NCBI GenBank assembly: GCA_028714255.1 | Contig: JAQTMR010000009.1 | Span: 1-64,000, forward strand | Direction: 5' to 3' | Source: Phycisphaerae bacterium | GTDB lineage: Bacteria > Planctomycetota > Phycisphaerae > Sedimentisphaerales > Anaerobacaceae | DNA: 64,000 bases | In this document: positions 1 through 64,000 of the stretch, piece after piece | Layout: the number at the start of each line of letters is the position of its first letter | How positions within the stretch are numbered: the stretch's first letter is position 1 | Notes under the pieces: generated by a model | The model's input: the letters and a program-made list of their open reading frames with translations, nothing else | What the model was told of the DNA's origin: nothing | The model's database searches: none | Made by a program: the position numbers and the translations under genes

Positions 1-868
1 GGCGTCTTCGCAGCCAGCCGACAAAACCTACGCCAATGCTGCCTAACAAAATAGCGCCTGGAGCGGGAACCGCTGTAATATTCAACACGCCTTCGTAACC
101 ACTGCCGTATCCTTCTGAACCAACCGATCCCGCGGACCACGGTCCACCGGCATTCGGTGTGCGAGTACCCCATCCTTCATCATCAAAGCTTAAACTCCAG
201 CTTTCTGTCCATTCATCCTCGCCTTCTGACTCTGTCCAGTTAACGGCACCAAACCAGATACGAACCTCATCTCCCATCTGCACTTCCTGGTCGGATGCGT
301 CATATCCATTTCCATTGTTGTCATAGTAAGCAGTACCGCTAAAACTGAAATCACCAATGTCTGAGAGCGTATTGATGTAGTAGGCAGGGTCATCTGTCCA
401 CCACTCAACAAGCCACCCTGCTCCCCATGGATTTGCAATTGTCGCGACGTTCCAACCTGTAGCGGCAGTACCTGTAGGTGCGAGACCGGCCGGATCCCAA
501 ACTGTGGTTTCACCCCAGCTTCTGGCGTTAGGATTATCCAGCAGCCAGATGTTGAAACCCGATATACCTTCTCCTTCTCCCAGTCCATCCCGCCAATTCA
601 TATAAGTGTTGTAACTGTCGGGTTGTGGTTTAGGAGCAGCTGGATTGTAGAAGGTTTCATACACTGCTGATGCCCAAGGTTGATGAACTCGGCGTGCATT
701 GAGCTGCGTTGCCTTGTTCTCGCCTGTAACATCAGACAAGCCTGCCGAAGCAGCATACGCTTGAATCAATGCGTCCGGGTCGAAACTAAAAGTAACAGCA
801 CCGTTGGCAGTCGTGCTGACTACAAACACAAATGCTGCTATAGCACAAATTGTTATTAACTTTTTCAT
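1..868 (-). CDS. PEP-CTERM-type secreted protein, 3' end cut by window edge
   Basis: Read leftward from an ATG at 868 the frame stays open for 289 codons to the window edge, so the stop codon lies outside. The first residues, MKKLITICAIAAFVFVVS, form a signal peptide. The middle is rich in Trp, Asp and Gly and matches no catalytic family I recognise. The last visible residues read [19 protein letters not shown] followed by LRRR. This is the same C-terminal sorting signal (Pro-rich motif, membrane helix, Arg cluster) as in the next two genes, so only a few residues are missing. A weak AGAGGT ribosome site precedes the start. The protein is expected to be exported, cut and anchored by an exosortase such as the one at 12681-14660. 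The specific role is unknown. Confidence 0.85.
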   Translation of the reverse strand, partial: MKKLITICAIAAFVFVVSTTANGAVTFSFDPDALIQAYAASAGLSDVTGENKATQLNARRVHQPWASAVYETFYNPAAPKPQPDSYNTYMNWRDGLGEGEGISGFNIWLLDNPNARSWGETTVWDPAGLAPTGTAATGWNVATIANPWGAGWLVEWWTDDPAYYINTLSDIGDFSFSGTAYYDNNGNGYDASDQEVQMGDEVRIWFGAVNWTESEGEDEWTESWSLSFDDEGWGTRTPNAGGPWSAGSVGSEGYGSGYEGVLNITAVPAPGAILLGSIGVGFVGWLRRR

Positions 869-986
869 TTTTTACTTACCTCTTTTATTTTCAATTATTA
901 ACTTTTTACTTTTTTACAAACTTCCTCATCTTGCACAGCAACCCGACAGTACCTTACACCATACCGCTCAACAAAATCCACATCCA

Positions 987-1009
987 GGGCAGGACCTTAC
1001 GTCCTGCCC
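987..1009 (-). terminator. hairpin terminator after the 1028-1738 gene
   Basis: A perfect 9-bp stem, GGGCAGGAC with GTCCTGCCC, closes a 5-base loop 19 bases after the stop of the leftward gene at 1028-1738. The sequence after it on the minus strand is only moderately T-rich (GGATTTTGTTG), so termination may be partial. It separates this gene from the next PEP-CTERM gene (1-868). Confidence 0.6.
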
Positions 1010-1027
1010 GGTGGGATATGCTTACAG

Positions 1028-1738
1028 TTATAGTGCACGGCGTCTTCGCAGCCAGCCGACAAGACTTACACCAATACCGCCCAACAGAATAGCTCCTGGT
1101 GCGGGAATAGGTGCTGTATTTGAGGCAACTCTCACAAGACAATCTTGTTTATAGTCACCAACACTTGGAGAGTCCGATGTCCCCTGTGTGTACAATTGGA
1201 GTACCTTGATTGTGGTATTGTTCCAGTCGCTATTATCGTTGGCCATATCAACCAAAATCTTGACGTCTGCGAAATCTGGTAGGCTCAAGCTGCTTTCCGG
1301 AATTTCTTCCTCAAGACACCAGATAGCCATCTGGTAATTCTTAGCCAGCGTATTGTTGATGCTGCTGGGGTTGAAAACATTGTCCAGATAGTAATTGTAC
1401 AGCCATGCAGTCGCGTTACCCAGAGGGTCGGTGGGGGGAGTGCCTGTGGCTCCTCCAAGTCCTCCGTACATAGCCTTAGTGTCAAGTATGGCATCGTAAG
1501 TTACACCAATGTTGACATGCTCATCTGCTTCGATGCAGAATGAAACAAACTGTCCATCAGCAACTCCGGCGATGTCTTTTGCCGTAAATATAAGTTCGCC
1601 TGCATAGACTGGGGAACCAAAACCATAATATATGCCCTTATCGCCTAAGCCGTTAAGCTTAACAGTAGGCCCGGCAAAAGCTGATGTTGCACAGAGGGCA
1701 CATGCAAGCAGGATTAGTATTAACTTCAACTTATTCAC
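1028..1738 (-). CDS. PEP-CTERM-type surface protein with a possible thioester domain
   Basis: The 236-residue protein has a signal peptide (residues 1-22, ending ATSAFA-G) and a C-terminal sorting signal, [18 protein letters not shown] then LRRRRAL (about 212-236). It should be exported, cut by an exosortase and retained at the surface. The central domain has a FCIE motif (Cys68) and a later YQMAIW motif (Gln136). This Cys...Gln-x-Ala-Ile-Trp pattern is the signature of thioester-forming adhesin domains, where Cys and Gln side chains crosslink. Assignment to that fold is inference from these motifs. The gene sits 36 bases after the next PEP-CTERM gene upstream (1775-2455) and is followed by a hairpin terminator at 987-1009. 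Confidence 0.85.
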
Positions 1739-1774
1739 TAAAATTCTCCTTCTAATAGAAACTATCGTTTTTCG

Positions 1775-2455
1775 TTACAGTGTTCTTTTTCTTCTCAGCC
1801 AGCCGACAAGGCTTACACCGATACCGCCCAATAAAATAGCGCCTGGCGCGGGAACGACAACACTCATCTGCCCGCTTAGAGTCCCAACCGCAGAGTCAGT
1901 AAGGCCCTTCTTAATCATGGTGTAGAGGTCCTTACCGCCTGTTGCTTGACCGCTAAAACTGATGTCCCATGGATAGAGTGCATCATACATAGCAAAATCG
2001 TCTATGACTGTCGAATAGGAAGGAGTATAACTAATCATACTCAAATCGTCCTGTATTACTGAATAGGCCAAGTAATCCTTCCCTATTACCAACACACCTC
2101 CAGTTCCGAGCGAAGCGGTCATCACAGTACCGGATACGCCGGTATCATCGGTGATGGTCACTAACGGGGGAGCTATTGGAGTGAGACTCGCAACAAGCTG
2201 AAAACCAGTGTCAGTAATTGGCCCCAGCATCATGGATGGCAGGCCCACAAGGTCTTTGAACACTGCATCAGGTGTTGGAACGGAATCATCAATCTCGATG
2301 TTGCCCAGCGAGAAACTCATTGTCCAACTGGTGCCTGAGCCCGCGATGGCCCATGAGGTTGTCCCTGCCTTAGTGGTGAAGTTCAGTGAAGGATAAGCCC
2401 ATGCAGGCGCGGCCATTAAAGCACACACCATTAATCCTAATAATACTTTTTTCAT
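1775..2455 (-). CDS. PEP-CTERM-type secreted protein; passenger shared with the beta-helix protein
   Basis: The 226-residue protein starts with a signal peptide (MKKVLLGLMVCALMAAPAWA) after a good AGGAG ribosome site 9 bases upstream. It ends with the sorting signal [19 protein letters not shown] plus LRRKRTL. The passenger between them (about 24-200) has no enzyme motif. It clearly aligns with residues about 658-840 of the large protein at 34564-38070: shared landmarks in order are SLNF, NIE(I/V)DDS, LPSM, TDD or TDN, AYS...DDL, SFSG and GTLSGQ. The domain is therefore a mobile, non-catalytic secreted module, probably beta-rich. Function is unknown. The gene is the middle of three consecutive sorting substrates. 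Confidence 0.87.
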   Translation of the reverse strand: MKKVLLGLMVCALMAAPAWAYPSLNFTTKAGTTSWAIAGSGTSWTMSFSLGNIEIDDSVPTPDAVFKDLVGLPSMMLGPITDTGFQLVASLTPIAPPLVTITDDTGVSGTVMTASLGTGGVLVIGKDYLAYSVIQDDLSMISYTPSYSTVIDDFAMYDALYPWDISFSGQATGGKDLYTMIKKGLTDSAVGTLSGQMSVVVPAPGAILLGGIGVSLVGWLRRKRTL

Positions 2456-2511
2456 TTTTATTTTCTCCTATTTTTGTGCAAAAACAATAAAGGTTGCTAA
2501 AAAGCAATCAC

Positions 2512-2536
2512 ATTAACCTTCGATTGAAAGGTTAAT
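2512..2536 (-). terminator. terminator after the 2545-3396 gene
   Basis: A perfect 9-bp stem, ATTAACCTT with AAGGTTAAT, closes a 7-base loop directly after the stop of the leftward gene at 2545. A T-run (GCTTTTT) lies about 7 bases beyond it on the minus strand. It should insulate that gene from the PEP-CTERM genes that follow. Confidence 0.55.
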
Positions 2537-2544
2537 ATTTGTTT

Positions 2545-3396
2545 TTAGGTCTGCCAAGGCGGACCGTGAGGTAATCGCTCAAAAATAAATGCTGGAGAAA
2601 AACAAACCGGCTGTCTGGTTCTTAGAGCCAAACAGTTCAGTGAAAGTTCTAAATTATGCCGCCTTTGTATAATTGCAGACGTAAATGCAAACGGACTCCT
2701 TTCTCCGGCAGATGCGCACCTGCAATCCCTGCTCAATAGCAATTTGGCTGCACGAGATAATGCGCCAACTCGCCCCCATTGATTTGAAACTACCCTTTTG
2801 TCATCAGGTATTCCCTCCAGACAGTGAAGGAGACCTATGAACCGTGTGCCTTCGATATCACAACGAGGCCTGGAAAAATTTTCAAGCTCGCACACATACG
2901 TGGCTTTGGAAGAAAGCGATTGTTTTACCTGCTGTCTGCCGCAGATATGCGGCACCAGCCTGGGGACAGCATCAATCCCTGCCTGGCCGATATATAACAA
3001 CCCCACTACCGCTGCCAGCCAAACCCGCCGGTCCTTGACCAGTGAAACGCACAGGAACCCCGTTAATGTCATGAAAAATGCTGCAGGTAAGGGCGGCAAA
3101 GACTTTACATTTGTTGGAAGCGAGGAAGCTTCTGAGCCTGCAAAAAGAGCAGGCGGCTTTGTAAGTTCTGCGCCGATGTCAGCCAGTTGGGAATTAGAAT
3201 ATTGGGCAACTTGCGAGGTTTCGGATGCAAACCCAATATGCGTATCTGAACATAGGGACACGCCGCGGGTAACAAAACTGCTGCCGTGACTGCTCGCCGT
3301 CGGCGCAGCATTCACCCACGTCACAACAAAAAGAAGGAATAGTACAACTAACCACTTACTACCCTTACCCAACACCCTGTCTCCATTTTCCCACAT
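2545..3396 (-). CDS. secreted/membrane protein of unknown function with internal sorting-like segment
   Basis: I do not recognise a family. I chose the ATG at 3396 because AGGAG precedes it; a GTG at 3426 would add 10 residues. The 283-residue product has a signal peptide (about 12-30, ending VNA). A central segment, LPPLPAAFFMTLTGFLCVSL then VKDRR (100-124), looks like a PEP-CTERM signal, with a Pro motif, a helix and basic residues. It is internal, followed by a second hydrophobic stretch (126-145) and a Cys- and Arg-rich tail of about 135 residues. The gene has its own promoter (3533-3561) and terminator (2512-2536), so it is probably a separate unit at the edge of the sorting locus. Confidence 0.6.
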   Translation of the reverse strand: MWENGDRVLGKGSKWLVVLFLLFVVTWVNAAPTASSHGSSFVTRGVSLCSDTHIGFASETSQVAQYSNSQLADIGAELTKPPALFAGSEASSLPTNVKSLPPLPAAFFMTLTGFLCVSLVKDRRVWLAAVVGLLYIGQAGIDAVPRLVPHICGRQQVKQSLSSKATYVCELENFSRPRCDIEGTRFIGLLHCLEGIPDDKRVVSNQWGRVGALSRAAKLLLSRDCRCASAGERSPFAFTSAIIQRRHNLELSLNCLALRTRQPVCFSPAFIFERLPHGPPWQT

Positions 3397-3532
3397 TTTT
3401 AAGTGACCACTCCTCCAAGAGCGCACTAATTATTTACACACTCCAAGCACCTACTCTAAACATCCGTGAGTAAAAATGACCTCCTCGTCGCCCCAACATA
3501 CTCCTCTTTATTTGGAACGAAATCGGCGTGTA

Positions 3533-3561
3533 TTTTTACTATTAATACCCCTTTATGTCAA
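3533..3561 (-). promoter_or_regulatory. candidate sigma70 promoter for the 2545-3396 gene
   Basis: On the minus strand a perfect -35 TTGACA is followed after 17 bases by TAAAAA (4 of 6 matches to TATAAT). Transcription would start near 3526, giving a leader of about 130 bases. Confidence 0.5.
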
Positions 3562-3619
3562 GCAAAAAGTGATAAAAAAAACTTTTTCTTTGGCACAGAA
3601 AATAAAATAAATGGCTGCA

Positions 3620-3649
3620 TACCACTTAGGGGCTACTCCTTAAGTGGTA
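3620..3649. repeat. inverted repeat in the 3397-3794 intergenic gap
   Basis: A perfect 9-bp inverted repeat, TACCACTTA with TAAGTGGTA, closes a 12-base loop. It lies upstream of the candidate promoter at 3533-3561, relative to leftward transcription, and downstream of the LuxR-type gene. It could be an operator or a weak terminator for the LuxR gene: the sequence on its minus-strand 3' side is A/T-rich without a clean T-run. The rest of this roughly 400-base gap is A/T-rich and I see no gene in it. Confidence 0.4.
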
Positions 3650-3794
3650 CGCCGGGAAATGCAATACTTTTAGCTGCAAATAAGGGGATGTAAAAAGGCT
3701 ATAAAGGAAGAAATACGCCGAGAAAACAGAGTTTCGCATCTATGGCGAATAAGGTACTTTTGCTATTTTCCGGGCATATCCAAAAGGAAGGAAG

Positions 3795-4178
3795 TTATTC
3801 AGAAGGGTCCTTGTAAGGCTGCAACTTTCTCGATTCCACGATAGGAATGGGAACTGTTGCATTGTATCGGGCGAAAAGTTCGTTCGAATCGGACACAAAT
3901 CTTAAGAGCATCGCCATTTTGCTCTTGACCTGAATCTTTCGATAGATATTTCTGATGTGAGTTTTTGCGGTTCCCCCCGTTATCCCCAGCTCTTTAGCTA
4001 TGTCATTGTTTCTGGCGCCCTGGCAAACAAGTTCCGCTATCTGGCGCTCACGAGGAGTCAAGCTGTAACGGTTCTGCAGATATGACCACTGTTTTCCGTT
4101 TAACAGCACAACATTATACTGTTTACTGCGGAAATTGTCTTTGCCGTCTTCGTTCACTGGCTTTTGCAGTTGAGACAT
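3795..4178 (-). CDS. LuxR/NarL-type solo HTH regulator
   Basis: The 127-residue protein has a GerE-type helix-turn-helix at residues about 38-95. It shows the typical LTPRERQIAELVCQG start and the TAKTHIRNIYRKI recognition helix. There is no receiver or ligand domain before it, only about 37 uncharacterised residues, plus a 30-residue tail. It should bind DNA in the cytoplasm; the signal it senses is unknown. Its ATG lies 2 bases after the stop of the large TPR gene (TAA-CT-ATG), so the two are translationally coupled. It closes the EPS gene run just before the exported substrate genes, which it may control. Confidence 0.85.
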   Translation of the reverse strand: MSQLQKPVNEDGKDNFRSKQYNVVLLNGKQWSYLQNRYSLTPRERQIAELVCQGARNNDIAKELGITGGTAKTHIRNIYRKIQVKSKMAMLLRFVSDSNELFARYNATVPIPIVESRKLQPYKDPSE

Positions 4179-4180
4179 AG

Positions 4181-7100
4181 TTAATTTTCTTTTGACAATG
4201 CTTTGAGCAGATTCTGCGCCTCGTTCAGGTCCGCCGGCGATAATCCTCCAACCTGGCTCTCTAAATCCAAAGTTTGGTTCAAATAGCTAATTGCTTTGTC
4301 TCTTTCGCCGAGTCCGGCGAAAGCCCTTGCTAAATGAAAATAGGAACTGACGCGCCCCGGCGACTGAGCCGGGTAAAGCTCTATACACGAAGTGAAATCC
4401 TGTATGGCTTCGTTAAATTTGCCAAGTCGGTAACACGCCATGCCGTGGGTGTCAATAAGGTCCGCATACTGAGGCGCTATTTGCAGTCCCCTCTCGGCAA
4501 GGTCGAACGCCTGTTGATATTTGCCTTGCTCTTCACACATCAACCATGCAAGATTATTAATGGCGATTATATTGTCAGGCTGAAGTGCAACAATTCGCTG
4601 ATTAAGTTCGACTGCTTCTGCATTGCGTCCGGTCATTTGCAGCAAAATAGCAAGACTAAACATCGCTCTGGGATGTTCCGGCATTTTGGCTATGACCATA
4701 CGAAGAATATCCTCGGCGGTTTTCATCACCGCAGAATCTCCGCCTTTAGTCAATTCCTCGGCAATACTAATAAGGATTTGACTGTGCTGGGGGTGTTGTT
4801 CAAACCAATCGTTAGCTTTGGCCATAATATCAGCATATCGGCCATCTTCATTAAACAAGCTGCACTGTGCTAATAATACTCTGGGGTCGTTAGGGTCGGA
4901 TTCAAATAGTGAACCAAACAGTTTTTCTGCTTCATCTTTATTGCCGTTTTTGTATAACGCAGAAGCTAAGGCGATGTTACATCTTCGGCGAGTAGGGTCA
5001 TCTTTGCAAACACTCAACTGTTCTCTTAGCAGTTTCACTGCTTTTTCCTGCTCACCTGCCGCGACGTATGTGCCGGCTAAGTTCATAGCAATCTCAACAT
5101 TATTTGGATCCTTTTCCCACAAAGCCTTGAGAGTAGGAATCGCCAACGCCGGCGACCTGGCCGCCTCGATATTGGCTTTGAGCAGCAGCAGCGCCGTGTC
5201 GTTAGGTCTGTGGATAAGACCACGCAAAACGGAATCCATAGCTTTTGCGATTTGTCCGTCCCTCAGCGCCAGTTCCCCAAGAAGCCCCCATGCCTCGCCA
5301 TTTTCGGGCTGGTCGTCGGTTATCTTCTGAAGAATTGCGGCGGCTTTTTCTGTCGCCGGGGCTGTCCCCTCAACGACAAGTAACCGCGCTTTGTATAGCT
5401 GCAGTTCGATATCATCAGGATTTGACTCTAAGGCTTTATCAAGAATGGCTCTTCCATGTTCGAGAATGTCCGGGTTATCAGACGCTAAAAAGAGCAAAAC
5501 AGCGCGCTTCTGAATACCAAGGTTGTCCGGAGCAATGGATATCGCCTGTTTTATATCAGCAGACGCTTTATCCAATTGGCCCGTAAAACGATAGAAATCA
5601 CTCTTGGCTACCCAAGCCTCAACGTTTTCAGGTTCGATGGTAACGGCATATTCGAGGTCTTCCTTCGCTCTATCGGTCTGCCCAATGGTAGTGTACGTCC
5701 TGGCGCGAAGGACATAAGCTGATGCGTTGTTGAGGTTGCTCACCGTCTCATTACAAAGTCTTACCGCCTCTTCAGGTTCTCCCTGACGAATGCTCAATTG
5801 GATTTGCGCAACTATCACCGGCAGTGCATTGGGGTCATGGGCCTTGAGTTCACCCAGTAACTTACCTGCCTCATCAAATTTATTTTGCTGTATCTTGAGT
5901 ATTGCAAGAGACAAGGCAACAGCTCTGTCATTGGGGTCCTTGCTCAGCAAATCGTCCATAACATCGGAGGCAGGGTCCAACTGCCCATGTCTGAGATAAC
6001 TCTGCAATTGGAGCCTCTGAAGTTGGGGATGGTCGAGCTTATCGGCGGCAGCACGGCTCAAAATCTCGTCGGCCTTGTCGTATTCTTTTGCCCTGTAAAG
6101 TGCTGAAACCATAGGGATGATTATGCGGAGGTCCCGAGGTGACCGGTCCAACGCCCTGCTGTAGGTTGAAAGTGCTACCTGGAGGTTCCCTATCCGTTCG
6201 TAGGTTGCAGCAAGCAACATACGGCTTTCCTGGTCATCCGGATTGGCACGCAGACTTTCTTCGAGAAGTGAAATTATTTGGCTCTGGTGGTCTTTGAAAT
6301 CATCGCTGCCAAACCAAATTTTTGTTTGTTCATACCGCCACTGCCGGCCGTCTTCTCCTTCGAGGGACTTTATGTCATTGATGAGTTGTTGGGTTTTTTC
6401 GGGGCTTTTAAGAACATCCCGACAAGCTAAAAGGCGACGCTTCACGGGAATATCATTCGGAAGTTTCTTGGCAAGATTGCCAAGCAATTTATAAACACTC
6501 TCTTCCTGTCCCCATTGAGCATAAAACTGAACAAGCAGTAAACCTAATTCGCGTTCGTCAGCGGGCTTATCGATGCGAGCCAGCGCTTCCTTGATAACTG
6601 TTTCACATTTCTCGCGGTCACCCTGCCAGGCCAACAAAATTGCAAGGTATCTCACGGGTTCAACAGCCTCAGGATTTTCCTTTATTGCGTTGTTTAACAC
6701 TAATACCGCTTCATCTGTTTTATTTTGAGAAGTGAGTAATTCGACTTCAGCCATAGCAATTCTTACTTGCGATGGGTGCGTTTTCTTCAATTGGGCTATC
6801 AACACCCCGGCATCGGCAAATTTACGCTGTTCCATTGCGACCTGAAACTGCAGAAGCTTTACCCCAAGAGAACCGTTGGTGCCTTTTTCCAGAACGGACA
6901 ACTGCTTTTCTATATCCTGCCACGATTCGGCATTTTTGTCCGTTGTTCTTGCCGCCAGCAGTTGTATCCGGGCCTGTAAATGTAGTAAAGCGGCCTCAGG
7001 ATTTTCCGGTGAAAGCTGCATTGCTCTATAAGCAATATCTGCTGTTTGAACCCAGTCACCTGTTTGAGCCAACAATCTGGCAAGGGCCAAATGTCCTTCT

Positions 7101-8359
7101 AAAAAATCAGGTCTTTCAGATACTAAAGTGCTCAATTCCCGCATCGCCAATTGTGTATCACCCAAACGAGACAGAACTGATGCCATCGCCAATCGAATTC
7201 TTGGAGTTTTATCACCTAACTCCATCGCCCGGCGCCAACATTTGACTGCCTCATAACCATTATTCTGCCCTTTCGAATTGGCGACAAGACCCTCCAAAAA
7301 AGCCACGGTAGCAGGAGCAATATCCTTTTGGCTTAGTTCGGAAATACAATCGGTAGCACGGCCGAGCTCGTCGCACCGAATAAACAACTCTGCGGCAATA
7401 GGCATAAAATCCCATGGTTGAGAAGAAAGTTCTTCCAATCCGGCTTCGGCGACTTTCAACATCTTTTCTTTTGATTCCGATTTCAATGCCAGCTGCGCCC
7501 ATGTTTGCCACAGAATAAAGTTTGTTGGTTCAAGAGTTTGCACTACCGAAAGGTGCTCCTCAGCTTTGTCAAAAATACTTGCCTCGATAAATCCCCTCGC
7601 AAGGCGCAACCTCACCACGATATCAGATAAATCCTGTTTTTCGGCTTGCTCCAGGTCGGCCAGGGCACTTGCATTGTCTCTATTGCTAAAATGAAAATTG
7701 GCACGGATTATATAAGCCATCGCCGAGGACGGATTATTTTCTACCGCCCTGTCAAGCCAACTTTCAGGCAGTTCCGAAGAAACTTCCGGTCGTTGCCTGA
7801 GCAGTTGCCACAATGCCTCGTAGGCTAATATCTGATCGGGATAACTTTCTATGATAGCCTCTAATTCCGCTGCAGCCTCGTCGAACTTCCGCTGTTCGGC
7901 AAGCGACAGGGCCAGCAGCTTTCGAAGTTCAGGGGCTTGATTTATTTCGAGTACCCTCCGTGCGATTAACTCGGCCTCGCCGGGCATACCCATACCAAGA
8001 TATACTTCTGTAAGTCGTATAGCTGCATCGATATTGCCCTTTTCCACCCTCAAAACAATTCGATAAGCCGAAACGGCCTGCTGGATATTACCGTGTCCTA
8101 AAGGCCTGATATTAAGCTGAGCATCGGCATATTTAAGCAGGGCTGAAACATCATCAGACTCAACGGCAATATAACGTCCCAGGTTTGTCGCCGCTTCTTC
8201 CCACCTTTGTTCCTCATATGCCTTGTTGCCAATCTCTAGCGCGTTCTCGGCCCGACTGCTCCTCTGCCATCGGCGCAATCCGTAAGCTGTTACAGCTAAA
8301 ACACTTAAACCGATAACCAAAACAATCGCCAATTTCCAGTTAAAATATCTTCTTGGCAT
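4181..8359 (-). CDS. giant membrane-anchored TPR protein
   Basis: The 1392-residue protein has a short basic start and one N-terminal membrane helix (about 9-28, LAIVLVIGLSVLAVTAYGL). Almost everything after it is tandem tetratricopeptide repeats with A..L...G and NP(D/E)D spacing. It lacks a lipobox Cys, so it is anchored by the helix and not by lipid. TPR proteins of comparable size accompany exosortase/EPS systems (for example the PEP-CTERM-system TPR lipoprotein family) and scaffold export or assembly. Periplasmic location is inferred. It is 34 bases after the sugar-phosphate transferase and directly coupled to the LuxR-type gene. Confidence 0.85.
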   Translation of the reverse strand: MPRRYFNWKLAIVLVIGLSVLAVTAYGLRRWQRSSRAENALEIGNKAYEEQRWEEAATNLGRYIAVESDDVSALLKYADAQLNIRPLGHGNIQQAVSAYRIVLRVEKGNIDAAIRLTEVYLGMGMPGEAELIARRVLEINQAPELRKLLALSLAEQRKFDEAAAELEAIIESYPDQILAYEALWQLLRQRPEVSSELPESWLDRAVENNPSSAMAYIIRANFHFSNRDNASALADLEQAEKQDLSDIVVRLRLARGFIEASIFDKAEEHLSVVQTLEPTNFILWQTWAQLALKSESKEKMLKVAEAGLEELSSQPWDFMPIAAELFIRCDELGRATDCISELSQKDIAPATVAFLEGLVANSKGQNNGYEAVKCWRRAMELGDKTPRIRLAMASVLSRLGDTQLAMRELSTLVSERPDFLEGHLALARLLAQTGDWVQTADIAYRAMQLSPENPEAALLHLQARIQLLAARTTDKNAESWQDIEKQLSVLEKGTNGSLGVKLLQFQVAMEQRKFADAGVLIAQLKKTHPSQVRIAMAEVELLTSQNKTDEAVLVLNNAIKENPEAVEPVRYLAILLAWQGDREKCETVIKEALARIDKPADERELGLLLVQFYAQWGQEESVYKLLGNLAKKLPNDIPVKRRLLACRDVLKSPEKTQQLINDIKSLEGEDGRQWRYEQTKIWFGSDDFKDHQSQIISLLEESLRANPDDQESRMLLAATYERIGNLQVALSTYSRALDRSPRDLRIIIPMVSALYRAKEYDKADEILSRAAADKLDHPQLQRLQLQSYLRHGQLDPASDVMDDLLSKDPNDRAVALSLAILKIQQNKFDEAGKLLGELKAHDPNALPVIVAQIQLSIRQGEPEEAVRLCNETVSNLNNASAYVLRARTYTTIGQTDRAKEDLEYAVTIEPENVEAWVAKSDFYRFTGQLDKASADIKQAISIAPDNLGIQKRAVLLFLASDNPDILEHGRAILDKALESNPDDIELQLYKARLLVVEGTAPATEKAAAILQKITDDQPENGEAWGLLGELALRDGQIAKAMDSVLRGLIHRPNDTALLLLKANIEAARSPALAIPTLKALWEKDPNNVEIAMNLAGTYVAAGEQEKAVKLLREQLSVCKDDPTRRRCNIALASALYKNGNKDEAEKLFGSLFESDPNDPRVLLAQCSLFNEDGRYADIMAKANDWFEQHPQHSQILISIAEELTKGGDSAVMKTAEDILRMVIAKMPEHPRAMFSLAILLQMTGRNAEAVELNQRIVALQPDNIIAINNLAWLMCEEQGKYQQAFDLAERGLQIAPQYADLIDTHGMACYRLGKFNEAIQDFTSCIELYPAQSPGRVSSYFHLARAFAGLGERDKAISYLNQTLDLESQVGGLSPADLNEAQNLLKALSKEN

Positions 8360-8393
8360 TTTACATATCCTTTCTTACGTATAAATTGCGGTC

Positions 8394-10103
8394 TTAGAAT
8401 TGCCCGACGAATTTTCTAAGCATTTTTTTGACTGTTTTCCAGCATATCCATATATCCATCTTCAATGAAAGCTCCCGGACATATTTTGTGTCGTAATAAA
8501 TCCATTCCTGAAAATCTTTCATTGGCTGGCGAGTCCTGCAAATCTGCCACAGGCCCGTGACACCTGGCCGAACCGATAGTCGGGCATCCCGCCAGGATGG
8601 GCATAATGTATTCTCCGATTCAGGCGATGGTCTTGGTCCGACAAGACTCATCTGACCAAGCAAAACATTGAAGAATTGAGGTATCTCGTCGATATATGTG
8701 TCCCGCAGAAATCTGCCGACAACATCGACCCGAGGGTCATCTTCCATTTTGAATTGCGGGCCGTCAGTTTGATTCACAACTCTTAGTTTATCCTGAATTT
8801 TGTCCGCACCAACAGTCATAGTTCTGAATTTCAGACAGTAAAATTCCTTGCCGTGCAGCCCCTGACGTTTATCCTTAAAAAATACCGGACCCGATGAATT
8901 TAATTTTATTGCCAGCGCAATAAATGGTACTACAGGGGCAAATAAAATCAGTACAATTGTCGCGGCAAAATAATCAGCTATCCGTTTGAAGCATCCTGCA
9001 TAAGAAAATCTCGGCCAAATTCGAAAAACGTCAGTGACATTGGCTCGACAATTTAAATCTGCGAACGAAACTTGCTTTGAGCCGTTGCTTTTGTATTGAG
9101 CCAGGCGTTTCCAGTCACATTGTGCTTCCTTTACAAGTTTGCTCTGGAGCAGTTGATTTTGCGGCACTGAAATATTCGAACAAATTATTGACGAATTTAT
9201 CACCGCCCCCTGACCGATTCTGACGTTATTGCCAATGATAGTCGGCCCTACGATGATAACATTCGGACCGATATGAACATCTTTTCCTAACAGCACTTTT
9301 CCCATTAATCTTGCGCTGCCGGATATCGTGCCGGTAACATCAGATACGCTGTCGTAAATTCTATAACCATTCGCAGGAAAATGACTGTCGGTTAAAAAGT
9401 TGAGCTTGGTTTTACAAAAACTCAACAATCCCTCTTCCGCCCCCAGGTCCAGGGCAGTCCCGGCTACATTAATTGCGTGCAACTCCAATGAATTTGACAG
9501 GCACTCTCTGACAAAACATGAAAAAGATTTATGCAAAATGTCGTGAGCCATAAGAAACTCGACAACCTCGGCTCTAACAAAGATATGATGGGGCCAACTA
9601 TCAGGGACAGACACCGGTTCAACGAAATCAAGGTAGCACCTACGGTAACCTGCCACCCTGTCTCGGGATGCCAATATAATTTTTTCACGATATGCCAGCA
9701 ATTCAGCTTTTGCATTAACTGCTATCACATCCGCCGGCATTTCAGCCAAGACCTTATGGAACAACTCGCTGCTAATTCGAGTAGCGAATTGTCCGTTGGA
9801 AACGACAAACCATGAATCTCGTTTAGCTTTTCGCAAGGCTTCCCAGTTAAAGGGCACATCGTCTTCGTAGCGCACTATTTCGGGAGTTGCTCTTTGAGGT
9901 TCAATGTTCCATTCTTTGGGAACGGCAACTGCTGTGTTCGTATCACTGCTCAACCATAGATTCTTGCTTAATCCATCTAAAACAAGACTGGCGACAGGTT
10001 CTCTGGAAACAGCAAACTGAAGCAGGTTGTCACCCATTTGGGTTGTGGAGTCTCCCTTTTTACGAACAATAACCAACTGACTATATCGATTGGAGTTCAG
10101 CAT
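8394..10103 (-). CDS. initiating sugar-phosphate transferase with N-terminal LbH module
   Basis: The 569-residue protein has two parts. Residues about 373-566 are a bacterial sugar transferase (WcaJ/PglC/PssY-type): a membrane hairpin at 378-400, KFRTM (425-429), DEIPQFFNVLLGQMSLVGPR (472-491) and VRPGVTGLWQ. This enzyme loads the first sugar phosphate onto undecaprenyl phosphate. Residues 1 to about 310 resemble a sugar nucleotidyltransferase with a left-handed beta-helix (hexapeptide repeats about 260-305: GKDVHIGPNVIIVGPTIIGN). No GG-GTR-PK nucleotide-binding signature is visible, so this half is probably non-catalytic. The same module is fused to the exosortase at 12681-14660. It lies between the Wzc-like gene and the TPR gene. 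Confidence 0.88.
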   Translation of the reverse strand: MLNSNRYSQLVIVRKKGDSTTQMGDNLLQFAVSREPVASLVLDGLSKNLWLSSDTNTAVAVPKEWNIEPQRATPEIVRYEDDVPFNWEALRKAKRDSWFVVSNGQFATRISSELFHKVLAEMPADVIAVNAKAELLAYREKIILASRDRVAGYRRCYLDFVEPVSVPDSWPHHIFVRAEVVEFLMAHDILHKSFSCFVRECLSNSLELHAINVAGTALDLGAEEGLLSFCKTKLNFLTDSHFPANGYRIYDSVSDVTGTISGSARLMGKVLLGKDVHIGPNVIIVGPTIIGNNVRIGQGAVINSSIICSNISVPQNQLLQSKLVKEAQCDWKRLAQYKSNGSKQVSFADLNCRANVTDVFRIWPRFSYAGCFKRIADYFAATIVLILFAPVVPFIALAIKLNSSGPVFFKDKRQGLHGKEFYCLKFRTMTVGADKIQDKLRVVNQTDGPQFKMEDDPRVDVVGRFLRDTYIDEIPQFFNVLLGQMSLVGPRPSPESENTLCPSWRDARLSVRPGVTGLWQICRTRQPMKDFQEWIYYDTKYVRELSLKMDIWICWKTVKKMLRKFVGQF

Positions 10104-10156
10104 CTAACTAACCTCTTGGTGATGGATTTTCCGCTTAGCGGTGAAAGCCTTCGGTA

Positions 10157-12466
10157 TTATTTGTCCGGCTCTTGCATAGACAGGAGAAATTGCTTTGTGT
10201 CAGTCCGCTTGACCTTTGCTTTGGCTTGATATTGGCCGTTTTGCGAGCGATAATTGTAAGCATAGCGATAGTAACCACGGCTAATCCGGACATTGCTCAG
10301 AACTGTTCCCAAAATTGTAACATTCAAGCGGGCCAGCCGGACTTTTACTTCCTTCAGATCAGGGGCAGTGGTTCGACCTGCGAAACTTGTCAATATAACC
10401 GCTCCTGCAATCCTGGCCCATATAAGTGCATCAGGGAATGTAAGCGCAGGAGGAGTATCGATGACTACATGGTCATATTCCTGGCTAATCTTATCTATGT
10501 ACCTGCCTTTATGAAGCGCAACTAACAGTTCATAGGCATGTGAATCCTGTGAAGAATCATCAAAATCACCTGCTAATACATCCAGCCCGATTGAAGGTAT
10601 GTGATAAATATACTTCTTTAATTCTCCTCCGAGAAACACACCCTGCAAACTACTTGTACCTTTAGGAATATTCAATATACGTGCAATATCAGGTTTTCTC
10701 AGGTCACCGTCTATTAGCAAAACTTTTTTCCCTGACCTGGCGATACTCGTGGCTAAATTGATGGCAAAAGTGGTTTTGCCTTCCTGTGGGCCCGCACTTG
10801 TAACAATCAGCCTCCTGGGCATCCCTTCGCTTTCATCGTTAAGCAAACCCAGGTTGGCGTAGATAATCTGGTAATCTTCAGCCAACCGTCCCTGAAGAAG
10901 TGTCTTATCAAAATACCCCAAACCGGGTGTGGTGCCGAGCATCCGACCTCCGATTCTTCTAACCACATCTTCGGGGGTTCGCAGACGCTTGTCCGCCTTG
11001 GCTGCCATAAATGACAACAGCATCCCAAACGCTAATGCACCGAATATAAGAGCTATTGTAAGTTTGACGCGCTTATCTTTTACAAGAGCAACGTCTGCAT
11101 TATAAGCGACGGAAATCCTTGCGGGCCGTTTCCGCTGCATTTCTAATTCTTTGATACGTCGGCTTACTGTATCGTATGTCTCTTTGGTTAAAGCCAATTC
11201 ATCCTCCAAATCCTGGATAGCCACCTGAGTACGGCCTACTCCGATGGTTTCGGTATCCTCCTTGGCCAACAGTTCCCGAAAACGCTCTTCATAAGCCCGG
11301 ATTTGTTCCAGCTCAGCCTGTGCTTTAGCCAGTCTTTCCTTGCCGGCTTTGGCCATTTTTTCAGCCATTAATTCATCAAAGGTTTGCCCGGATTCTTCCT
11401 TAAGCTGCGCAACACGTTCTTTCAATGTCTCTACTAATTCAATCTTGTTTTTAAGTTCCGGATTCGAAGGGGTTAACACCTGGCGAATTGCGACAAGCTC
11501 CTGCTCCAGTTGTGTGATGTTTCCCGCAAATGCCCTTATCACATGGTCCGAATTAATATATTCGTTGCGCATTTGCAGTAATTCTTCCGGCCCGATAGTC
11601 TGTTCTTCGTCTGTCTTCTCAAGTAATTGCACCATGGCCTCAAGATTAATCCTGCGAACCTCATATTGGGTAACTTGAGCTAACAGGCTGGAGACACGTT
11701 CCAGCTTCATATCACGCCGACTTTCTAAATCTTTGTCTCCGAACTCTTGGGCCAGTTGGCTGATTGTTTTCCGCTGATTCTGCATTTTTTGGGACAGAAC
11801 CTGACGTTCGTTTTCCAGGAGGCTCAGTTTCTGGTTCTCGACATCAGCGGAGTTGGAAACTTCGATTGCCATATAGGCACGAATAAAAGCATCTACGATT
11901 TGCTTGGCTTCTTCTACATTTTTGCTTTCCATCGTTATCGTTATTAGCTCGGAACGGCGTTCCGCAGTAGCTCTGATGGTTCTTTCGCTTATCGCCTTCT
12001 TCAATATACGTACCGGTTCAGGCCTTGTCTTGCTGCCGCTTAACGTCTGTTTCAATCCCTCGGCGACATTAACCGAACCATTTTCAAAAAACGCCATGTT
12101 TTTATCTACTAAATCATCTGCGACTCGCTGGACCGCTGGGCCGCTGGTTATCCTTACAGCCTCAGTATTTACAAAGTTTTGATAGTTTAATATTTCTCCC
12201 TCATCTGCTTCACCTGAAAGGATATCCGTCAGAATAGGAGCAACTCTTATCGCACCGGTCACTTCGTACACAGGAACTTTCAAAAACCATATCGCGGGAA
12301 TCCCGACCAGGCATAACACCAAAAAGGTCGGCAGCACAATATACCAGCGACGAAATATCTCGATAACGAAACCTGCCATTGAAAGACCACTTGCCCCGGC
12401 TGGCGTCTCAAAACCAGCAGCTTCTTCTTCGACCAAATGGTTACTATATGTGTTCAAATCGTTCAT
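10157..12466 (-). CDS. Wzc-like polysaccharide co-polymerase / tyrosine kinase
   Basis: I chose the ATG at 12466 because AGGAG lies 7 bases before it. The 769-residue protein has a cytoplasmic start, a first membrane helix (about 43-62), a Wzz-type periplasmic domain with a long coiled coil (about 205-450), a second helix (about 468-487) and a C-terminal BY-kinase domain. The kinase shows Walker A SAGPQEGKTT (557-566), Walker A' LLIDGD (584-589) and Walker B VVIDTPP (667-673). A tail tyrosine cluster (Tyr732, 733, 735, 737, 739, 746) is the expected autophosphorylation site. It should control chain length and export of the EPS. A candidate promoter at 12577-12605 precedes it. Confidence 0.9.
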   Translation of the reverse strand: MNDLNTYSNHLVEEEAAGFETPAGASGLSMAGFVIEIFRRWYIVLPTFLVLCLVGIPAIWFLKVPVYEVTGAIRVAPILTDILSGEADEGEILNYQNFVNTEAVRITSGPAVQRVADDLVDKNMAFFENGSVNVAEGLKQTLSGSKTRPEPVRILKKAISERTIRATAERRSELITITMESKNVEEAKQIVDAFIRAYMAIEVSNSADVENQKLSLLENERQVLSQKMQNQRKTISQLAQEFGDKDLESRRDMKLERVSSLLAQVTQYEVRRINLEAMVQLLEKTDEEQTIGPEELLQMRNEYINSDHVIRAFAGNITQLEQELVAIRQVLTPSNPELKNKIELVETLKERVAQLKEESGQTFDELMAEKMAKAGKERLAKAQAELEQIRAYEERFRELLAKEDTETIGVGRTQVAIQDLEDELALTKETYDTVSRRIKELEMQRKRPARISVAYNADVALVKDKRVKLTIALIFGALAFGMLLSFMAAKADKRLRTPEDVVRRIGGRMLGTTPGLGYFDKTLLQGRLAEDYQIIYANLGLLNDESEGMPRRLIVTSAGPQEGKTTFAINLATSIARSGKKVLLIDGDLRKPDIARILNIPKGTSSLQGVFLGGELKKYIYHIPSIGLDVLAGDFDDSSQDSHAYELLVALHKGRYIDKISQEYDHVVIDTPPALTFPDALIWARIAGAVILTSFAGRTTAPDLKEVKVRLARLNVTILGTVLSNVRISRGYYRYAYNYRSQNGQYQAKAKVKRTDTKQFLLSMQEPDK

Positions 12467-12576
12467 TCTACAACTCCTTATCAGGTTTAATCCGGACACC
12501 TAAACAGAACGCTATAATTAAGCTGTCCAAAAAAATATGATTAATGCCGCTCCTCGCAAACTTTTTGACTCGTTAC

Positions 12577-12605
12577 AGTATAGCAAATACACAGAACTAA
12601 TTCAA
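12577..12605 (-). promoter_or_regulatory. candidate promoter before the Wzc-like gene
   Basis: On the minus strand TTGAAT (4 of 6) and TATACT (5 of 6) are separated by 17 bases, about 110 bases before the Wzc-like start. It lies in the 214-base gap after the exosortase gene. The Wzc-transferase-TPR-LuxR block could therefore be transcribed separately from the upstream glycosyltransferase genes. Confidence 0.4.
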
Positions 12606-12680
12606 GCTGTCAGGCATCCGCAAATATCGTTTTGAAGCTCCTCGGCTTTACTGCCTCGGCTTCTTGTAAAGGCGAATAAA

Positions 12681-14660
12681 CTATGAATTTTGCCTGGTAA
12701 CTATTATGGCTTCTTTTTCCGCTGGGGGGATAGTAAGTTTGGTCAAAAGCCAAAGCTCAACGACCACAATTGCAAGGGCCATCGGCATCATCGCGTAGCC
12801 GCCAAAGTCGTGGAATACTTTTTCCCACCGCTCGCCATGCAGCATTGTAAAAGCAATGGCCGTAGCTACTAATCGCAAGGTATTGCACAGTAAGGCAACC
12901 GGCAGACTGGAAGCAAGAATCACCAGCTTTTCCCACCACGTTCGATTGACTAACAAAACAACCAAACCGCTAATCACAAAAAAGGCTGTAATCATTCTTA
13001 AACCATTACAGGCCTCGGCCACGGCAACAGTCGCCTGACCAATATGGATTACATTGCCTTCCTGGATAATCTCATAACCTACCGTCTCCAGGCAAAATAC
13101 CGCTGACGAAGTGGCCCATCGCTGTAAAGGCAGCGCCGCAGCAGCTTGAATCCGCGTAGGCCAGGGAAGCATTAAGCACAGGAAAAGTAATATCGTAGAT
13201 ACTTTCCGCAAAAACTGCCAACCAAACAAAAGCAGCACCAATGCCGCAATACTCAGAACAATTGATAATCTTTCCGCAGAGCCATACATAAAGAACAGCC
13301 CGAAAAATCTCACGCCTTGAGCCGCAATGAAAGCAAACAAGCCCCATACAGACGGCTTTATATTTGCCTCAGCGATTTTATGACGCCTCGACCACAAGAT
13401 ATAAATAGCCAACAGAGGAACTAAAAGGCCGGATGAGTATTCGTCGCTTCGCTGCCAAATGGTCCAAAGGTCCACAAGACAGGGCCAATAAGACCAAAGA
13501 AAAACAATCAGAACAAGACTGCCGGCAAGCCAGGGAACGATGCTTTTATTGCGAAGATGCGGCAACTGCGGCAATTTTTCGTTTAATTTGTCGAACTGCA
13601 GCAACACTGAAGATTGCAATTTCTCCGCCTTGCTTTTCATAGATGCCAGAATCCTGCTGATGGAACTATCCGCTACTTTCTCTGATTTTCGTGCAATAAA
13701 CTTTCCCTGTACAACACTATCGCTCTGCACCTGCCCATGGTAATCCACCAGACACCGTTGTATCTCACAATTTGCGCCAACTTTGGCATCGTCCCAAAGA
13801 ACGCTATTTATCACAACACTATCTTTGTCGATATTAACATTGCGTCCGAGTATGGTCGGCCCGAGAATAACAACGCCATTTGAAACGCTAACGCCGTCCA
13901 TAATAACAACCGGCCCATAAATTCGCGCATCAGCGTCAATTTTTGTCTCGGCTCCCGCCCATATAATTCGCGAATCATCCTTTTTCAATATCTGCAATTC
14001 TTCTTTTATCTGGTGTCCATTTTCAAGATAGTCGCCAATGGCACACAGGTATTCCTGCCTGTCCCTGAAATTTCCTGCGCGATGTGGTAATACAGCCGCT
14101 CGAATAGTTTTTCCTGCGAGGAGCATCTCTGGAATCAAGCCTTCTTTGATATCAAAGTAACCTTCTTTCGGAATGTTCTCCAAAATGCTGGCGTCGCAAA
14201 TGTATATCTCTGCTGCTTCTCCCATCGGATTACTATTTTTACCGGCCGGATTAAACATCATGGTCAAATCAGACTTACCGTTGAGATGTGCGCCTATCAG
14301 AACATCGATATCCGGAGGAGATATCATGCTGGCGTTGAATACCATAAATAAGGTATTTGTTTCACCGTTGGCCGCGTCGCGGATGCACCCGGCCGAACCA
14401 AGAGGCAATGGCTCATCCACAAATTTCAGCCTGGGACAATCCTCTGCGATAATCGAACGAGCCAGCAAAGGACCGTCACCATTGGAATAAATGACCGCCT
14501 CGGCTATCCCCTGATTAGCTAAACGAGTCAGCAGACGTGCCAGCACGGATTTCCCTGCTACCGGCCACAATGCCGCAGGCAAACGCATCACCGCCGAACT
14601 ATGCCGAACGTCACGGCCACCTGCAAGTATAATAGCTTTGATAATTTGTTTGCTACGCAT
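12681..14660 (-). CDS. exosortase fused to a nucleotidyltransferase-like/LbH module
   Basis: The 659-residue protein has a C-terminal exosortase (about 372-642) with eight or so membrane helices and the catalytic triad visible: Cys551 in EACNGLRM, Arg596 in CNTLRL and His617 in FHDFGG. It should cut and transfer PEP-CTERM proteins such as those at 1-2455. Residues 1-235 resemble a sugar nucleotidyltransferase (IKAIILAGG at 7-15; LPLGSAG at 85-91), and 236-320 form left-handed beta-helix repeats. The NTP-binding signature is degraded: after LAGG comes RDVRH where GxGTR is expected, and the PK lysine is Ala. Activity of that half is doubtful. Exosortases are normally about 250-300 residues without this domain. 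The frame is continuous with a 50-residue linker. An EpsI partner lies at 33242-34000. Confidence 0.9.
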   Translation of the reverse strand: MRSKQIIKAIILAGGRDVRHSSAVMRLPAALWPVAGKSVLARLLTRLANQGIAEAVIYSNGDGPLLARSIIAEDCPRLKFVDEPLPLGSAGCIRDAANGETNTLFMVFNASMISPPDIDVLIGAHLNGKSDLTMMFNPAGKNSNPMGEAAEIYICDASILENIPKEGYFDIKEGLIPEMLLAGKTIRAAVLPHRAGNFRDRQEYLCAIGDYLENGHQIKEELQILKKDDSRIIWAGAETKIDADARIYGPVVIMDGVSVSNGVVILGPTILGRNVNIDKDSVVINSVLWDDAKVGANCEIQRCLVDYHGQVQSDSVVQGKFIARKSEKVADSSISRILASMKSKAEKLQSSVLLQFDKLNEKLPQLPHLRNKSIVPWLAGSLVLIVFLWSYWPCLVDLWTIWQRSDEYSSGLLVPLLAIYILWSRRHKIAEANIKPSVWGLFAFIAAQGVRFFGLFFMYGSAERLSIVLSIAALVLLLFGWQFLRKVSTILLFLCLMLPWPTRIQAAAALPLQRWATSSAVFCLETVGYEIIQEGNVIHIGQATVAVAEACNGLRMITAFFVISGLVVLLVNRTWWEKLVILASSLPVALLCNTLRLVATAIAFTMLHGERWEKVFHDFGGYAMMPMALAIVVVELWLLTKLTIPPAEKEAIIVTRQNS

Positions 14661-14688
14661 ATAATTTATCTAACATTAGTCTCAGAAT

Positions 14689-15177
14689 TCATTTTGGTTC
14701 ATTCAAACCATTCAAAAAATTACGGATTCTACCAGCAACCACTCCAGCCTGATTCTTTCTTGGCCGGGGAACGAATGATTTCAACTCCTTAACCTTACCC
14801 TGAAGGTCCTCTTCCTGATACGCCACTAATATATGACCAAGCTCTTCGAACTTTCTTGCAATAGCTGCCTGGTGGTCATTAACGACTTCGCCATACCTTT
14901 TCGACCTCGGCATAACAAGCAGCGGTTTTTCATTATCCAAAGCCCCCGTTATTGTCCCCATACCAGCGTGGCTGATTATACCTGACGCTTCACGTAAATA
15001 TTTACCAAACACTTTAGCATCCAAAGACGCCACCGATTCAAAATTGCGGGGCTTGTATGAAGCTTCCCCTATCTGGGCAAATACTTCTTCGCCTATCAAA
15101 CCCTTGTCAAAGATACCGTCTATTCCACGAACAAGGCGGTCGAATGGAAACTGTGTCCCAACAGTCAGAAAAATCAT
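14689..15177 (-). CDS. PssE/Alg13-like glycosyltransferase subunit
   Basis: The 162-residue protein matches the C-terminal half of GT28-type enzymes: MIFLTVGTQFPFDRLV at the start and SHAGMGTITGAL (about 69-80) in the UDP-sugar-binding region. It is the catalytic, soluble partner of a two-subunit transferase, like PssE or Alg13. Its ATG overlaps the stop of the PssD-like gene by 4 bases, as expected for subunits made together. It probably adds a sugar to the growing lipid-linked repeat unit on the inner membrane face. The sugar cannot be read from the sequence. Confidence 0.88.
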   Translation of the reverse strand: MIFLTVGTQFPFDRLVRGIDGIFDKGLIGEEVFAQIGEASYKPRNFESVASLDAKVFGKYLREASGIISHAGMGTITGALDNEKPLLVMPRSKRYGEVVNDHQAAIARKFEELGHILVAYQEEDLQGKVKELKSFVPRPRKNQAGVVAGRIRNFLNGLNEPK

Positions 15178-15650
15178 ATTACCGAACCCACATATTCGAC
15201 ATTGCTATACCGCTCGGCAAGCTCAGGCCATTGGACCAAAAACAAATCCGCAATATACCTGACTATTCTGCCGGAGAGCGAAAGTTTTTCCACATTAGTG
15301 ATACTGTCAACCCAGACAACCTTGGCGCCTATCAATTTGCCAATAATACATACCGCGCATCCTGCCGCTGCACCTGTACTTATAACAACATCGGGCCTTT
15401 CGCTTAAAATCACCTTTATGCTCCGCATCAAAACCAGAATAAACCGAAAAAGATGCTCTCTGTTGCACTCCCCGACAACGTAAACCCTGCCGTATTTCTC
15501 CTGAAGTTTTTCTTTGACGACATCCGTTGTTGTAACGCAAAAAGTATCCTGTCCCCTCCAGCTCTCCTCCAATTTTAACAGTTGGCTTATATGCCCCCCC
15601 GCTGATGCCGCCAGGCAAATTCGCAATTTATCACCTCTACTCACCATCAA
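15174..15650 (-). CDS. PssD/Alg14-like glycosyltransferase membrane subunit
   Basis: The 158-residue protein has the Alg14/PssD signature AASAGGHISQLL near residue 15 and a hydrophobic middle (GAAAGCAVCIIGKLIGA) that holds the complex at the membrane. It recruits the catalytic PssE-like subunit encoded directly after it, with a 4-base overlap. Together they replace one full-length GT28 enzyme. A Met one codon downstream is an equally possible start. Confidence 0.87.
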   Translation of the reverse strand: MMVSRGDKLRICLAASAGGHISQLLKLEESWRGQDTFCVTTTDVVKEKLQEKYGRVYVVGECNREHLFRFILVLMRSIKVILSERPDVVISTGAAAGCAVCIIGKLIGAKVVWVDSITNVEKLSLSGRIVRYIADLFLVQWPELAERYSNVEYVGSVI

Positions 15651-15692
15651 AAATCCTTTGTCCTAAAAAACCTGTTAACTAACACTCGAAGT

Positions 15693-16811
15693 CTATGATT
15701 CAGAGGAGCATTCACGACTCTTTTCCTTCATAACAGGTGAACCTGTCTTCGCAGAACCCGTTTGCACTTCTGTCTTATGATGACCTTTCTCTCGGCCCTG
15801 CTCGATATGTGACTGCATAAAACAGGTCGGTTCCTGCTTGAATATATAAATCGGCCGTCCCTTAACCTCTTCGAACACCCTGGACAAATACTGCCCCAGC
15901 AATCCCACAGAAACCAGGTTAAACCCTCCCAGTATCAGTGTTATACCTATCATCGATGCCCAGCCTCGTACGGTATCGCCCCACCACAGATACCGTCCCA
16001 GCATATACATCAGAAAAAGCAGCCCGAAAAGCGTAATCATCAATCCGAGCTTGGTTGCCATTCGCAACGGCGCCGCAGAAAACGAAAATATCGCATCCAA
16101 CGCCAGCGTAATCATTTTCATTAGCGTATATTTTGATTCTCCACCCGCCCGTTTAGTTGCTGTGTATGACAGAAATGTACGGCTGAAACCAACCCACGAC
16201 GTCATACCTCGCAGAAAGCGATGTCGCTCAGGCATATTCCGCAGCACCTTACAAACCCGACGCGACAGCAGATTAAAGTCCGCTGCCCCGCGAGGAATAG
16301 GAATTTCACTGAGAAGATTAACAATAAGGTAGAATCCTCCGGAAGTTATCTTCTTGAAGTATGATACTCCTTCGGTACTATCGCGGACGGCAGAAACAAT
16401 GTCATAGCCTTCCTTCCATTTATTTATCATCTGCGGAATTAACTCCGGCGGATGCTGCAGGTCGGCATCTATCATAACCACAGCGTCCCCAACCGCTGCA
16501 TCGAGACCCGCTGTCAGAGCAATCTGGTGCCCAAAATTACGCGAGAGCGAACACACCCGAACTCGGCCGTCTTCACAGGCTATCTGGTTCAGTTGCATAA
16601 GAGTATCATCGCTGCTGCCGTCATCGACAAATATTATCTCATGTTCTAAATCTTTCTCCGCTTGAAGAACCCGTTTTAATTCTACATAAAACATGCGTAT
16701 AACTTTGGATTCATTGAAGCAGGGAACAACCACGGACAACAAAGCTCCCGAGCCGGCTGATTCTGTCATTTCACTTTCCATTTGGTTTTTTGGTTCCTCC
16801 GATGCAGGCAT
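15693..16811 (-). CDS. GT2 glycosyltransferase, DPM1/GtrB type
   Basis: The 372-residue protein has a GT-A fold: SVVVPCFNE (about 26-34), VDDGSSDDT and the metal-binding DADLQHPPEL. Two membrane helices follow (about 255-278 and 285-315). This is the layout of dolichol/undecaprenyl-phosphate sugar synthases (DPM1, GtrB, ArnC). It probably makes a polyprenyl-phosphate sugar donor, which would suit the GT39-type enzyme at 19162-20691 that uses such donors. The tail of about 45 residues is polar. An inner Met at residue 11 is an alternative start. Confidence 0.88.
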   Translation of the reverse strand: MPASEEPKNQMESEMTESAGSGALLSVVVPCFNESKVIRMFYVELKRVLQAEKDLEHEIIFVDDGSSDDTLMQLNQIACEDGRVRVCSLSRNFGHQIALTAGLDAAVGDAVVMIDADLQHPPELIPQMINKWKEGYDIVSAVRDSTEGVSYFKKITSGGFYLIVNLLSEIPIPRGAADFNLLSRRVCKVLRNMPERHRFLRGMTSWVGFSRTFLSYTATKRAGGESKYTLMKMITLALDAIFSFSAAPLRMATKLGLMITLFGLLFLMYMLGRYLWWGDTVRGWASMIGITLILGGFNLVSVGLLGQYLSRVFEEVKGRPIYIFKQEPTCFMQSHIEQGREKGHHKTEVQTGSAKTGSPVMKEKSRECSSES

Positions 16812-16882
16812 TTTGATTCTTTATGCCCTCTTATATTTTATCACAATAGGATTCAGGCAGTCTGTCCTGATAGCAATGACAA

Positions 16883-17542
16883 TCACGATATCGGCAGATT
16901 GTGAACAATACAGCCGAAACTCAACCTCTTGTCATTGAAAAATCGGATTTGGCCGTACCTGCTGTCTATGCAATCGGCCATCTCTTTTTTCGTGCAATAA
17001 AAATGCCGGGGACATCTTTGTGACCATAAATAGAGTATGTGTATGTACCTTAATAAGGAAAATTTTCTTTCTGTGAAAGTGAATAGAAAGTACTTGCTTC
17101 TCATATTGTCAAACACCTTTTTGACTTCCGCCGCTGTCAAATAATCAAGGAACCCCAGTCCGATGGTAACATCCGACTCCGGCAGCGAAATAGAGGTAAT
17201 GTCCCCCTCTGCAAATTCGAATTTATCTGTCAGATTCCTGTCCCTGACAATTTTCTGCGCGCGACCGATGGCATTGGCAGAAATATCCATCCCTGTAATG
17301 CGTCCGGGTTGACACCGGTCGTATAACTCAAAGGCGAAAAACCCGGACCCACAGCCCAGCTCCAGCACCTTTTTATCTTTTACTATCGGCTTTAACATCT
17401 CTATGCAGATTTCCGTCCTGAACTTCAAAGGCTTCCGGAAATGCGAAGCAAGTCTTTCCACAAAAGAGACGTTACCCCCTGTCCTTATGGAATCTTCCCA
17501 CTCGATTATTTTGTTGTCCCAGTACGTTCTGTTGTTATTCAT
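16883..17542 (-). CDS. SAM-dependent methyltransferase
   Basis: The 219-residue protein is a class I methyltransferase, with the SAM-binding motif VLELGCGSGFFAFEL near residue 60 and an acidic loop (GMDIS) after it. Its ATG overlaps the stop of the NodB gene by 4 bases (ATGA), so the two are coupled. The substrate is unknown; in this context a sugar or lipid-linked oligosaccharide is likely. It is unrelated in detail to the second methyltransferase at 18421-19125. Confidence 0.82.
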   Translation of the reverse strand: MNNNRTYWDNKIIEWEDSIRTGGNVSFVERLASHFRKPLKFRTEICIEMLKPIVKDKKVLELGCGSGFFAFELYDRCQPGRITGMDISANAIGRAQKIVRDRNLTDKFEFAEGDITSISLPESDVTIGLGFLDYLTAAEVKKVFDNMRSKYFLFTFTERKFSLLRYIHILYLWSQRCPRHFYCTKKEMADCIDSRYGQIRFFNDKRLSFGCIVHNLPIS

Positions 17543-18378
17543 GCGTAATAGTACTCCCTAAAAGATAAAAATTTGTGACGTTTTAATAGTTTTTCCACAG
17601 CTTTTAATACGTTTATTGTATATGGCATACAAAGCGGATTACGGCACAGCACTTTCATTTTGAACGTAAAACCTTCGATTTCTTTGGGCCTGTATAATTG
17701 CCACGGATGAATAAACAAAATCGCAGGTATGTTTTTCTTATTCAACCGACTTATAACATAAGAGGTTTTTGAACCAAGAAGGCCGATAAATAAGCCGCTC
17801 CCGAAAGGCACTTTTCGAGAAAGCATTTTTATAGTCATGTGTTTAGGTAACTCGTGATTGCTTTGGGGGGTTCCTCTGAACGATATGGTAGATAAAGGGA
17901 TTTCGTCTATTCCTTCGATTTTGCTTATCTTATGCTCATCATACGTGGATGAAGAATATTTAAATCCCCACCTGTTCAGACAGGCTATGGAATCACGGGT
18001 AATATAAATTTGCGGAGCTCTGAAACCTATAGGCTTAAATCTCTTGATAAAATCGCCGGACTGTTCCAGCTCCCTTTCCAATATCTCGCCGCTTTTTAGC
18101 AGAGCGTGGTTATGTGTGTGATAAGCAACCTCATGCCCGCGTTTTTCTATTTCTTCCACTACATCCGGATACCACTCGTAAAGCTCGCCAAGAGTAAAAA
18201 ACGTGGCTTTCTGATTATATCTTTCCAATAGATCGAGAATGTTCGTAGTCGCAGTGGGAACATAATCATTGTCCAAAATTCTCTTATTCTGTGAAGTCAA
18301 CCAGTCTGCCCGGGCCCCTACGGCATTTTCGTAAAAATAAATCCAGGATTCCAAGTCAATCGACAAAATGTTTTTCAT
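17539..18378 (-). CDS. NodB-type polysaccharide deacetylase (exosortase-locus type)
   Basis: The 279-residue protein belongs to the deacetylase group found in PEP-CTERM/exosortase EPS loci. It opens with LSIDLESW, where the catalytic and metal-binding acids lie. It carries the HEVAYHTHNH metal-binding histidines (about 82-91) and the FRAPQ motif (about 121-125). It probably removes N-acetyl groups from the exopolysaccharide. There is no signal peptide, so it may act on lipid-linked intermediates in the cytoplasm. It is coupled to the following methyltransferase by a 4-base overlap. Confidence 0.85.
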   Translation of the reverse strand: MKNILSIDLESWIYFYENAVGARADWLTSQNKRILDNDYVPTATTNILDLLERYNQKATFFTLGELYEWYPDVVEEIEKRGHEVAYHTHNHALLKSGEILERELEQSGDFIKRFKPIGFRAPQIYITRDSIACLNRWGFKYSSSTYDEHKISKIEGIDEIPLSTISFRGTPQSNHELPKHMTIKMLSRKVPFGSGLFIGLLGSKTSYVISRLNKKNIPAILFIHPWQLYRPKEIEGFTFKMKVLCRNPLCMPYTINVLKAVEKLLKRHKFLSFREYYYA

Positions 18379-18420
18379 AATGAACCGCTTTTATTGCAAC
18401 TCTCAAGACGACCGCTTTTA

Positions 18421-19125
18421 CTAATCTCGCGGACTGCCTTTCTGACCCAGTATTCCAAAGTTAATCATACACGGATAAAGCTTTTTGCCCATCGCATCAA
18501 GCCTTCGCAGCATCGGCTGGGTAAACTTAAGTTGAAAAGGCCAAAGATGGCAGCCGCTGATAACGATATTTGTCATCCCTTCCTGACGCATAACAGTCGC
18601 AGCCCTGCGGGGATATATCCAGTTCTCAATTCCGGAGAATTTCCGCAATCCAAGCTTCCTTGCGGCCACCAGCACAGGATACCACAACCTATTCGGGCTC
18701 GTAACACATACCAGACCTCCGCTCCGGCAAACACGGCACATCTCCCTGATGGCCTGTTCCGGATGCAATGTGTGTTCGATACATTCGGAGCTGATAACTA
18801 TATCGAAACTCTCATCGGCAAAAGGCAGATTACATGCATCACCGACAACACCATCGCAGGAAAGTTTACGCGAGACCTTATCAACAAGTTTTGGCCCGAT
18901 ATCCAGCACGGTCAGCTCGGCTCCCAGCCCCACTATTTGCTCCGAGAACCTGCCGGTGCCGCATCCGACTTCCAGAACCCCGGCATCCTTTAACTTCCTG
19001 TCTTTCAGAAGCTGCGAAAAAATAAGGTACTGTCGCCGTTGAACATCGTAATCGTTCATATATACTTCGAAATTTTCCCCAAGCCCTTCGAAGTACTTGG
19101 TTCTGTCTATATTAGTGTTATCCAC
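18421..19125 (-). CDS. SAM-dependent methyltransferase, UbiE/type 11
   Basis: The class I methyltransferase fold is clear: VLEVGCGTGRFSEQI, then VVGDACNLPFADESFDIVISS, typical of type 11 domains. I prefer the GTG at 19125 (234 residues) because AAAGGA lies 6 bases before it; a TTG at 19155 would add 10 residues. The acceptor is unknown, probably a sugar or lipid intermediate of the EPS. It follows the GT39 gene by a short gap. Confidence 0.82.
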   Translation of the reverse strand: MDNTNIDRTKYFEGLGENFEVYMNDYDVQRRQYLIFSQLLKDRKLKDAGVLEVGCGTGRFSEQIVGLGAELTVLDIGPKLVDKVSRKLSCDGVVGDACNLPFADESFDIVISSECIEHTLHPEQAIREMCRVCRSGGLVCVTSPNRLWYPVLVAARKLGLRKFSGIENWIYPRRAATVMRQEGMTNIVISGCHLWPFQLKFTQPMLRRLDAMGKKLYPCMINFGILGQKGSPRD

Positions 19126-19161
19126 AAACGGTCCTTTGCCTGAATGTTTTACCAATCCCGG

Positions 19162-20691
19162 TTACTTCGAGTAATTAATTGTCGAAAGCAGCCACATACC
19201 GATTCCCGGCAGTTCTTCTGTCCGCAACACCTGAAAATAATTTGCCAAATCTTTGGCGCGAAATTCCGGATAGCTCCAGGGCCGATTTAAAACAAGCCAT
19301 ACAGGATTGCCTTCGTCCTTCAAACGGTCCTTCAAAATCTCAACTGTTACCTCCGGCGATTCCATAAAATAAATTAACGGTTTTTCAACGCCGTAGTAAC
19401 TCAAAGCCTTGGGATGACACAAAACAACTACTTGAGAAGCGTTGTGTTCGTCATTGCTAATAATCTTCGCGGCATTCTTGAAATCATCGGTCACGTATGA
19501 AGAATCAAAAAGCTGGTTGGCTGAACTCCACGTCCACAGTATAACAAGGGGCACGATGAACAGAGCCTTGCGCAAATATCCGTCGCTGCAGGCTATCGGA
19601 CAAAAAGCCAATACAAAAAGCGGACCGAAAAGAAATGCGATATGCCGTGCACACAACCCAAAACCGATAATGGCTATAAGCACAGCCGCCTGAAGACAAA
19701 CCGCAACTGCAACAAAACCGAGTGCCTGAATCATCACAACGCTGTGTTCATTTAAGGCACGGGTTTTTTTGCAGGAGATAATACCCGCAACCAAAGAGCC
19801 AAGAATACATACTATCGCAAATGCTTCCACGCTCATCTCGAGAGATTTTTCGCTGATTACTCTGCTTAGAGGAAAACGTCGCACCTCATCCGGCGTAGGC
19901 CCAAAACTTCGAGCGACGAGCAATTCCTGAGGGATTCCCATAACCCTGACTGCGCTCACTCCACCGGGTACAGAACGATACCTGTCCGAAGTTTGTAAAA
20001 AAAACGTTCTATAGCCCTGCCAGAACAAAGGCAATGCACAAAGCAGCACTATTGCAACAACCGCAACCTCTCTGGGTTTCCGCCTGAGAATACCCCAGGC
20101 AAACTCGGCCATTAGGAGCATCGCTACAAATACCCCGGAATATATTGACAAGATGCCGGTTATCACTACCCCGTACAAACATATCCTGGATTGAGGCTTA
20201 ACCAAAAAATTCAAATAGAACAATATATGCAGCCCGGTCAAAAACATTATCAGCGAATACGGCCGAGCATCCCTTGAATACCACACCATATAGGGTGAAA
20301 TAATCAAAAGCAGGCTGAAAGCAAGTGCCTTTCGCAACCCCGCCTGATATAACAAAAGCGAATAAACGACAACTGCGCAACTACCGAAGAAAACCGACGG
20401 CAGCCTCAATGCCCACACAGAATTGCCGGCGAACTTTAGCCATCCCGCAAGAACAAGGTAATACAGCGGATGGAGCGTCTCGCTTCCAGTAGCGTGGATA
20501 ATAGTGCTCAATGCACTGCTTTCTCCGCCAGGCTGAAGAAGACTGGCTGTGGATACCTCATCATACCAAAGGCTGTAAAAGTCGAGCCTGAAAACACGGA
20601 CTGCGAAACTAATCACAAATATCAAAATCAGTGCAAATCCCAAATACCACCACTGTCTCGCCGGAATCTTTCGTGAACAATTTTCGCTCAT
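19162..20691 (-). CDS. GT39/ArnT-like membrane glycosyltransferase
   Basis: The 509-residue integral membrane protein has about 11 helices. Near residues 35-45 it carries FYSLWYDEVSTA in the first external loop, the Asp-Glu signature of the PMT/ArnT superfamily. A periplasmic C-terminal part follows. Such enzymes transfer a sugar from a polyprenyl phosphate onto lipids, glycans or proteins on the outer face. The DPM1-like enzyme at 15693-16811 could supply its donor. The acceptor cannot be inferred; protein or EPS glycosylation are both possible. Confidence 0.85.
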   Translation of the reverse strand: MSENCSRKIPARQWWYLGFALILIFVISFAVRVFRLDFYSLWYDEVSTASLLQPGGESSALSTIIHATGSETLHPLYYLVLAGWLKFAGNSVWALRLPSVFFGSCAVVVYSLLLYQAGLRKALAFSLLLIISPYMVWYSRDARPYSLIMFLTGLHILFYLNFLVKPQSRICLYGVVITGILSIYSGVFVAMLLMAEFAWGILRRKPREVAVVAIVLLCALPLFWQGYRTFFLQTSDRYRSVPGGVSAVRVMGIPQELLVARSFGPTPDEVRRFPLSRVISEKSLEMSVEAFAIVCILGSLVAGIISCKKTRALNEHSVVMIQALGFVAVAVCLQAAVLIAIIGFGLCARHIAFLFGPLFVLAFCPIACSDGYLRKALFIVPLVILWTWSSANQLFDSSYVTDDFKNAAKIISNDEHNASQVVVLCHPKALSYYGVEKPLIYFMESPEVTVEILKDRLKDEGNPVWLVLNRPWSYPEFRAKDLANYFQVLRTEELPGIGMWLLSTINYSK

Positions 20692-20716
20692 AGTTCCAAT
20701 ACCTTAGTAAATCTGA

Positions 20717-21922
20717 CTAATCAGCCAGTTTTGAATTCTCCCCGTATAATTCCTGAAGCACCAGTTCCGCCTTGCTGTCCCACGATGCCTGTGCCACTTT
20801 TTGCTTTCTTTTCGCGACAAGCTCCGGACCATTCTCAGAAAGGGCCTTTCTTATACAGTCCGCGAATTCTGCCGGTGTCCCTGCCTCATACACCACATCG
20901 CAATAGTTTTTCAATTCATTAAACGGCACACTAACCACAGGTTTCCCAAGCGCAAGATATTCCTTGAGCTTTACCGGGTTGCATGCCTCAATCCACCGGT
21001 TCTGACGCCAGGGCATAATCGCAACATCGAAGCACTTGCCATAATGAGGAATCTGCTCGTAGGATTTTTGTCCGAGCATCCTGACGTTACTCCTTGCCGC
21101 CAAGCCCGAGCAGTCTGATGAAGCGCTGCCAACAAACACAAAAGACATCTGCGGCAACATATCTATTACCTTCTCAACGAAACCAACATCGAACGTATGG
21201 TTATCTATTCCACCGAAGAAACCGACTATCGGCCTCTTTATCTCTGCCATATCCGCAGGTTTTTCCTGCTCGAGTTCTGCCGTGGAAAACATATCGAAGT
21301 CCACGCCGTGGTCGAGGAAAACCGCCCTGTTGCACCGCGTCCGCTCCTGTTCGTACAAGACCCTGCTTACAAATACCGTCAGCTCGGCGTTGGCTTTTAA
21401 CCTGCGGTCATATTGCTCGATTACATCGGCATCTACGTTGGGGTATTCTTCATACCTGTCCGTCCGCTGATAAACCAGTTTCGCTTTTTTCATTTTAATA
21501 CCGACATCGCAGGCTGCGGGACAAGCCACCCAAACAACGGGTTTGTGCATTCTCAATATACGTGTCACTACCCACAGTTGCGCCCGCAAAATTCCGTTAT
21601 TCACGTTTCTCAACCATGCAATATGATGGACCGGCAGGGACAACGGACTATATACCCAGAAACCAAACTCGCTTTTCCTAAGACCTTTCATTATACTTTT
21701 TGTCTTACGGACCAACTTGTGCATAAAACTCTTGCCGCCGCCTGTACACTTCGCCAAATTGGGCTTTTGCATCACAATTGAGTTAACATACAACACGGTG
21801 CCGATGCGCGCAAACCGCCGCATCAACTGCATATCGATATGGCCTCGATTCTTATACCACCAGTCCTCACCGCCGAAACATATCATATCGACTCGTTTCT
21901 TATCGCTGCTTATGTTCTTCAA
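20717..21922 (-). CDS. GT4/GT1-family glycosyltransferase
   Basis: The 401-residue protein has two Rossmann halves. The N-terminal part holds MICFGGEDWWYKNRGHIDMQ. The C-terminal donor-binding half contains VGFFGGID and ACNPVKLKEYLALGKPVVS (the usual E-x7-E-like region). It is soluble and likely acts on the lipid-linked repeat unit. The frame opens with a TTG at 21922, overlapping the preceding stop region; an ATG at residue 13 is the alternative start. The neighbour upstream is a rhamnosyltransferase-type GT2. Confidence 0.85.
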   Translation of the reverse strand: MKNISSDKKRVDMICFGGEDWWYKNRGHIDMQLMRRFARIGTVLYVNSIVMQKPNLAKCTGGGKSFMHKLVRKTKSIMKGLRKSEFGFWVYSPLSLPVHHIAWLRNVNNGILRAQLWVVTRILRMHKPVVWVACPAACDVGIKMKKAKLVYQRTDRYEEYPNVDADVIEQYDRRLKANAELTVFVSRVLYEQERTRCNRAVFLDHGVDFDMFSTAELEQEKPADMAEIKRPIVGFFGGIDNHTFDVGFVEKVIDMLPQMSFVFVGSASSDCSGLAARSNVRMLGQKSYEQIPHYGKCFDVAIMPWRQNRWIEACNPVKLKEYLALGKPVVSVPFNELKNYCDVVYEAGTPAEFADCIRKALSENGPELVAKRKQKVAQASWDSKAELVLQELYGENSKLAD

Positions 21923-21923
21923 C

Positions 21924-22856
21924 TCAGACCATCCGCCCCAGCAAAGCTCTATAAGCTCCGCTTAAATACGTTCGTGCGACTGAAATATTATTACTTTTAT
22001 GAGAAAACATTGCCCTGGCCAGCCAATAGGGAACCCTCAAAAGAAAAAACAATGCTATCAGCAAAGACGCCAAAGCATACGTCGGAAAACTTTTATGTTT
22101 TCTCATGAAGAGCAATATGCTTTTACGCAACTGTATTATCATCTCATATCGTTTTTGCTCACTGCTTGCGCCGCCATAATGTATAATTTCCCCTGCCGGC
22201 GCGAATATAACCTTCCAGCCGGCTAATTTGAAGCGATAACACCAGTCGGTTTCTTCTCCATACATAAAAAACCTCTCATCCATCATACCGACTTGTTCGA
22301 CAGCTTCCCGCCGCACAAGCATAAAACAACCCGTGACAACATCGACTTCCCGTATGTCGTTTCTATCCCACCATGTCATACGTTCGCGCCCGAAGAATTT
22401 GCTCCTCGGAAAAATCTTATACAGGTAACTGCTCGACAGCAGCATATTCAATATAGAGGGGAACATAAAACAGGTCGGCTGTAACGTCTTGTCCGGATTC
22501 AATACCTTACAACCGACAACAGCAGCCTCCGAATGAGCATCTGCAAAAGAAATCGCTTTACTAATCGCGCCATCTAATATCACCGTATCGGGATTCAATA
22601 ATAATACATATCTGCCTTTTGAAACCACAATGCCCCGGTTATTGGCCGCAGCAAAGCCCCGATTTTCACGATTCTCTATGAGGGTCACTTGGGGAAATTT
22701 TTCTCTCACCATCTCCGCGGAGCCGTCTTCGGACGCATTATCAATAACAACCACTTCATAATTTATATCCCCTGCCTGCTCACAAATTGATGCTATACAG
22801 CCCGACAACAAGTCACGGGTGTTCCAGTTGACAATGATAATAGATACGTCCATCAT
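21924..22856 (-). CDS. GT2 glycosyltransferase, rhamnosyltransferase-like
   Basis: The 310-residue protein has the GT2 motifs VSIIIVNWNTRDLL, VVIDNASEDGS, NRGFAAANNRGI and LLLNPDTVI. The catalytic-base region is near FFMYGEETDWCYRF. This pattern is typical of WbbL-like rhamnosyltransferases. A C-terminal hydrophobic helix (SLLIALFFLLRVPYWLA) tethers it to the membrane. The sugar specificity is a guess from the family. Confidence 0.87.
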   Translation of the reverse strand: MMDVSIIIVNWNTRDLLSGCIASICEQAGDINYEVVVIDNASEDGSAEMVREKFPQVTLIENRENRGFAAANNRGIVVSKGRYVLLLNPDTVILDGAISKAISFADAHSEAAVVGCKVLNPDKTLQPTCFMFPSILNMLLSSSYLYKIFPRSKFFGRERMTWWDRNDIREVDVVTGCFMLVRREAVEQVGMMDERFFMYGEETDWCYRFKLAGWKVIFAPAGEIIHYGGASSEQKRYEMIIQLRKSILLFMRKHKSFPTYALASLLIALFFLLRVPYWLARAMFSHKSNNISVARTYLSGAYRALLGRMV

Positions 22857-22938
22857 ATTTACGAATTAGTTAATGGGAAATATATACGATTTACTCATCT
22901 TACCCGGTACAGTTTGGCTCTAAGCATAGTTATCACTA

Positions 22939-23637
22939 CTAACGTTCCAATAGTTGCGAAACGGTAAGCGTGCGCAAACGAGATTCATGGGCTATTGCAA
23001 GAGTTGCACGGATTGAATCGATAATCACATCGTCAACACTGCTGTCGGAACGGTCGAAATCATGCGCTAATAAAACCGCCCCGCCGGCTTCTTTTGTCAA
23101 AACCGCAATTTTTCGGCTATCACATTTCATCTGCCAGGTGTCTCCCGAATCGAGTGTCCAATAAACAATCCGTACCCTATGAATCCATAAATATAGCAAA
23201 CAAAAAATGTTCAATTTCCCGTATGGCGGGCGAAATACATATCTGCCCCGATTTCCCAAAGCTGCATCGATTGCCGCCCAGCCGCGTTTGATATCTTTTA
23301 TCGCCCGGAATGGCGAAACCTTCCAATAATGCAAATGGTCATAACCGTGCGAACCGATTTCGTGCCCCTGCTCTGCTATTTGCCTGACAATTTCTTCCCG
23401 GCCTGCGATGTTTTTGCCCAGTAAAAAAAACGTGGCCTTGCCGTTGTTTTCTGCAAGTATATCTAATATGGCAGGGGTCAATCTGCTGCCCGGCCCGTCA
23501 TCAAAAGTTAATGCCAGCACATTGTATTTCCCGGCTCTCCTTTTAAGCAGTATTCTGGCCCATCTTCCGTGAACCCAGGGCACTGCTATGTAAAAAAAGA
23601 CACTTATGAAAATACCTGCAATAATAAATGTCGTCAT
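22939..23637 (-). CDS. NodB-type polysaccharide deacetylase, membrane-anchored
   Basis: The 232-residue protein has one N-terminal membrane helix (about 2-20). The NodB motifs are LALTFDDGPGSRLTPAI, the metal-binding HEIGSHGYDHLHYW and the RPPYGKLN motif. The active-site residues are complete, so it should be an active carbohydrate esterase family 4 enzyme facing the periplasm. It differs from the other deacetylase (17539-18378), which lacks a membrane anchor. The two may act at different stages of EPS maturation. Confidence 0.88.
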   Translation of the reverse strand: MTTFIIAGIFISVFFYIAVPWVHGRWARILLKRRAGKYNVLALTFDDGPGSRLTPAILDILAENNGKATFFLLGKNIAGREEIVRQIAEQGHEIGSHGYDHLHYWKVSPFRAIKDIKRGWAAIDAALGNRGRYVFRPPYGKLNIFCLLYLWIHRVRIVYWTLDSGDTWQMKCDSRKIAVLTKEAGGAVLLAHDFDRSDSSVDDVIIDSIRATLAIAHESRLRTLTVSQLLER

Positions 23638-23655
23638 AACTTTTTCCTGCTCCGC

Positions 23656-24861
23656 TCAGCAACTACCGCTGTTCTGTAACAGATTGCGCCAGCGTCGTTT
23701 TACCCAGCCCGTTAAAGCAATCTTGTTCACAACATACCCAAGCCCTGAAAACAGACCTGTTAGTAACGATTGAAGCATATTAATAAATACCGGATATAAT
23801 CTTGGTGCAAAAATGTAAACCGAGGCTTCCGGCCGGGATTTCGTTCCCAGTTTTTCCTTATAATCTGCATCCCCAAAACCGTAGTCTAATACATTTATCG
23901 CCGAGTCAATGCAAATATCTTCGATGACCTTCACCCAAAGTAACGCACCCGGACCAAAGGAACTCCATTTGGTATCAAATCCCATATATTCCGGAATAAA
24001 GGCGTCACCATAACAAATGCCGAATTCGAAGGCACATGGTTCGCCGCCGGCATAGAGAATGTATGCTCTCAGCCAGCCATCACGTGCAGCTTGCGTCAAC
24101 ATAGACCGGGTTTGTGGATTATCGACAAATCCAACATTCAGCGCATTCTTGTATGTTAAAGCTGATATCTTTGATGCGACATTTGTTATATAAGCTATAT
24201 CCTTAGGTTCCCGGTAGCAGGTTACTTCAACACTGCCGCCGCACTCCTCTTCCAGCTTCCTTAAACATCTTCGCCACTCACGTTTGTACTTGCTCGGTAT
24301 GGTATTATAAAATGCCTCTATGCTATCGGGTATATGCGTCTCCCAATGAGATTCTACTTTCAGAAAATGGCTTCGACAAAGAAAGTTTGCTGATTTTGTT
24401 GCAAGTTGATAGACAAGAGAATCGGTTCTCAGGTGATTAAAAAATATTATGTCAACCTCACCACGATGAAGTATATTCTTAAATTCCTGCTGTACTATCC
24501 GTATTGTGTCAGGGTCTATTTTGCCAAGAATACCTTCATACACCACTGTTAAACATTTTAGCTCTGGGCTGAGCAGGGTTTTGTAGCCCAATTTAATCTC
24601 CACGACATGCTTTTCGAGCCGAGCAATCACCATTGCCGACGGACGGCCGTTTTGCTTCACGAGCATAATATATGGTTGCATCTGTTCGCTATTTACTTCA
24701 AGAATAGAAAGGTACCTCTTGGGGTCGGTATTAGGCACAGGATAAGATTCGCTGCTCTGCATTTCTTCCCATGAGGGTCGAATGTTTTCAATCTCTCGGA
24801 AGCTTCTCGCTATGACCACTTCCAGTCCATTGGAAGGTTGTGTGTGAAATCCTCTTTTCAT
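23656..24861 (-). CDS. CelD/FemAB-like GNAT acyltransferase
   Basis: The 401-residue protein belongs to the BioF2/CelD-like GNAT group common in exosortase EPS loci. The best landmark is the C-terminal CAFEFGICYGDAFIPEYMGF strand region, followed by DYGFGDADYKEKLG. It probably acylates a sugar amine, perhaps one exposed by the NodB enzymes. Its ATG overlaps the polymerase stop by 4 bases (ATGA). A paralogue of low identity lies at 27552-28727. Confidence 0.8.
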   Translation of the reverse strand: MKRGFHTQPSNGLEVVIARSFREIENIRPSWEEMQSSESYPVPNTDPKRYLSILEVNSEQMQPYIMLVKQNGRPSAMVIARLEKHVVEIKLGYKTLLSPELKCLTVVYEGILGKIDPDTIRIVQQEFKNILHRGEVDIIFFNHLRTDSLVYQLATKSANFLCRSHFLKVESHWETHIPDSIEAFYNTIPSKYKREWRRCLRKLEEECGGSVEVTCYREPKDIAYITNVASKISALTYKNALNVGFVDNPQTRSMLTQAARDGWLRAYILYAGGEPCAFEFGICYGDAFIPEYMGFDTKWSSFGPGALLWVKVIEDICIDSAINVLDYGFGDADYKEKLGTKSRPEASVYIFAPRLYPVFINMLQSLLTGLFSGLGYVVNKIALTGWVKRRWRNLLQNSGSC

Positions 24862-26216
24862 ACCCCTAACGATACTCCATTACTGTATTTGCGGCTATAC
24901 TCCGATAATGATGAACGCTCTGGCCGTTTCGCAACCAAATCAGGTTGTCTTATCCAACTGGAAGAGGACCCGATTATCCCGAGAAAACTATAGAACAATG
25001 GTATCATTTGTCCAAAAAAACTAACCGATATGAACGTAATTATAGTCACTGCAAGTGTGCTGCCCAGCGCCCAGGCTAACGTTCTCGATTGAAGGTCACT
25101 TGAAGAATTATGCAGACGAACGGACGCTTGCACAGCAGCGGTAAGCACACAGGATAATGCTACTACACCGAGCAGTCCGTACTGCACCCCGGCAAGAATA
25201 AATTCGTTTGTTACATCAGTGCGGTCCATCCCTAAAAACTCTCCCCATCCGGGGTCCTGGCCGCCGTAACCCTTAAGGTACCACTCACCAAAGTGTTCGA
25301 CCGCGCAATCAATAAGCTTTGCCCGATGATAGCCGCTGCCTCCTAATGGATTTGCATACGAGACAACTACATGATAGAAAGGCCTGTTGCTCGCAATTTC
25401 GACGAATATACAACAAAAAACAAACCCGACAAGCGCGGGTTTTAGCAATTTTTTAAAGTGCTCCATTGCCAAACAGATAATAGTAAAGATAACCGCTACC
25501 CACGGCCCGCTGGACATACTGCTTAATGCCCCGACTATAAGCAGTATGGATACTGGATAAGCCAGTGCCCGCTGATAACCGCGCTCATGTCTGAGGGCAT
25601 AAACTATCGGCAGGAACAAGGCAAAAGCCGACCCAAACATAATAGGGTGGCCGAAAGCGCCTATAGCCCTCATAATACCGGAGCGAGGACTAATAGTTAT
25701 TCCCTCTTCGTACCACGGACAATAACTCATAGTTGCAAGATACGGCTGCCAGCCCGTGAATGATTCTATGATACCAAGTAGCGCAAGGGGGACTAATGCC
25801 ACGCAAATCCACTTAATTGCTGTATTCAAGCTGGCCCGGCTACTTATACAAAACCTTGCAACAAAGTACGCGAAACAAGTATTCACTAAAAAACCAGCTC
25901 GGTTCTCTACAGCCTCTGACAACGGATGTATAGCAATAAGTGTCATCCCTACATATACGACCATACTGATTGCTATCCAGCTGTCCAATCGTTGCCATTT
26001 GAAACTACTTCGTAATTCATGGGAGACCAGACACCTTGCCAGAAGCACGGCCGTAATCATACGACCGGCGGTTACGTCCAGCGTGCCGAGCTTGACTGAA
26101 AGGTAACTCGGATAAAACAGCAATGCCGCTATGTAAACTGCAAAGGCTATGGAAGGACGTAGTATCACAACCAGGATAGATACAAGGACAGCAACTCCAA
26201 GAGTAACATTTTCCAT
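24858..26216 (-). CDS. O-antigen ligase/polymerase (Wzy/WaaL family) membrane protein
   Basis: The 452-residue protein has about ten to twelve membrane helices. A large external loop (about 270-320, with YHVVVSYANPLGGSGYHRAK and GYGGQDPGWGEFLGM) sits late in the protein, as in the O-antigen ligase/Wzy superfamily. It should polymerise the repeat units delivered by the flippase at 30068-31582. Chain length would be governed by the Wzc-like protein. A ligase role cannot be excluded from sequence. Confidence 0.85.
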   Translation of the reverse strand: MENVTLGVAVLVSILVVILRPSIAFAVYIAALLFYPSYLSVKLGTLDVTAGRMITAVLLARCLVSHELRSSFKWQRLDSWIAISMVVYVGMTLIAIHPLSEAVENRAGFLVNTCFAYFVARFCISSRASLNTAIKWICVALVPLALLGIIESFTGWQPYLATMSYCPWYEEGITISPRSGIMRAIGAFGHPIMFGSAFALFLPIVYALRHERGYQRALAYPVSILLIVGALSSMSSGPWVAVIFTIICLAMEHFKKLLKPALVGFVFCCIFVEIASNRPFYHVVVSYANPLGGSGYHRAKLIDCAVEHFGEWYLKGYGGQDPGWGEFLGMDRTDVTNEFILAGVQYGLLGVVALSCVLTAAVQASVRLHNSSSDLQSRTLAWALGSTLAVTIITFISVSFFGQMIPLFYSFLGIIGSSSSWIRQPDLVAKRPERSSLSEYSRKYSNGVSLGV

Positions 26217-26218
26217 AA

Positions 26219-27523
26219 TTATTTACCGCCGCATTCGGTTGCCATTGGACTGACACCGCTTTTGTGGACTAATCGCCTCACACCTTGCTTCTCAAAAGGC
26301 TTTAAGGGTATCATCCGTCCACGCATAAAAATGCGGTAGAAGGTTCCAAGAAATGAACGAAGCTTGTCAAACAAGGATAACGATTTCCAATTTGTCCCAA
26401 GAGAAAAACCCGAGAAACGCGGCGTCGGGATAAACATCGTTCGCATTGACAGAAGACGCCCGAAAAGGTTACGTCTCCTCTTAAGCAATGCTTTCTGTGA
26501 TGCCGCCAGAATTTCCGGACTGCCCTTTTCCAATTTCACGTATCCCGCATTCATCGCGGCGTGCAGAATTCTACGCCCCAATTCTGTCCTTACTAACAAC
26601 AGCGAGCGCCCCAACTCACCGGGTTCAATCTCTCGATACCACGGGTCCCCACACGAAATGTCAGCGAATTCACCAGTGGAATCAGGACATAAACGGCATC
26701 TGAATTGGGTATGGTTACTCAGAACAGTCCCCCATGATTCTTCATAGCTCATCTGACGTATCTGTTTATTCCCTTTAAGTTTCACCATTGTCGCACCGGG
26801 CCAACCACGTCCCCTGTACCTGATTTCTTCAGCTTCCTCAGGTTTAACGCCGAGCATATCAAGAAGATTATATGTCCCTTCGGTTGACGGTGTCCCCCCG
26901 CAAAAAATACTAATGGTCAGACCAACCTTATCGTCAAGCATCGGTTTAACCGCCCGTAATTTCCACAGTGCGGCAACATCACAAGGCTTACCAATAAATA
27001 CGCAGGATGAGTCTGATTCCTGAAGCCGGCCTAATTTCTCGCATGGTGCTGCAGGTGAATATCGCGAACCGGTACGCGCCAGAAGCTCTTCTCTGCACCT
27101 GCTTAAAACAGGAACATTCTGCAGGGGAGCTTCTGGTTTTGTGCCTGTGTGCAACACGCCTCCGAAGTTTTTTTCTTCCAGACAGAATAACGCCAACGCC
27201 GTCGCTGCCCCGCCCGAAGACCCCTCGAAGCGAATTTCAGTATCGGCAGCATACCCCTCCCATATCTCCAATATCGGCCCCCAGGAAGAGAGCAATTCAG
27301 GTATGACCCGGTTATCAAACGGCTTATGTGAAAGCTCAACCCCGGGACAGACCTTTATACATTCTCCGCACTGTTTGCACTTCGCAGGGTCCGAATACGG
27401 TCTTATTCCCAGCTCCGGCACGTCAACAAGTCTAATATTGTTCTCCGGACATACGTAGGCACATGCTCCGCACCCCATACACAACCGCCACGAAACTATT
27501 TGCTCGACACTCTTAAATTTCAT
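26219..27523 (-). CDS. FrhB-family ferredoxin-like protein
   Basis: The 434-residue protein starts with two [4Fe-4S] motifs, CMGCGACAYVCP (about 16-27) and CKQCGECIKVCPG (about 49-61). An F420-hydrogenase/dehydrogenase beta-subunit domain (FrhB N and C) follows. Genes of this family are often found beside polysaccharide pyruvyl transferases in EPS loci, as here (28763-30046). A redox reaction on a sugar or polyprenyl intermediate is the likely role, but the substrate is unknown. The electron donor is not in the window. Confidence 0.85.
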   Translation of the reverse strand: MKFKSVEQIVSWRLCMGCGACAYVCPENNIRLVDVPELGIRPYSDPAKCKQCGECIKVCPGVELSHKPFDNRVIPELLSSWGPILEIWEGYAADTEIRFEGSSGGAATALALFCLEEKNFGGVLHTGTKPEAPLQNVPVLSRCREELLARTGSRYSPAAPCEKLGRLQESDSSCVFIGKPCDVAALWKLRAVKPMLDDKVGLTISIFCGGTPSTEGTYNLLDMLGVKPEEAEEIRYRGRGWPGATMVKLKGNKQIRQMSYEESWGTVLSNHTQFRCRLCPDSTGEFADISCGDPWYREIEPGELGRSLLLVRTELGRRILHAAMNAGYVKLEKGSPEILAASQKALLKRRRNLFGRLLSMRTMFIPTPRFSGFSLGTNWKSLSLFDKLRSFLGTFYRIFMRGRMIPLKPFEKQGVRRLVHKSGVSPMATECGGK

Positions 27524-27551
27524 CTTGATATATCTGTAAGATTCAAAAATT

Positions 27552-28727
27552 TTAGCTGACGATTTGCTTAAAAATATTTACGCGCCTTTTCACACCGCGA
27601 TAAAGTGAATGTAGCCCTTTTATTTTGGCCAATCGCCAAATAGCAAAGTAACATAAGGCTATAAGCTTTCCACGAAAACATCGGCCTGCAACCACCCTAT
27701 AAACTTTATGACTACTATTGGCCCAGAATCGCTTGTATTCACCATCTCCTTGTCCAAAGTCAAAGGACAACATACCATCGTTGCATGCATCGCGAAGAAC
27801 TTGCATTGTGAGTATTTTTCCAACTGACAGTGATGACTCAAAATTCAAGCTGAAGGCCGTTCTATAATAATGAAGTTTCTTATGCGATACCAAAGCATAG
27901 GCAAAAGCAGCATCCTGACCATCTATCATCATCAGCCACACATTACCAAAACCTGCCCTGGCCATATCCAGCAAAAGCTTTTGATAAAACCGCTGCCCTA
28001 ACACCGCCGCCCCACGCCTTTTCATCCAACTCCCTTCCTGGATTGCTGCTATACGACCGAGAACATCGGGGGTAATTTCTTTTTCTATGTAGCGATGAAC
28101 AGCCACATCGCCGGAATTAAACAATCTCCGCTCTTCGTATCGCAGCTTCTTGCGACGTTTGATGCTCCTTGTCTGCGCAAGGTAGTCATCGTATGAGCAG
28201 CCCAGTAGTATCTGATGACAGGGATTGCGATAAACGCGAAAACATACAAATTTATTACGTGACAAAAGCTCAACTAATTCATTTGTCGCGCTGTCTTCGG
28301 ATGAAAAGTCCTCAGTTAAAAGTACATCGACAATCTCTCCTCGAACGAAACACTCTGCCATGCTTTCAATGGCTGATGGATAGTTCGGGTCCGTCATAAC
28401 ACCGAGACAAGTAGATTGTCCGGTACCTATCGGACATGCTGTGCGAACACCGAAAATATTGCGGACGGCAAGAGCAAACATGGCTATAAGCTTCTCTCCG
28501 CATCGTACAAGCACAAATAATGGCGTCCCTTGTAACCATCCTTCTTCAATAATTGCGCTTACCCAGACACGTGATAGATATGGCGACGCATCCACCGCAC
28601 GGGAGAACAGGTCATCCCAATCCTCCGCAAGACTTATAAGAGCCTCTTTGCCTTGTACTACTTCAGTAGTAATCGGCAATTTCTCTTGAGTGCTCGCTAT
28701 ATCTTTCTGTCGGCTTTGGCTTAACAT
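27552..28727 (-). CDS. CelD/FemAB-like GNAT acyltransferase, second copy
   Basis: This protein has the same C-terminal fold markers as the one at 23656-24861: AAFAYALVSHKKLHYYRTAF, then FDFGQGDGEYKRFW. It is therefore a CelD/BioF2-type acyltransferase. I place the start at the ATG at 28727 (391 residues); a TTG at 28772 overlaps the upstream gene and has a poorly spaced ribosome site. It probably acylates a different position or sugar of the EPS than its paralogue. Confidence 0.8.
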   Translation of the reverse strand: MLSQSRQKDIASTQEKLPITTEVVQGKEALISLAEDWDDLFSRAVDASPYLSRVWVSAIIEEGWLQGTPLFVLVRCGEKLIAMFALAVRNIFGVRTACPIGTGQSTCLGVMTDPNYPSAIESMAECFVRGEIVDVLLTEDFSSEDSATNELVELLSRNKFVCFRVYRNPCHQILLGCSYDDYLAQTRSIKRRKKLRYEERRLFNSGDVAVHRYIEKEITPDVLGRIAAIQEGSWMKRRGAAVLGQRFYQKLLLDMARAGFGNVWLMMIDGQDAAFAYALVSHKKLHYYRTAFSLNFESSLSVGKILTMQVLRDACNDGMLSFDFGQGDGEYKRFWANSSHKVYRVVAGRCFRGKLIALCYFAIWRLAKIKGLHSLYRGVKRRVNIFKQIVS

Positions 28728-28762
28728 GAAAAATCCACTGAACTTAAATACATCATTTTTGT

Positions 28763-30046
28763 TTAGCAGCAAATACCCTTTAAAACATCTAAAACAGTAT
28801 TTTGCAATTCGGCAATTACATCCCTTAGATGCGCTGCTGTTGAAAGACGATTTTCAAAAGCGGAATTGACTATGGAAAGAATCTCCTCTTGAGTAGGTTG
28901 ACGCATATCAACAGCGAACCGCTCCATACCAACGGTTTGGAAAACACCCCGAAATTTTTTACTGTAGGCAAGGCCGACGGCAGGAATGCCCTGGGAAAGT
29001 GCGGCGATGCATGAGTGCATACGTGACCCTATAAAGAAATCACACCTGCCTATAATATATTTGATTTCATTCTGGTCGTATTTGCCTTCTGCCGGGAATA
29101 TTCTGCCCTTGTATTTTTCACCAATCATTTGGTAAACCTTCGAACAGGCATCCATGTCGCTTTCAACCTCGCAATCCGACTGGGGAAACACATGGGCAAC
29201 CAGCACAACAACCACACTATCGTCCCTCAAAAGCATTTCAATAATAGCGCAAACCAACTCACGGTAATCAGTTCTCAGGCCAAACATATTATTTCGATTG
29301 TACCCACCGTTAAATAAAAGCCCGCTGATATTTATGCCCACCACCGTTATATCCCTGCCTGTCCTGGACAAAAAGGACTTATCAAAATCCACCGGCTTGC
29401 GGCAATCCAAAACAAAAGCAACATCAGGAGCAAATCTGACTTTCCCGTTTTGCGTATGAATATTGAGTAGATTCTTCACATCCTCTACACCAACACGGTC
29501 TCTCGAATAGACTAAAATTGCACGATTCACAACATACCTGGCCATCGCTTTACTTAATGAATTCTTAAACGGCCCGTATGTTTGAGGCAATAATATCAAC
29601 TTCTTCCCGAGAAAAATAACGAGCCACTTGCACAAAAATCCTATAAAGAACCTTCGAAAACCATAAATATCACTGAAACTGTCACCGCCGGTAATATCCA
29701 TCACTATGTCCGTCTCATACACAGCTTTGAAATATGGATTACGATTGACCAATCCGTTCTTCAGCCGTGATGTGGGCAGTATCTTTGTGATTAGCCCGTA
29801 AAGCACAAACCACAAAAAATGGTAGGGTAAAAATATATTTTTTGAAAACCTTACAGGAACTGTTCTGACGCATACTTCCTTTTGTAAAAGAAGCAGACGC
29901 TGCTGCTGCGGTGCATATCCGCTGCCAAGAAGTATAATTTCGGCATCCGGCCAGCGATGGAGAATGACCTTTATACTCGACTCAGCTAAGGCGCTTACAC
30001 CAAGATTGCCGGTGTTAAATGAAGCGCCAAGTAAGCATATTTTCAT
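28763..30046 (-). CDS. polysaccharide pyruvyl transferase (CsaB/WcaK family)
   Basis: The roughly 427-residue protein starts KICLLGASFNTGNLGVSAL, the usual N-terminal motif of this family. It ends with the conserved GSRMHSCIAALSQGIPAVGL segment, which holds the key Arg and His. It would add a pyruvate ketal to the EPS, giving negative charge, with phosphoenolpyruvate as donor. I prefer the ATG at 30046 because GGAA precedes it; an ATG at 30061 is possible. The FrhB-like gene nearby is its usual companion. Confidence 0.88.
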   Translation of the reverse strand: MKICLLGASFNTGNLGVSALAESSIKVILHRWPDAEIILLGSGYAPQQQRLLLLQKEVCVRTVPVRFSKNIFLPYHFLWFVLYGLITKILPTSRLKNGLVNRNPYFKAVYETDIVMDITGGDSFSDIYGFRRFFIGFLCKWLVIFLGKKLILLPQTYGPFKNSLSKAMARYVVNRAILVYSRDRVGVEDVKNLLNIHTQNGKVRFAPDVAFVLDCRKPVDFDKSFLSRTGRDITVVGINISGLLFNGGYNRNNMFGLRTDYRELVCAIIEMLLRDDSVVVVLVAHVFPQSDCEVESDMDACSKVYQMIGEKYKGRIFPAEGKYDQNEIKYIIGRCDFFIGSRMHSCIAALSQGIPAVGLAYSKKFRGVFQTVGMERFAVDMRQPTQEEILSIVNSAFENRLSTAAHLRDVIAELQNTVLDVLKGICC

Positions 30047-30067
30047 ACAATTCCGCGACATCTTTGT

Positions 30068-31582
30068 TTAAAGGTCTTCAACACAAAATGCTGATAGTGG
30101 ATTTGTTTTCACTTCGGCCTTTTTTTTCGTGAATGGAAATTTGTTTGGAAATAACAGGATGTACACCCCCCCAACAAGGCTTACAGAGGTTACAGCAAGC
30201 CCTGCGATTAAAGTTAGAACCGGTGACTTTAACCCCAAACACCTTAACAGGAAGATGGTTATTATCGTTGGCAGTGACAGTAATAAGCCGGGAATATGAC
30301 AGCGCAGATAATTGCTGAACTTGAGGTCAATAAACCTCTTGTACCAATAGACCTGCATCAGCAAAGCAACGGAATATCCCAGAACCATAACTGAAGCAGC
30401 ACCGGATAACCCAAAATAAATAATCGCCGGGTAAATAAGAGCGACAATGATTACAGCCCTCAGTATAACAAATCGGCGATGTAAATGTGGTTTTCCTACC
30501 GCAAAGTACAGCGCAGATGGAACTATACATTCAATTCGCACCAAAATAAGCACAGACAATATCCCGCAGGGAACAGCTACGGCCATATATCGAAAGCCAT
30601 AAGCAAACAGTAATATCCCACTTGCACAACTCGAAAAAAAGGCAACCAAAGGCATTGCGAAGATAGCTATTCCTTGAGTAATCTGAAGGACCACGCGGCA
30701 AAGAGTCTTTTTGTCATCTTGCTTCTGGGCAAAGCCGGGAAGTAAAACGGGATTTATTATCTGGGAAAACAAAATGACAGGTAACGAAGTAAGCTGTGTA
30801 GACAAACTGTACATACCCAGCATTTCATAAGGTACAATTTTGCCGAGCACTAAGACATCTGCGCCAAGACTAATCCATGTTAGAATAGGCAGACCGAACA
30901 TACCCCTGCCAAATTTTATTAGTTCTCTCAAGCATTCTCTGTTTATTCTAAATCTTGGCAGGAAAGGGACCAGTATATATGAAAACAAACACAATATAGC
31001 TGCTTCCGCAACGAAACCTATAACAAGGACCCAAACACTTCTTACCATAAAAGCAAGGACAACTGTTATCACCGTGCCCAATATGCTGCTGCCTTGAACC
31101 AGAAGCATCGACCGGCCAAATCTGAACTCTTTCTCAAGCACGTAAACACGAGGACTAACAAAATTTGTAAAAAGAATCGACAGGTAGGAAACTTGAAACA
31201 GTCTAAGAAGCTCCGGCTTGCCGTAGAAAGAACTTACCCACGGAGCAGCCAATATGGCAATTGTGAAAAGAGCTAACCCTCGTAGCGACTGAAACCACCA
31301 CGCGACATTAAGGTATTCACGTTCGGCACCTTGCTTGTTTTGAACCACTGATTGCTTCACACCGACTTCCGTGAAGGCCTCGAGCACTCTCAAGGATGCT
31401 ATTATGATGGCTATTACACCAAATTGGGCAGGCGCCAAAATTCGCGCAAGAATCAGGATTCGTAAAAACCGCAATGTCCGCCCACCAACCGTTCCAATAC
31501 CTAAAGCCATTGCGCCTTTTGCACATTTTGCCTTGAGACTGCTCCCGCCCAACAATTTAGTTATTCCAGGTATCATATTCAT
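30068..31582 (-). CDS. Wzx-type polysaccharide flippase (MOP superfamily)
   Basis: The 504-residue protein has 12-14 membrane helices. Its N-terminal pattern, GIGTVGGRTLRFLRILILAR then ILAPAQFGVIAI, is typical of lipopolysaccharide/teichoic-acid flippases. It should move the undecaprenyl-linked repeat unit across the inner membrane for polymerisation by the protein at 24858-26216. Two Mets two codons apart make the exact start uncertain. It follows the ATP-grasp gene by 8 bases. Confidence 0.9.
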   Translation of the reverse strand: MNMIPGITKLLGGSSLKAKCAKGAMALGIGTVGGRTLRFLRILILARILAPAQFGVIAIIIASLRVLEAFTEVGVKQSVVQNKQGAEREYLNVAWWFQSLRGLALFTIAILAAPWVSSFYGKPELLRLFQVSYLSILFTNFVSPRVYVLEKEFRFGRSMLLVQGSSILGTVITVVLAFMVRSVWVLVIGFVAEAAILCLFSYILVPFLPRFRINRECLRELIKFGRGMFGLPILTWISLGADVLVLGKIVPYEMLGMYSLSTQLTSLPVILFSQIINPVLLPGFAQKQDDKKTLCRVVLQITQGIAIFAMPLVAFFSSCASGILLFAYGFRYMAVAVPCGILSVLILVRIECIVPSALYFAVGKPHLHRRFVILRAVIIVALIYPAIIYFGLSGAASVMVLGYSVALLMQVYWYKRFIDLKFSNYLRCHIPGLLLSLPTIITIFLLRCLGLKSPVLTLIAGLAVTSVSLVGGVYILLFPNKFPFTKKKAEVKTNPLSAFCVEDL

Positions 31583-31590
31583 ATGTTCAT

Positions 31591-32835
31591 TTACATCTTC
31601 TCTTTTTCTTCGCTCACAATGACATCCATATTCAAGTTGCGACAGATACTACCTTCATCTTTTTGCCTTCTGTTGCGAAATCGTCGGAACAATTTTATCT
31701 TTCTCGCACAATTAATCGCCTCAACAATATCTGGCAGCGGATCGCTTATCGAGAATCGCCAGCCGCTTTCACTCCATTTTAATCTTACCGGTGTTGGTCT
31801 TGCGAGAACACGAGATGTCAGCATATGCAAAAAGGCCGAGGGATGAGCATATCGGGTATTTTCACGCTGACTGTTGGAACAGGTTATGCCCATCGCACTA
31901 AGGCACGAAATAAGTGGAAAATTAACGCCGGCTGCCAGCGACCCCAGCAACGCTCTGCCCTGACGAGGATTGACCTCGATAAGCTTCACAGTCCCATCCC
32001 GTTCATCTACTCGGAAATCAATGAAGGCAATCCCATTCCATGCCATAGCTGAAACAATTTGTGTCCCGAGTTCGATTATCCTATCGTCTTTAACGAACTC
32101 CATAACCTTTTGGTATCCGAAATAGTTCTCCGAAGAGATGAGATTTCTCTGCAAAGTGTATGCTAAAATCCTGCCTTCCTCACAGAAAACTCCCAAGCAA
32201 AAATCAACACCGGGGATATAGCTTTGAAGTATGTATTCATGCCCTTCATTTAATATCTTTTTATGTTCCACCGAATAATAAAAATCAGAAGGGCTGTATA
32301 TTTTTACAATACCACGACCACCCATTTCGTTTGTTGGTTTCAGCAACACCGGATACTCGATCGAATCAAGCTCTGATGAATTCGCAACGATTCTTTTCCC
32401 ATGGGCAACAAATAACGTCGGCACAACAGGAAGGCCCTGTCCCTCAGCAAAACGCTGGAAAGACCATTTATCTTGAGCCGTCTTTAGCATATCCAACTCT
32501 GGAATAGGTGGTATAGCAGAAGCCTCCAAAAAAACCTCGCGATTTTGCGAAATAAGCTCCAAGCCTTTCATCGTCGCTGGTAGCACTACATCAATCTTGC
32601 ACTGCTGAACAACTCTTCTTATCGCAACAATCCAATCAGCATCATTTTGACTGGTATGGTAATGGCTCTTTGCAGAATAACGGCTGAACCGTGTTATTGG
32701 CCAGCGAACCTGTGAAAGGATATGGGTTTTAACCTCCGGCGCCTGACCCAGACAGCGCAGTACCTTCAGCGTGTCATAGCCTTCTCCATCCGGAACAAGC
32801 ACAGACATCTGTGGAACAGTGATTAAAGTGTTCAT
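31591..32835 (-). CDS. ATP-grasp ligase
   Basis: The protein (about 414 residues) has an ATP-grasp fold: PVLLKPTNEMGGRGIVKIY as the nucleotide-binding loop, then FIDFRVDER and KLIEVNPRQGRALLG with the metal-binding Glu/Asn. It resembles the carbamoyl-phosphate-synthase-type ATP-grasp enzymes in polysaccharide loci. These join a carboxylate to an amine or similar, for example an amino acid to a sugar. The substrate is not known. The start is ambiguous: in-frame ATGs at 32835 and 32847 and a TTG at 32862 are possible. Confidence 0.82.
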   Translation of the reverse strand: MNTLITVPQMSVLVPDGEGYDTLKVLRCLGQAPEVKTHILSQVRWPITRFSRYSAKSHYHTSQNDADWIVAIRRVVQQCKIDVVLPATMKGLELISQNREVFLEASAIPPIPELDMLKTAQDKWSFQRFAEGQGLPVVPTLFVAHGKRIVANSSELDSIEYPVLLKPTNEMGGRGIVKIYSPSDFYYSVEHKKILNEGHEYILQSYIPGVDFCLGVFCEEGRILAYTLQRNLISSENYFGYQKVMEFVKDDRIIELGTQIVSAMAWNGIAFIDFRVDERDGTVKLIEVNPRQGRALLGSLAAGVNFPLISCLSAMGITCSNSQRENTRYAHPSAFLHMLTSRVLARPTPVRLKWSESGWRFSISDPLPDIVEAINCARKIKLFRRFRNRRQKDEGSICRNLNMDVIVSEEKEKM

Positions 32836-32862
32836 GTATGATTCCATATTAAGCAAAAACAA

Positions 32863-33241
32863 TTTTCAACATAAGATGATTGCATCCATGCCACGTCGTT
32901 TATAATAAATGACTTAGTTGCGAGCTTTTCCGGTTTTTATCAAAACCTTTTCTCGTCGATATCTTTGAACCAAACCTAACAGCTCCAGTTTTTTAACTGT
33001 GTGCTCAATGAACAAATTTACAGCAATTGTGGATGGTAAAATCAAGTTGGTTTAATCCTGAATATGAGCCGTATTCATTTGGTTGGCTGAAAAAAATCAA
33101 CGCAACATTTAGTGCAGCAAAGTCCAAAAGCAAACTTCGCAGCTCACACACTTTAGACTCCGTCCCCCTCGGTTGCATTTGGGAAAATCGATACAACTTC
33201 TTTTTTGACAACCCCTTACGGCTGCCAGCCTTATTCTGTTT
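32863..33241. other. intergenic gap between the ATP-grasp and EpsI-like genes
   Basis: This gap of about 400 bases holds no gene I can support. A 68-codon leftward frame at 33005-33211 lacks a ribosome site and any recognisable motif. No hairpin strong enough to call a terminator was seen. The gap may allow the ATP-grasp to PssE run to be transcribed separately from the EpsI-like gene, but I could not identify a convincing promoter in it. Confidence 0.5.
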
Positions 33242-34000
33242 CTATTTTCTATCCGGCAAAGCAGCTTTTTCACCGCTCCCGGATTGCTGTTTCAGTTTCG
33301 CTGCCGACACTTGACCGTTAAGGTCGGGCAGATAGTCCAATACCAAACCTGTCAAATCCTTGGCAACCTGGCGGGTGGAGTCCTCCAGAACCGAGCTTAT
33401 TTGTACCTGGGCGACATATCTCGCTATGTCACCGCTCATATTAACCCTTCGACCGAAAGGGCCCGAAAAATCGTCCTCACTGGTGGTAATTTGGCCCTTC
33501 AGTATATAAAAGCTCAACACCACAATTTCATGGTAGTTAGGAGCCGGTTTGTGAAATCGATGTATCAGACAAGGTATTCGTTGACTGGCCCGTGAAGTAA
33601 AATACGACAGCTCCGTACTGTCATGTACCCACCCATGTGCAGGATAACACACCTGAGGCCGATGACCCAATATACCTCCTGGTCGGGACGAGCAATATAC
33701 CACGTAAACATCCGCCCATACCCCGGTAACGGCATTAATATATCGTCGGCTAAAAAAATCATCCGCAAAATTATCTCTCATATATTCCTGGGTAATAGCG
33801 GGTATAGGCAATTCTTCACCGAGCCAATCGCCGGCTTGCATCGGGAAAGCATTCAAAGGCACTGGCAAAGTAATGGGGGGTTCAACCACAAACTTCAAAT
33901 GGGAAGCCAGAACTCTGTAAGTTATCCCAGCAGACAGCAAGAGTAAAATGGCCAAGAGCCAAACTGCACTCACCGGTATTTTGCCTGTTGCTGTGCGCAT
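33242..34000 (-). CDS. epsI: EpsI-family exosortase-associated protein
   Basis: I chose the ATG at 34000 because AGGAG lies 9 bases before it. The 252-residue protein has one N-terminal membrane helix (ILLLLSAGITYRVLA) and a periplasmic EpsI domain (DUF3485). Key landmarks are FPMQAGDWLGEELPIP and the family motif GHRPQVCYPAHGW with its conserved Cys. EpsI proteins accompany exosortases, and in many species they are fused to them. Here it stands alone 19 kb upstream of the exosortase, which is fused to another domain instead. It is the first gene behind the strong promoter at 34176-34203. Confidence 0.9.
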   Translation of the reverse strand: MRTATGKIPVSAVWLLAILLLLSAGITYRVLASHLKFVVEPPITLPVPLNAFPMQAGDWLGEELPIPAITQEYMRDNFADDFFSRRYINAVTGVWADVYVVYCSSRPGGILGHRPQVCYPAHGWVHDSTELSYFTSRASQRIPCLIHRFHKPAPNYHEIVVLSFYILKGQITTSEDDFSGPFGRRVNMSGDIARYVAQVQISSVLEDSTRQVAKDLTGLVLDYLPDLNGQVSAAKLKQQSGSGEKAALPDRK

Positions 34001-34175
34001 CAAATAGGACTCCTTAAGTGATTTCTCCTGACGGTTTAACCTTACCACATCCACAAAACGGTATAATCCTAAAGTAGTAGTCTCAAGCCAAACATTTCGC
34101 CAGGCTCAGACCACAAACTTCATACCTTCTGGAGGTGGAAACTTCTCCTCCTTGGCAAGTAAATTGCAAGGAACA

Positions 34176-34203
34176 ATTATACGTTTTTGCTGTTTATTGT
34201 CAA
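34176..34203 (-). promoter_or_regulatory. perfect-consensus sigma70 promoter driving the EPS region
   Basis: On the minus strand TTGACA and TATAAT, both 6 of 6, are separated by 16 bases. Transcription would start near 34169, leaving a leader of about 170 bases before the EpsI-like ATG at 34000. Within the leader, GGAGG...CCTCC and CCTTG...CAAGG pairs could form competing hairpins. The gap 34001-34563 also holds the rightward promoter at 34483-34510 and otherwise no supported gene; a 90-codon leftward frame over this promoter is probably chance. Confidence 0.7.
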
Positions 34204-34482
34204 GGTTATAATTCTCAAATTTGGTTTTTCCCGCCCTTGCCAGCACTAACACCTTAAAGTTGTAAGCCAAGCTTTTATAAGTAGTTACGGGACCTTGAGG
34301 CGTCACCGCCCAACTTCTCAAAGTCTCTCCCGTAAACAAAAATTTCTTATAATCTAATAGAAATTTGTAACTATTCATTCAGCCCTTCTTTATTAGGGAA
34401 AATCCAATATTTATCCGATGAAAGTTGATTTATCTGCACCTTGGAATACCCCCTCTCTGCCCTGCACAAAAAAATAATTTAC

Positions 34483-34510
34483 TTGACATAAGCACAGTTA
34501 CGTTTATGCT
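34483..34510 (+). promoter_or_regulatory. candidate promoter for the beta-helix protein gene
   Basis: A perfect TTGACA is followed after 16 bases by TATGCT (4 of 6). It lies about 55 bases before the start codon of the rightward gene at 34564 and is divergent from the EPS promoter at 34176-34203. Confidence 0.5.
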
Positions 34511-34563
34511 CTTGCGAAGTAAGAGTAAGTGATTCGTTATCTCTGCGAGGAAGGTATATTTGT

Positions 34564-37500
34564 ATGGAACAATCCCTGAGGGAATTGTCTGTCAATAGCC
34601 TGCAAAAACAATCAAGATTTCCCTTGTTTTTTCGCGTGGCAATATTCTGCGCGATGCCCTTTGTTCTTGGCAATATTGCAACTGCTGCTACTTATTATCT
34701 TGATGCTGTCAATGGCAACGACAGTGCTCCCGGAACAAGTACTGAGCCCTGGAAAACTTTGAGTAAGGCTCAGTCCATCGTATCTGAAGGCGATACTGTT
34801 AAGCTGCGTAACGGAAATTATGGCACTTTTTCCGATGGGACTGGTAACCGCAGTAACTGGATAACCTGGGAAGCTGACGAGGGGCACAATAACGTTAACA
34901 TGGTTCACGTAAATCTTGGTCAGGGACCTGGCTACTATAATATGTATTTGCGGTTTGACGGCATCAATGTAGAAGGAGGTCCAAAACCGGGAGAAAATGA
35001 GAATAGAGCCGTAAGAGCTTATTATGTCAACTATGTTGAGTTTCTTAATATGACTGTTTTCGGAACTGCTCCCTACCGCAGAGATTACCAAAGTGCAGGA
35101 ATTTTCCTCTTCAACGCCAACCATATAAAAATCAAAAATTGCACCATACATGGTTTTAGGGAGCAAATTGTTGGACAACCAAATACTAACAATGACGACA
35201 TTCTTATTGAGGATTGCTCTCTTTACGATGGTTTCTGGCCTGTTTTAGCTTATGGCAGTAACTGGATAGTCAGAAATAATGAATTCCGTGATGTTTGGGA
35301 CGGAATAAATATGGACTGCCACGACAGTAGCATTGAGTATAACTATATCCATGATTTCAAGCCGCCGACCCCGGAATATCACGGTGATGGCATCCAGATT
35401 TATAACCATTCGATTTATGGACATCAGCCGAAGAACATTACAATTAGAGGCAATATCGTCAATACCGGCTCTCACCACAGTCTTGGTTTACGCTGCTCTG
35501 CTGATGGGCAGGGTCTTAATATAATCGTCGAGAATAACATAGCCTATAACGCCACCTCAACTAACGTCAGTCTTATGGGCCTGTCGGGCGTCATCTTCCG
35601 CAACAACACTATTCCTGATGGATTAGTGGACATAAACAACGTTAGTTCGCTTTCTATTTCCGGCAATCTACTCTATAGATGCGATATCTGGAATGCGGAC
35701 AATGTCGATTATGAGGATTATAATATTCTTTACCAATGGTGGGCCCACACAAAACCAGATGCCTTTCAGGGACCGAATACTACTGTGTATGGTACTGGCA
35801 AAGAATATTTGTTCAAGGCCAATTTTGTCGATTGGGACAACAAAGATTTTCATCTTGCACCAGGTTCGGATGCTATCGACTTCTGTCCTTTAGCAATCGC
35901 TCCGGACACCGACTTGCTGGGCAAAATACGTATCGATATACCGACCGTAGGAAATGATGGAAATACCTGCGCCGACGCCGGATGTTATGAATTTGACTCC
36001 TCTCTGCCTGCAAATCTCCCTCCGGTCTTTGACCCCATCGGCAACAAATCTGTTGCCGCGAATTCGACCCTCACTTTTACCGTAAACGCAACCGACCCGA
36101 ATGGAGACATACTTACCTACTGGGCCTCAGAACTGCCGGAAGGAGCAACTTTTGACTACCTAACCAAAACTTTTACCTGGACCCCGACACAAGCCCAAAT
36201 TGGTATTCACACCGCAACCTTTAAAGTTATGGACAAGTTTTATCGGGTATCTGAAACCATAACAATAACGGTTACCGCTGCGACAACAACCAACATCATC
36301 ACCGTTCCTGTCGATGTGAACTCAATTCAGGCAGCTATAGATTCGGCTGATAATGGTTACACAATTATTGTAGAGCAGGGTCGTTACTGTGAGAACATTC
36401 ATTTTAAAGACAAGAACATCTTCCTCAAAAGCACAGACCCCAACGACCCTAACATTGTTGCAAACACGATTATAGACGGCAAAAATGCAGGCAGCGTTGT
36501 TACGTTCAATTATTCAGCGCCTCCATTAACTAACGCGTCCTTGAATTTCAGTACAGGACCGGACATCACTAACTCATGGTTTGCAACAAAATCGGGTGAT
36601 GTTATCACTATGAATTTCAGTAACATCGAAGTCGATGACTCTACCCTTGCAGACAACCTGCTATACGATACGGTAAGGCTGCCCTCAATGGTAGTAACAA
36701 ACATCATCGCAAAAACACTGCCCGGCATCGGGGATGTTTATGAAGCCACCTTGAATCCAATTCCGGGTTCTATGCTGACACTAACGGACAACACCAGTGG
36801 AACTGTGGTGATGAGCGCTGCCGTCAATACCGGCAGCATGATAGCCATCGGTACTAACTGGACCGCTTATTCAGAATCCAATGATGACCTGACCGGTATC
36901 AGCACCACCACCCCGGGATACTCTGCCGTTGTTGACAGTTTGGTCAGCACTTATGAAAACAAACCGGTTGTCGATTTATCATTCAGCGGCAACAGTAGTG
37001 CTCCATTGTATGCTCTGCTTGGTTCCACAAGTGATGGAGCAATCAGTGGTACTCTTAGCGGCCAAATCAATGTCGTTTATACTCCGAAAGATAAAAATAC
37101 CAGCTGTAAAATCGCTGGTTTTACAATCACCTCCGGCAGAGCTTCACAGGGCGGAGGGGTTTATATTGATTCTGCCTGCCCTCTCGTGGAGAAAAACGTA
37201 ATAATAGCCAACAATGCCTTAAAGGGGGGCGGGATTTATTGTAAAGACGACTCGGCTATAATCAGACTCAACAAGATTATTAAAAACTATGCTCTTCTTG
37301 GAACCGGAGGAGCTATTTACTGCACAAACAGCTCTGCGGTCCTCGAAAATAATCTTATCACTAACAACACCGCACGTTACGGGTCCAGTATCTTGTGGTT
37401 CGGAGGCAAACCAACCATTTTGAATAATACAATCGCCTGTAATCTTTCGACTTCCAATTCGTTCTCGTGTGGTATTGCGGCTGATTCGAGCGAATCGCCG

Positions 37501-38070
37501 CCAATAATCAAAAATAATATAATCGCATTTAATAACAATGGTGCAGGAATACACAACCTCGGTGGACTCACACCGGATTCGTTTACATACAACAACGTAT
37601 TCGGCAACTTAACAAGAAACTACGGCAGAACGTTCAAGGACCAGACCGGCTATAACGGCAATATCTCCATAGACCCATTTTTTTTTAATGCCGATAAAAA
37701 TGATTATCACCTCAAGTCGCAGGCAGGACGATGGGACCCGAAAAATCAAGGCTGGCTAACAGATTCGGATACCAGTCCTTGTATTGACGCCGGTGACCCG
37801 AACAGCAACTTCGCCGAAGAATTATGGCCGCATGGCCAACTAATTAATATGGGAGCTTATGGCGGAACACCTCAAGCGAGTCTGTCGGTTTCAGATACAG
37901 GCAACATCGCTGATTTAAATAACGATGGCATCGTAAATCTTGCGGATATGGCCCTTATAACAAAGAAATGGCTTACCAGCGAAACGCTGCTTACCGAGGA
38001 CCTCGACAGTGACGGAGTTGTAAACTTCAGAGATTTCGCCATCTTCAGCATACAGCTCTCGGAAGACTAA
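34564..38070 (+). CDS. secreted beta-helix protein with inserted PEP-CTERM-passenger domain and dockerin
   Basis: The 1168-residue protein starts with a signal peptide (cleavage near residue 41, ATA-ATYYLD). A right-handed parallel beta-helix follows (about 42-475, opening YYLDAVNGNDSAPGTS), then an Ig-like domain (about 482-575). A second beta-helix (578-648) is interrupted at VVTF and resumes at CKIAGFTITSG (848). The interruption (about 650-843) is homologous to the passenger of the PEP-CTERM protein at 1775-2455. The end (1117-1165) holds two dockerin-like calcium loops, DLNNDGIVNLADM and DLDSDGVVNFRDF. No sorting signal is present. Beta-helix proteins beside EPS loci often bind or cut polysaccharides; no catalytic residues are identifiable here. 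GAGGAAGG precedes the ATG. Confidence 0.9.
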   Translation: MEQSLRELSVNSLQKQSRFPLFFRVAIFCAMPFVLGNIATAATYYLDAVNGNDSAPGTSTEPWKTLSKAQSIVSEGDTVKLRNGNYGTFSDGTGNRSNWITWEADEGHNNVNMVHVNLGQGPGYYNMYLRFDGINVEGGPKPGENENRAVRAYYVNYVEFLNMTVFGTAPYRRDYQSAGIFLFNANHIKIKNCTIHGFREQIVGQPNTNNDDILIEDCSLYDGFWPVLAYGSNWIVRNNEFRDVWDGINMDCHDSSIEYNYIHDFKPPTPEYHGDGIQIYNHSIYGHQPKNITIRGNIVNTGSHHSLGLRCSADGQGLNIIVENNIAYNATSTNVSLMGLSGVIFRNNTIPDGLVDINNVSSLSISGNLLYRCDIWNADNVDYEDYNILYQWWAHTKPDAFQGPNTTVYGTGKEYLFKANFVDWDNKDFHLAPGSDAIDFCPLAIAPDTDLLGKIRIDIPTVGNDGNTCADAGCYEFDSSLPANLPPVFDPIGNKSVAANSTLTFTVNATDPNGDILTYWASELPEGATFDYLTKTFTWTPTQAQIGIHTATFKVMDKFYRVSETITITVTAATTTNIITVPVDVNSIQAAIDSADNGYTIIVEQGRYCENIHFKDKNIFLKSTDPNDPNIVANTIIDGKNAGSVVTFNYSAPPLTNASLNFSTGPDITNSWFATKSGDVITMNFSNIEVDDSTLADNLLYDTVRLPSMVVTNIIAKTLPGIGDVYEATLNPIPGSMLTLTDNTSGTVVMSAAVNTGSMIAIGTNWTAYSESNDDLTGISTTTPGYSAVVDSLVSTYENKPVVDLSFSGNSSAPLYALLGSTSDGAISGTLSGQINVVYTPKDKNTSCKIAGFTITSGRASQGGGVYIDSACPLVEKNVIIANNALKGGGIYCKDDSAIIRLNKIIKNYALLGTGGAIYCTNSSAVLENNLITNNTARYGSSILWFGGKPTILNNTIACNLSTSNSFSCGIAADSSESPPIIKNNIIAFNNNGAGIHNLGGLTPDSFTYNNVFGNLTRNYGRTFKDQTGYNGNISIDPFFFNADKNDYHLKSQAGRWDPKNQGWLTDSDTSPCIDAGDPNSNFAEELWPHGQLINMGAYGGTPQASLSVSDTGNIADLNNDGIVNLADMALITKKWLTSETLLTEDLDSDGVVNFRDFAIFSIQLSED

Positions 38071-38130
38071 CTCCAGAACACATCGACACCTCTTTCTCCT
38101 CCTTTTATCTCTGCAAAGAACCGCGCCGTT

Positions 38131-38907
38131 TTAGAATTTATACTTCATACCCAATATGCAATATGTTACGTTGTGCCGCCTGCAAACCGAATCATCTATT
38201 GATATTTGATGATAGACCGCGGGGGAAAATGTAAGGTTCTTGCTGATATCAAATTTTGTCCCCAGGCCAAAGGTGGCGTATGACCAGTCGTGCGAGGCGC
38301 CGCCGAGACCGTCGGTATAGGCAACTTCCGAGGAAAGACACAACGGCTTCGGCAATTGAGGCACATCCATATAATAGTCAAGTTTGAAACGATGGACCCA
38401 GCCGGTGATGTAGTGATATCGGCTGCCGCTGAAGGCGGGATATTCGTAATGAGCAATGTAACCGGGCACGAAGCCTTTCGGTAAAATATTCGGCCAGGAA
38501 AATGCGAATATCCACTCGTACGTAGTATTGGACCTAAGCCTGCCCAGGCCGGGATAATATTCATATTCGAAACCGAGGTTGTAGTTCATTGCATAAGGCG
38601 TGCCCTTAAACGCCTGGTTCTTGTAATATGGTTTGAAATCGAATCTCTCTTTGTCAACGTATCCGCTTCCGATAGCGTTGCGGTGAATAACTTGCATGCC
38701 GAAGCCGGTTCCGTAGAAATCCAGGTCAAGGGTTTTAAACAATGCCCCCTGCTGACCATAACCCTCGGCACCTTTACTTAGCCATTTGCTGTGATACTGC
38801 AGGTCAAGGGTAACCCCAAGTTCTTTTTTTTGTCCATTTTCCCGCTCTGCTGCCGCCAAAGAAACCGTACATGACAAAATTGTAACTATTGATAAAATCC
38901 TTTTCAT
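38131..38907 (-). CDS. putative outer-membrane beta-barrel protein
   Basis: The 258-residue protein has a signal peptide (MKRILSIVTILSCTVSLAAA) and alternating hydrophobic/polar strands rich in Tyr, Trp and Gly. It ends in MKYKF, the aromatic C-terminal residue typical of outer-membrane barrels. The early QYHSKWLSKG segment resembles TorF/TIGR02001-like porin families. It would form a channel in the outer membrane; the solute is unknown. It is a single-gene unit convergent with the beta-helix gene. Confidence 0.7.
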   Translation of the reverse strand: MKRILSIVTILSCTVSLAAAERENGQKKELGVTLDLQYHSKWLSKGAEGYGQQGALFKTLDLDFYGTGFGMQVIHRNAIGSGYVDKERFDFKPYYKNQAFKGTPYAMNYNLGFEYEYYPGLGRLRSNTTYEWIFAFSWPNILPKGFVPGYIAHYEYPAFSGSRYHYITGWVHRFKLDYYMDVPQLPKPLCLSSEVAYTDGLGGASHDWSYATFGLGTKFDISKNLTFSPAVYHQISIDDSVCRRHNVTYCILGMKYKF

Positions 38908-39015
38908 AACTTTCCCTTTTAAAAAAATACCATTAAGAAACCTCTTTTACAGTAAAATTAACTAAATGAACCGCGAGTTTATCAATAAATACTTACTAAT
39001 CAAATAAAAAGTTGA

Positions 39016-39044
39016 TTGACATGTGATAAAAATCTTAATAGTTT
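39016..39044 (+). promoter_or_regulatory. weak candidate promoter for acs
   Basis: A perfect TTGACA and a poor TAGTTT (3 of 6) are separated by 17 bases, about 68 bases before the acs ATG. The surrounding sequence is very A/T-rich and could hold other -10 elements, such as TATAAA near 39060. Confidence 0.25.
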
Positions 39045-39111
39045 ACTTTTTTTGTTATCATATAAACACAGTTGAGTCAAATAACATTAACAACTTATTA
39101 GGAACAGTATC

Positions 39112-41094
39112 ATGACAGAAAAACAAAAAGCCTTCCAGTCTCTTATGACCGAAAAACGAACGTTCCCGCCGCCGGCAAATATCAAGGCCAACGCTCATAT
39201 AACCAGCCAACAGCAGTATCAGCAAATGTGGGAGCAGTCTATTAATGACCCTGACGCCTTTTGGCTCGAACAGGCAAAAAGCTTAACATGGTTCAAGAAT
39301 CCGACCAAAAGTCTCGAATACACTTGGGATACTAAAAGTCGCAAAATCGAGCATACCTGGTTCGCCGACGGCGAGCTGAACGTTGCGTATAACTGTCTCG
39401 ACCGCCATCTCGGAACACCGACCGCAAAAAAAACCGCTATTATCTGGCAGGGCGAGGCCGAAGATGCCGTCAAAAAATTCACGTACGAAGAGCTTTATAA
39501 AGAAGTCTGTAAATTCGCCAACGTTCTAAAGTCAAAAGGCATAAAAAAAGGAGACCGAGTCGCAATTTATATGCCCATGGTTCATGAACTGCCTGTAGTG
39601 ATGCTCGCTTGTGCCCGCATCGGCGCGATTCACTCGGTCATATTCGGCGGATTTAGTTCAGATGCTATCGAAGGCCGAATCAACGACTCCGACTGCAAAA
39701 TGCTCATCACTTCCAATGTTTCGCTCCGGGCGGGAAAACATATCAAACTAAAAGATATCGCCGACGCTGCTCTGGAAAAAACACCGACAATTGAATCTGT
39801 CATAGTCGTAAAAGTTAATGATGAACCCTGCGGCATGAAAGACGGCAGAGACCTCTGGTATCACGATGCAATGGCCGGTGCTAAAGAGCAGTGCGAAGCT
39901 GAACATATGAACGCCGAAGACCCTCTCTTCATACTTTATACCTCCGGCTCGACAGGCAAACCGAAGGGTGTCGTCCATACTACAGGCGGATACCTGCTGC
40001 ACATCACTCTCACTCACAAGCTCGTTTTTAACATCCACGAGGATGATGTTTATTGGTGTACCGCCGATATCGGCTGGGTCACCGGACACAGCTATATCGT
40101 CTATGGCCCGCTCGCAAACGGCAGCACATCTCTGATGTTCGAAGGCGTTCCGACTTATCCGGACGCCGGCAGGTTCTGGCAGATTTGCGACAAATTCGGC
40201 GTCACTGTCTTCTATACGGCTCCGACAGCTATCAGGGCCTTGATGCGTCTCGGCAAGGAATGGCCCGCAAAATACAAACTGGATACAATGAGAATACTCG
40301 GCACCGTAGGAGAACCCATAAATCCAGAAGCATGGATATGGTACTACGAAAATATCGGCCACAGCAAATGCCCAATCGTCGATACCTGGTGGCAAACGGA
40401 AACCGGCGGCTTTATGATTACGCCTTTGCCCGGTGTCCATACACTAAAACCCGCCAGCGCAAGCAGGCCGTTCTTAGGCGTCGATACCGTTGTCCTGCGC
40501 GATGATGGAAGCCAGTGCGGTGTGAACGAAGGTGGAAAGCTCTGCATTAAAAAACCCTGGCCCGGAATGATGCGTACAATGTGGGGCGACCACGACAGAT
40601 TCATCGATACGTATTTCACAATGTATGACAACATTTACTTCGCCGGTGACGGCTGCCGTGTCGATGAAGATGGTGACTACTGGCTCATGGGAAGAATCGA
40701 CGATGTCGTCAACGTTTCAGGACATCGTATCGGCACCGCGGAAGTCGAAAGCGCACTTGTCAGCCACGACAAAGTAGCCGAAGCCGCAGTAACACCAATA
40801 CCTCACGAAATCAAAGGGCAGGGACTGTATGCCTTTGTTACACTCGTAGAAGGTGTCCATGAAAGCGACGAACTCAAAAAGGAACTGATACTGCACGTTC
40901 GCAAGGAAATCGGCGCCATCGCCGCTCCCGAAGCAATTCAGTTCGCACCCTCACTTCCGAAAACCCGTTCCGGAAAGATTATGCGGCGAATCCTCCGCAA
41001 AATAGCGGAGAAAGACACTGGCAACCTTGGTGACATCACCACTCTTGCAGATCCGAGCGTCGTCGAAAGCCTGATTAAAGGCCGGGGAGAATAA
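39112..41094 (+). CDS. acs: acetyl-CoA synthetase (AMP-forming)
   Basis: The 660-residue protein is full length for Acs. It has the AMP-binding P-loop YTSGSTGKPKGVVHTTGGYL, the DTWWQTETGG motif and the C-terminal SGKIMRRILRKI segment. In the last, Lys622 is the residue that protein acetyltransferases modify to switch Acs off. It makes acetyl-CoA from acetate, ATP and CoA. AGGA precedes the ATG. An OFA transporter follows after a hairpin. A GNAT domain (43583-45454) and an AcuC-type deacetylase (42436-43572) lie nearby and could control its acetylation. Confidence 0.96.
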   Translation: MTEKQKAFQSLMTEKRTFPPPANIKANAHITSQQQYQQMWEQSINDPDAFWLEQAKSLTWFKNPTKSLEYTWDTKSRKIEHTWFADGELNVAYNCLDRHLGTPTAKKTAIIWQGEAEDAVKKFTYEELYKEVCKFANVLKSKGIKKGDRVAIYMPMVHELPVVMLACARIGAIHSVIFGGFSSDAIEGRINDSDCKMLITSNVSLRAGKHIKLKDIADAALEKTPTIESVIVVKVNDEPCGMKDGRDLWYHDAMAGAKEQCEAEHMNAEDPLFILYTSGSTGKPKGVVHTTGGYLLHITLTHKLVFNIHEDDVYWCTADIGWVTGHSYIVYGPLANGSTSLMFEGVPTYPDAGRFWQICDKFGVTVFYTAPTAIRALMRLGKEWPAKYKLDTMRILGTVGEPINPEAWIWYYENIGHSKCPIVDTWWQTETGGFMITPLPGVHTLKPASASRPFLGVDTVVLRDDGSQCGVNEGGKLCIKKPWPGMMRTMWGDHDRFIDTYFTMYDNIYFAGDGCRVDEDGDYWLMGRIDDVVNVSGHRIGTAEVESALVSHDKVAEAAVTPIPHEIKGQGLYAFVTLVEGVHESDELKKELILHVRKEIGAIAAPEAIQFAPSLPKTRSGKIMRRILRKIAEKDTGNLGDITTLADPSVVESLIKGRGE

Positions 41095-41120
41095 AAGTTT
41101 CCCAGCTTAAGTCCATTAAC

Positions 41121-41147
41121 CCGGACGCGCGTTAAAGGTGCGTCCGG
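41121..41147 (+). terminator. hairpin between acs and the OFA transporter gene
   Basis: A stem of 8 perfect pairs (CCGGACGC with GCGTCCGG), extendable to 10 pairs with one wobble, closes a short loop. CTTGTCTT follows it. It can act as a partial terminator or RNA-stability element that lowers transporter expression relative to acs. Confidence 0.55.
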
Positions 41148-41172
41148 CTTGTCTTAACTGAAAGGAATCTAA

Positions 41173-42423
41173 ATGGCAGATGGAGAAAAGGTTAAAAATC
41201 GCTGGCTGGTCGTTGTCGGAGCGCTGCTTATCCAATTATGCCTCGGTGCAATATACGCATGGGGTGCGTTCACCGGAGCACTTCAAAACCCCGAAGGACT
41301 CTTTAAGTACACCGACACACAGACCTCCTGGATTTTCTCCGCCGGCCTGGCAAGCTTTGCCCTCGTAATGATTCTCGCAGGCAGACTCCAGGATAAATAC
41401 GGCCCAAGGATTATTGCCGTAATAGGCGGCGTTATTCTCGGCGCCGGATATATAATCGCAGGCTTCACAGGGACATCTTTCCCGCTTATGTTGCTCTTAG
41501 TCGGAATCGTAGGCGGTGCCGGTATCGGAATGGGCTACGTCTGCCCAATCGCCGCTTGCGTAAAATGGTTTCCGGATTTGAAAGGACTTATAACGGGCCT
41601 GGCAGTCGCAGGTTTCGGGGCAGGAGCTTTCATCTTCGTTAAGCTCGCAGGCTCCTGGCTTCATCTCATAGCAAACCACGGCGTTAACGGAACATTTGTA
41701 ATATTCGGAATAATCTTTCTTGTCACCGTGGTAATCGGTGCATTGTTGCTGTCAAACCCGCCTGCTGGCTACAAACCCCCCGGCTGGAATCCGCCGGTAC
41801 AGGCTGATGGCTCAGCAAAACCAAAAGTAAAAGACCTTACCCAGGGACAAACAGTTTGTACGCTTCAGTTCTGGATGATTTGGCTCGCATTCGTCTTAAG
41901 CGCAGGCTGCGGCCTAATGGTAATAAAATGTCTGAAAAACTTCGGTGAATTCGAAGGCGGACTTTCTGCCGCTGCCGCGGGCTCGGCTCTCGGACTGCTC
42001 GCGCTCTTTAACGGGATGGGACGCGTAGTCTGGGGCACCGCTTCACAAAAACTCTCGGCAAGAGGCTCGGTCATATTAATGTGCCTTCTCCAGGCAGTAA
42101 TGACGTTCATGCTAATCAAGATGGGCTCAACGCCGTTGACGCTTGCGATTGCCGCCTGTTGGATAGGATTCAACTTCGGAGGTAACTTCGCACTCTTCCC
42201 GCTGCTCACGCTCGAAAATTTCGGCGGTAAAAACCTTGGAGCCAACTACGGTGCTGTCTTCACCTCCTATGGTGTCGGTGGAATCCTCGGCCCGGTTATG
42301 GCCGGGCGAGTCTATGACACTATGGGTACTTACAAGACCGCGTTTATCATTGCTGCTGTTGCCTGCATAATAGCTGCCGTCCTCGGCCTGCTGCTAAAAC
42401 CGATAACTGCCAAAACTGAATAG
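41173..42423 (+). CDS. OFA-family MFS transporter
   Basis: The 416-residue protein has 12 membrane helices. It has the oxalate/formate antiporter family start LLIQLCLGAIYAWGAFTG and the MFS loop GRLQDKYGPR after helix 2. OFA proteins carry small carboxylates. Position directly after acs suggests acetate or a related monocarboxylate as substrate; this is inference from context. An AAAGGAA ribosome site precedes the ATG. It is convergent with the AcuC-type gene, 12 bases apart. Confidence 0.88.
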   Translation: MADGEKVKNRWLVVVGALLIQLCLGAIYAWGAFTGALQNPEGLFKYTDTQTSWIFSAGLASFALVMILAGRLQDKYGPRIIAVIGGVILGAGYIIAGFTGTSFPLMLLLVGIVGGAGIGMGYVCPIAACVKWFPDLKGLITGLAVAGFGAGAFIFVKLAGSWLHLIANHGVNGTFVIFGIIFLVTVVIGALLLSNPPAGYKPPGWNPPVQADGSAKPKVKDLTQGQTVCTLQFWMIWLAFVLSAGCGLMVIKCLKNFGEFEGGLSAAAAGSALGLLALFNGMGRVVWGTASQKLSARGSVILMCLLQAVMTFMLIKMGSTPLTLAIAACWIGFNFGGNFALFPLLTLENFGGKNLGANYGAVFTSYGVGGILGPVMAGRVYDTMGTYKTAFIIAAVACIIAAVLGLLLKPITAKTE

Positions 42424-42435
42424 CTCTACATCGCT

Positions 42436-43572
42436 TTACAAACCGTGGATTGGAAATACGGTCGATTTGATGGTCCTGATTGTGTTTTCTATCGCAGGCA
42501 TTACCGCATCGCGCTGTTGCCTGCTCACAGCTAATACTTTGTCCCTGAAACCGCCCTGCCATTCGGTACTGCCGAGCATAACACCGCCGATAGTAGGACT
42601 TATCTCGCTATCGGTATCCTCGCCGCACAGAATACTCCATGCCAACGCCCACGCCCTTACGGTGTTGCCGATATTGTACCCGCCGCCGCCGGTTGCGAGA
42701 ATTGGCTTATCGAAACTTAATAAGTGGTTAATGATTTCCGCGTAAACGTTATTAGTCAAATGCAGATGGGCAAGAGGGTCGCCCGCAAGGGCATCGGCCC
42801 CCAGCTCGAAAACGAACACATCGGGCTTGTAAGCTCCTATTAACGGCAGCACCAGCGACTCGAACGTCCGAATATACGCCTCGTCGAACGTGCCTGTCGG
42901 AAGAGGAATATTTACGCAGTAACCCTGCCCTGCTCCGGTGCCGATTTCATATTCGAATCCTGTCCCCGGAAATAACGTCCTCGGGTTCTGGTGCAGTGAT
43001 ATAGTCATCACGTCGTCTCTGTCATAAAAAGCATACGCAACCCCGTCGCCGTGATGAACATCCACATCAAGATATAAAACTCGCTTGCCCTGCTCGGCCA
43101 GTACCATACACGCAAGCGCAACATCGTTGATATAGCAAAACCCCGCTGCCCGTTCGGGCCTGGCATGATGAAACCCGCCTGACGTATTAAACACCACGTC
43201 CGCCTCGCCCGATAGTATCAGCTTCGCCCCGACCAGCGTCCCTCCAACAGCCAGAACCGCTCCGCCATACAATCCCTTAAAAACAGGACAATCCGATGTC
43301 CCGATTCCCATACCCAGAGCTTCAGCATTGAATTTGCCTTCGGACGCCTCTTTCAAAATGTGAAGGTAACGCGCTGAGTGAAACTTTTTCAGAACAACCC
43401 TCTCCGCCGGCTCAGGTGCTGCTTCTTTCCTGCCTTCCCCCGATAAAAGCCCCATCGAATTTATAAGCTCTCGTACTCTTTTGGCCCGGATTGTATTGAA
43501 CGGATGTTCAGGAGGATAAGGATATTTATCGAGCTCCTGTGAATAAATAAATACTGATTCTCTCGTCCCCAA
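42436..43572 (-). CDS. acuC: AcuC-type histone-deacetylase-family protein
   Basis: I chose the TTG at 43572 because GAAGG precedes it and the frame then begins after the upstream stop (378 residues, normal for AcuC). Class I deacetylase landmarks are complete: GFHHARPERAAGFCYINDVA, YLDVDVHHGDGV with the zinc ligands, and TGGGGYN near the end. In Bacillus AcuC reactivates acetylated acetyl-CoA synthetase. The neighbouring acs, and a GNAT domain in the next gene, fit the same role here. Confidence 0.9.
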   Translation of the reverse strand: MGTRESVFIYSQELDKYPYPPEHPFNTIRAKRVRELINSMGLLSGEGRKEAAPEPAERVVLKKFHSARYLHILKEASEGKFNAEALGMGIGTSDCPVFKGLYGGAVLAVGGTLVGAKLILSGEADVVFNTSGGFHHARPERAAGFCYINDVALACMVLAEQGKRVLYLDVDVHHGDGVAYAFYDRDDVMTISLHQNPRTLFPGTGFEYEIGTGAGQGYCVNIPLPTGTFDEAYIRTFESLVLPLIGAYKPDVFVFELGADALAGDPLAHLHLTNNVYAEIINHLLSFDKPILATGGGGYNIGNTVRAWALAWSILCGEDTDSEISPTIGGVMLGSTEWQGGFRDKVLAVSRQQRDAVMPAIENTIRTIKSTVFPIHGL

Positions 43573-43582
43573 AAGCCGCCTT

Positions 43583-45454
43583 CTACCTTTCTTTCTCTGA
43601 CAGACTGTATGCCACGTTGTAAACCTCACCATCGAACTCCGTGTTCACTTTGTAGCCGGAGTTGTAAAATATCGACAGCATCGCCTTGTTGCTCGGCAAT
43701 ACCTTCGCGTAAAAATGCTTAACGCCTCGCTTCTTCGCAATACCGGTAAGGTAATCCAGCAGAAATGTACCCATACCCTTCTGCTGCCATTCATCCTGAA
43801 CGACAAAGGCAACCTCCGCCGATTTGCTCTTCGGGTCGAGAAAATACTGGGCGATAGCTACTATTTCTTCGCCGGATGCTCCGGGGACCGTTCCGACTAT
43901 GGCAAGGTCCTGGTGATAATCTATGTTCGTCAACTGCTGCACATCCTTATGAGGAAATGCAATCGTATGGGCCATATAACGCGTCTGAACGGATTTACTG
44001 CTCAGTGAATACAACATTTCAGACATCGCCGCTTCGTCAGTAGGCCGCACGGGTCTGAAAAATATCTCCGTACCGTCACGCAAGGTATCATACCGCTCCA
44101 GTTCTTCAGGATATGCCGATTTCTCGGTATCGAATTCTATCTGGTCGGCGTAAATATACTTTTGCGACTTCGCCGCCTGAATCAGTTCTTTTCGGAACTT
44201 CGGATGCGCAATATTAATAAGTGACAGCACTCTTTCCCTGATGCTCTTGCCATGCAGGTAGGCGGTTCCGTATTCGGTAACTATATAGTGCACATCACCG
44301 CGAGTGGTAACCACGCCGGCGCCCTCGGTTAGATGCGGCACAATCCTGCTTACCTTCCCGTCCCTTGCGGTAGATGGTATCGCGATAATAGCCTTGCCTT
44401 CCCTGCTTCTGGCGGAACCACGAATAAAATCGACCTGCCCGCCGATGCCGCTGTAAAATTTGTAACCCAACGAATCCGAACACACCTGGCCCGTCAAATC
44501 GACTTCCAGACCAACATTAATCCCGACCATCTTATCATTCTGGCTTATCACATATGGGTCGTTAACATATTCGGTAGGATAAAACTCGAAAAAAGGATTG
44601 TTGTCTATGTAATCGTAAAGTTTCTTTGAGCCCATACAGAAGCTCGCCACAATTTTGCCGTGATTGAGAGTCTTCTTCGCACAAGTCACTGCCCCGCTCT
44701 CTATCAATTCGATTATCCAGTCGCTGAACATCTCCGTATGAATACCAAGGTCCTTCTTGTATGCCAGAAACTCGACTACCGCGTGAGGTATCTGTCCTAT
44801 TCCGCACTCTATCGTGCTGCCGTCCTCGACGAGTCTCGCAATGTTCTGACCGATGCGGCGGAGAATATCGTCAGGTTCAGGTATTACGGTTTCGATAATT
44901 TCCTCGTCAAAGGGCACCAGGGCATCGATGGTATTAACATGGACGAAGCTGTCCCCGAACGTCCGGGGCATCTTACCGTTCACCTGCGCTATCACATATC
45001 GCGCATTCGCCGCGGCGGATTTCACTATATCTACCGATACACCGAGGCTGCACAGACCGTTCGAATCAGGCGGCGTTACGCTGATTAACGCAACGTCTAT
45101 CGGTATTCTGCCGCGTTCGAACTCACGCGGTATTTCCGATAGAAATATCGGCGTGTAATCTCCGACGCCTCTGCTCATGGTATCGCGAACGTTATCGGCA
45201 ACGAAAAAACTGTTCATCTTGAACTTTTCGCGAAACTTCTCTTCAGCATACGGCGCTGCACCCATCGTCAGCAACTGGACTATATGAGCGTCAGTTATTC
45301 CGCTCGAATGCTTGACCAATGCTTCGACAAGATGCTGCGGCTGACCGCAGCCGGTCCCTATAAATATATTATTGCCTGACTTAATCAGCTTCATCGCCTG
45401 CGCTGATGCGGTTATCTTTTCTTTGTATTTTTCTTTCCAGTCAAACTTTTGCAT
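43583..45454 (-). CDS. acetyl-CoA hydrolase/CoA-transferase fused to a GNAT domain
   Basis: I chose the ATG at 45454 (623 residues) because GAGG precedes it. Residues 1 to about 430 are a CatB/4-hydroxybutyrate-CoA-transferase-like enzyme: IGTGCGQPQHLVEAL at the start, GIGGQVDFIRGSA, and VTEYGTAYLHGKSIRER near the end. Residues about 455-615 are a GNAT acetyltransferase with the acetyl-CoA loop QQKGMGTFLLDYL. The fusion could couple CoA transfer with protein acetylation, like the Pat enzymes that fuse GNAT to ADP-forming synthetase modules. In Pat the partner is different; here that partner is the separate next gene. Confidence 0.9.
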   Translation of the reverse strand: MQKFDWKEKYKEKITASAQAMKLIKSGNNIFIGTGCGQPQHLVEALVKHSSGITDAHIVQLLTMGAAPYAEEKFREKFKMNSFFVADNVRDTMSRGVGDYTPIFLSEIPREFERGRIPIDVALISVTPPDSNGLCSLGVSVDIVKSAAANARYVIAQVNGKMPRTFGDSFVHVNTIDALVPFDEEIIETVIPEPDDILRRIGQNIARLVEDGSTIECGIGQIPHAVVEFLAYKKDLGIHTEMFSDWIIELIESGAVTCAKKTLNHGKIVASFCMGSKKLYDYIDNNPFFEFYPTEYVNDPYVISQNDKMVGINVGLEVDLTGQVCSDSLGYKFYSGIGGQVDFIRGSARSREGKAIIAIPSTARDGKVSRIVPHLTEGAGVVTTRGDVHYIVTEYGTAYLHGKSIRERVLSLINIAHPKFRKELIQAAKSQKYIYADQIEFDTEKSAYPEELERYDTLRDGTEIFFRPVRPTDEAAMSEMLYSLSSKSVQTRYMAHTIAFPHKDVQQLTNIDYHQDLAIVGTVPGASGEEIVAIAQYFLDPKSKSAEVAFVVQDEWQQKGMGTFLLDYLTGIAKKRGVKHFYAKVLPSNKAMLSIFYNSGYKVNTEFDGEVYNVAYSLSEKER

Positions 45455-45467
45455 TGTTGCCTCTAAG

Positions 45468-47570
45468 TTAACTCTGCTCCACACTTATTCTCGCATCGAC
45501 CGCTATTGCCGTTGTCCCCGCCCTGCCGACAACATACGGGTTGATATCCATCTCCTGAATTTGCGGAAACTCGGTGACTAATTGCGAAAGTCTCTGCAGC
45601 CCCTCCGCTATTGCGTCTATGTCCGTACTCTCTTGGCCGCGAACACCCTTGAGCATTTTGTATGTCCGGGTATTGATAAGCATCTGTTTTGCTTCTTCCG
45701 CCGTCAATGGCGCGAGATAAAATGCCACGTCCTTTAGCACCTCAACCATTATCCCGCCCATTCCGAACATCATCAACGGACCAAAATGAGGGTCGCGATG
45801 CATCCCAAGTATTACTTCTTTGCCGCCTCGGCACATCTCTTGAACGAGGACTCCCAGAATATTGGCGTTAGGAGCCTGTTTTGGTATTCGGTGCATCATC
45901 AGGTCAAAAGCGTCCATCACTGCGGTAGCATTCTCCAGGCCCAGTTTAACACCGCCGAGGTCCGATTTATGTAATATATCAGGCGACCATATTTTCAACA
46001 CTACCGGAAACCCGAGCTGCTGCGCTATATTAGCCGCTTGCTCGGCTGTGGTTGCTATAGAGCCTTTCGGAGTCACAAATCCGTATGCTTCGAGTATTTC
46101 CTTTGAGTCCTCCTCGCCGATTTCCCTGCTGCCGCGACGCAGATACCTCTCTATGACGTTTTCAACCTTCCTGCGGTTAACGGCAAATAACTTCACCACA
46201 CGCTTGGGCCGAGTCTTCCACCTCAGATAATCTGTCATTACCTTAATAGTCGAAACTGCCATTTCCGTAGAATCATATATCGGGATTTTGCCTTTCTTCA
46301 ATATCTTTGCTGCCTCGGCTATCTTGCTGGCGCCGAGAAAACAGGCAAGAACCGTTTTAGCCGGTTTCCGGTGCGTTATTCTGACCATTGCCTCGGCCGT
46401 AGCTGTGGGTTGAGTCATTGCCTGAGGGGTCAGAAGAACCAAAACTACATCGACACCCTCGTCGTCAAGAACGGTATCGAGGACAAATTCATAACGGTCC
46501 GCTAAGGCATCGCCGAGTATATCTACCGGGTTATGAATATTAGCCGAAGCCGGAAGCTTCGCTGCCAGTTTGGCTGTCGTCTCTTCGCTCAACTTCGCAA
46601 AACTAAGACCGTGCTGCTCTACGGAATCCGCCGCCATAATACCGGCCCCCCCGGCATTGGTAATTAACACCACCCTCGAACCCCCGGGCAGAGGCTGATT
46701 CGCAAACGCCTGAGCGTAATCGAACTGCTGCTTTATGGAACTGCATCGTATAATTCCAGCCCGCTCGAACACACATTCATACGCAACTTCACTGCCGGCA
46801 AGACTGCCAGTATGGGACGATGCCGCCTTCGCACCCGCCGATGTCACGCCGGCCTTCATCAGTAATATCGGTTTTCGCAGAGATATCTGCTCAGCCTGGT
46901 TTACAAATGTGTTCCCGTCAACAATGCTCTCAAGATAGCCCGCAATGACCCGTGTTTCAGCGTCGGCTGCAAATGCCTTTATGATATCGAGCTCGTTGAT
47001 GTCCGCTTTATTGCCTATACTGACAAGTTTGCTGAAACCGATACGGTTGGCATTGGCCATATCCAGAATCGCCGCCATTAAGGCCCCTGATTGTGAAATA
47101 TATCCTATCGTCCCCTTCGCAGGCATCTCGCCGCCGAAACTGGCATTTAGGTTACTGCCCGGCACTATCACCCCGAGGCAATTCGGGCCTATTACTCGAA
47201 TGTGTCCCTGCCTTGCTATCTGAATAACACGATTCTCAAGCTCTCTGCCCTCCTGGCCAACCTCCTTGAAACCGGCTGTAATAATGACAACTGCTCTGCT
47301 GCCAATCTTTGCGCACTGCTGCATAACCGTCGGAACCGCCTTGGCGGGCACCACAATAATCACAAGCTCGGGAACCTGCCCGATAGACTCGAGGTCTGGA
47401 TAACATTTAAGACCTTCGATTGTTTCGCTTTTCGGATTGATTGGAAATATGCCGCCCTTAAAACCACCGTCGAGCATACTTCTAAGAATCTCATAACCTA
47501 CCTTGCCTTTTGTCCGCGATGCTCCGACTATAGCAACTGAACTCGGATTGAAAAACTTCTTGAGGGCCAT
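45468..47570 (-). CDS. ADP-forming acyl/acetate-CoA ligase (fused alpha-beta)
   Basis: The 700-residue protein has a CoA-binding Rossmann domain (SVAIVGASRTKGKVGYEIL) and succinyl-CoA-synthetase-like domains with the phosphohistidine motif SSHTGSLAGS. A C-terminal ATP-grasp domain (GFPVVLKIWSPDILHKSDLG) completes it. It interconverts acetyl- or acyl-CoA and acid with ATP synthesis. I chose the ATG at 47570, with AGGAAGG 12 bases before it; a TTG at 47582 would abut the ribosome site. A promoter with repeats lies at 47621-47693. The next gene, 13 bases away, is the CoA-transferase-GNAT fusion. Confidence 0.93.
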   Translation of the reverse strand: MALKKFFNPSSVAIVGASRTKGKVGYEILRSMLDGGFKGGIFPINPKSETIEGLKCYPDLESIGQVPELVIIVVPAKAVPTVMQQCAKIGSRAVVIITAGFKEVGQEGRELENRVIQIARQGHIRVIGPNCLGVIVPGSNLNASFGGEMPAKGTIGYISQSGALMAAILDMANANRIGFSKLVSIGNKADINELDIIKAFAADAETRVIAGYLESIVDGNTFVNQAEQISLRKPILLMKAGVTSAGAKAASSHTGSLAGSEVAYECVFERAGIIRCSSIKQQFDYAQAFANQPLPGGSRVVLITNAGGAGIMAADSVEQHGLSFAKLSEETTAKLAAKLPASANIHNPVDILGDALADRYEFVLDTVLDDEGVDVVLVLLTPQAMTQPTATAEAMVRITHRKPAKTVLACFLGASKIAEAAKILKKGKIPIYDSTEMAVSTIKVMTDYLRWKTRPKRVVKLFAVNRRKVENVIERYLRRGSREIGEEDSKEILEAYGFVTPKGSIATTAEQAANIAQQLGFPVVLKIWSPDILHKSDLGGVKLGLENATAVMDAFDLMMHRIPKQAPNANILGVLVQEMCRGGKEVILGMHRDPHFGPLMMFGMGGIMVEVLKDVAFYLAPLTAEEAKQMLINTRTYKMLKGVRGQESTDIDAIAEGLQRLSQLVTEFPQIQEMDINPYVVGRAGTTAIAVDARISVEQS

Positions 47571-47620
47571 ATTAGTTGACAACCTTCCTGAACATAAAAC
47601 CTCGTTCTTAAAGGTGAGGT

Positions 47621-47649
47621 ATTTTACTTCATATCAGACAGATTTGCAA
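47621..47649 (-). promoter_or_regulatory. candidate promoter for the ADP-forming ligase operon
   Basis: On the minus strand TTGCAA (4 of 6) and TAAAAT (5 of 6) are separated by 17 bases, about 50 bases before the start codon. Just upstream are two direct repeats of TTAACAAATAA (47659-47669 and 47683-47693, 24 bases apart), a possible activator-binding site. Confidence 0.45.
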
Positions 47650-47658
47650 AGTTTTTAA

Positions 47659-47693
47659 TTATTTGTTAATTTTTACGGATTATTATTTGTTAA
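47659..47693. repeat. paired direct repeat upstream of the ligase promoter
   Basis: The 11-base sequence TTATTTGTTAA occurs twice, exactly 24 bases apart, immediately upstream of the candidate -35 at 47644-47649. The spacing is roughly two helical turns, which is typical of dimer-binding transcription factors, but the region is A/T-rich and chance is possible. Confidence 0.35.
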
Positions 47694-47744
47694 CTTCTAC
47701 TAACAATTTTGTCACACAAAAATCAACACTCTTAGCCCCCGATT

Positions 47745-48647
47745 TTAAGCCTGTTTTCTGAGTTTAGGTATGTCTGGCTCGATGTGAACTGTGATATTAA
47801 CCGGCCGTGTTAGCTGGCTATGCAGTGCGTCTTCCAGATTGCTTGCTATCTCATGAGCAGCAGCTATACTCAAATTCGGGTCAACAAGTATATGCAAATC
47901 CAGAAAAACCTCCCTGCCGACGGTGCGGGTCCGGAGGCGATGATACTGACGAATTTGTCCGTTGGCTTTAATGATATTTTTAATCTGCTCTATCGTCGCC
48001 CCATCAACAGCTTTTTCGATTAGTTCGCCGAGGCAATCGCTGATAAGCTTCGTGGCAACTATTACAACCATAACACCGATGCCGATAGCCGCGAGCTGGT
48101 CGCCGTGGGTGAACCCGAATTTTTGCGCGGTTACACCGATGATAACCGCTACCGAGCTTAAAGCGTCGGCCCGGTCGTGCCACGCGTTTGCAAGCGCCGC
48201 CGGGCAGTGGTGCTTCATCGCAACCGCTTTTGTAACGCGATAGACCACTTCTTTAATGATGATGGCCCCGACCGCCGCTATCAGAACCATGTTACTCGGA
48301 CAAGTAACATTGTCTTTGGCGATATCGAGAGCCGCATAGTATATCATCCCCAGCCCCACACCTAACAGGCCCAGGGCAATCGCCATGGCCGCGAGCGTCT
48401 CCAGCTTGCCGTGCCCGTATGGATGACTCGAATCAGGCTTTTTTGAACCAAAATAAAGCCCCAGCAGAACCGCTATATCCGTAAGCATATCCGAGACCGA
48501 ATGAATGGCGTCGGCGAGCATGGATAACGAACCGGTTATGAAACCTACGAAGAACTTGCCGGCTATCAAAAAAACATTCGCCGCTATACTAAGATATGTA
48601 ACGCCTCGAAGCTCCTTTGAGGCGTTCTTTTGTTTGTCATCGTTCAT
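47745..48647 (-). CDS. cation diffusion facilitator (CDF) metal transporter
   Basis: The 300-residue protein has the CDF pattern of six membrane helices. Metal-site residues lie in SMLADAIHSVSDMLTDIAVL (helix 2) and HDRADALSSVAVIIG (helix 5). A His-rich C-terminal cytoplasmic domain (HRLRTRTVGREVFLDLHI) follows. It should export zinc, iron or manganese; the metal cannot be read from the sequence. It lies 8 bases after the phosphohexomutase gene. Confidence 0.92.
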   Translation of the reverse strand: MNDDKQKNASKELRGVTYLSIAANVFLIAGKFFVGFITGSLSMLADAIHSVSDMLTDIAVLLGLYFGSKKPDSSHPYGHGKLETLAAMAIALGLLGVGLGMIYYAALDIAKDNVTCPSNMVLIAAVGAIIIKEVVYRVTKAVAMKHHCPAALANAWHDRADALSSVAVIIGVTAQKFGFTHGDQLAAIGIGVMVVIVATKLISDCLGELIEKAVDGATIEQIKNIIKANGQIRQYHRLRTRTVGREVFLDLHILVDPNLSIAAAHEIASNLEDALHSQLTRPVNITVHIEPDIPKLRKQA

Positions 48648-48654
48648 CTTCGCT

Positions 48655-50064
48655 TCAGCCCGATATTTGCCTGCGAATATTTAGAACTTCTTTGAGGTAT
48701 GCATCAGCAGCATGATGGTCTTTTGCCTCGACTATGACACGCATCACAGGCTCGGTATTGCTCGTGCGCAAATGAAGCCACCCGTCTTCGAAATCGAACC
48801 TGCACCCGTCGGTAGTATCGACCTTCGCATTTACAAAAATTTCCTTTGCCCTGCTTAGGATTTGCTGCGCCTGCGACTTGTCAGCCGCGAACTTGTCCTT
48901 AATCATACAATAACCGCCGATTTCCCCGACCATTCGGCTTATCTTTTTTCCCGTTTCAGCCATCAACTGCAGAACAAGCGCAATCCCGACAAGACTGTCG
49001 CGTATAGGCCCCACCCGCAAATCGATTACGCCGCCGTTGCCTTCGCCCCCGATGATGCAATCATGTTCGAGCATCGCAGCGGCTACGTTCGCCTCACCGA
49101 CGGCTGTGCGGATGACCTCGCCGTCCGCCTCTTTGGCAATATCGTCGAGCATCCTCGACGTTGAAAGATTTGTCGCCGCCCTGCCCGATTGCCTGCTGAA
49201 AGCATATTTGGCCGCCAAAACAAGACTGTACTCTTCTCCGATATACGTCCCTTTCTCGTCAACAATCGCCAGCCGGTCGGCGTCAGGGTCCTGCGCAAAA
49301 CCAACGTCGGCTCCCTGCTCTTTTACCACTTTACAAAGCCCCTCCAGGTTCTTGGCAATCGGCTCAGGCCTGTGGGCAAAAATACCCGTCGGCTCATCGT
49401 TTATCGCGACCACCTCACAGCCGAGCTCGGCGAGTATCTTTTTTGTTACCCGCCCCCCTGCCCCATTGACGCTGTCCAAAACAACCTTGAATTTTTTTAC
49501 CGCGATTGACTCTTTGTCAACTATCGTTAATACCCTCGCGATATGTATGGCGTCAGTCGTATCGTTGAAAGTTATTTTGCCGCAATGAGGCGAATCCACA
49601 AGAGCAAAATGCTTATCGAAGTAATACTGCTTGATTTGCTCCGCTATCGCCGGAGGCGGTGCGACCCCGTCGCCGAGCAATAGTTTTATCCCGTTGTATT
49701 GAATCGGATTATGCGAAGCTGTAATAACTACTCCGCCGTCGCATTGAAGCTCCCTTACCATAATGCCGGCGCCGGGCGTCGTTATTATCCCCAAATCAAT
49801 CACGTCTATCCCGACGGAACATAATCCAGTCGATACCGCCGATTTTAACATCTGCCCGCTTGACCGCGAATCCTGACCGATGCACACCGACAGTTTGTTT
49901 TTTCCGCCTTTGGCGAGACCTCGCCCACTGGCGGGTTTGCCGGCGTATTTATTCTTCAAAAACGTCCCGAAGGCGCATCCGTATTCAGCCGCTATCGAAG
50001 GCGTAAGATTCTCCCCGACTATACCCCTCATCCCGCTGATACTTATTATCAATTCTTCAGGCAT
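48655..50064 (-). CDS. glmM: phosphohexomutase (phosphoglucosamine/phosphomannomutase)
   Basis: I chose the ATG at 50064 (469 residues) because GAGG lies 8 bases before it. All four signature loops are present: the phosphoserine loop ITASHNPIQYNGIK, the metal loop DPDADRLAIVD, the sugar loop GEGNGGVI and the phosphate loop RTSNTEPVMR. The GEGNGGVI loop favours phosphoglucosamine mutase of the archaeal/GlmM type, but phosphomannomutase activity is possible. It would feed UDP-GlcNAc synthesis for wall and EPS. It follows serA by 17 bases. Confidence 0.88.
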   Translation of the reverse strand: MPEELIISISGMRGIVGENLTPSIAAEYGCAFGTFLKNKYAGKPASGRGLAKGGKNKLSVCIGQDSRSSGQMLKSAVSTGLCSVGIDVIDLGIITTPGAGIMVRELQCDGGVVITASHNPIQYNGIKLLLGDGVAPPPAIAEQIKQYYFDKHFALVDSPHCGKITFNDTTDAIHIARVLTIVDKESIAVKKFKVVLDSVNGAGGRVTKKILAELGCEVVAINDEPTGIFAHRPEPIAKNLEGLCKVVKEQGADVGFAQDPDADRLAIVDEKGTYIGEEYSLVLAAKYAFSRQSGRAATNLSTSRMLDDIAKEADGEVIRTAVGEANVAAAMLEHDCIIGGEGNGGVIDLRVGPIRDSLVGIALVLQLMAETGKKISRMVGEIGGYCMIKDKFAADKSQAQQILSRAKEIFVNAKVDTTDGCRFDFEDGWLHLRTSNTEPVMRVIVEAKDHHAADAYLKEVLNIRRQISG

Positions 50065-50081
50065 AACAAAAGCCTCACTAA

Positions 50082-51671
50082 TCAATCCAGATTGCAGACA
50101 TAAATTTCATTTACGAAATCAAGTTTACCAAGCTCCTCAACCGCTTTCGCATCGGGTTCCCTGCTGAGACTGACAGCCAGAATAGCTTTTTGCTCTTCCG
50201 GCTTCTGACCAACGCCCATCGTACATATATTGATTTTATGCTTCCCGCAAATGGTACCCACTGCCCCGATAACGCCGGGCTTGTCGTCGTTAAAGATAAC
50301 CATTACCGGCCCCTGCGGCGTCATCTCTATATTGAAGCCGTCGAGCTCGATAATCCGCAGCAGTTTCCCTCCGAACACCGAACCCGTTACGGTCCGCGTG
50401 ACCTTGTCGGTAACAACTTTCGCGCTGAAGCTCGCCGCGACGTCCTTTGCCTCGGTATTCTTCGTTTCGTCGATGCTTATCCCGCGCTCCTTCGCAAGGA
50501 TTCCGACATTAACCATATTCAAAGGCATATCGAAGTGCCGCTGCAATAACCCGATTATAAAGTTTAGTGTCACCGGCTCGACCGCCGCTTCTGCTATCGT
50601 GCCGCGGTATTGAACTCCGATTTTCTTGATAGGACCCGTGGAAATAGCGCTCATAAGCGAGCCTATTCGCCGGGCAAGGTCTGCATACTGACTCACCGCC
50701 GGAGGCATCGCTCCCGCCGCCGACGGCGCGTTAACCGCGTTCCTGACCGCTTTGCCTTTTATAGCGTCAACAAGTATCTCCGCCGCTTCGACAGCGACCT
50801 CTACCTGCGCCTCTTCCGTGCTCGCGCCCAAATGAGGCGTGACAAGACAGCTCTCGAATTCCTTGAATTTGAAACTTTCCGGCGGCTCCTTCGGGAAAAC
50901 ATCCAGTGCCGCACCGGCAATCCGCTTCTCGGCGAGGGCGCTGTAAATCGCGTCTTCGTTAATAATCCCGCCGCGGGCACAGTTAACCAGCCGCACCGTA
51001 GGCTTCATCATCTTTATTTGCTCGGCCCCAATCATATTCAGAGTCTGCTCATTCTTAGGCACGTGAACGGTGATATAATCCGATTCCTTGAATATCTTTT
51101 CGAGTTTAGTCGTTACTTCGACGCCGGTTTTCTCCGCATCAACCGGTGCAGCCAGAGGGTCATAGCCGAGGACTTTCATATTAAACCCTTTTGCCATCTT
51201 CGCGACTGCCATACCGATTCTGCCGAGCCCAATAACTCCGAGCGTCTTGCCGTTGAGCTGGTTTCCCATATATTTCTTCCTGTCCCACGCCTCGTTCTTC
51301 AAGCTGTTGCACGCGGGTACAACATTTCGGCTCATAGCAAGTATCAGCGCCAGTGTATGCTCCGCCGCGCTTAGCGTATTGCCGCCGGGCGTATTCATAA
51401 CGATGACACCTTTTCTCGTCGCTGCCGGCACGTCGATATTATCTATTCCGACTCCCGCCCGCGCAACGCCTTTTAGCTTGCCCGGGTTGGTTAGCACCTT
51501 GGCGGTGACCTTCGTATCGCTTCGAACAATCAGGCCGTCGTATTCGCCGATAATCTTAGTCAGTTCGTCCTCGCTGATTTTAAGTTTCACGACAGCTTCC
51601 ACGCCGTCCATCGAATTGAGTAAATCAATTCCTTCCTGTGCGAGCTTGTCTGTAATCAGAACCTTAATCAT
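50082..51671 (-). CDS. serA: D-3-phosphoglycerate dehydrogenase
   Basis: The 529-residue protein is the long-form SerA: a catalytic and NAD domain (GLGRIGMAVAKMAKGFNM; catalytic region through the LVTPHLGASTEEAQ His), then an ASB domain and a C-terminal ACT domain that senses serine. It makes the first intermediate of serine, the precursor for the cysteine genes at 61-64 kb. GGAGGA precedes the ATG. It forms a likely operon with glmM. Confidence 0.95.
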   Translation of the reverse strand: MIKVLITDKLAQEGIDLLNSMDGVEAVVKLKISEDELTKIIGEYDGLIVRSDTKVTAKVLTNPGKLKGVARAGVGIDNIDVPAATRKGVIVMNTPGGNTLSAAEHTLALILAMSRNVVPACNSLKNEAWDRKKYMGNQLNGKTLGVIGLGRIGMAVAKMAKGFNMKVLGYDPLAAPVDAEKTGVEVTTKLEKIFKESDYITVHVPKNEQTLNMIGAEQIKMMKPTVRLVNCARGGIINEDAIYSALAEKRIAGAALDVFPKEPPESFKFKEFESCLVTPHLGASTEEAQVEVAVEAAEILVDAIKGKAVRNAVNAPSAAGAMPPAVSQYADLARRIGSLMSAISTGPIKKIGVQYRGTIAEAAVEPVTLNFIIGLLQRHFDMPLNMVNVGILAKERGISIDETKNTEAKDVAASFSAKVVTDKVTRTVTGSVFGGKLLRIIELDGFNIEMTPQGPVMVIFNDDKPGVIGAVGTICGKHKINICTMGVGQKPEEQKAILAVSLSREPDAKAVEELGKLDFVNEIYVCNLD

Positions 51672-51751
51672 TTATGTCCTCCACGAAACCTAACCTTTTA
51701 TAATGTTTCTATATACTGTGTTCGCTAAACACCGAACGCCATTTTCGCCAT

Positions 51752-51779
51752 ATTGTATCTGCTCGCCTAAAAATAGCAA
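51752..51779 (-). promoter_or_regulatory. candidate promoter for serA
   Basis: On the minus strand TTGCTA (4 of 6) and TACAAT (5 of 6) are separated by 16 bases, about 80 bases before the serA ATG. Confidence 0.35.
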
Positions 51780-51833
51780 GTATCGAAAATTTACAGATAT
51801 ACCCTGCACCAGCACTAAGCCCTCTCAAAGGCC

Positions 51834-51862
51834 TTGACTTTGCCCATGACCCAGCGTAAATT
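51834..51862 (+). promoter_or_regulatory. candidate promoter for the 51898 gene
   Basis: TTGACT (5 of 6) and TAAATT (4 of 6) are separated by 17 bases, about 35 bases before the start codon of the rightward gene at 51898. It is divergent from the serA promoter. Confidence 0.4.
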
Positions 51863-51897
51863 GCTTTAAAGCACTTTTTAATCGGCGGGAATTAGCT

Positions 51898-52404
51898 ATG
51901 GCAAAGAAGCGAATCGTTGTTAATGACCTTATGCAATCCGGCTACCGCTACAGTCTGGCCGCGCCTGTCGGCAAAAAATTCGACCCGGAATTCAAGCCTG
52001 AACTAACTCCGAAGGAAATGCTCGAACTGGGCGTCTTCGGCGGTAAATATATGACTGACTGCAGAAAAGAGTTTCCGAAATCCTGGTTCAAAAAAGCCAA
52101 ACTCTGCCATGATTACCACGACCCGAAACTAAACTTTTTTCGCATAAACGCATCACAGCCATTATCTTACTGGATAGATAAAGGCTGGATTTACGACGAA
52201 GACCCGCGAGGCTGGTTTCAGTGGTATTGCAGATATTATATGGGCAGGCGTTGCCCCGACGACCATCGGCAAATCAAAAGATGGAAGGCTATAAGTCGCC
52301 ACATAGCACAGATTCGCAAGCACTGCAAAAAAGGCGATTGCAATTGCCGGCCGAAACAAAGACAAGCTGTTCTGCACTGGGCCTACGACAGCAGAAAAAT
52401 CTAA
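51898..52404 (+). CDS. conserved protein of unknown function
   Basis: The 168-residue protein is soluble, basic and rich in Trp, Tyr, His and Cys. It belongs to a family I recognise as widely conserved but uncharacterised; landmarks are LAAPVGKKFDPEFKP, ELGVFGGKYMTDC, SQPLSYWIDKGWI, EDPRGWFQWYCRYYMGRR and QRQAVLHWAYDSRKI. The dense pattern of invariant aromatics and arginines suggests nucleic-acid or ligand binding, but no function is established. It has its own promoter and is convergent with the B12-domain gene. Confidence 0.8.
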   Translation: MAKKRIVVNDLMQSGYRYSLAAPVGKKFDPEFKPELTPKEMLELGVFGGKYMTDCRKEFPKSWFKKAKLCHDYHDPKLNFFRINASQPLSYWIDKGWIYDEDPRGWFQWYCRYYMGRRCPDDHRQIKRWKAISRHIAQIRKHCKKGDCNCRPKQRQAVLHWAYDSRKI

Positions 52405-52416
52405 GCTGCTACCGCG

Positions 52417-53142
52417 TTATTGCAGGACTTCGGCTTGTACTTCTTTGACCATTTTCACGCCTCTTTTCCTGCGTCGGCCTGTTCCTGCATTCTGGTCAAT
52501 TGGCGTATCTTTCGAAGCTACCTGTAGGGCCTCGAGTGCTGTGGCGGCGAATAAGTCGGCGCCGATTTCCTGCCAGAGTCCGTCTGCACGGTTAAACAGC
52601 CCGCCTGATACCATTATGCGCATATCGGGCCAGGCGTTTATTCTTCTAATGCTGTCAATTAGCTGCCGAATGTCGGGAGCCTGCTTTGGGGTGCTGCCGT
52701 AGATTAGCAGTATATCGGGGGCGGAGCCGTTTATAAATTCAAGAACATCTTCGTTTGTCAGGCCGCCGCCGAGGAATTTGACTTCCCAGCCGTCGCTCTC
52801 GAAGAGGTCTGCCATTATCTGGGCGCCGAGTTCCTGCAGCTCGGCCTGGGCACAGGAAATCACTATCCTCTTTTCTTTCCTGGGTTTGCGGGGCAGTTTG
52901 TTCTGAAGCTGGTCAACAATTGTGCGGTTAATTCGGGTGGCTAAGTGTTCCTGAGTGGTTGTAATCTTGTCTGAACGGACTAAATGCTCGATTTCAACCA
53001 TAATAGGCCAGATTATATCGGAATACACGGCGTTGGCTGGGGTGCCGGTCTGGAGGGACTCCTCTATAACGGTTCGACAAGCTTTTCTGTCACCACTTAG
53101 CAATGTATCCAAATATCGTTCAAGAACTGGGTTTTTAGCCAT
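52417..53142 (-). CDS. cobalamin-binding-domain protein with altered His motif
   Basis: I chose the ATG at 53142 because GGAG lies 9 bases before it. The 241-residue protein has a B12 cap helical domain (about 1-88, with QEHLATRI as in light- and B12-sensing regulators) and a B12-binding Rossmann domain (about 92-210). The usual D-x-H-x-x-G ligand motif reads E-L-Q-E-L-G (101-106), so the cobalt-ligating His is Gln and the Asp is Glu. It lacks a MerR DNA-binding part. It may bind B12 base-on, bind another ligand, or act as a partner of a DNA-binding regulator. Confidence 0.8.
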   Translation of the reverse strand: MAKNPVLERYLDTLLSGDRKACRTVIEESLQTGTPANAVYSDIIWPIMVEIEHLVRSDKITTTQEHLATRINRTIVDQLQNKLPRKPRKEKRIVISCAQAELQELGAQIMADLFESDGWEVKFLGGGLTNEDVLEFINGSAPDILLIYGSTPKQAPDIRQLIDSIRRINAWPDMRIMVSGGLFNRADGLWQEIGADLFAATALEALQVASKDTPIDQNAGTGRRRKRGVKMVKEVQAEVLQ

Positions 53143-53221
53143 GATTCGGGTCTCCAAAATTATTTCCTAATTGTTATATCTTGCCTATTTTCACAGTTTT
53201 CTATTCCCAAAGAGCCAAAAT

Positions 53222-53291
53222 GTTAAAATGGGTAATTTAGGTATCGGTGACAGGCAAAGAAAAACTTTAGTTAAAATAGGTAATTTAGGTA
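53222..53291. repeat. paired 22-base direct repeat
   Basis: The 22-base sequence GTTAAAATGGGTAATTTAGG plus TA occurs at 53222-53243. A copy with one mismatch is at 53270-53291, 48 bases apart. It opens a gap of about 520 bases (53143-53666) that holds no supported gene but is dense in small repeats. Confidence 0.6.
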
Positions 53292-53317
53292 AGGTGGGAG
53301 GGATTTTTTCGCATCAA

Positions 53318-53390
53318 TCCGCCTTCGCCAAGGCTTCGGCGGACAAGCGAAGAAAAATTAACCACAGATTAGCACGGATTTACACGGATT
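53318..53390. repeat. dispersed hairpin plus intergenic repeat fragment
   Basis: 53318-53343 is a palindrome with TCCGCC/GGCGGA arms around TTCGCCAAGGCTTC. 53360-53390 contains ACCACAGATTAGCACGGATT followed by TACACGGAT, with its internal ACGGATT repetition. Both look like intergenic repeat modules scattered through many bacterial genomes; this is recognised from general experience and was not searched. A third small hairpin (TATGCC GAA GGCATA) lies at 53464-53478. Confidence 0.5.
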
Positions 53391-53564
53391 GTTTAGACGC
53401 GGATTGCGCAGTGCACCTGGGGCACAAGCTGCCGGAGGTCGGGACGAGGAAACATACAGCGGATATGCCGAAGGCATACCAGTAGGATAGTCTCCGAGCA
53501 GGAGGCAGCACAAGCGGAGTAACCCCCAACGTAAAGTTGTGGGCTTTGGGATTTGAGAGGAGAA

Positions 53565-53616
53565 CCCCTCGGCAGGCCGAGGGGCTAAACATTTTTAAAC
53601 CACGCAATAAATTGCG
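53565..53616. repeat. two tandem hairpin + GGCTAAAC modules
   Basis: The first hairpin is CCCCTCGG/CCGAGGGG with a CAGG loop (53565-53584), followed by CTAAACATTTTT. The second is CGCAAT/ATTGCG with an AA loop (53603-53616), followed by AGGCTAAACGATTTT. Different stems carry the same trailing sequence, so these are related modules. The first could also terminate rightward transcription. Confidence 0.5.
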
Positions 53617-53631
53617 AGGCTAAACGATTTT

Positions 53632-53661
53632 GAGATTGCCGCGCTTCGCTCGCAATGACAG
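53632..53661. repeat. GAGATTGCCGC...CGCAATGACA dispersed repeat, copy 1
   Basis: GAGATTGCCGC and CGCAATGACA ends surround a short centre (GCTTCGCT). A second copy with the same ends and a larger internal palindrome lies at 54296-54351, on the other side of the nitroreductase gene. Confidence 0.6.
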
Positions 53662-53666
53662 TATGA

Positions 53667-54212
53667 TTAACGATATTTATTGCAGGTTAGAATTTCATCT
53701 ATGGTTTTTCTTTTTTTGTACGGGGGTTTTTCGTCGGCGGAAAAGCCAAGGGTGATTATAAGCTCCACTCTTTTAAATTTAGGAATCGAAAGAGTTTTCT
53801 TAACCTTAGCCTCATTGAACCAGCCAAGCATACATGTCCCCAAGCCTTCCTCGGCGGCCTGGAGGCAGAAATGTTCGGCGGCGATACCTATGTCCATCTG
53901 CTGGAAGTTTTTCTTTTTAACGATACTGCCGAATTTGGCGGAGAGTTTCTGTCTTTGCGAAACTATTAATACGAGGACGGGCGCTTCGAAGGCGAAATTA
54001 TTAAAATCCAGAATGCCTTTGAAAGCAGCCGACGCCAGTTCGTTTAGAAGTTCAGGAGCATCTACTATTATAAACTTCCAGGGCTGAGAATTACACGCTG
54101 AAGGAGCTAATCTGGCGGCTTCGATACATCGAAGGACTTTTTCGCGCGGAACGGGGACAGTTTTGTAATTTCTAACGCTGTATCTTTTATTTGCCAAATC
54201 CAGGAAGTTCAT
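53667..54212 (-). CDS. nitroreductase-family protein
   Basis: The 181-residue protein is a standard FMN-dependent nitroreductase: YSVRNYKTVPVPREKVLRCI with the phosphate-binding Arg at the start, LAPSACNSQPWKFIIVD, and a late GLGTCMLGWFNEAKV. It reduces nitroaromatics, quinones or a metabolic substrate using NAD(P)H; the true substrate is unknown. Repeat elements lie on both sides, so it is probably a single-gene unit. Confidence 0.9.
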   Translation of the reverse strand: MNFLDLANKRYSVRNYKTVPVPREKVLRCIEAARLAPSACNSQPWKFIIVDAPELLNELASAAFKGILDFNNFAFEAPVLVLIVSQRQKLSAKFGSIVKKKNFQQMDIGIAAEHFCLQAAEEGLGTCMLGWFNEAKVKKTLSIPKFKRVELIITLGFSADEKPPYKKRKTIDEILTCNKYR

Positions 54213-54252
54213 AACGGCTATTGATTTTATGCCGGGGGCAGGGCGGTTTCAA

Positions 54253-54351
54253 TTTATTATTTATTATTTATTATTTACAATTTATTATTTTGGTTGAGAT
54301 TGCCGCACCCCGTTTCTGTCTTCGACAGAAGACACGGGGTTCGCAATGACA
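54253..54351. repeat. A/T heptamer tract and dispersed repeat copy 2
   Basis: About 3.5 copies of TTTATTA run through 54253-54277. At 54296-54351 a second GAGATTGCCGC...CGCAATGACA element encloses a nested palindrome: ACCCCGT/ACGGGGT outside and TTCTGTC/GACAGAA inside, loop TTC. These occupy the gap 54213-54597, in which I see no gene. Confidence 0.6.
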
Positions 54352-54597
54352 ATTTTAAATAGATACATCCACCGCGTTGCGAGGGGCAAGGCGGGAAAGT
54401 CGGGTTTTCGGCCAAAAAACACACTGGAAGCCTTAAAAAGACAGATAAAATTTTAATCAAGGCCGAGCGGCAAAGCCGATAATAAATATAATGGGGCAAT
54501 ACACGGGGGTGATATAAAAAGTAAATATCCGTTCATCTTAATAAAAGCGGTTAGAAGCGATATGTAATATTAACAATTTAATGTGGAGGTACCAAAA

Positions 54598-55278
54598 ATG
54601 TTATCTGTATTAGAATGGGACAATCTTATAGCGGAGCCTGTCCGGCAAATGCTGAGCAAAATACTGGCCTATCTTCCTGTGCTGCTGGGCGCATTAGTAA
54701 TTCTGGTAATAGGCTGGGTCGTGGCCAAGGCAATTCGGCGGATAATTGACTGGCTGCTCAAGACGGTGCGTTTCGATATGCTGGCGGACAAGGCGGGGAT
54801 ATCGGGAATTCTAAGAAAAGGGGATTTGAAAATCTCCGCAAGGGAAGTGGTATGCGGGATAGTTTATTGGCTGATTATTATTATGGTCTTAGTGATGGCG
54901 GTCGATGCGCTGGGTCTGCCGAAGGCATCGGATATTCTTGCAAGCTTATTCGCTTACATTCCGAAGGTCATCGCGGCGTTGCTTGTTCTGATAGTTGCAA
55001 TGTTTCTGGCCAGTTTCGTGTCAGGGATAGTTCGCATGGCGGCGGAGAACGCGAAGTTACCCAAATCGGAGCTATTGGCGGGTATAAGCCGATGGGCGAT
55101 AATAGTTTTCGCGGCAACAATCGCGTTGGAACAGCTCGGCATCGCCCCTCTTTTGGTAACAGCGACATTCAATATTATTCTCGGCGGTATTGTCCTTGCT
55201 TTGGCTCTTGCCTTCGGATTGGGCGGTAAGGATGCCGCGTCGAAGTATCTCGATGAATTAAAGAAAAAGCGTTTTTAA
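54598..55278 (+). CDS. MscS-helix membrane protein without beta domain
   Basis: I chose the ATG at 54598 because GGAGG lies 8 bases before it. The 226-residue protein contains about five membrane helices of the conserved TM-helix repeat family related to MscS mechanosensitive channels. It ends ALALAFGLGGKDAASKYLDEL, which matches the MscS pore-helix end. The beta domain that normally follows is absent. It may form a small channel or a structural membrane protein; gating is unproven. Confidence 0.8.
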   Translation: MLSVLEWDNLIAEPVRQMLSKILAYLPVLLGALVILVIGWVVAKAIRRIIDWLLKTVRFDMLADKAGISGILRKGDLKISAREVVCGIVYWLIIIMVLVMAVDALGLPKASDILASLFAYIPKVIAALLVLIVAMFLASFVSGIVRMAAENAKLPKSELLAGISRWAIIVFAATIALEQLGIAPLLVTATFNIILGGIVLALALAFGLGGKDAASKYLDELKKKRF

Positions 55279-55287
55279 CCAAGGCCT

Positions 55288-55848
55288 TTATTCTTTAACG
55301 CGCGTGACGTAGAGGCCCGTTCGGGTATCGACGCGGATGAGTTCGCCCTGTTTGACAAAAGCGGGGACCTGCACGGTTATTCCGGTTTCGAGAGTTGCGG
55401 GCTTGGTCTGGCTTTGTGCGGTCGCACCTTTGATTTCCGGAGTCGTATCAACGATTATCAAATCGACGGTGTTCGGCAGCGTGATGAGGACGGGCTTTTC
55501 TTCATACGAATCTATTATTACCTGCATATTCGGCTTGATGTATTTCAGGGCGTCACTAAAAACGGAGTCATTTAGGGTAATCTGGTCGAAGGTCTGCAAA
55601 TCCATGAGTACGTGCTCGGAAGCGCTCGAATAGAGATATTCGTAGGCCTTTTTTTGCAGCTCGATTTCTTCGATAATCTCATCGGAGCGCACACGGATAT
55701 TCTGTATCAAGCCATCGGTAATGCTTTTTATCTTTGTCTGATAGACAGCACCGCCCTTGCCGAGCTTGACGTGTTCGAAATCAATTATTGTGTACAGCCT
55801 GCCGTCAACCTTGATGGCCTGGCCCTTTTTCATTTCAGATGCTTTCAT
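55288..55848 (-). CDS. efp: translation elongation factor P
   Basis: The 186-residue protein has the three EF-P domains. The tip loop VKLGKGGA carries Lys31, the position modified in many species, and the C-terminal half ends RVDTRTGLYVTRVKE. It relieves ribosome stalling at polyproline. GGTGGAG precedes the ATG. It is convergent with the MscS-helix gene, 9 bases apart. No modification enzyme is visible nearby. Confidence 0.95.
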   Translation of the reverse strand: MKASEMKKGQAIKVDGRLYTIIDFEHVKLGKGGAVYQTKIKSITDGLIQNIRVRSDEIIEEIELQKKAYEYLYSSASEHVLMDLQTFDQITLNDSVFSDALKYIKPNMQVIIDSYEEKPVLITLPNTVDLIIVDTTPEIKGATAQSQTKPATLETGITVQVPAFVKQGELIRVDTRTGLYVTRVKE

Positions 55849-55941
55849 ACATACTCCACCGATTGCGGAACTAAAACTGCCAAAATATTTAGTATTTCAT
55901 TATCGCAAAATGCGCCGTGATTGTCAAGAAGGCGAAGTGAA

Positions 55942-56211
55942 TTAGGGCAGTTTTACCAGCTCATACAAGCCGTGGCCGGTGTCGCGGAGTCTTCCCTGTC
56001 TGCACAATTCGTTCCAGACCTCCTGCGGAAACTGGTTTGGCGGCTTGATGGCAAAAACGCCCGTAGGGCCGGTCGAAAGCGCGCTTCGTCCAAGTCGCGA
56101 ATCGTCATCGAGGGCGGTAAGTTTGAGTCGCTTCTTGAATGCTTTGATGGCACTTCTGAGAGTCTCCGGTGGTATGCCACCGGCTTGCTCCTGCGGCTGG
56201 TGTTCTGTCAT
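55942..56211 (-). CDS. small conserved hypothetical protein
   Basis: The 89-residue protein has a helical start (PPETLRSAIKAFKKRLKLTAL) and a C-terminal WNELCRQGRLRDTGHGLYEL motif. It is a small acidic/basic protein that I recognise only as planctomycete-typical. GGCGGAT precedes the ATG. Its position between efp and the SDR gene gives no clear hint of function. Confidence 0.6.
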   Translation of the reverse strand: MTEHQPQEQAGGIPPETLRSAIKAFKKRLKLTALDDDSRLGRSALSTGPTGVFAIKPPNQFPQEVWNELCRQGRLRDTGHGLYELVKLP

Positions 56212-56247
56212 ATTATCCGCCTCCGCATTTATGCTATTTAATTTATA

Positions 56248-57342
56248 TTAACCGAGGTTCCCATGCCAATCGACCGAGCAGGCATAGTCGAGTAATTTTT
56301 TGAAGTACGGCAAGTCCATCGGCGGTAATTCTATGTCACTATCGGAGAGGACTTTGTCGGTATTGGTCCTGTCGAAAACAGGTTCTGACTGCATGTAGGG
56401 CGCGTAAACCGAAGTTGATTTCTGGATTAGCCTTTCGATTCTGCTGGGCTTTTCAGTGGTAAAGCTGTCAGCTTTAACGAGTTTATAGCTGCTTAATCCA
56501 AAGAGGCTGGAGAAAATCCGGCCGAAGTCTTTCATAGTTAAGGGCCTGGGGCTGGTAATATGATAAGTGCCGGGAAGGCCTTTACTGATGATATGAGAGG
56601 AAACTTTGGCGAAGTAATCTACGGGGATAATATTTTTTGTTACGCCTGGTTTTGTTATGACACGGATACAATCTTTCCCCAGGCGCGGCGCGATGAGGGC
56701 AAGGGCTTTCATGTAATCATACAACGAGGCAAAATGCACCGTTTTCCCATATTGGGAATCTCCGAGGACAATACTCGGGCGGAGAATAACAACGGGCAGA
56801 GAATTAGTTTGCGCCCAACTGTGAACGAGCATTTCCGACCTGCATTTGGTGTCTTCGTAAATGTTATTAAAGGATTGTCCGAGGTCGGTTTCGTCTTCCT
56901 TTACGGTGCCGGTTCGTTTTCCGGCGATATAGGCGCTGCTGACGTGAACCAAGGGCAGAGAGAGTTTGCCAGCGAGTTCGAGGACATTAAGTGTGCCCTG
57001 AATGTTCATCGTTTGATGAGATTTGTCGCCGTCGCCCAAGAATTTCGTGCAGGCGGCACAGTGAATGATTTTGGAAAGCCGATTAAAATTCTTCGAATCT
57101 GACTTGAGCCCAAGCTGTTTTTTGCAGATATCTCCATGAACTATCTCGATATTGTCTTTGAGTCCATTGGCTCCTGTGATATCGAATATTCGATTCAGGC
57201 GGGCGGCAGCATCTTTGCTATTGCGGTCCCGCATCAGGGCCAGGACTTTTTCGCCCCGCCGGGATAATTCTACGGCAAGCCAGCTTCCGAGGTTGCCGGT
57301 TATTCCAGTCAGTAAAACAGTATTTTTCGACGCGATTGACAT
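56248..57342 (-). CDS. extended SDR, thioester-reductase-like (NAD-binding 4)
   Basis: The 364-residue protein is an extended short-chain dehydrogenase of the male-sterility/thioester-reductase group: VLLTGITGNLGSWLAVELSR for NAD(P) binding, and HVSSAYIAGKR then YEDTKCRSEMLV with the catalytic Tyr...Lys pattern (here Y-x3-K). It may reduce an acyl thioester or modify a nucleotide sugar. No carrier-protein domain accompanies it. The substrate is unknown. Confidence 0.82.
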   Translation of the reverse strand: MSIASKNTVLLTGITGNLGSWLAVELSRRGEKVLALMRDRNSKDAAARLNRIFDITGANGLKDNIEIVHGDICKKQLGLKSDSKNFNRLSKIIHCAACTKFLGDGDKSHQTMNIQGTLNVLELAGKLSLPLVHVSSAYIAGKRTGTVKEDETDLGQSFNNIYEDTKCRSEMLVHSWAQTNSLPVVILRPSIVLGDSQYGKTVHFASLYDYMKALALIAPRLGKDCIRVITKPGVTKNIIPVDYFAKVSSHIISKGLPGTYHITSPRPLTMKDFGRIFSSLFGLSSYKLVKADSFTTEKPSRIERLIQKSTSVYAPYMQSEPVFDRTNTDKVLSDSDIELPPMDLPYFKKLLDYACSVDWHGNLG

Positions 57343-57404
57343 AGCACTTTATTCTACCGAGGATTAAACCAAATAACAAGGAAATATCCGGCAGTTAGCA
57401 ATAG

Positions 57405-58436
57405 TTAGATTTTCCCGGATTTGAGGGATTTCTCCGTAAAGATAATTATATCGTTCATCATCTGCACAGCTTCGACGGGATGTTTGCCGGCAGCGGTTTC
57501 TGCGGAGAGCATTACATAATCGGAACCGTCTATGATTGCGTTGGCAACGTCGCTTACCTCGGCGCGCGTGGGCCGGACGTGTTCTGTCATACTTTCGAGC
57601 ATTTGCGTGGCGGTGATGACAAAGACCCTACAGCTGAGGCATTTTTTGATAATGATTTTCTGCATTACGGGCACTTCGCAGATTGGCAAAGAGACTCCCA
57701 TATCGCCGCGGGCAATCATGATGCCGTCGGAGACATTCATTATTTCATCGATATTTTCGATTCCCCTGCGGTTCTCAATCTTGGCAATCAGGGGGCAATT
57801 AAAATCGCGGCTGTTGATAAATTCCCTGACGGCGAGCATGTCTTTTTTATTTCGGACAAAGGACTGGGCGATAAAATCGACGTTGTTTTCTATGCCGAAG
57901 AGAAGGTCGTTTTTGTCTTTTTCGGTCAGGCCTGCGAATTTCAAATTAATGTCGGGGATATTAATTCCTTTGTGTTCCTTTACAATGCCCGGAACAAGGA
58001 CCTCGGCTTTTAGGCCGGTTTTGTCACGGCCCCTGACTTTTAAGGCGATGCTGCCGTCATCGATGAAGATATGGCAGCCGGTTTTTATATCCGAGAGAGC
58101 GCCATCGTAATCGAAGGGTATGACGTTTTTTTTGTCGGTTTGCGGTTCGTTAATCAGTGTTACTGTGCTGCCGGCTGCAAGGGTGAGCATTTTCCCTGGG
58201 CCTTTGAACAGGCCGACCCTGATTCTGCAGCCTTCGAGGTCCTGGAGGATTTTTATTTTGTTTTTGCGTGTTTTGTTTAGCGTCCTGACAATATCAATGT
58301 TTTGCTTATGGGTTTTGTGGGTTCCGTGAGAGAAATTAAGCCTTGCGACATTCATTCCTGCCAGAGCCAGCTTTTTTAAGACGGCGGCAGTACTGCTGGA
58401 AGGGCCCAATGTACAGATTATCTTTGTCTTGCGCAT
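57405..58436 (-). CDS. pyk: pyruvate kinase, short form without C-terminal domain
   Basis: The 343-residue protein has the complete A and B domains: KIICTLGPSS, NVARLNFSHGTH, the catalytic Lys in PLIAKIENRRGIENIDEIM, ARGDMGVSLP, and the C-terminal SDVANAIIDGSDYVMLSAET. The usual C-terminal allosteric domain (about 120 residues) is absent. The 62-base gap downstream cannot hold it and no frameshift remnant is visible. It should still convert phosphoenolpyruvate to pyruvate, but probably without effector control. AGGAG precedes the ATG. Confidence 0.9.
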   Translation of the reverse strand: MRKTKIICTLGPSSSTAAVLKKLALAGMNVARLNFSHGTHKTHKQNIDIVRTLNKTRKNKIKILQDLEGCRIRVGLFKGPGKMLTLAAGSTVTLINEPQTDKKNVIPFDYDGALSDIKTGCHIFIDDGSIALKVRGRDKTGLKAEVLVPGIVKEHKGINIPDINLKFAGLTEKDKNDLLFGIENNVDFIAQSFVRNKKDMLAVREFINSRDFNCPLIAKIENRRGIENIDEIMNVSDGIMIARGDMGVSLPICEVPVMQKIIIKKCLSCRVFVITATQMLESMTEHVRPTRAEVSDVANAIIDGSDYVMLSAETAAGKHPVEAVQMMNDIIIFTEKSLKSGKI

Positions 58437-58549
58437 TTTTGCTCCTGCAAATTTTGTAAGTTGTGAAACAACTATATCAAAATACGGCTATTTTGTCGAT
58501 ACCGGCAAGCGCAGGACAGGAACGCCGGGCCATATACAAACTTATGCGG

Positions 58550-59713
58550 TCAGGTTTGTTTAGGCACAAAGGGGGAGAGTTTGCGGAGCTTGTTGACGAT
58601 TTCGGGTATTTTTTCGATTGTGTAATCAACTTCCTTTTCGGTGTTGTATCGGCTGAGGCTAAAACGGATTGAGCCATGAGCGGCAGTGAAGGGGACACCC
58701 ATAGCGCGGAGAACGTGGGAAGGTTCGAGCGAGCCTGATGTGCAGGCCGAGCCGGAGGAAGCGCAGATACCGAACTTATCGAGCATAAGCAGGATTGCTT
58801 CTCCCTCGATAAATTCGAAACTGATGTTACTCGTATTGGGCAGGCGATTTTCGGGGTCGCCATTGACCATACAGTCGGGACATTTTTCGAGGATTGATTT
58901 TTCGAGTTTGTCGCGGAGTTGTCTGACTTTTTTATTTTCCTCGCTGAAGTTCTGCATCGCCAATTCGCAGGCCCTGCCGAGTCCGATTATGCCGGGGACG
59001 TTTTCGGTGCCTGCACGCCGGCCTGACTCCTGATGGCCACCAAGCATAAATGGTGCGAGGCGGGTACCCTTTCGGACATAGAGTATTCCGACACCCTTGG
59101 GGGCGTGCAGCTTGTGGCCCGATATGCTTAGCAAGTCGATAGCGCTTTTCGATAAGTTCAAAGGGATTTTGCCGACGGCCTGTACGGCGTCGGTGTGAAA
59201 GACGATGCCTTTGCCTGTTACCATTTCGGCGATTTTTTCGATGGGGAATATCGTGCCTGTTTCGTTGTTGGCATACATAACCGTTACGATAGCGGTGTCT
59301 TCGGTGAGAGATTCTGCGAGTTGGTCGATATTGAGTCTGCCTTTTCTATCGACGGGAATCTCGACGACTGTGTAGCCGTGGTTTTCGAGGTCACGGCAAA
59401 CACTAAGGACGGCGGGGTGCTCGACGCGAGTGGTTATAACCTTGTGCTTATCGGGGTAAGCAGCGAGAGTACCTTTGATTGCGGCGTTGTCGCTTTCGGT
59501 TCCGCAGCCTGTGAATATGATTTCAGACGGGTCGCAGCCGAGAAGCACAGCTATCTTTTCGCGGGCTTCGCGGATTTTAATGCCGACCTGTCCGCCGAAG
59601 TTGTGCATGCTCGAAGGGTTGCCGTAAAGCTTGCAGAAGTATGGCTTGATTTCTTCCAATACCTCATCGGCGACTTTTGTCGTGGCGTTATTATCGAAAT
59701 ATATGGTCTTCAT
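58550..59713 (-). CDS. nifS: cysteine desulfurase
   Basis: The 387-residue protein is a class V PLP enzyme: YFDNNATTKVADEVLE at the start, PLP Lys in SGHKLHAPKG (about 200), and the catalytic Cys in ASSGSACTSGSLEPS (about 325). It releases sulfur from cysteine for Fe-S cluster assembly. It is directly coupled to nifU (TAA-A-ATG). The cysteine-making genes cysE and metY lie just upstream in the same transcription direction. Confidence 0.95.
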   Translation of the reverse strand: MKTIYFDNNATTKVADEVLEEIKPYFCKLYGNPSSMHNFGGQVGIKIREAREKIAVLLGCDPSEIIFTGCGTESDNAAIKGTLAAYPDKHKVITTRVEHPAVLSVCRDLENHGYTVVEIPVDRKGRLNIDQLAESLTEDTAIVTVMYANNETGTIFPIEKIAEMVTGKGIVFHTDAVQAVGKIPLNLSKSAIDLLSISGHKLHAPKGVGILYVRKGTRLAPFMLGGHQESGRRAGTENVPGIIGLGRACELAMQNFSEENKKVRQLRDKLEKSILEKCPDCMVNGDPENRLPNTSNISFEFIEGEAILLMLDKFGICASSGSACTSGSLEPSHVLRAMGVPFTAAHGSIRFSLSRYNTEKEVDYTIEKIPEIVNKLRKLSPFVPKQT

Positions 59714-59714
59714 T

Positions 59715-60596
59715 TTAGCCCCTGTGGTTATGCGGCTGCTGGGTTGAGTCTTTATCTTCTTCGACGAAAAGCTTATCTGAAACGAATTCTCTCAGTTTAG
59801 TTTCGACGACGTCTTTCATTGTGAATTCGGTCAGTTTGCACTGGGCGCACATGCCCCTAAAGGCGACGATTACTTTATCGCCTTCGACGTCTATCAGTTC
59901 GATGTCACCACCATGCTCACGAAGGGCCGGGCGGATTTGTTCATTGATTGTCTGCTGAATCATCTGTATTTTCTGGATGTTCGTCAATTTGCCTGCCCAT
60001 CGAGGCTGCGTTTCGGTTACCTGGCCTGCTTTGTCACCCTGGATATTTTTGATTATTTTTTCGATTTCGCCCCTGCAGCCGCCGCAGCCGCCGCCGGCCT
60101 TGCAGTAATTTGTTACCTGCTCGACGGTAGTAAGGTCGTTTTCGCGTATGACCCTTTCGATTTCATCTTCGGTAACGCCGAAGCAGGTGCAGACGACTTT
60201 TCCTTTAAGCTCGTGTTTCTTTTTTCCGCCGGTGTGGTAATTCTCGATAGCTGCTTCGAGGGCTTCTTTGCCCATAACCGAGCAGTGCATTTTTTGTTCG
60301 GGCAGGCCGCCGAGGTAATCGGCGATGTCTTTGTTGGTTACTTTGGCAGCTTCTTCGAGTGTCATGCCTTTTATTATTTCGGTCAGGACCGAGGACGTCG
60401 CGATTGCGCTTGCGCAGCCGAAGGTTTTGAATTTCGCATCTGCGATTCTGCCATCCTTATCGAGCTTGAACGTCAGCTTTAGCGCATCGCCGCAGGCCAG
60501 TGAGCCGACCTCGCCTACGCCGTCGGGGTTTTCTATTTCTCCGACGTTGTGCGGATTGAAAAAATGGTCCTTAACCTTATCCGTATATTCCCACAT
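59715..60596 (-). CDS. nifU: NifU-type Fe-S scaffold
   Basis: The 293-residue protein has the full three-part layout: an IscU domain (about 1-125, with LACGDALKLTF and GCASAIATSS), a BFD-like [2Fe-2S] domain (about 130-185, VCTCFGVTEDEIE then GGCGGCRGEIE), and a C-terminal NifU domain (about 215-280, GMCAQCK). It receives sulfur from NifS and delivers clusters, for example to NadA. Its usual upstream neighbour is displaced by the repeat cassette at 60608-61010. The nearest ribosome-site-like sequence, TAAGGA, lies in that cassette. Confidence 0.93.
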   Translation of the reverse strand: MWEYTDKVKDHFFNPHNVGEIENPDGVGEVGSLACGDALKLTFKLDKDGRIADAKFKTFGCASAIATSSVLTEIIKGMTLEEAAKVTNKDIADYLGGLPEQKMHCSVMGKEALEAAIENYHTGGKKKHELKGKVVCTCFGVTEDEIERVIRENDLTTVEQVTNYCKAGGGCGGCRGEIEKIIKNIQGDKAGQVTETQPRWAGKLTNIQKIQMIQQTINEQIRPALREHGGDIELIDVEGDKVIVAFRGMCAQCKLTEFTMKDVVETKLREFVSDKLFVEEDKDSTQQPHNHRG

Positions 60597-60607
60597 AATT
60601 AGTTTTG

Positions 60608-60642
60608 AGTCCTTAGTTTTTAGTTTTTAGTTTTTAGTTTTT
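60608..60642. repeat. TTTTTAG heptamer tract at the end of the four-helix gene
   Basis: On the plus strand about four TTTTTAG units run together. The stop of the four-helix-bundle gene (60627-60629) and its last residues (KTKN) are encoded inside this tract. A related AACTCAA/AAACTCA tract lies on the other side of the gene at 60984-61010. Confidence 0.6.
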
Positions 60643-60983
60643 TCATAACCGGTTTTTACTATGCTGGTTAGAATTTTGATTAATTCCTCTGACATTTGTA
60701 TAAATTCACTCACATAATCTTTTTGTAAAATCCCCGAATCTCTAAGCAATCTCAACCAATAGTTTGTTTCTCTCGCCTCTTTTGAGGCAATACACATTTT
60801 CGCAAAGAAGTCTTTTTTGCTTTGTCCCGCCAAAGCTTCTTCGACATTTGCACCTATACTTGTGCCAGACCTTAATAGTTGGGTGGCAATTTCAAAATGC
60901 TTTTCATCTTTTAGCTTCGCACACAGGTTTATTACCTGCAAAGCAAAATCATAACTTTTTTGTTTAATAATACTCTTAGCCAT
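60627..60983 (-). CDS. four-helix-bundle protein (S23/23S-rRNA-IVS type)
   Basis: The 118-residue protein has the family pattern: YDFALQVINLCAKL, QLLRSGTSIGANVEEALAGQ and SKEARETNYWLRLLRDS. It forms a helical bundle. Members are often encoded in 23S rRNA intervening sequences or as isolated genes; a DNA or RNA role is suspected but not known. It splits the metY-nifU operon and is flanked by heptamer-like AACTNAAA tracts. The end of metY (SAEF plus stop) lies in the right-hand tract. Confidence 0.85.
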   Translation of the reverse strand: MAKSIIKQKSYDFALQVINLCAKLKDEKHFEIATQLLRSGTSIGANVEEALAGQSKKDFFAKMCIASKEARETNYWLRLLRDSGILQKDYVSEFIQMSEELIKILTSIVKTGYEKTKN

Positions 60984-61000
60984 AACTTAAAACTCAACAC

Positions 61001-63227
<2,227 letters not shown>

Positions 63228-63247
63228 AAAACCTCCTGAGGGCTTTT

Positions 63248-64000
63248 TTATTTTTTTACCTGCTTGCCGTCTTTCGTGTAAACCAAATCTGCCTTTGGCG
63301 TTGTAACGGTAACGCCGGCGGGGACTGGTTCTTTTATCCAGACGTTTCCGCCGATTACAGCGCCTTTGCCGATAACTACATCGCCGAGTATCGTCGCCTC
63401 GGCATAAATTGTTACGTTGTCCTCTATGGTCGGATGTCTTTTTCCGCCTTTTATTATTCTTCCTCGTTCGTCCTTCGGGAAACTAAGGGCGCCGAGGGTG
63501 GCGCCCTGATAAATTTTAACGTTGTTGCCTATGACGGTAGTTTCGCCTATTACGACGCCGGTTCCGTGGTCGATAAAGAAACTTTTGCCTATCGTTGCGC
63601 CTGGGTGTATATCGATGCCGGTCCTTGCGTGGGCACATTCGGTCATTATGCGGGGAATCAAGGGGACACCTTTCGAGTACAACTCATGGGCGATGCGATA
63701 CGTCGCAATGGCTATTATGCAGGGATAGCTTATCACGACCTCTTCATAAGATTTCGCGGCGGGGTCACCATCAAAGGCGGCGCCGACATCGGCCTTGAGC
63801 ATTTCTCTAATATGGGGCAGGCGAGCGAGGAGATATTCTGCGGCTTCCTCGGCCATTGCCCTGCATCCGCCGGTGTCGCATTCTTCCATTCTGCAGCGGT
63901 ATTTGTAAGCGCGCTCAATCTGTTCGGAAAGCTCGGTATAAACGTGATACAAAATATCAATAACAATGTAATTGATATTCGATTTCGTGACCGTTCGTTT
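63248..64000 (-). CDS. cysE: serine O-acetyltransferase, 5' end beyond window
   Basis: The frame stays open to the right window edge, so the start codon lies outside; a TTG at 63952 is an internal codon, not a likely start. The visible 250 residues include the helical domain ([20 protein letters not shown]...) and the left-handed beta-helix: [39 protein letters not shown] and [14 protein letters not shown]. It is of the longer EpsC/SerAT type. It acetylates serine for cysteine synthesis, feeding metY and NifS downstream. Confidence 0.92.

Follow-up and report, generated by a model that had tools for sequence, protein, structure and literature searches.

Architecture of the locus

The locus raises the question of why two membrane enzymes encoded 2.6 kb apart, an exosortase and a sugar-phosphate transferase, carry similar modules at their N-termini. 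Exosortases reside in the EPS loci of many bacteria and have a presumed role in fixing proteins to the cell surface. We analyzed a window of 64,000 nucleotides, which is the whole stretch of DNA considered here. Both open reading frames were found where an earlier note on this DNA had placed them. The exosortase protein (12681-14660, minus strand) is referred to as X and the sugar-phosphate transferase (8394-10103, minus strand) as G, and their N-terminal modules as the X module and the G module. X is composed of a pseudo-nucleotidyltransferase (pseudo-NT) domain, a left-handed beta-helix (LbH) domain, and an exosortase domain; G is composed of a more eroded NT domain, an LbH domain, and a monotopic phosphoglycosyl transferase (PGT) domain. 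One gene occupies the gap between them. The features are as follows.

13977..14660, minus: X residues 1-228, pseudo-NT domain (PF00483, AlphaFold2 model, eIF2B-epsilon match, residue losses)
13686..13964, minus: X residues 233-325, short LbH (PF25084/PF00132; regularly spaced strands in the AlphaFold2 model)
13545..13685, minus: X residues 326-372, charged linker ahead of the first membrane segment (hydropathy; no transmembrane segment before residue 373)
12726..13544, minus: X residues 373-645, exosortase domain with Cys551, Arg596, and His617 (PF09721, TIGR02602, motif positions)
10157..12499, minus: Wzc-like chain-length determinant/tyrosine autokinase between X and G (TIGR01007, 98 bits, just missing the cut-off of 108; TIGR03018, 76 bits, below cut-off); position unchanged in the loci of relatives
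9354..10103, minus: G residues 1-250, strongly eroded NT-like domain (no Pfam match; AlphaFold2 model; profile match to X)
9123..9338, minus: G residues 256-327, LbH (PF00132, E 6.8e-9; hhalign to X LbH)
8397..9008, minus: G residues 366-569, PGT domain with Asp472-Glu473 (PF02397, E 6.2e-60; PGT tree)
4181..8359, minus: TPR protein downstream of G, PrsT (TIGR02917, above cut-off; position conserved in relatives)
3795..4178, minus: LuxR-type regulator, last gene of the conserved order (PF00196; gene order in relatives)
1028..1738, minus: candidate sorted protein, its PEP-CTERM-like tail recognized by inspection (PF07589, 14.1 bits, below the cut-off of 20.7)
1775..2455, minus: candidate sorted protein, its PEP-CTERM-like tail nearly identical to that of 1028..1738 (PF07589, 14.6 bits, below cut-off)
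33242..34054, minus: EpsI-like exosortase-associated protein encoded at the EPS cluster's far end (TIGR02914, below cut-off with E 4.5e-6)

In X, Pfam recognizes NTP_transferase at residues 8-137 (25.5 bits, cut-off 21.2), LbH at 233-323, and Exosortase_EpsH at 385-639 (E 2.7e-55). The exosortase domain exceeds the TIGR02602 cut-off (138.9 bits). No named exosortase subfamily (XrtA, B, C, D, V, W, and others) scores above its cut-off, the best being XrtD (157.8 versus 400) and XrtA (140.8 versus 208). Like known exosortases (XrtA, XrtD, XrtW, etc.), X has the PF09721 profile and the Cys/Arg/His motifs, and lies in an EPS locus alongside genes for PrsT and for EpsI-like and PEP-CTERM-like proteins, the putative PEP-CTERM substrates being the two neighboring proteins, whose tails match each other but score below the Pfam cut-off. 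Unlike them, it has a soluble NT-LbH module at its N-terminus. A literature search for exosortases with a nucleotidyltransferase or sugar transferase returned nothing relevant, and an N-terminal NT-LbH fusion was not found described there.

G matches LbH/Hexapep at about residues 267-325 and Bac_transf at 373-562, and the Pfam search gave no match to its first 250 residues. The N-terminus of large PGTs (WbaP type) was not found in G, which has no transmembrane segment before residue 371 and no PF13727 match. G resembles large PGTs (WbaP, WcaJ, EpsZ) in its C-terminal PGT domain, its position at the head of Wzx/Wzy EPS loci, and an N-terminal accessory domain thought to be regulatory. It differs in having NT-LbH in place of the four-helix bundle and PF13727 domain, and in that the G PGTs form their own clade. 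Both proteins had been described as catalytically degraded. This holds for the two N-terminal modules, whose NT residues are gone, but not for the C-terminal enzymes, in which Cys551/Arg596/His617 of the exosortase and the Asp472-Glu473 dyad of the PGT are intact.

Fold and relationship of the two modules

The AlphaFold2 models are of high confidence, with pLDDT values of 90.5 for the X module and 87.2 for the G module; the loop of X residues 18-23 falls below 50. Along the module length, both models match GDP-mannose pyrophosphorylases (GMPPs) and eIF2B-epsilon. Specifically, the best structural match of the X model is eIF2B-epsilon (Z 31, rmsd 2.9 Å, 323 residues), GMPPB chains score Z 28-29 with it, and the G model matches the GMPP VTC1 with Z 16 and an rmsd of 6 Å over 284 residues. 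The NT fold is assigned in X by PF00483 above cut-off and by Z 29 to GMPP, and in G by the fold match alone. The presence of NT-LbH-type modules on both proteins is confirmed. Closest in fold to X, eIF2B-epsilon (with gamma) is likewise an NT-LbH protein in a regulatory complex and not a sugar enzyme; it differs from X in that sequence kinship is not close beyond the NT-LbH family, and it has other partners and serves another process.

Direct comparison of X and G aligns the LbH domains alone (phmmer E 1.8e-10; blastp 35% over 65 residues). The NT halves give no signal in direct sequence comparison, and their relation is visible only by profiles and models. Comparison of family profiles aligns X 33-309 with G 36-328 (probability 99.7, E 4e-26). 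The LbH domains of X and G have an hhalign score of 138, as against 80 for G with ordinary NT-LbH proteins and 41 for G with GlmU, which bears out the claim that the beta-helix segments are closest. The NT half of X scores 213 with ordinary NT-LbH proteins and 191 with HddC-type NTs, but only 32 with G; that of G scores 41-45 with ordinary or single-chain NTs, single-chain denoting NT-LbH fused directly to PGT. Hence, the two modules resemble each other more than they do ordinary NTs in their LbH parts but not in their NT halves. The earlier note had spoken of the same module on both proteins; the shared NT-LbH fold stands, but "same" is too strong, as erosion has gone much further in the NT half of G than in that of X. 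A role of the LbH as an acyltransferase was rejected because its nearly invariant columns contain no conserved His.

Catalytic residues of the NT domains

Site roles follow PMC9168903; D111 and D219 are the metal-binding aspartates of VTC1. In X, the P-loop and the equivalents of K23, D111, and D219 are lost, the base-contact acid E83 and G88 are retained, and the catalytic Glu-Lys pair has become Lys172-Glu173, a swap found nearly throughout X. The D111 equivalent is Asp in all 45 ordinary proteins, is lost in nearly all X (Ser, Gly, Thr, or Ala), and is Arg or Gln in G ("SNGRF/SNGQF"); the D219 equivalent is Asn or Arg in X. The Lys following the GxGTR loop, again present in 45 of 45 ordinary proteins, is Thr, Ala, or Arg in X. 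The loop itself is replaced by rDFgR or HxWG in X and is absent from G. From sequence and model, X is predicted to be a GMPPA-like dead regulatory NT-LbH protein, with fold and base-binding residues kept and catalysis lost. As the base site is kept and the metal and phosphate residues are gone, X most likely binds a nucleotide or nucleotide-sugar without turnover; its acidic base contact would suit guanine nucleotides. GMPPA/GMPPB likewise has the NT-LbH fold, one dead regulatory member, and an NT-LbH partner; unlike there, the partner of X is a membrane PGT with a still more eroded NT and not an active pyrophosphorylase, X is in some cases joined to an exosortase, and its catalytic Glu-Lys is reversed.

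Distribution and joint inheritance

The co-occurrence expected by the earlier note is clear. Among 61 genomes of the order Sedimentisphaerales, 32 have both modules, 27 neither, two G only, and none X only; in both G-only genomes the locus lies at a contig edge. Elsewhere in Planctomycetota, and in Acidobacteriota and Gemmatimonadota, the X module is a free protein adjoining G, so that adjacent pairs occur in three phyla. Wzy or Wza/Wzc genes are near some of these unfused loci, and an exosortase is near three of them (L170, L179, L279). Three genomes with the X-G pair had no detected exosortase. A similar NT-LbH is fused directly to PGT in some Acidobacteriota and two planctomycetes. The pair is older than the exosortase fusion. 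Since it occurs without the fusion, and in three genomes without a detected exosortase, it probably did not arise to serve sorting.

Operon order is tightly conserved in relatives. Locus L091 reads exosortase, kinase, and TPR, with about 300 bp at the expected G site, and its exosortase lacks the X module; five more exosortases of the same subfamily without X module likewise have no neighboring G. In L094 and L096, the exosortase is gone and the X module and G are kept. Apparent X-without-G loci leave the contig within 3 kb in 13 of 14 cases; the only real exception is L128, with X and no G within 9 kb. L178 encodes an NT-exosortase lacking the LbH, and its PGT is still present. The motif GYxDIKE was the scan key for L107-L183, so its constancy there is partly due to selection; two other locus sets were not so chosen. 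As a phylum-wide marker, it was dropped in favor of profile searches, because outside known relatives nearly all matches of the DNA pattern lay in unrelated proteins, mostly one family of ~950 residues that reads like translation factor IF-2.

The NT-LbH tree separates ordinary proteins from the single-chain proteins and X with a support of 100. Placement of the single-chain form first has moderate support (82), and the G module takes no resolved position in this tree (AU p 0.35). In the PGT tree, all G PGTs fall in one clade (99), subdivided like their X partners. The X-module tree distances follow the G module and not the exosortase fused to X. In partial Mantel tests controlled with two other operon genes only, over 21 loci, r is 0.50 (p 0.0005) for X-G and 0.07 (p 0.29) for X-exosortase, which is one polypeptide. 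Joint loss and correlated divergence favor the view of X and G as a matched pair.

Proposed mechanism and alternatives

We hold with moderate confidence that a dead nucleotide(-sugar)-binding NT-LbH protein is paired with the PGT module, regulates or organizes EPS initiation, and by fusion recruited the exosortase. The ancestor would be a sugar nucleotidyltransferase with NT and short LbH that lost catalysis and was taken into the service of an EPS-initiating PGT. Of the former active site, X retains the half that contacts the nucleobase, the metal, pyrophosphate, and phosphate residues being lost or rewritten; the more eroded G module would be its docking partner. Pairing would most likely occur on the cytosolic membrane face, as between dead GMPPA and GMPPB, and tune or gate the first committed EPS step by nucleotide-sugar supply. 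The fusion, found in Sedimentisphaerales and some relatives, may hold the sorting enzyme beside the polymer-starting enzyme. Across three phyla the two dead copies have been passed on, and lost, as a unit, which suggests that they act as a sensor or docking pair tying the jobs of the two enzymes to each other.

Related systems offer precedents. GMPPB is regulated by GMPPA, which binds GDP-mannose (PMC11228364); in WbaP, the accessory domain stabilizes the dimer, and UMP has been proposed as its ligand (PMC10942596); EpsW activates the PGT EpsZ by contact (PMC12802240); and LbH domains of the GMPP family form dimers or GMPPA-GMPPB contacts (PMC9168903). We infer that X binds a ligand, that X and G touch directly, that PGT activity is controlled, and that exosortase and PGT are co-localized; from fusion and inheritance we further infer a coupling of EPS initiation to protein sorting. 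The beta-helix heterotrimer of the earlier note found no support, as LbH domains of this class dimerize (PMC9168903) and X of L178 has no LbH. Several points weigh against our explanation: genes of one operon are co-inherited anyway, the NT half of G resembles ordinary NTs at least as much as it does X, and L128 has X with no G nearby.

The modules might not touch at all, each forming a homo-oligomer that regulates or stabilizes its own fused enzyme, with the shared operon explaining their co-travel. The G module sits where large PGTs have the transmembrane bundle and DUF that mediate WbaP dimerization (PMC10942596), GMPPs provide examples of LbH homodimers (PMC9168903), and the gene order is tight. 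We nevertheless consider this rather unlikely: X without exosortase adjoins G in three phyla, X and G vanish together while their neighbors stay (L091), and X tracks G more than its own exosortase.

It is improbable that the pair builds or positions an anchor, the PGT starting a polyprenol-linked sugar or EPS that serves as exosortase acceptor for PEP-CTERM proteins and X-G docking channeling the product. The fusion to an exosortase with intact motifs, the EPS locus with PEP-CTERM-like and EpsI-like proteins, and the exosortases near unfused pairs fit such a role; the pairs without fused exosortase, three of them in genomes without a detected one, do not, and the PGT product lies on the inner leaflet whereas sorting takes place at the outer side. 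Distinctly improbable is a stable exosortase-PGT complex held through X and G, with a nucleotide-sugar-sensing pseudoenzyme as clamp and PEP-CTERM proteins joined to the polyprenol-linked glycan of that PGT. That X is still an active NT channeling nucleotide-sugar to the PGT is hardly credible despite its retained fold and base-contact residues, given the loss of both metal-binding Asp, P-loop Thr/Arg, and Lys in nearly all members, the reversed Glu-Lys pair, and the low-confidence loop 18-23; X as an active pyrophosphorylase was rejected on its residue changes.

Under our preferred explanation, a module pair co-inherited with an EPS-initiating PGT and fused to an exosortase gives a concrete physical hypothesis for the presence of exosortases in EPS loci and for the target to which they join proteins, and the small soluble domains make it testable. 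X would be a bacterial, membrane-associated dead NT-LbH regulator parallel to GMPPA and eIF2B, and the pair would be a second control of polyprenol-phosphate spending beside the DUF of large PGTs. If the exosortase and PGT did form such a complex and proteins were joined to that glycan, surface-protein anchoring and polymer initiation would be one controlled process.

Domain layout and fold of the two modules

By domain annotation, the minus strand of the window carries a long EPS locus, in which a Wzc-like kinase gene sits between the two genes of interest, referred to here as X and G.

12681-14660, minus strand, exosortase gene X: nucleotidyltransferase (NT) domain, short left-handed beta-helix (LbH), linker, exosortase domain
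8394-10103, minus strand, sugar-transferase gene G: 250-residue region without a Pfam match, short LbH, phosphoglycosyl transferase (PGT) domain

The first transmembrane segment lies no earlier than residue 373 in X and residue 371 in G. Hence, both N-terminal modules are soluble, and we infer from family topology that both face the cytosol. The exosortase X scores under the cut-offs of all named Xrt subfamilies. The host genome has two more exosortase-family genes without the module (G000:C1:249305-250153 and G000:C19:30643-31077, open frames of 354 and 225 aa). Elsewhere in the window, 34564-38070 encodes a 1168-aa parallel beta-helix-like protein with two dockerin-like repeats at its C-terminal end (DLNNDGIVNLADMALI / DLDSDGVVNFRDFAIF); by eye, its internal stretch SLNFSTGPDITNSWF...NIEVDDS is similar to the PEP-CTERM-like protein at 1775-2455.

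In a direct comparison of X with G, the LbH alone aligns (E 1.8e-10). Profile alignment of 71 X modules with 64 G modules pairs X 33 to 309 with G 36 to 328 (probability 99.7, E 4e-26). AlphaFold2 models built from the X and G family alignments have confidences of 90.5 and 87.2, respectively. The X model matches NT-LbH proteins over the full length, eIF2B-epsilon best (Z 31, 2.9 Å over 323) and GMPP with Z 29, and so does the G model, which matches GMPP and eIF2B-epsilon (Z 16, 6 Å over 284). The best reading of the 250-residue region of G is therefore an eroded NT. The large rmsd of the G model may reflect a different NT-LbH orientation.

X-like NT-LbH modules are also fused directly to a PGT in single-chain proteins, found in some Acidobacteriota (L288, L289, L317) and at two other loci (L277, L278; L-numbers denote related loci from other genomes).

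L277:6583-8679, single-chain NT-LbH-PGT protein
L278:7589-9472, single-chain NT-LbH-PGT protein
L288:7779-9515, single-chain NT-LbH-PGT protein
L289:8340-10076, single-chain NT-LbH-PGT protein
L317:144-1880, single-chain NT-LbH-PGT protein

We compared profile scores of the two halves, with HddC and GlmU as controls. The LbH scores are X-G 138, X-single-chain 138, X-ordinary 124, G-single-chain 107, G-ordinary 80, and G-GlmU 41, ordinary meaning the usual NT-LbH proteins. The NT-half scores are X-single-chain 250, X-ordinary 213, G-single-chain 45, G-ordinary 41, and X-G 32. The beta-helix segments are thus the closest part of the two modules, as the earlier note had said. It had asked whether the modules are closer to each other than to ordinary nucleotidyltransferases; this holds for the LbH, whose nearest relatives are each other or the single-chain proteins, but not for the NT halves. 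These scores indicate that X is a recognisable GMPP-type NT relative and G a very divergent one, and that their special closeness resides in the LbH.

Catalytic residues

X was mapped on the GMPP VTC1 by motif alignment, with the roles of the site residues taken from PMC9168903. The phosphate-loop Thr/Arg, the Lys, and both metal Asp residues are gone from X, while the acidic base contact E83 (Glu or Asp in nearly all) and Gly88 are kept. In G, the base loop is lost as well. The catalytic pair Glu195-Lys196 of VTC1 stands in the opposite order in X, as Lys172-Glu173. This reversal is shared by all 59 fused X, by 22 of the 23 free X, i.e. modules without an exosortase (the remaining one has Lys-Gln), and by 5/5 single-chain relatives. 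As the motif with the reversed pair was the scan key for the 77-locus set, the constancy of the pair there is partly by selection; it also occurs, free of this bias, in 31 sequences from a whole-protein search and in the profile-found single-chain proteins. In the latter, the NT is partly degraded, the Lys often being kept, the metal Asp mostly lost, and a DIKE motif present. Both proteins had been proposed to be catalytically degraded. This is borne out for the N-terminal NT modules, which lost site residues, but not for the C-terminal enzymes, as the motif residues of the exosortase (Cys551, Arg596, His617) and the PGT (Asp472-Glu473) are present.

Distribution of the pair

Co-occurrence of the two modules was confirmed in the order: among 61 genomes, 32 have both, 27 neither, none only X, and two only G, both of these located at contig ends. 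The gene order X, kinase, G, TPR (PrsT-type), LuxR recurs throughout. In a phylum sample of 343 genomes, 12 have an X-type module at E <= 1e-40, two of these being single-chain proteins. Scanning named genomes yielded 77 loci. The most distant of these (L168-L183) come from other Phycisphaerae, Acidobacteria, and Gemmatimonadaceae; they encode X as a free protein of 370-480 aa, with G directly adjacent or one gene further on, and the overlap in L183 is 4 nt. More adjacent pairs occur in Acidobacteriota (L286, L287) and Gemmatimonadota (L290-L292). Wzy, Wza-type export, and Wzc genes lie near several unfused-pair loci, and no exosortase was found in three genomes having the pair, whose completeness is not given. 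The records of 'Pelotomaculum' (L148) and 'Candidatus Kuenenia' (L162) with a planctomycete-type locus are probably misbinned contigs.

The probable partner of X

A same-subfamily exosortase without X (L091:1-5120) has adjacent kinase and TPR genes and ca. 300 bp in place of G. Five further ones without X (L351-L355) have no neighbouring G. Conversely, L094, L096, and L139 lack the exosortase domain and retain X and G. Pairwise distances in the trees were also compared across 21 loci, the kinase and TPR genes serving as controls. The X module distances correlate with those of the G module (r 0.50, p 0.0005, jackknife 0.46-0.58), whereas they do not with those of its own exosortase domain (r 0.07, p 0.29). 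There are two exceptions: L128 has X and no G within 9 kb, and L178:791-2455 is an NT-exosortase fusion without any LbH, whose neighbouring PGT (G) retains its own NT-LbH module. Three lines, namely joint loss, correlated distances, and the free-pair and single-chain forms, point to G rather than the exosortase as the partner of X. Joint loss and correlated distances favour a matched pair, as first suggested.

Evolutionary history and proposed role

In the NT-LbH tree, ordinary proteins are split from single-chain proteins plus X (support 100), and X divides into two clades, one mainly of free and the other mainly of fused modules. In the PGT tree, one clade (support 99) holds all G and divides in the same way as X; the nearest others are the single-chain PGTs, with weak support. 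No position is favoured for the G module in the NT tree (AU p 0.35). The simplest history starts from NT-LbH-PGT, passes through a pair of X and eroded G, and ends with fusion of X to an exosortase. That the NT-LbH-PGT form is the earliest is moderately supported (82). In open-licence papers, no description of an NT-LbH exosortase or NT-LbH PGT was found, nor was one of the single-chain proteins. The component parts are of known kinds; their pairing and fusion appear undescribed.

A trimer of beta-helix domains, which the earlier note had thought possible for a pair that could couple EPS initiation to PEP-CTERM sorting, is not favoured. GMPPA, a paralogue without catalytic activity, binds GDP-mannose and acts as a regulator of GMPPB (PMC11228364), their contacts being mediated by the LbH (PMC9168903); X likewise lacks catalytic residues and has a predicted NT-LbH fold. 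The accessory domain of WbaP stabilises its dimer, with regulation through UMP proposed (PMC10942596), and contact with EpsW activates EpsZ (PMC12802240). By analogy with these systems, the best reading of X is a pseudoenzyme that would bind a nucleotide or nucleotide-sugar, dock on G, and control or organise EPS initiation. The fusion would then tether the exosortase to the site of EPS initiation.
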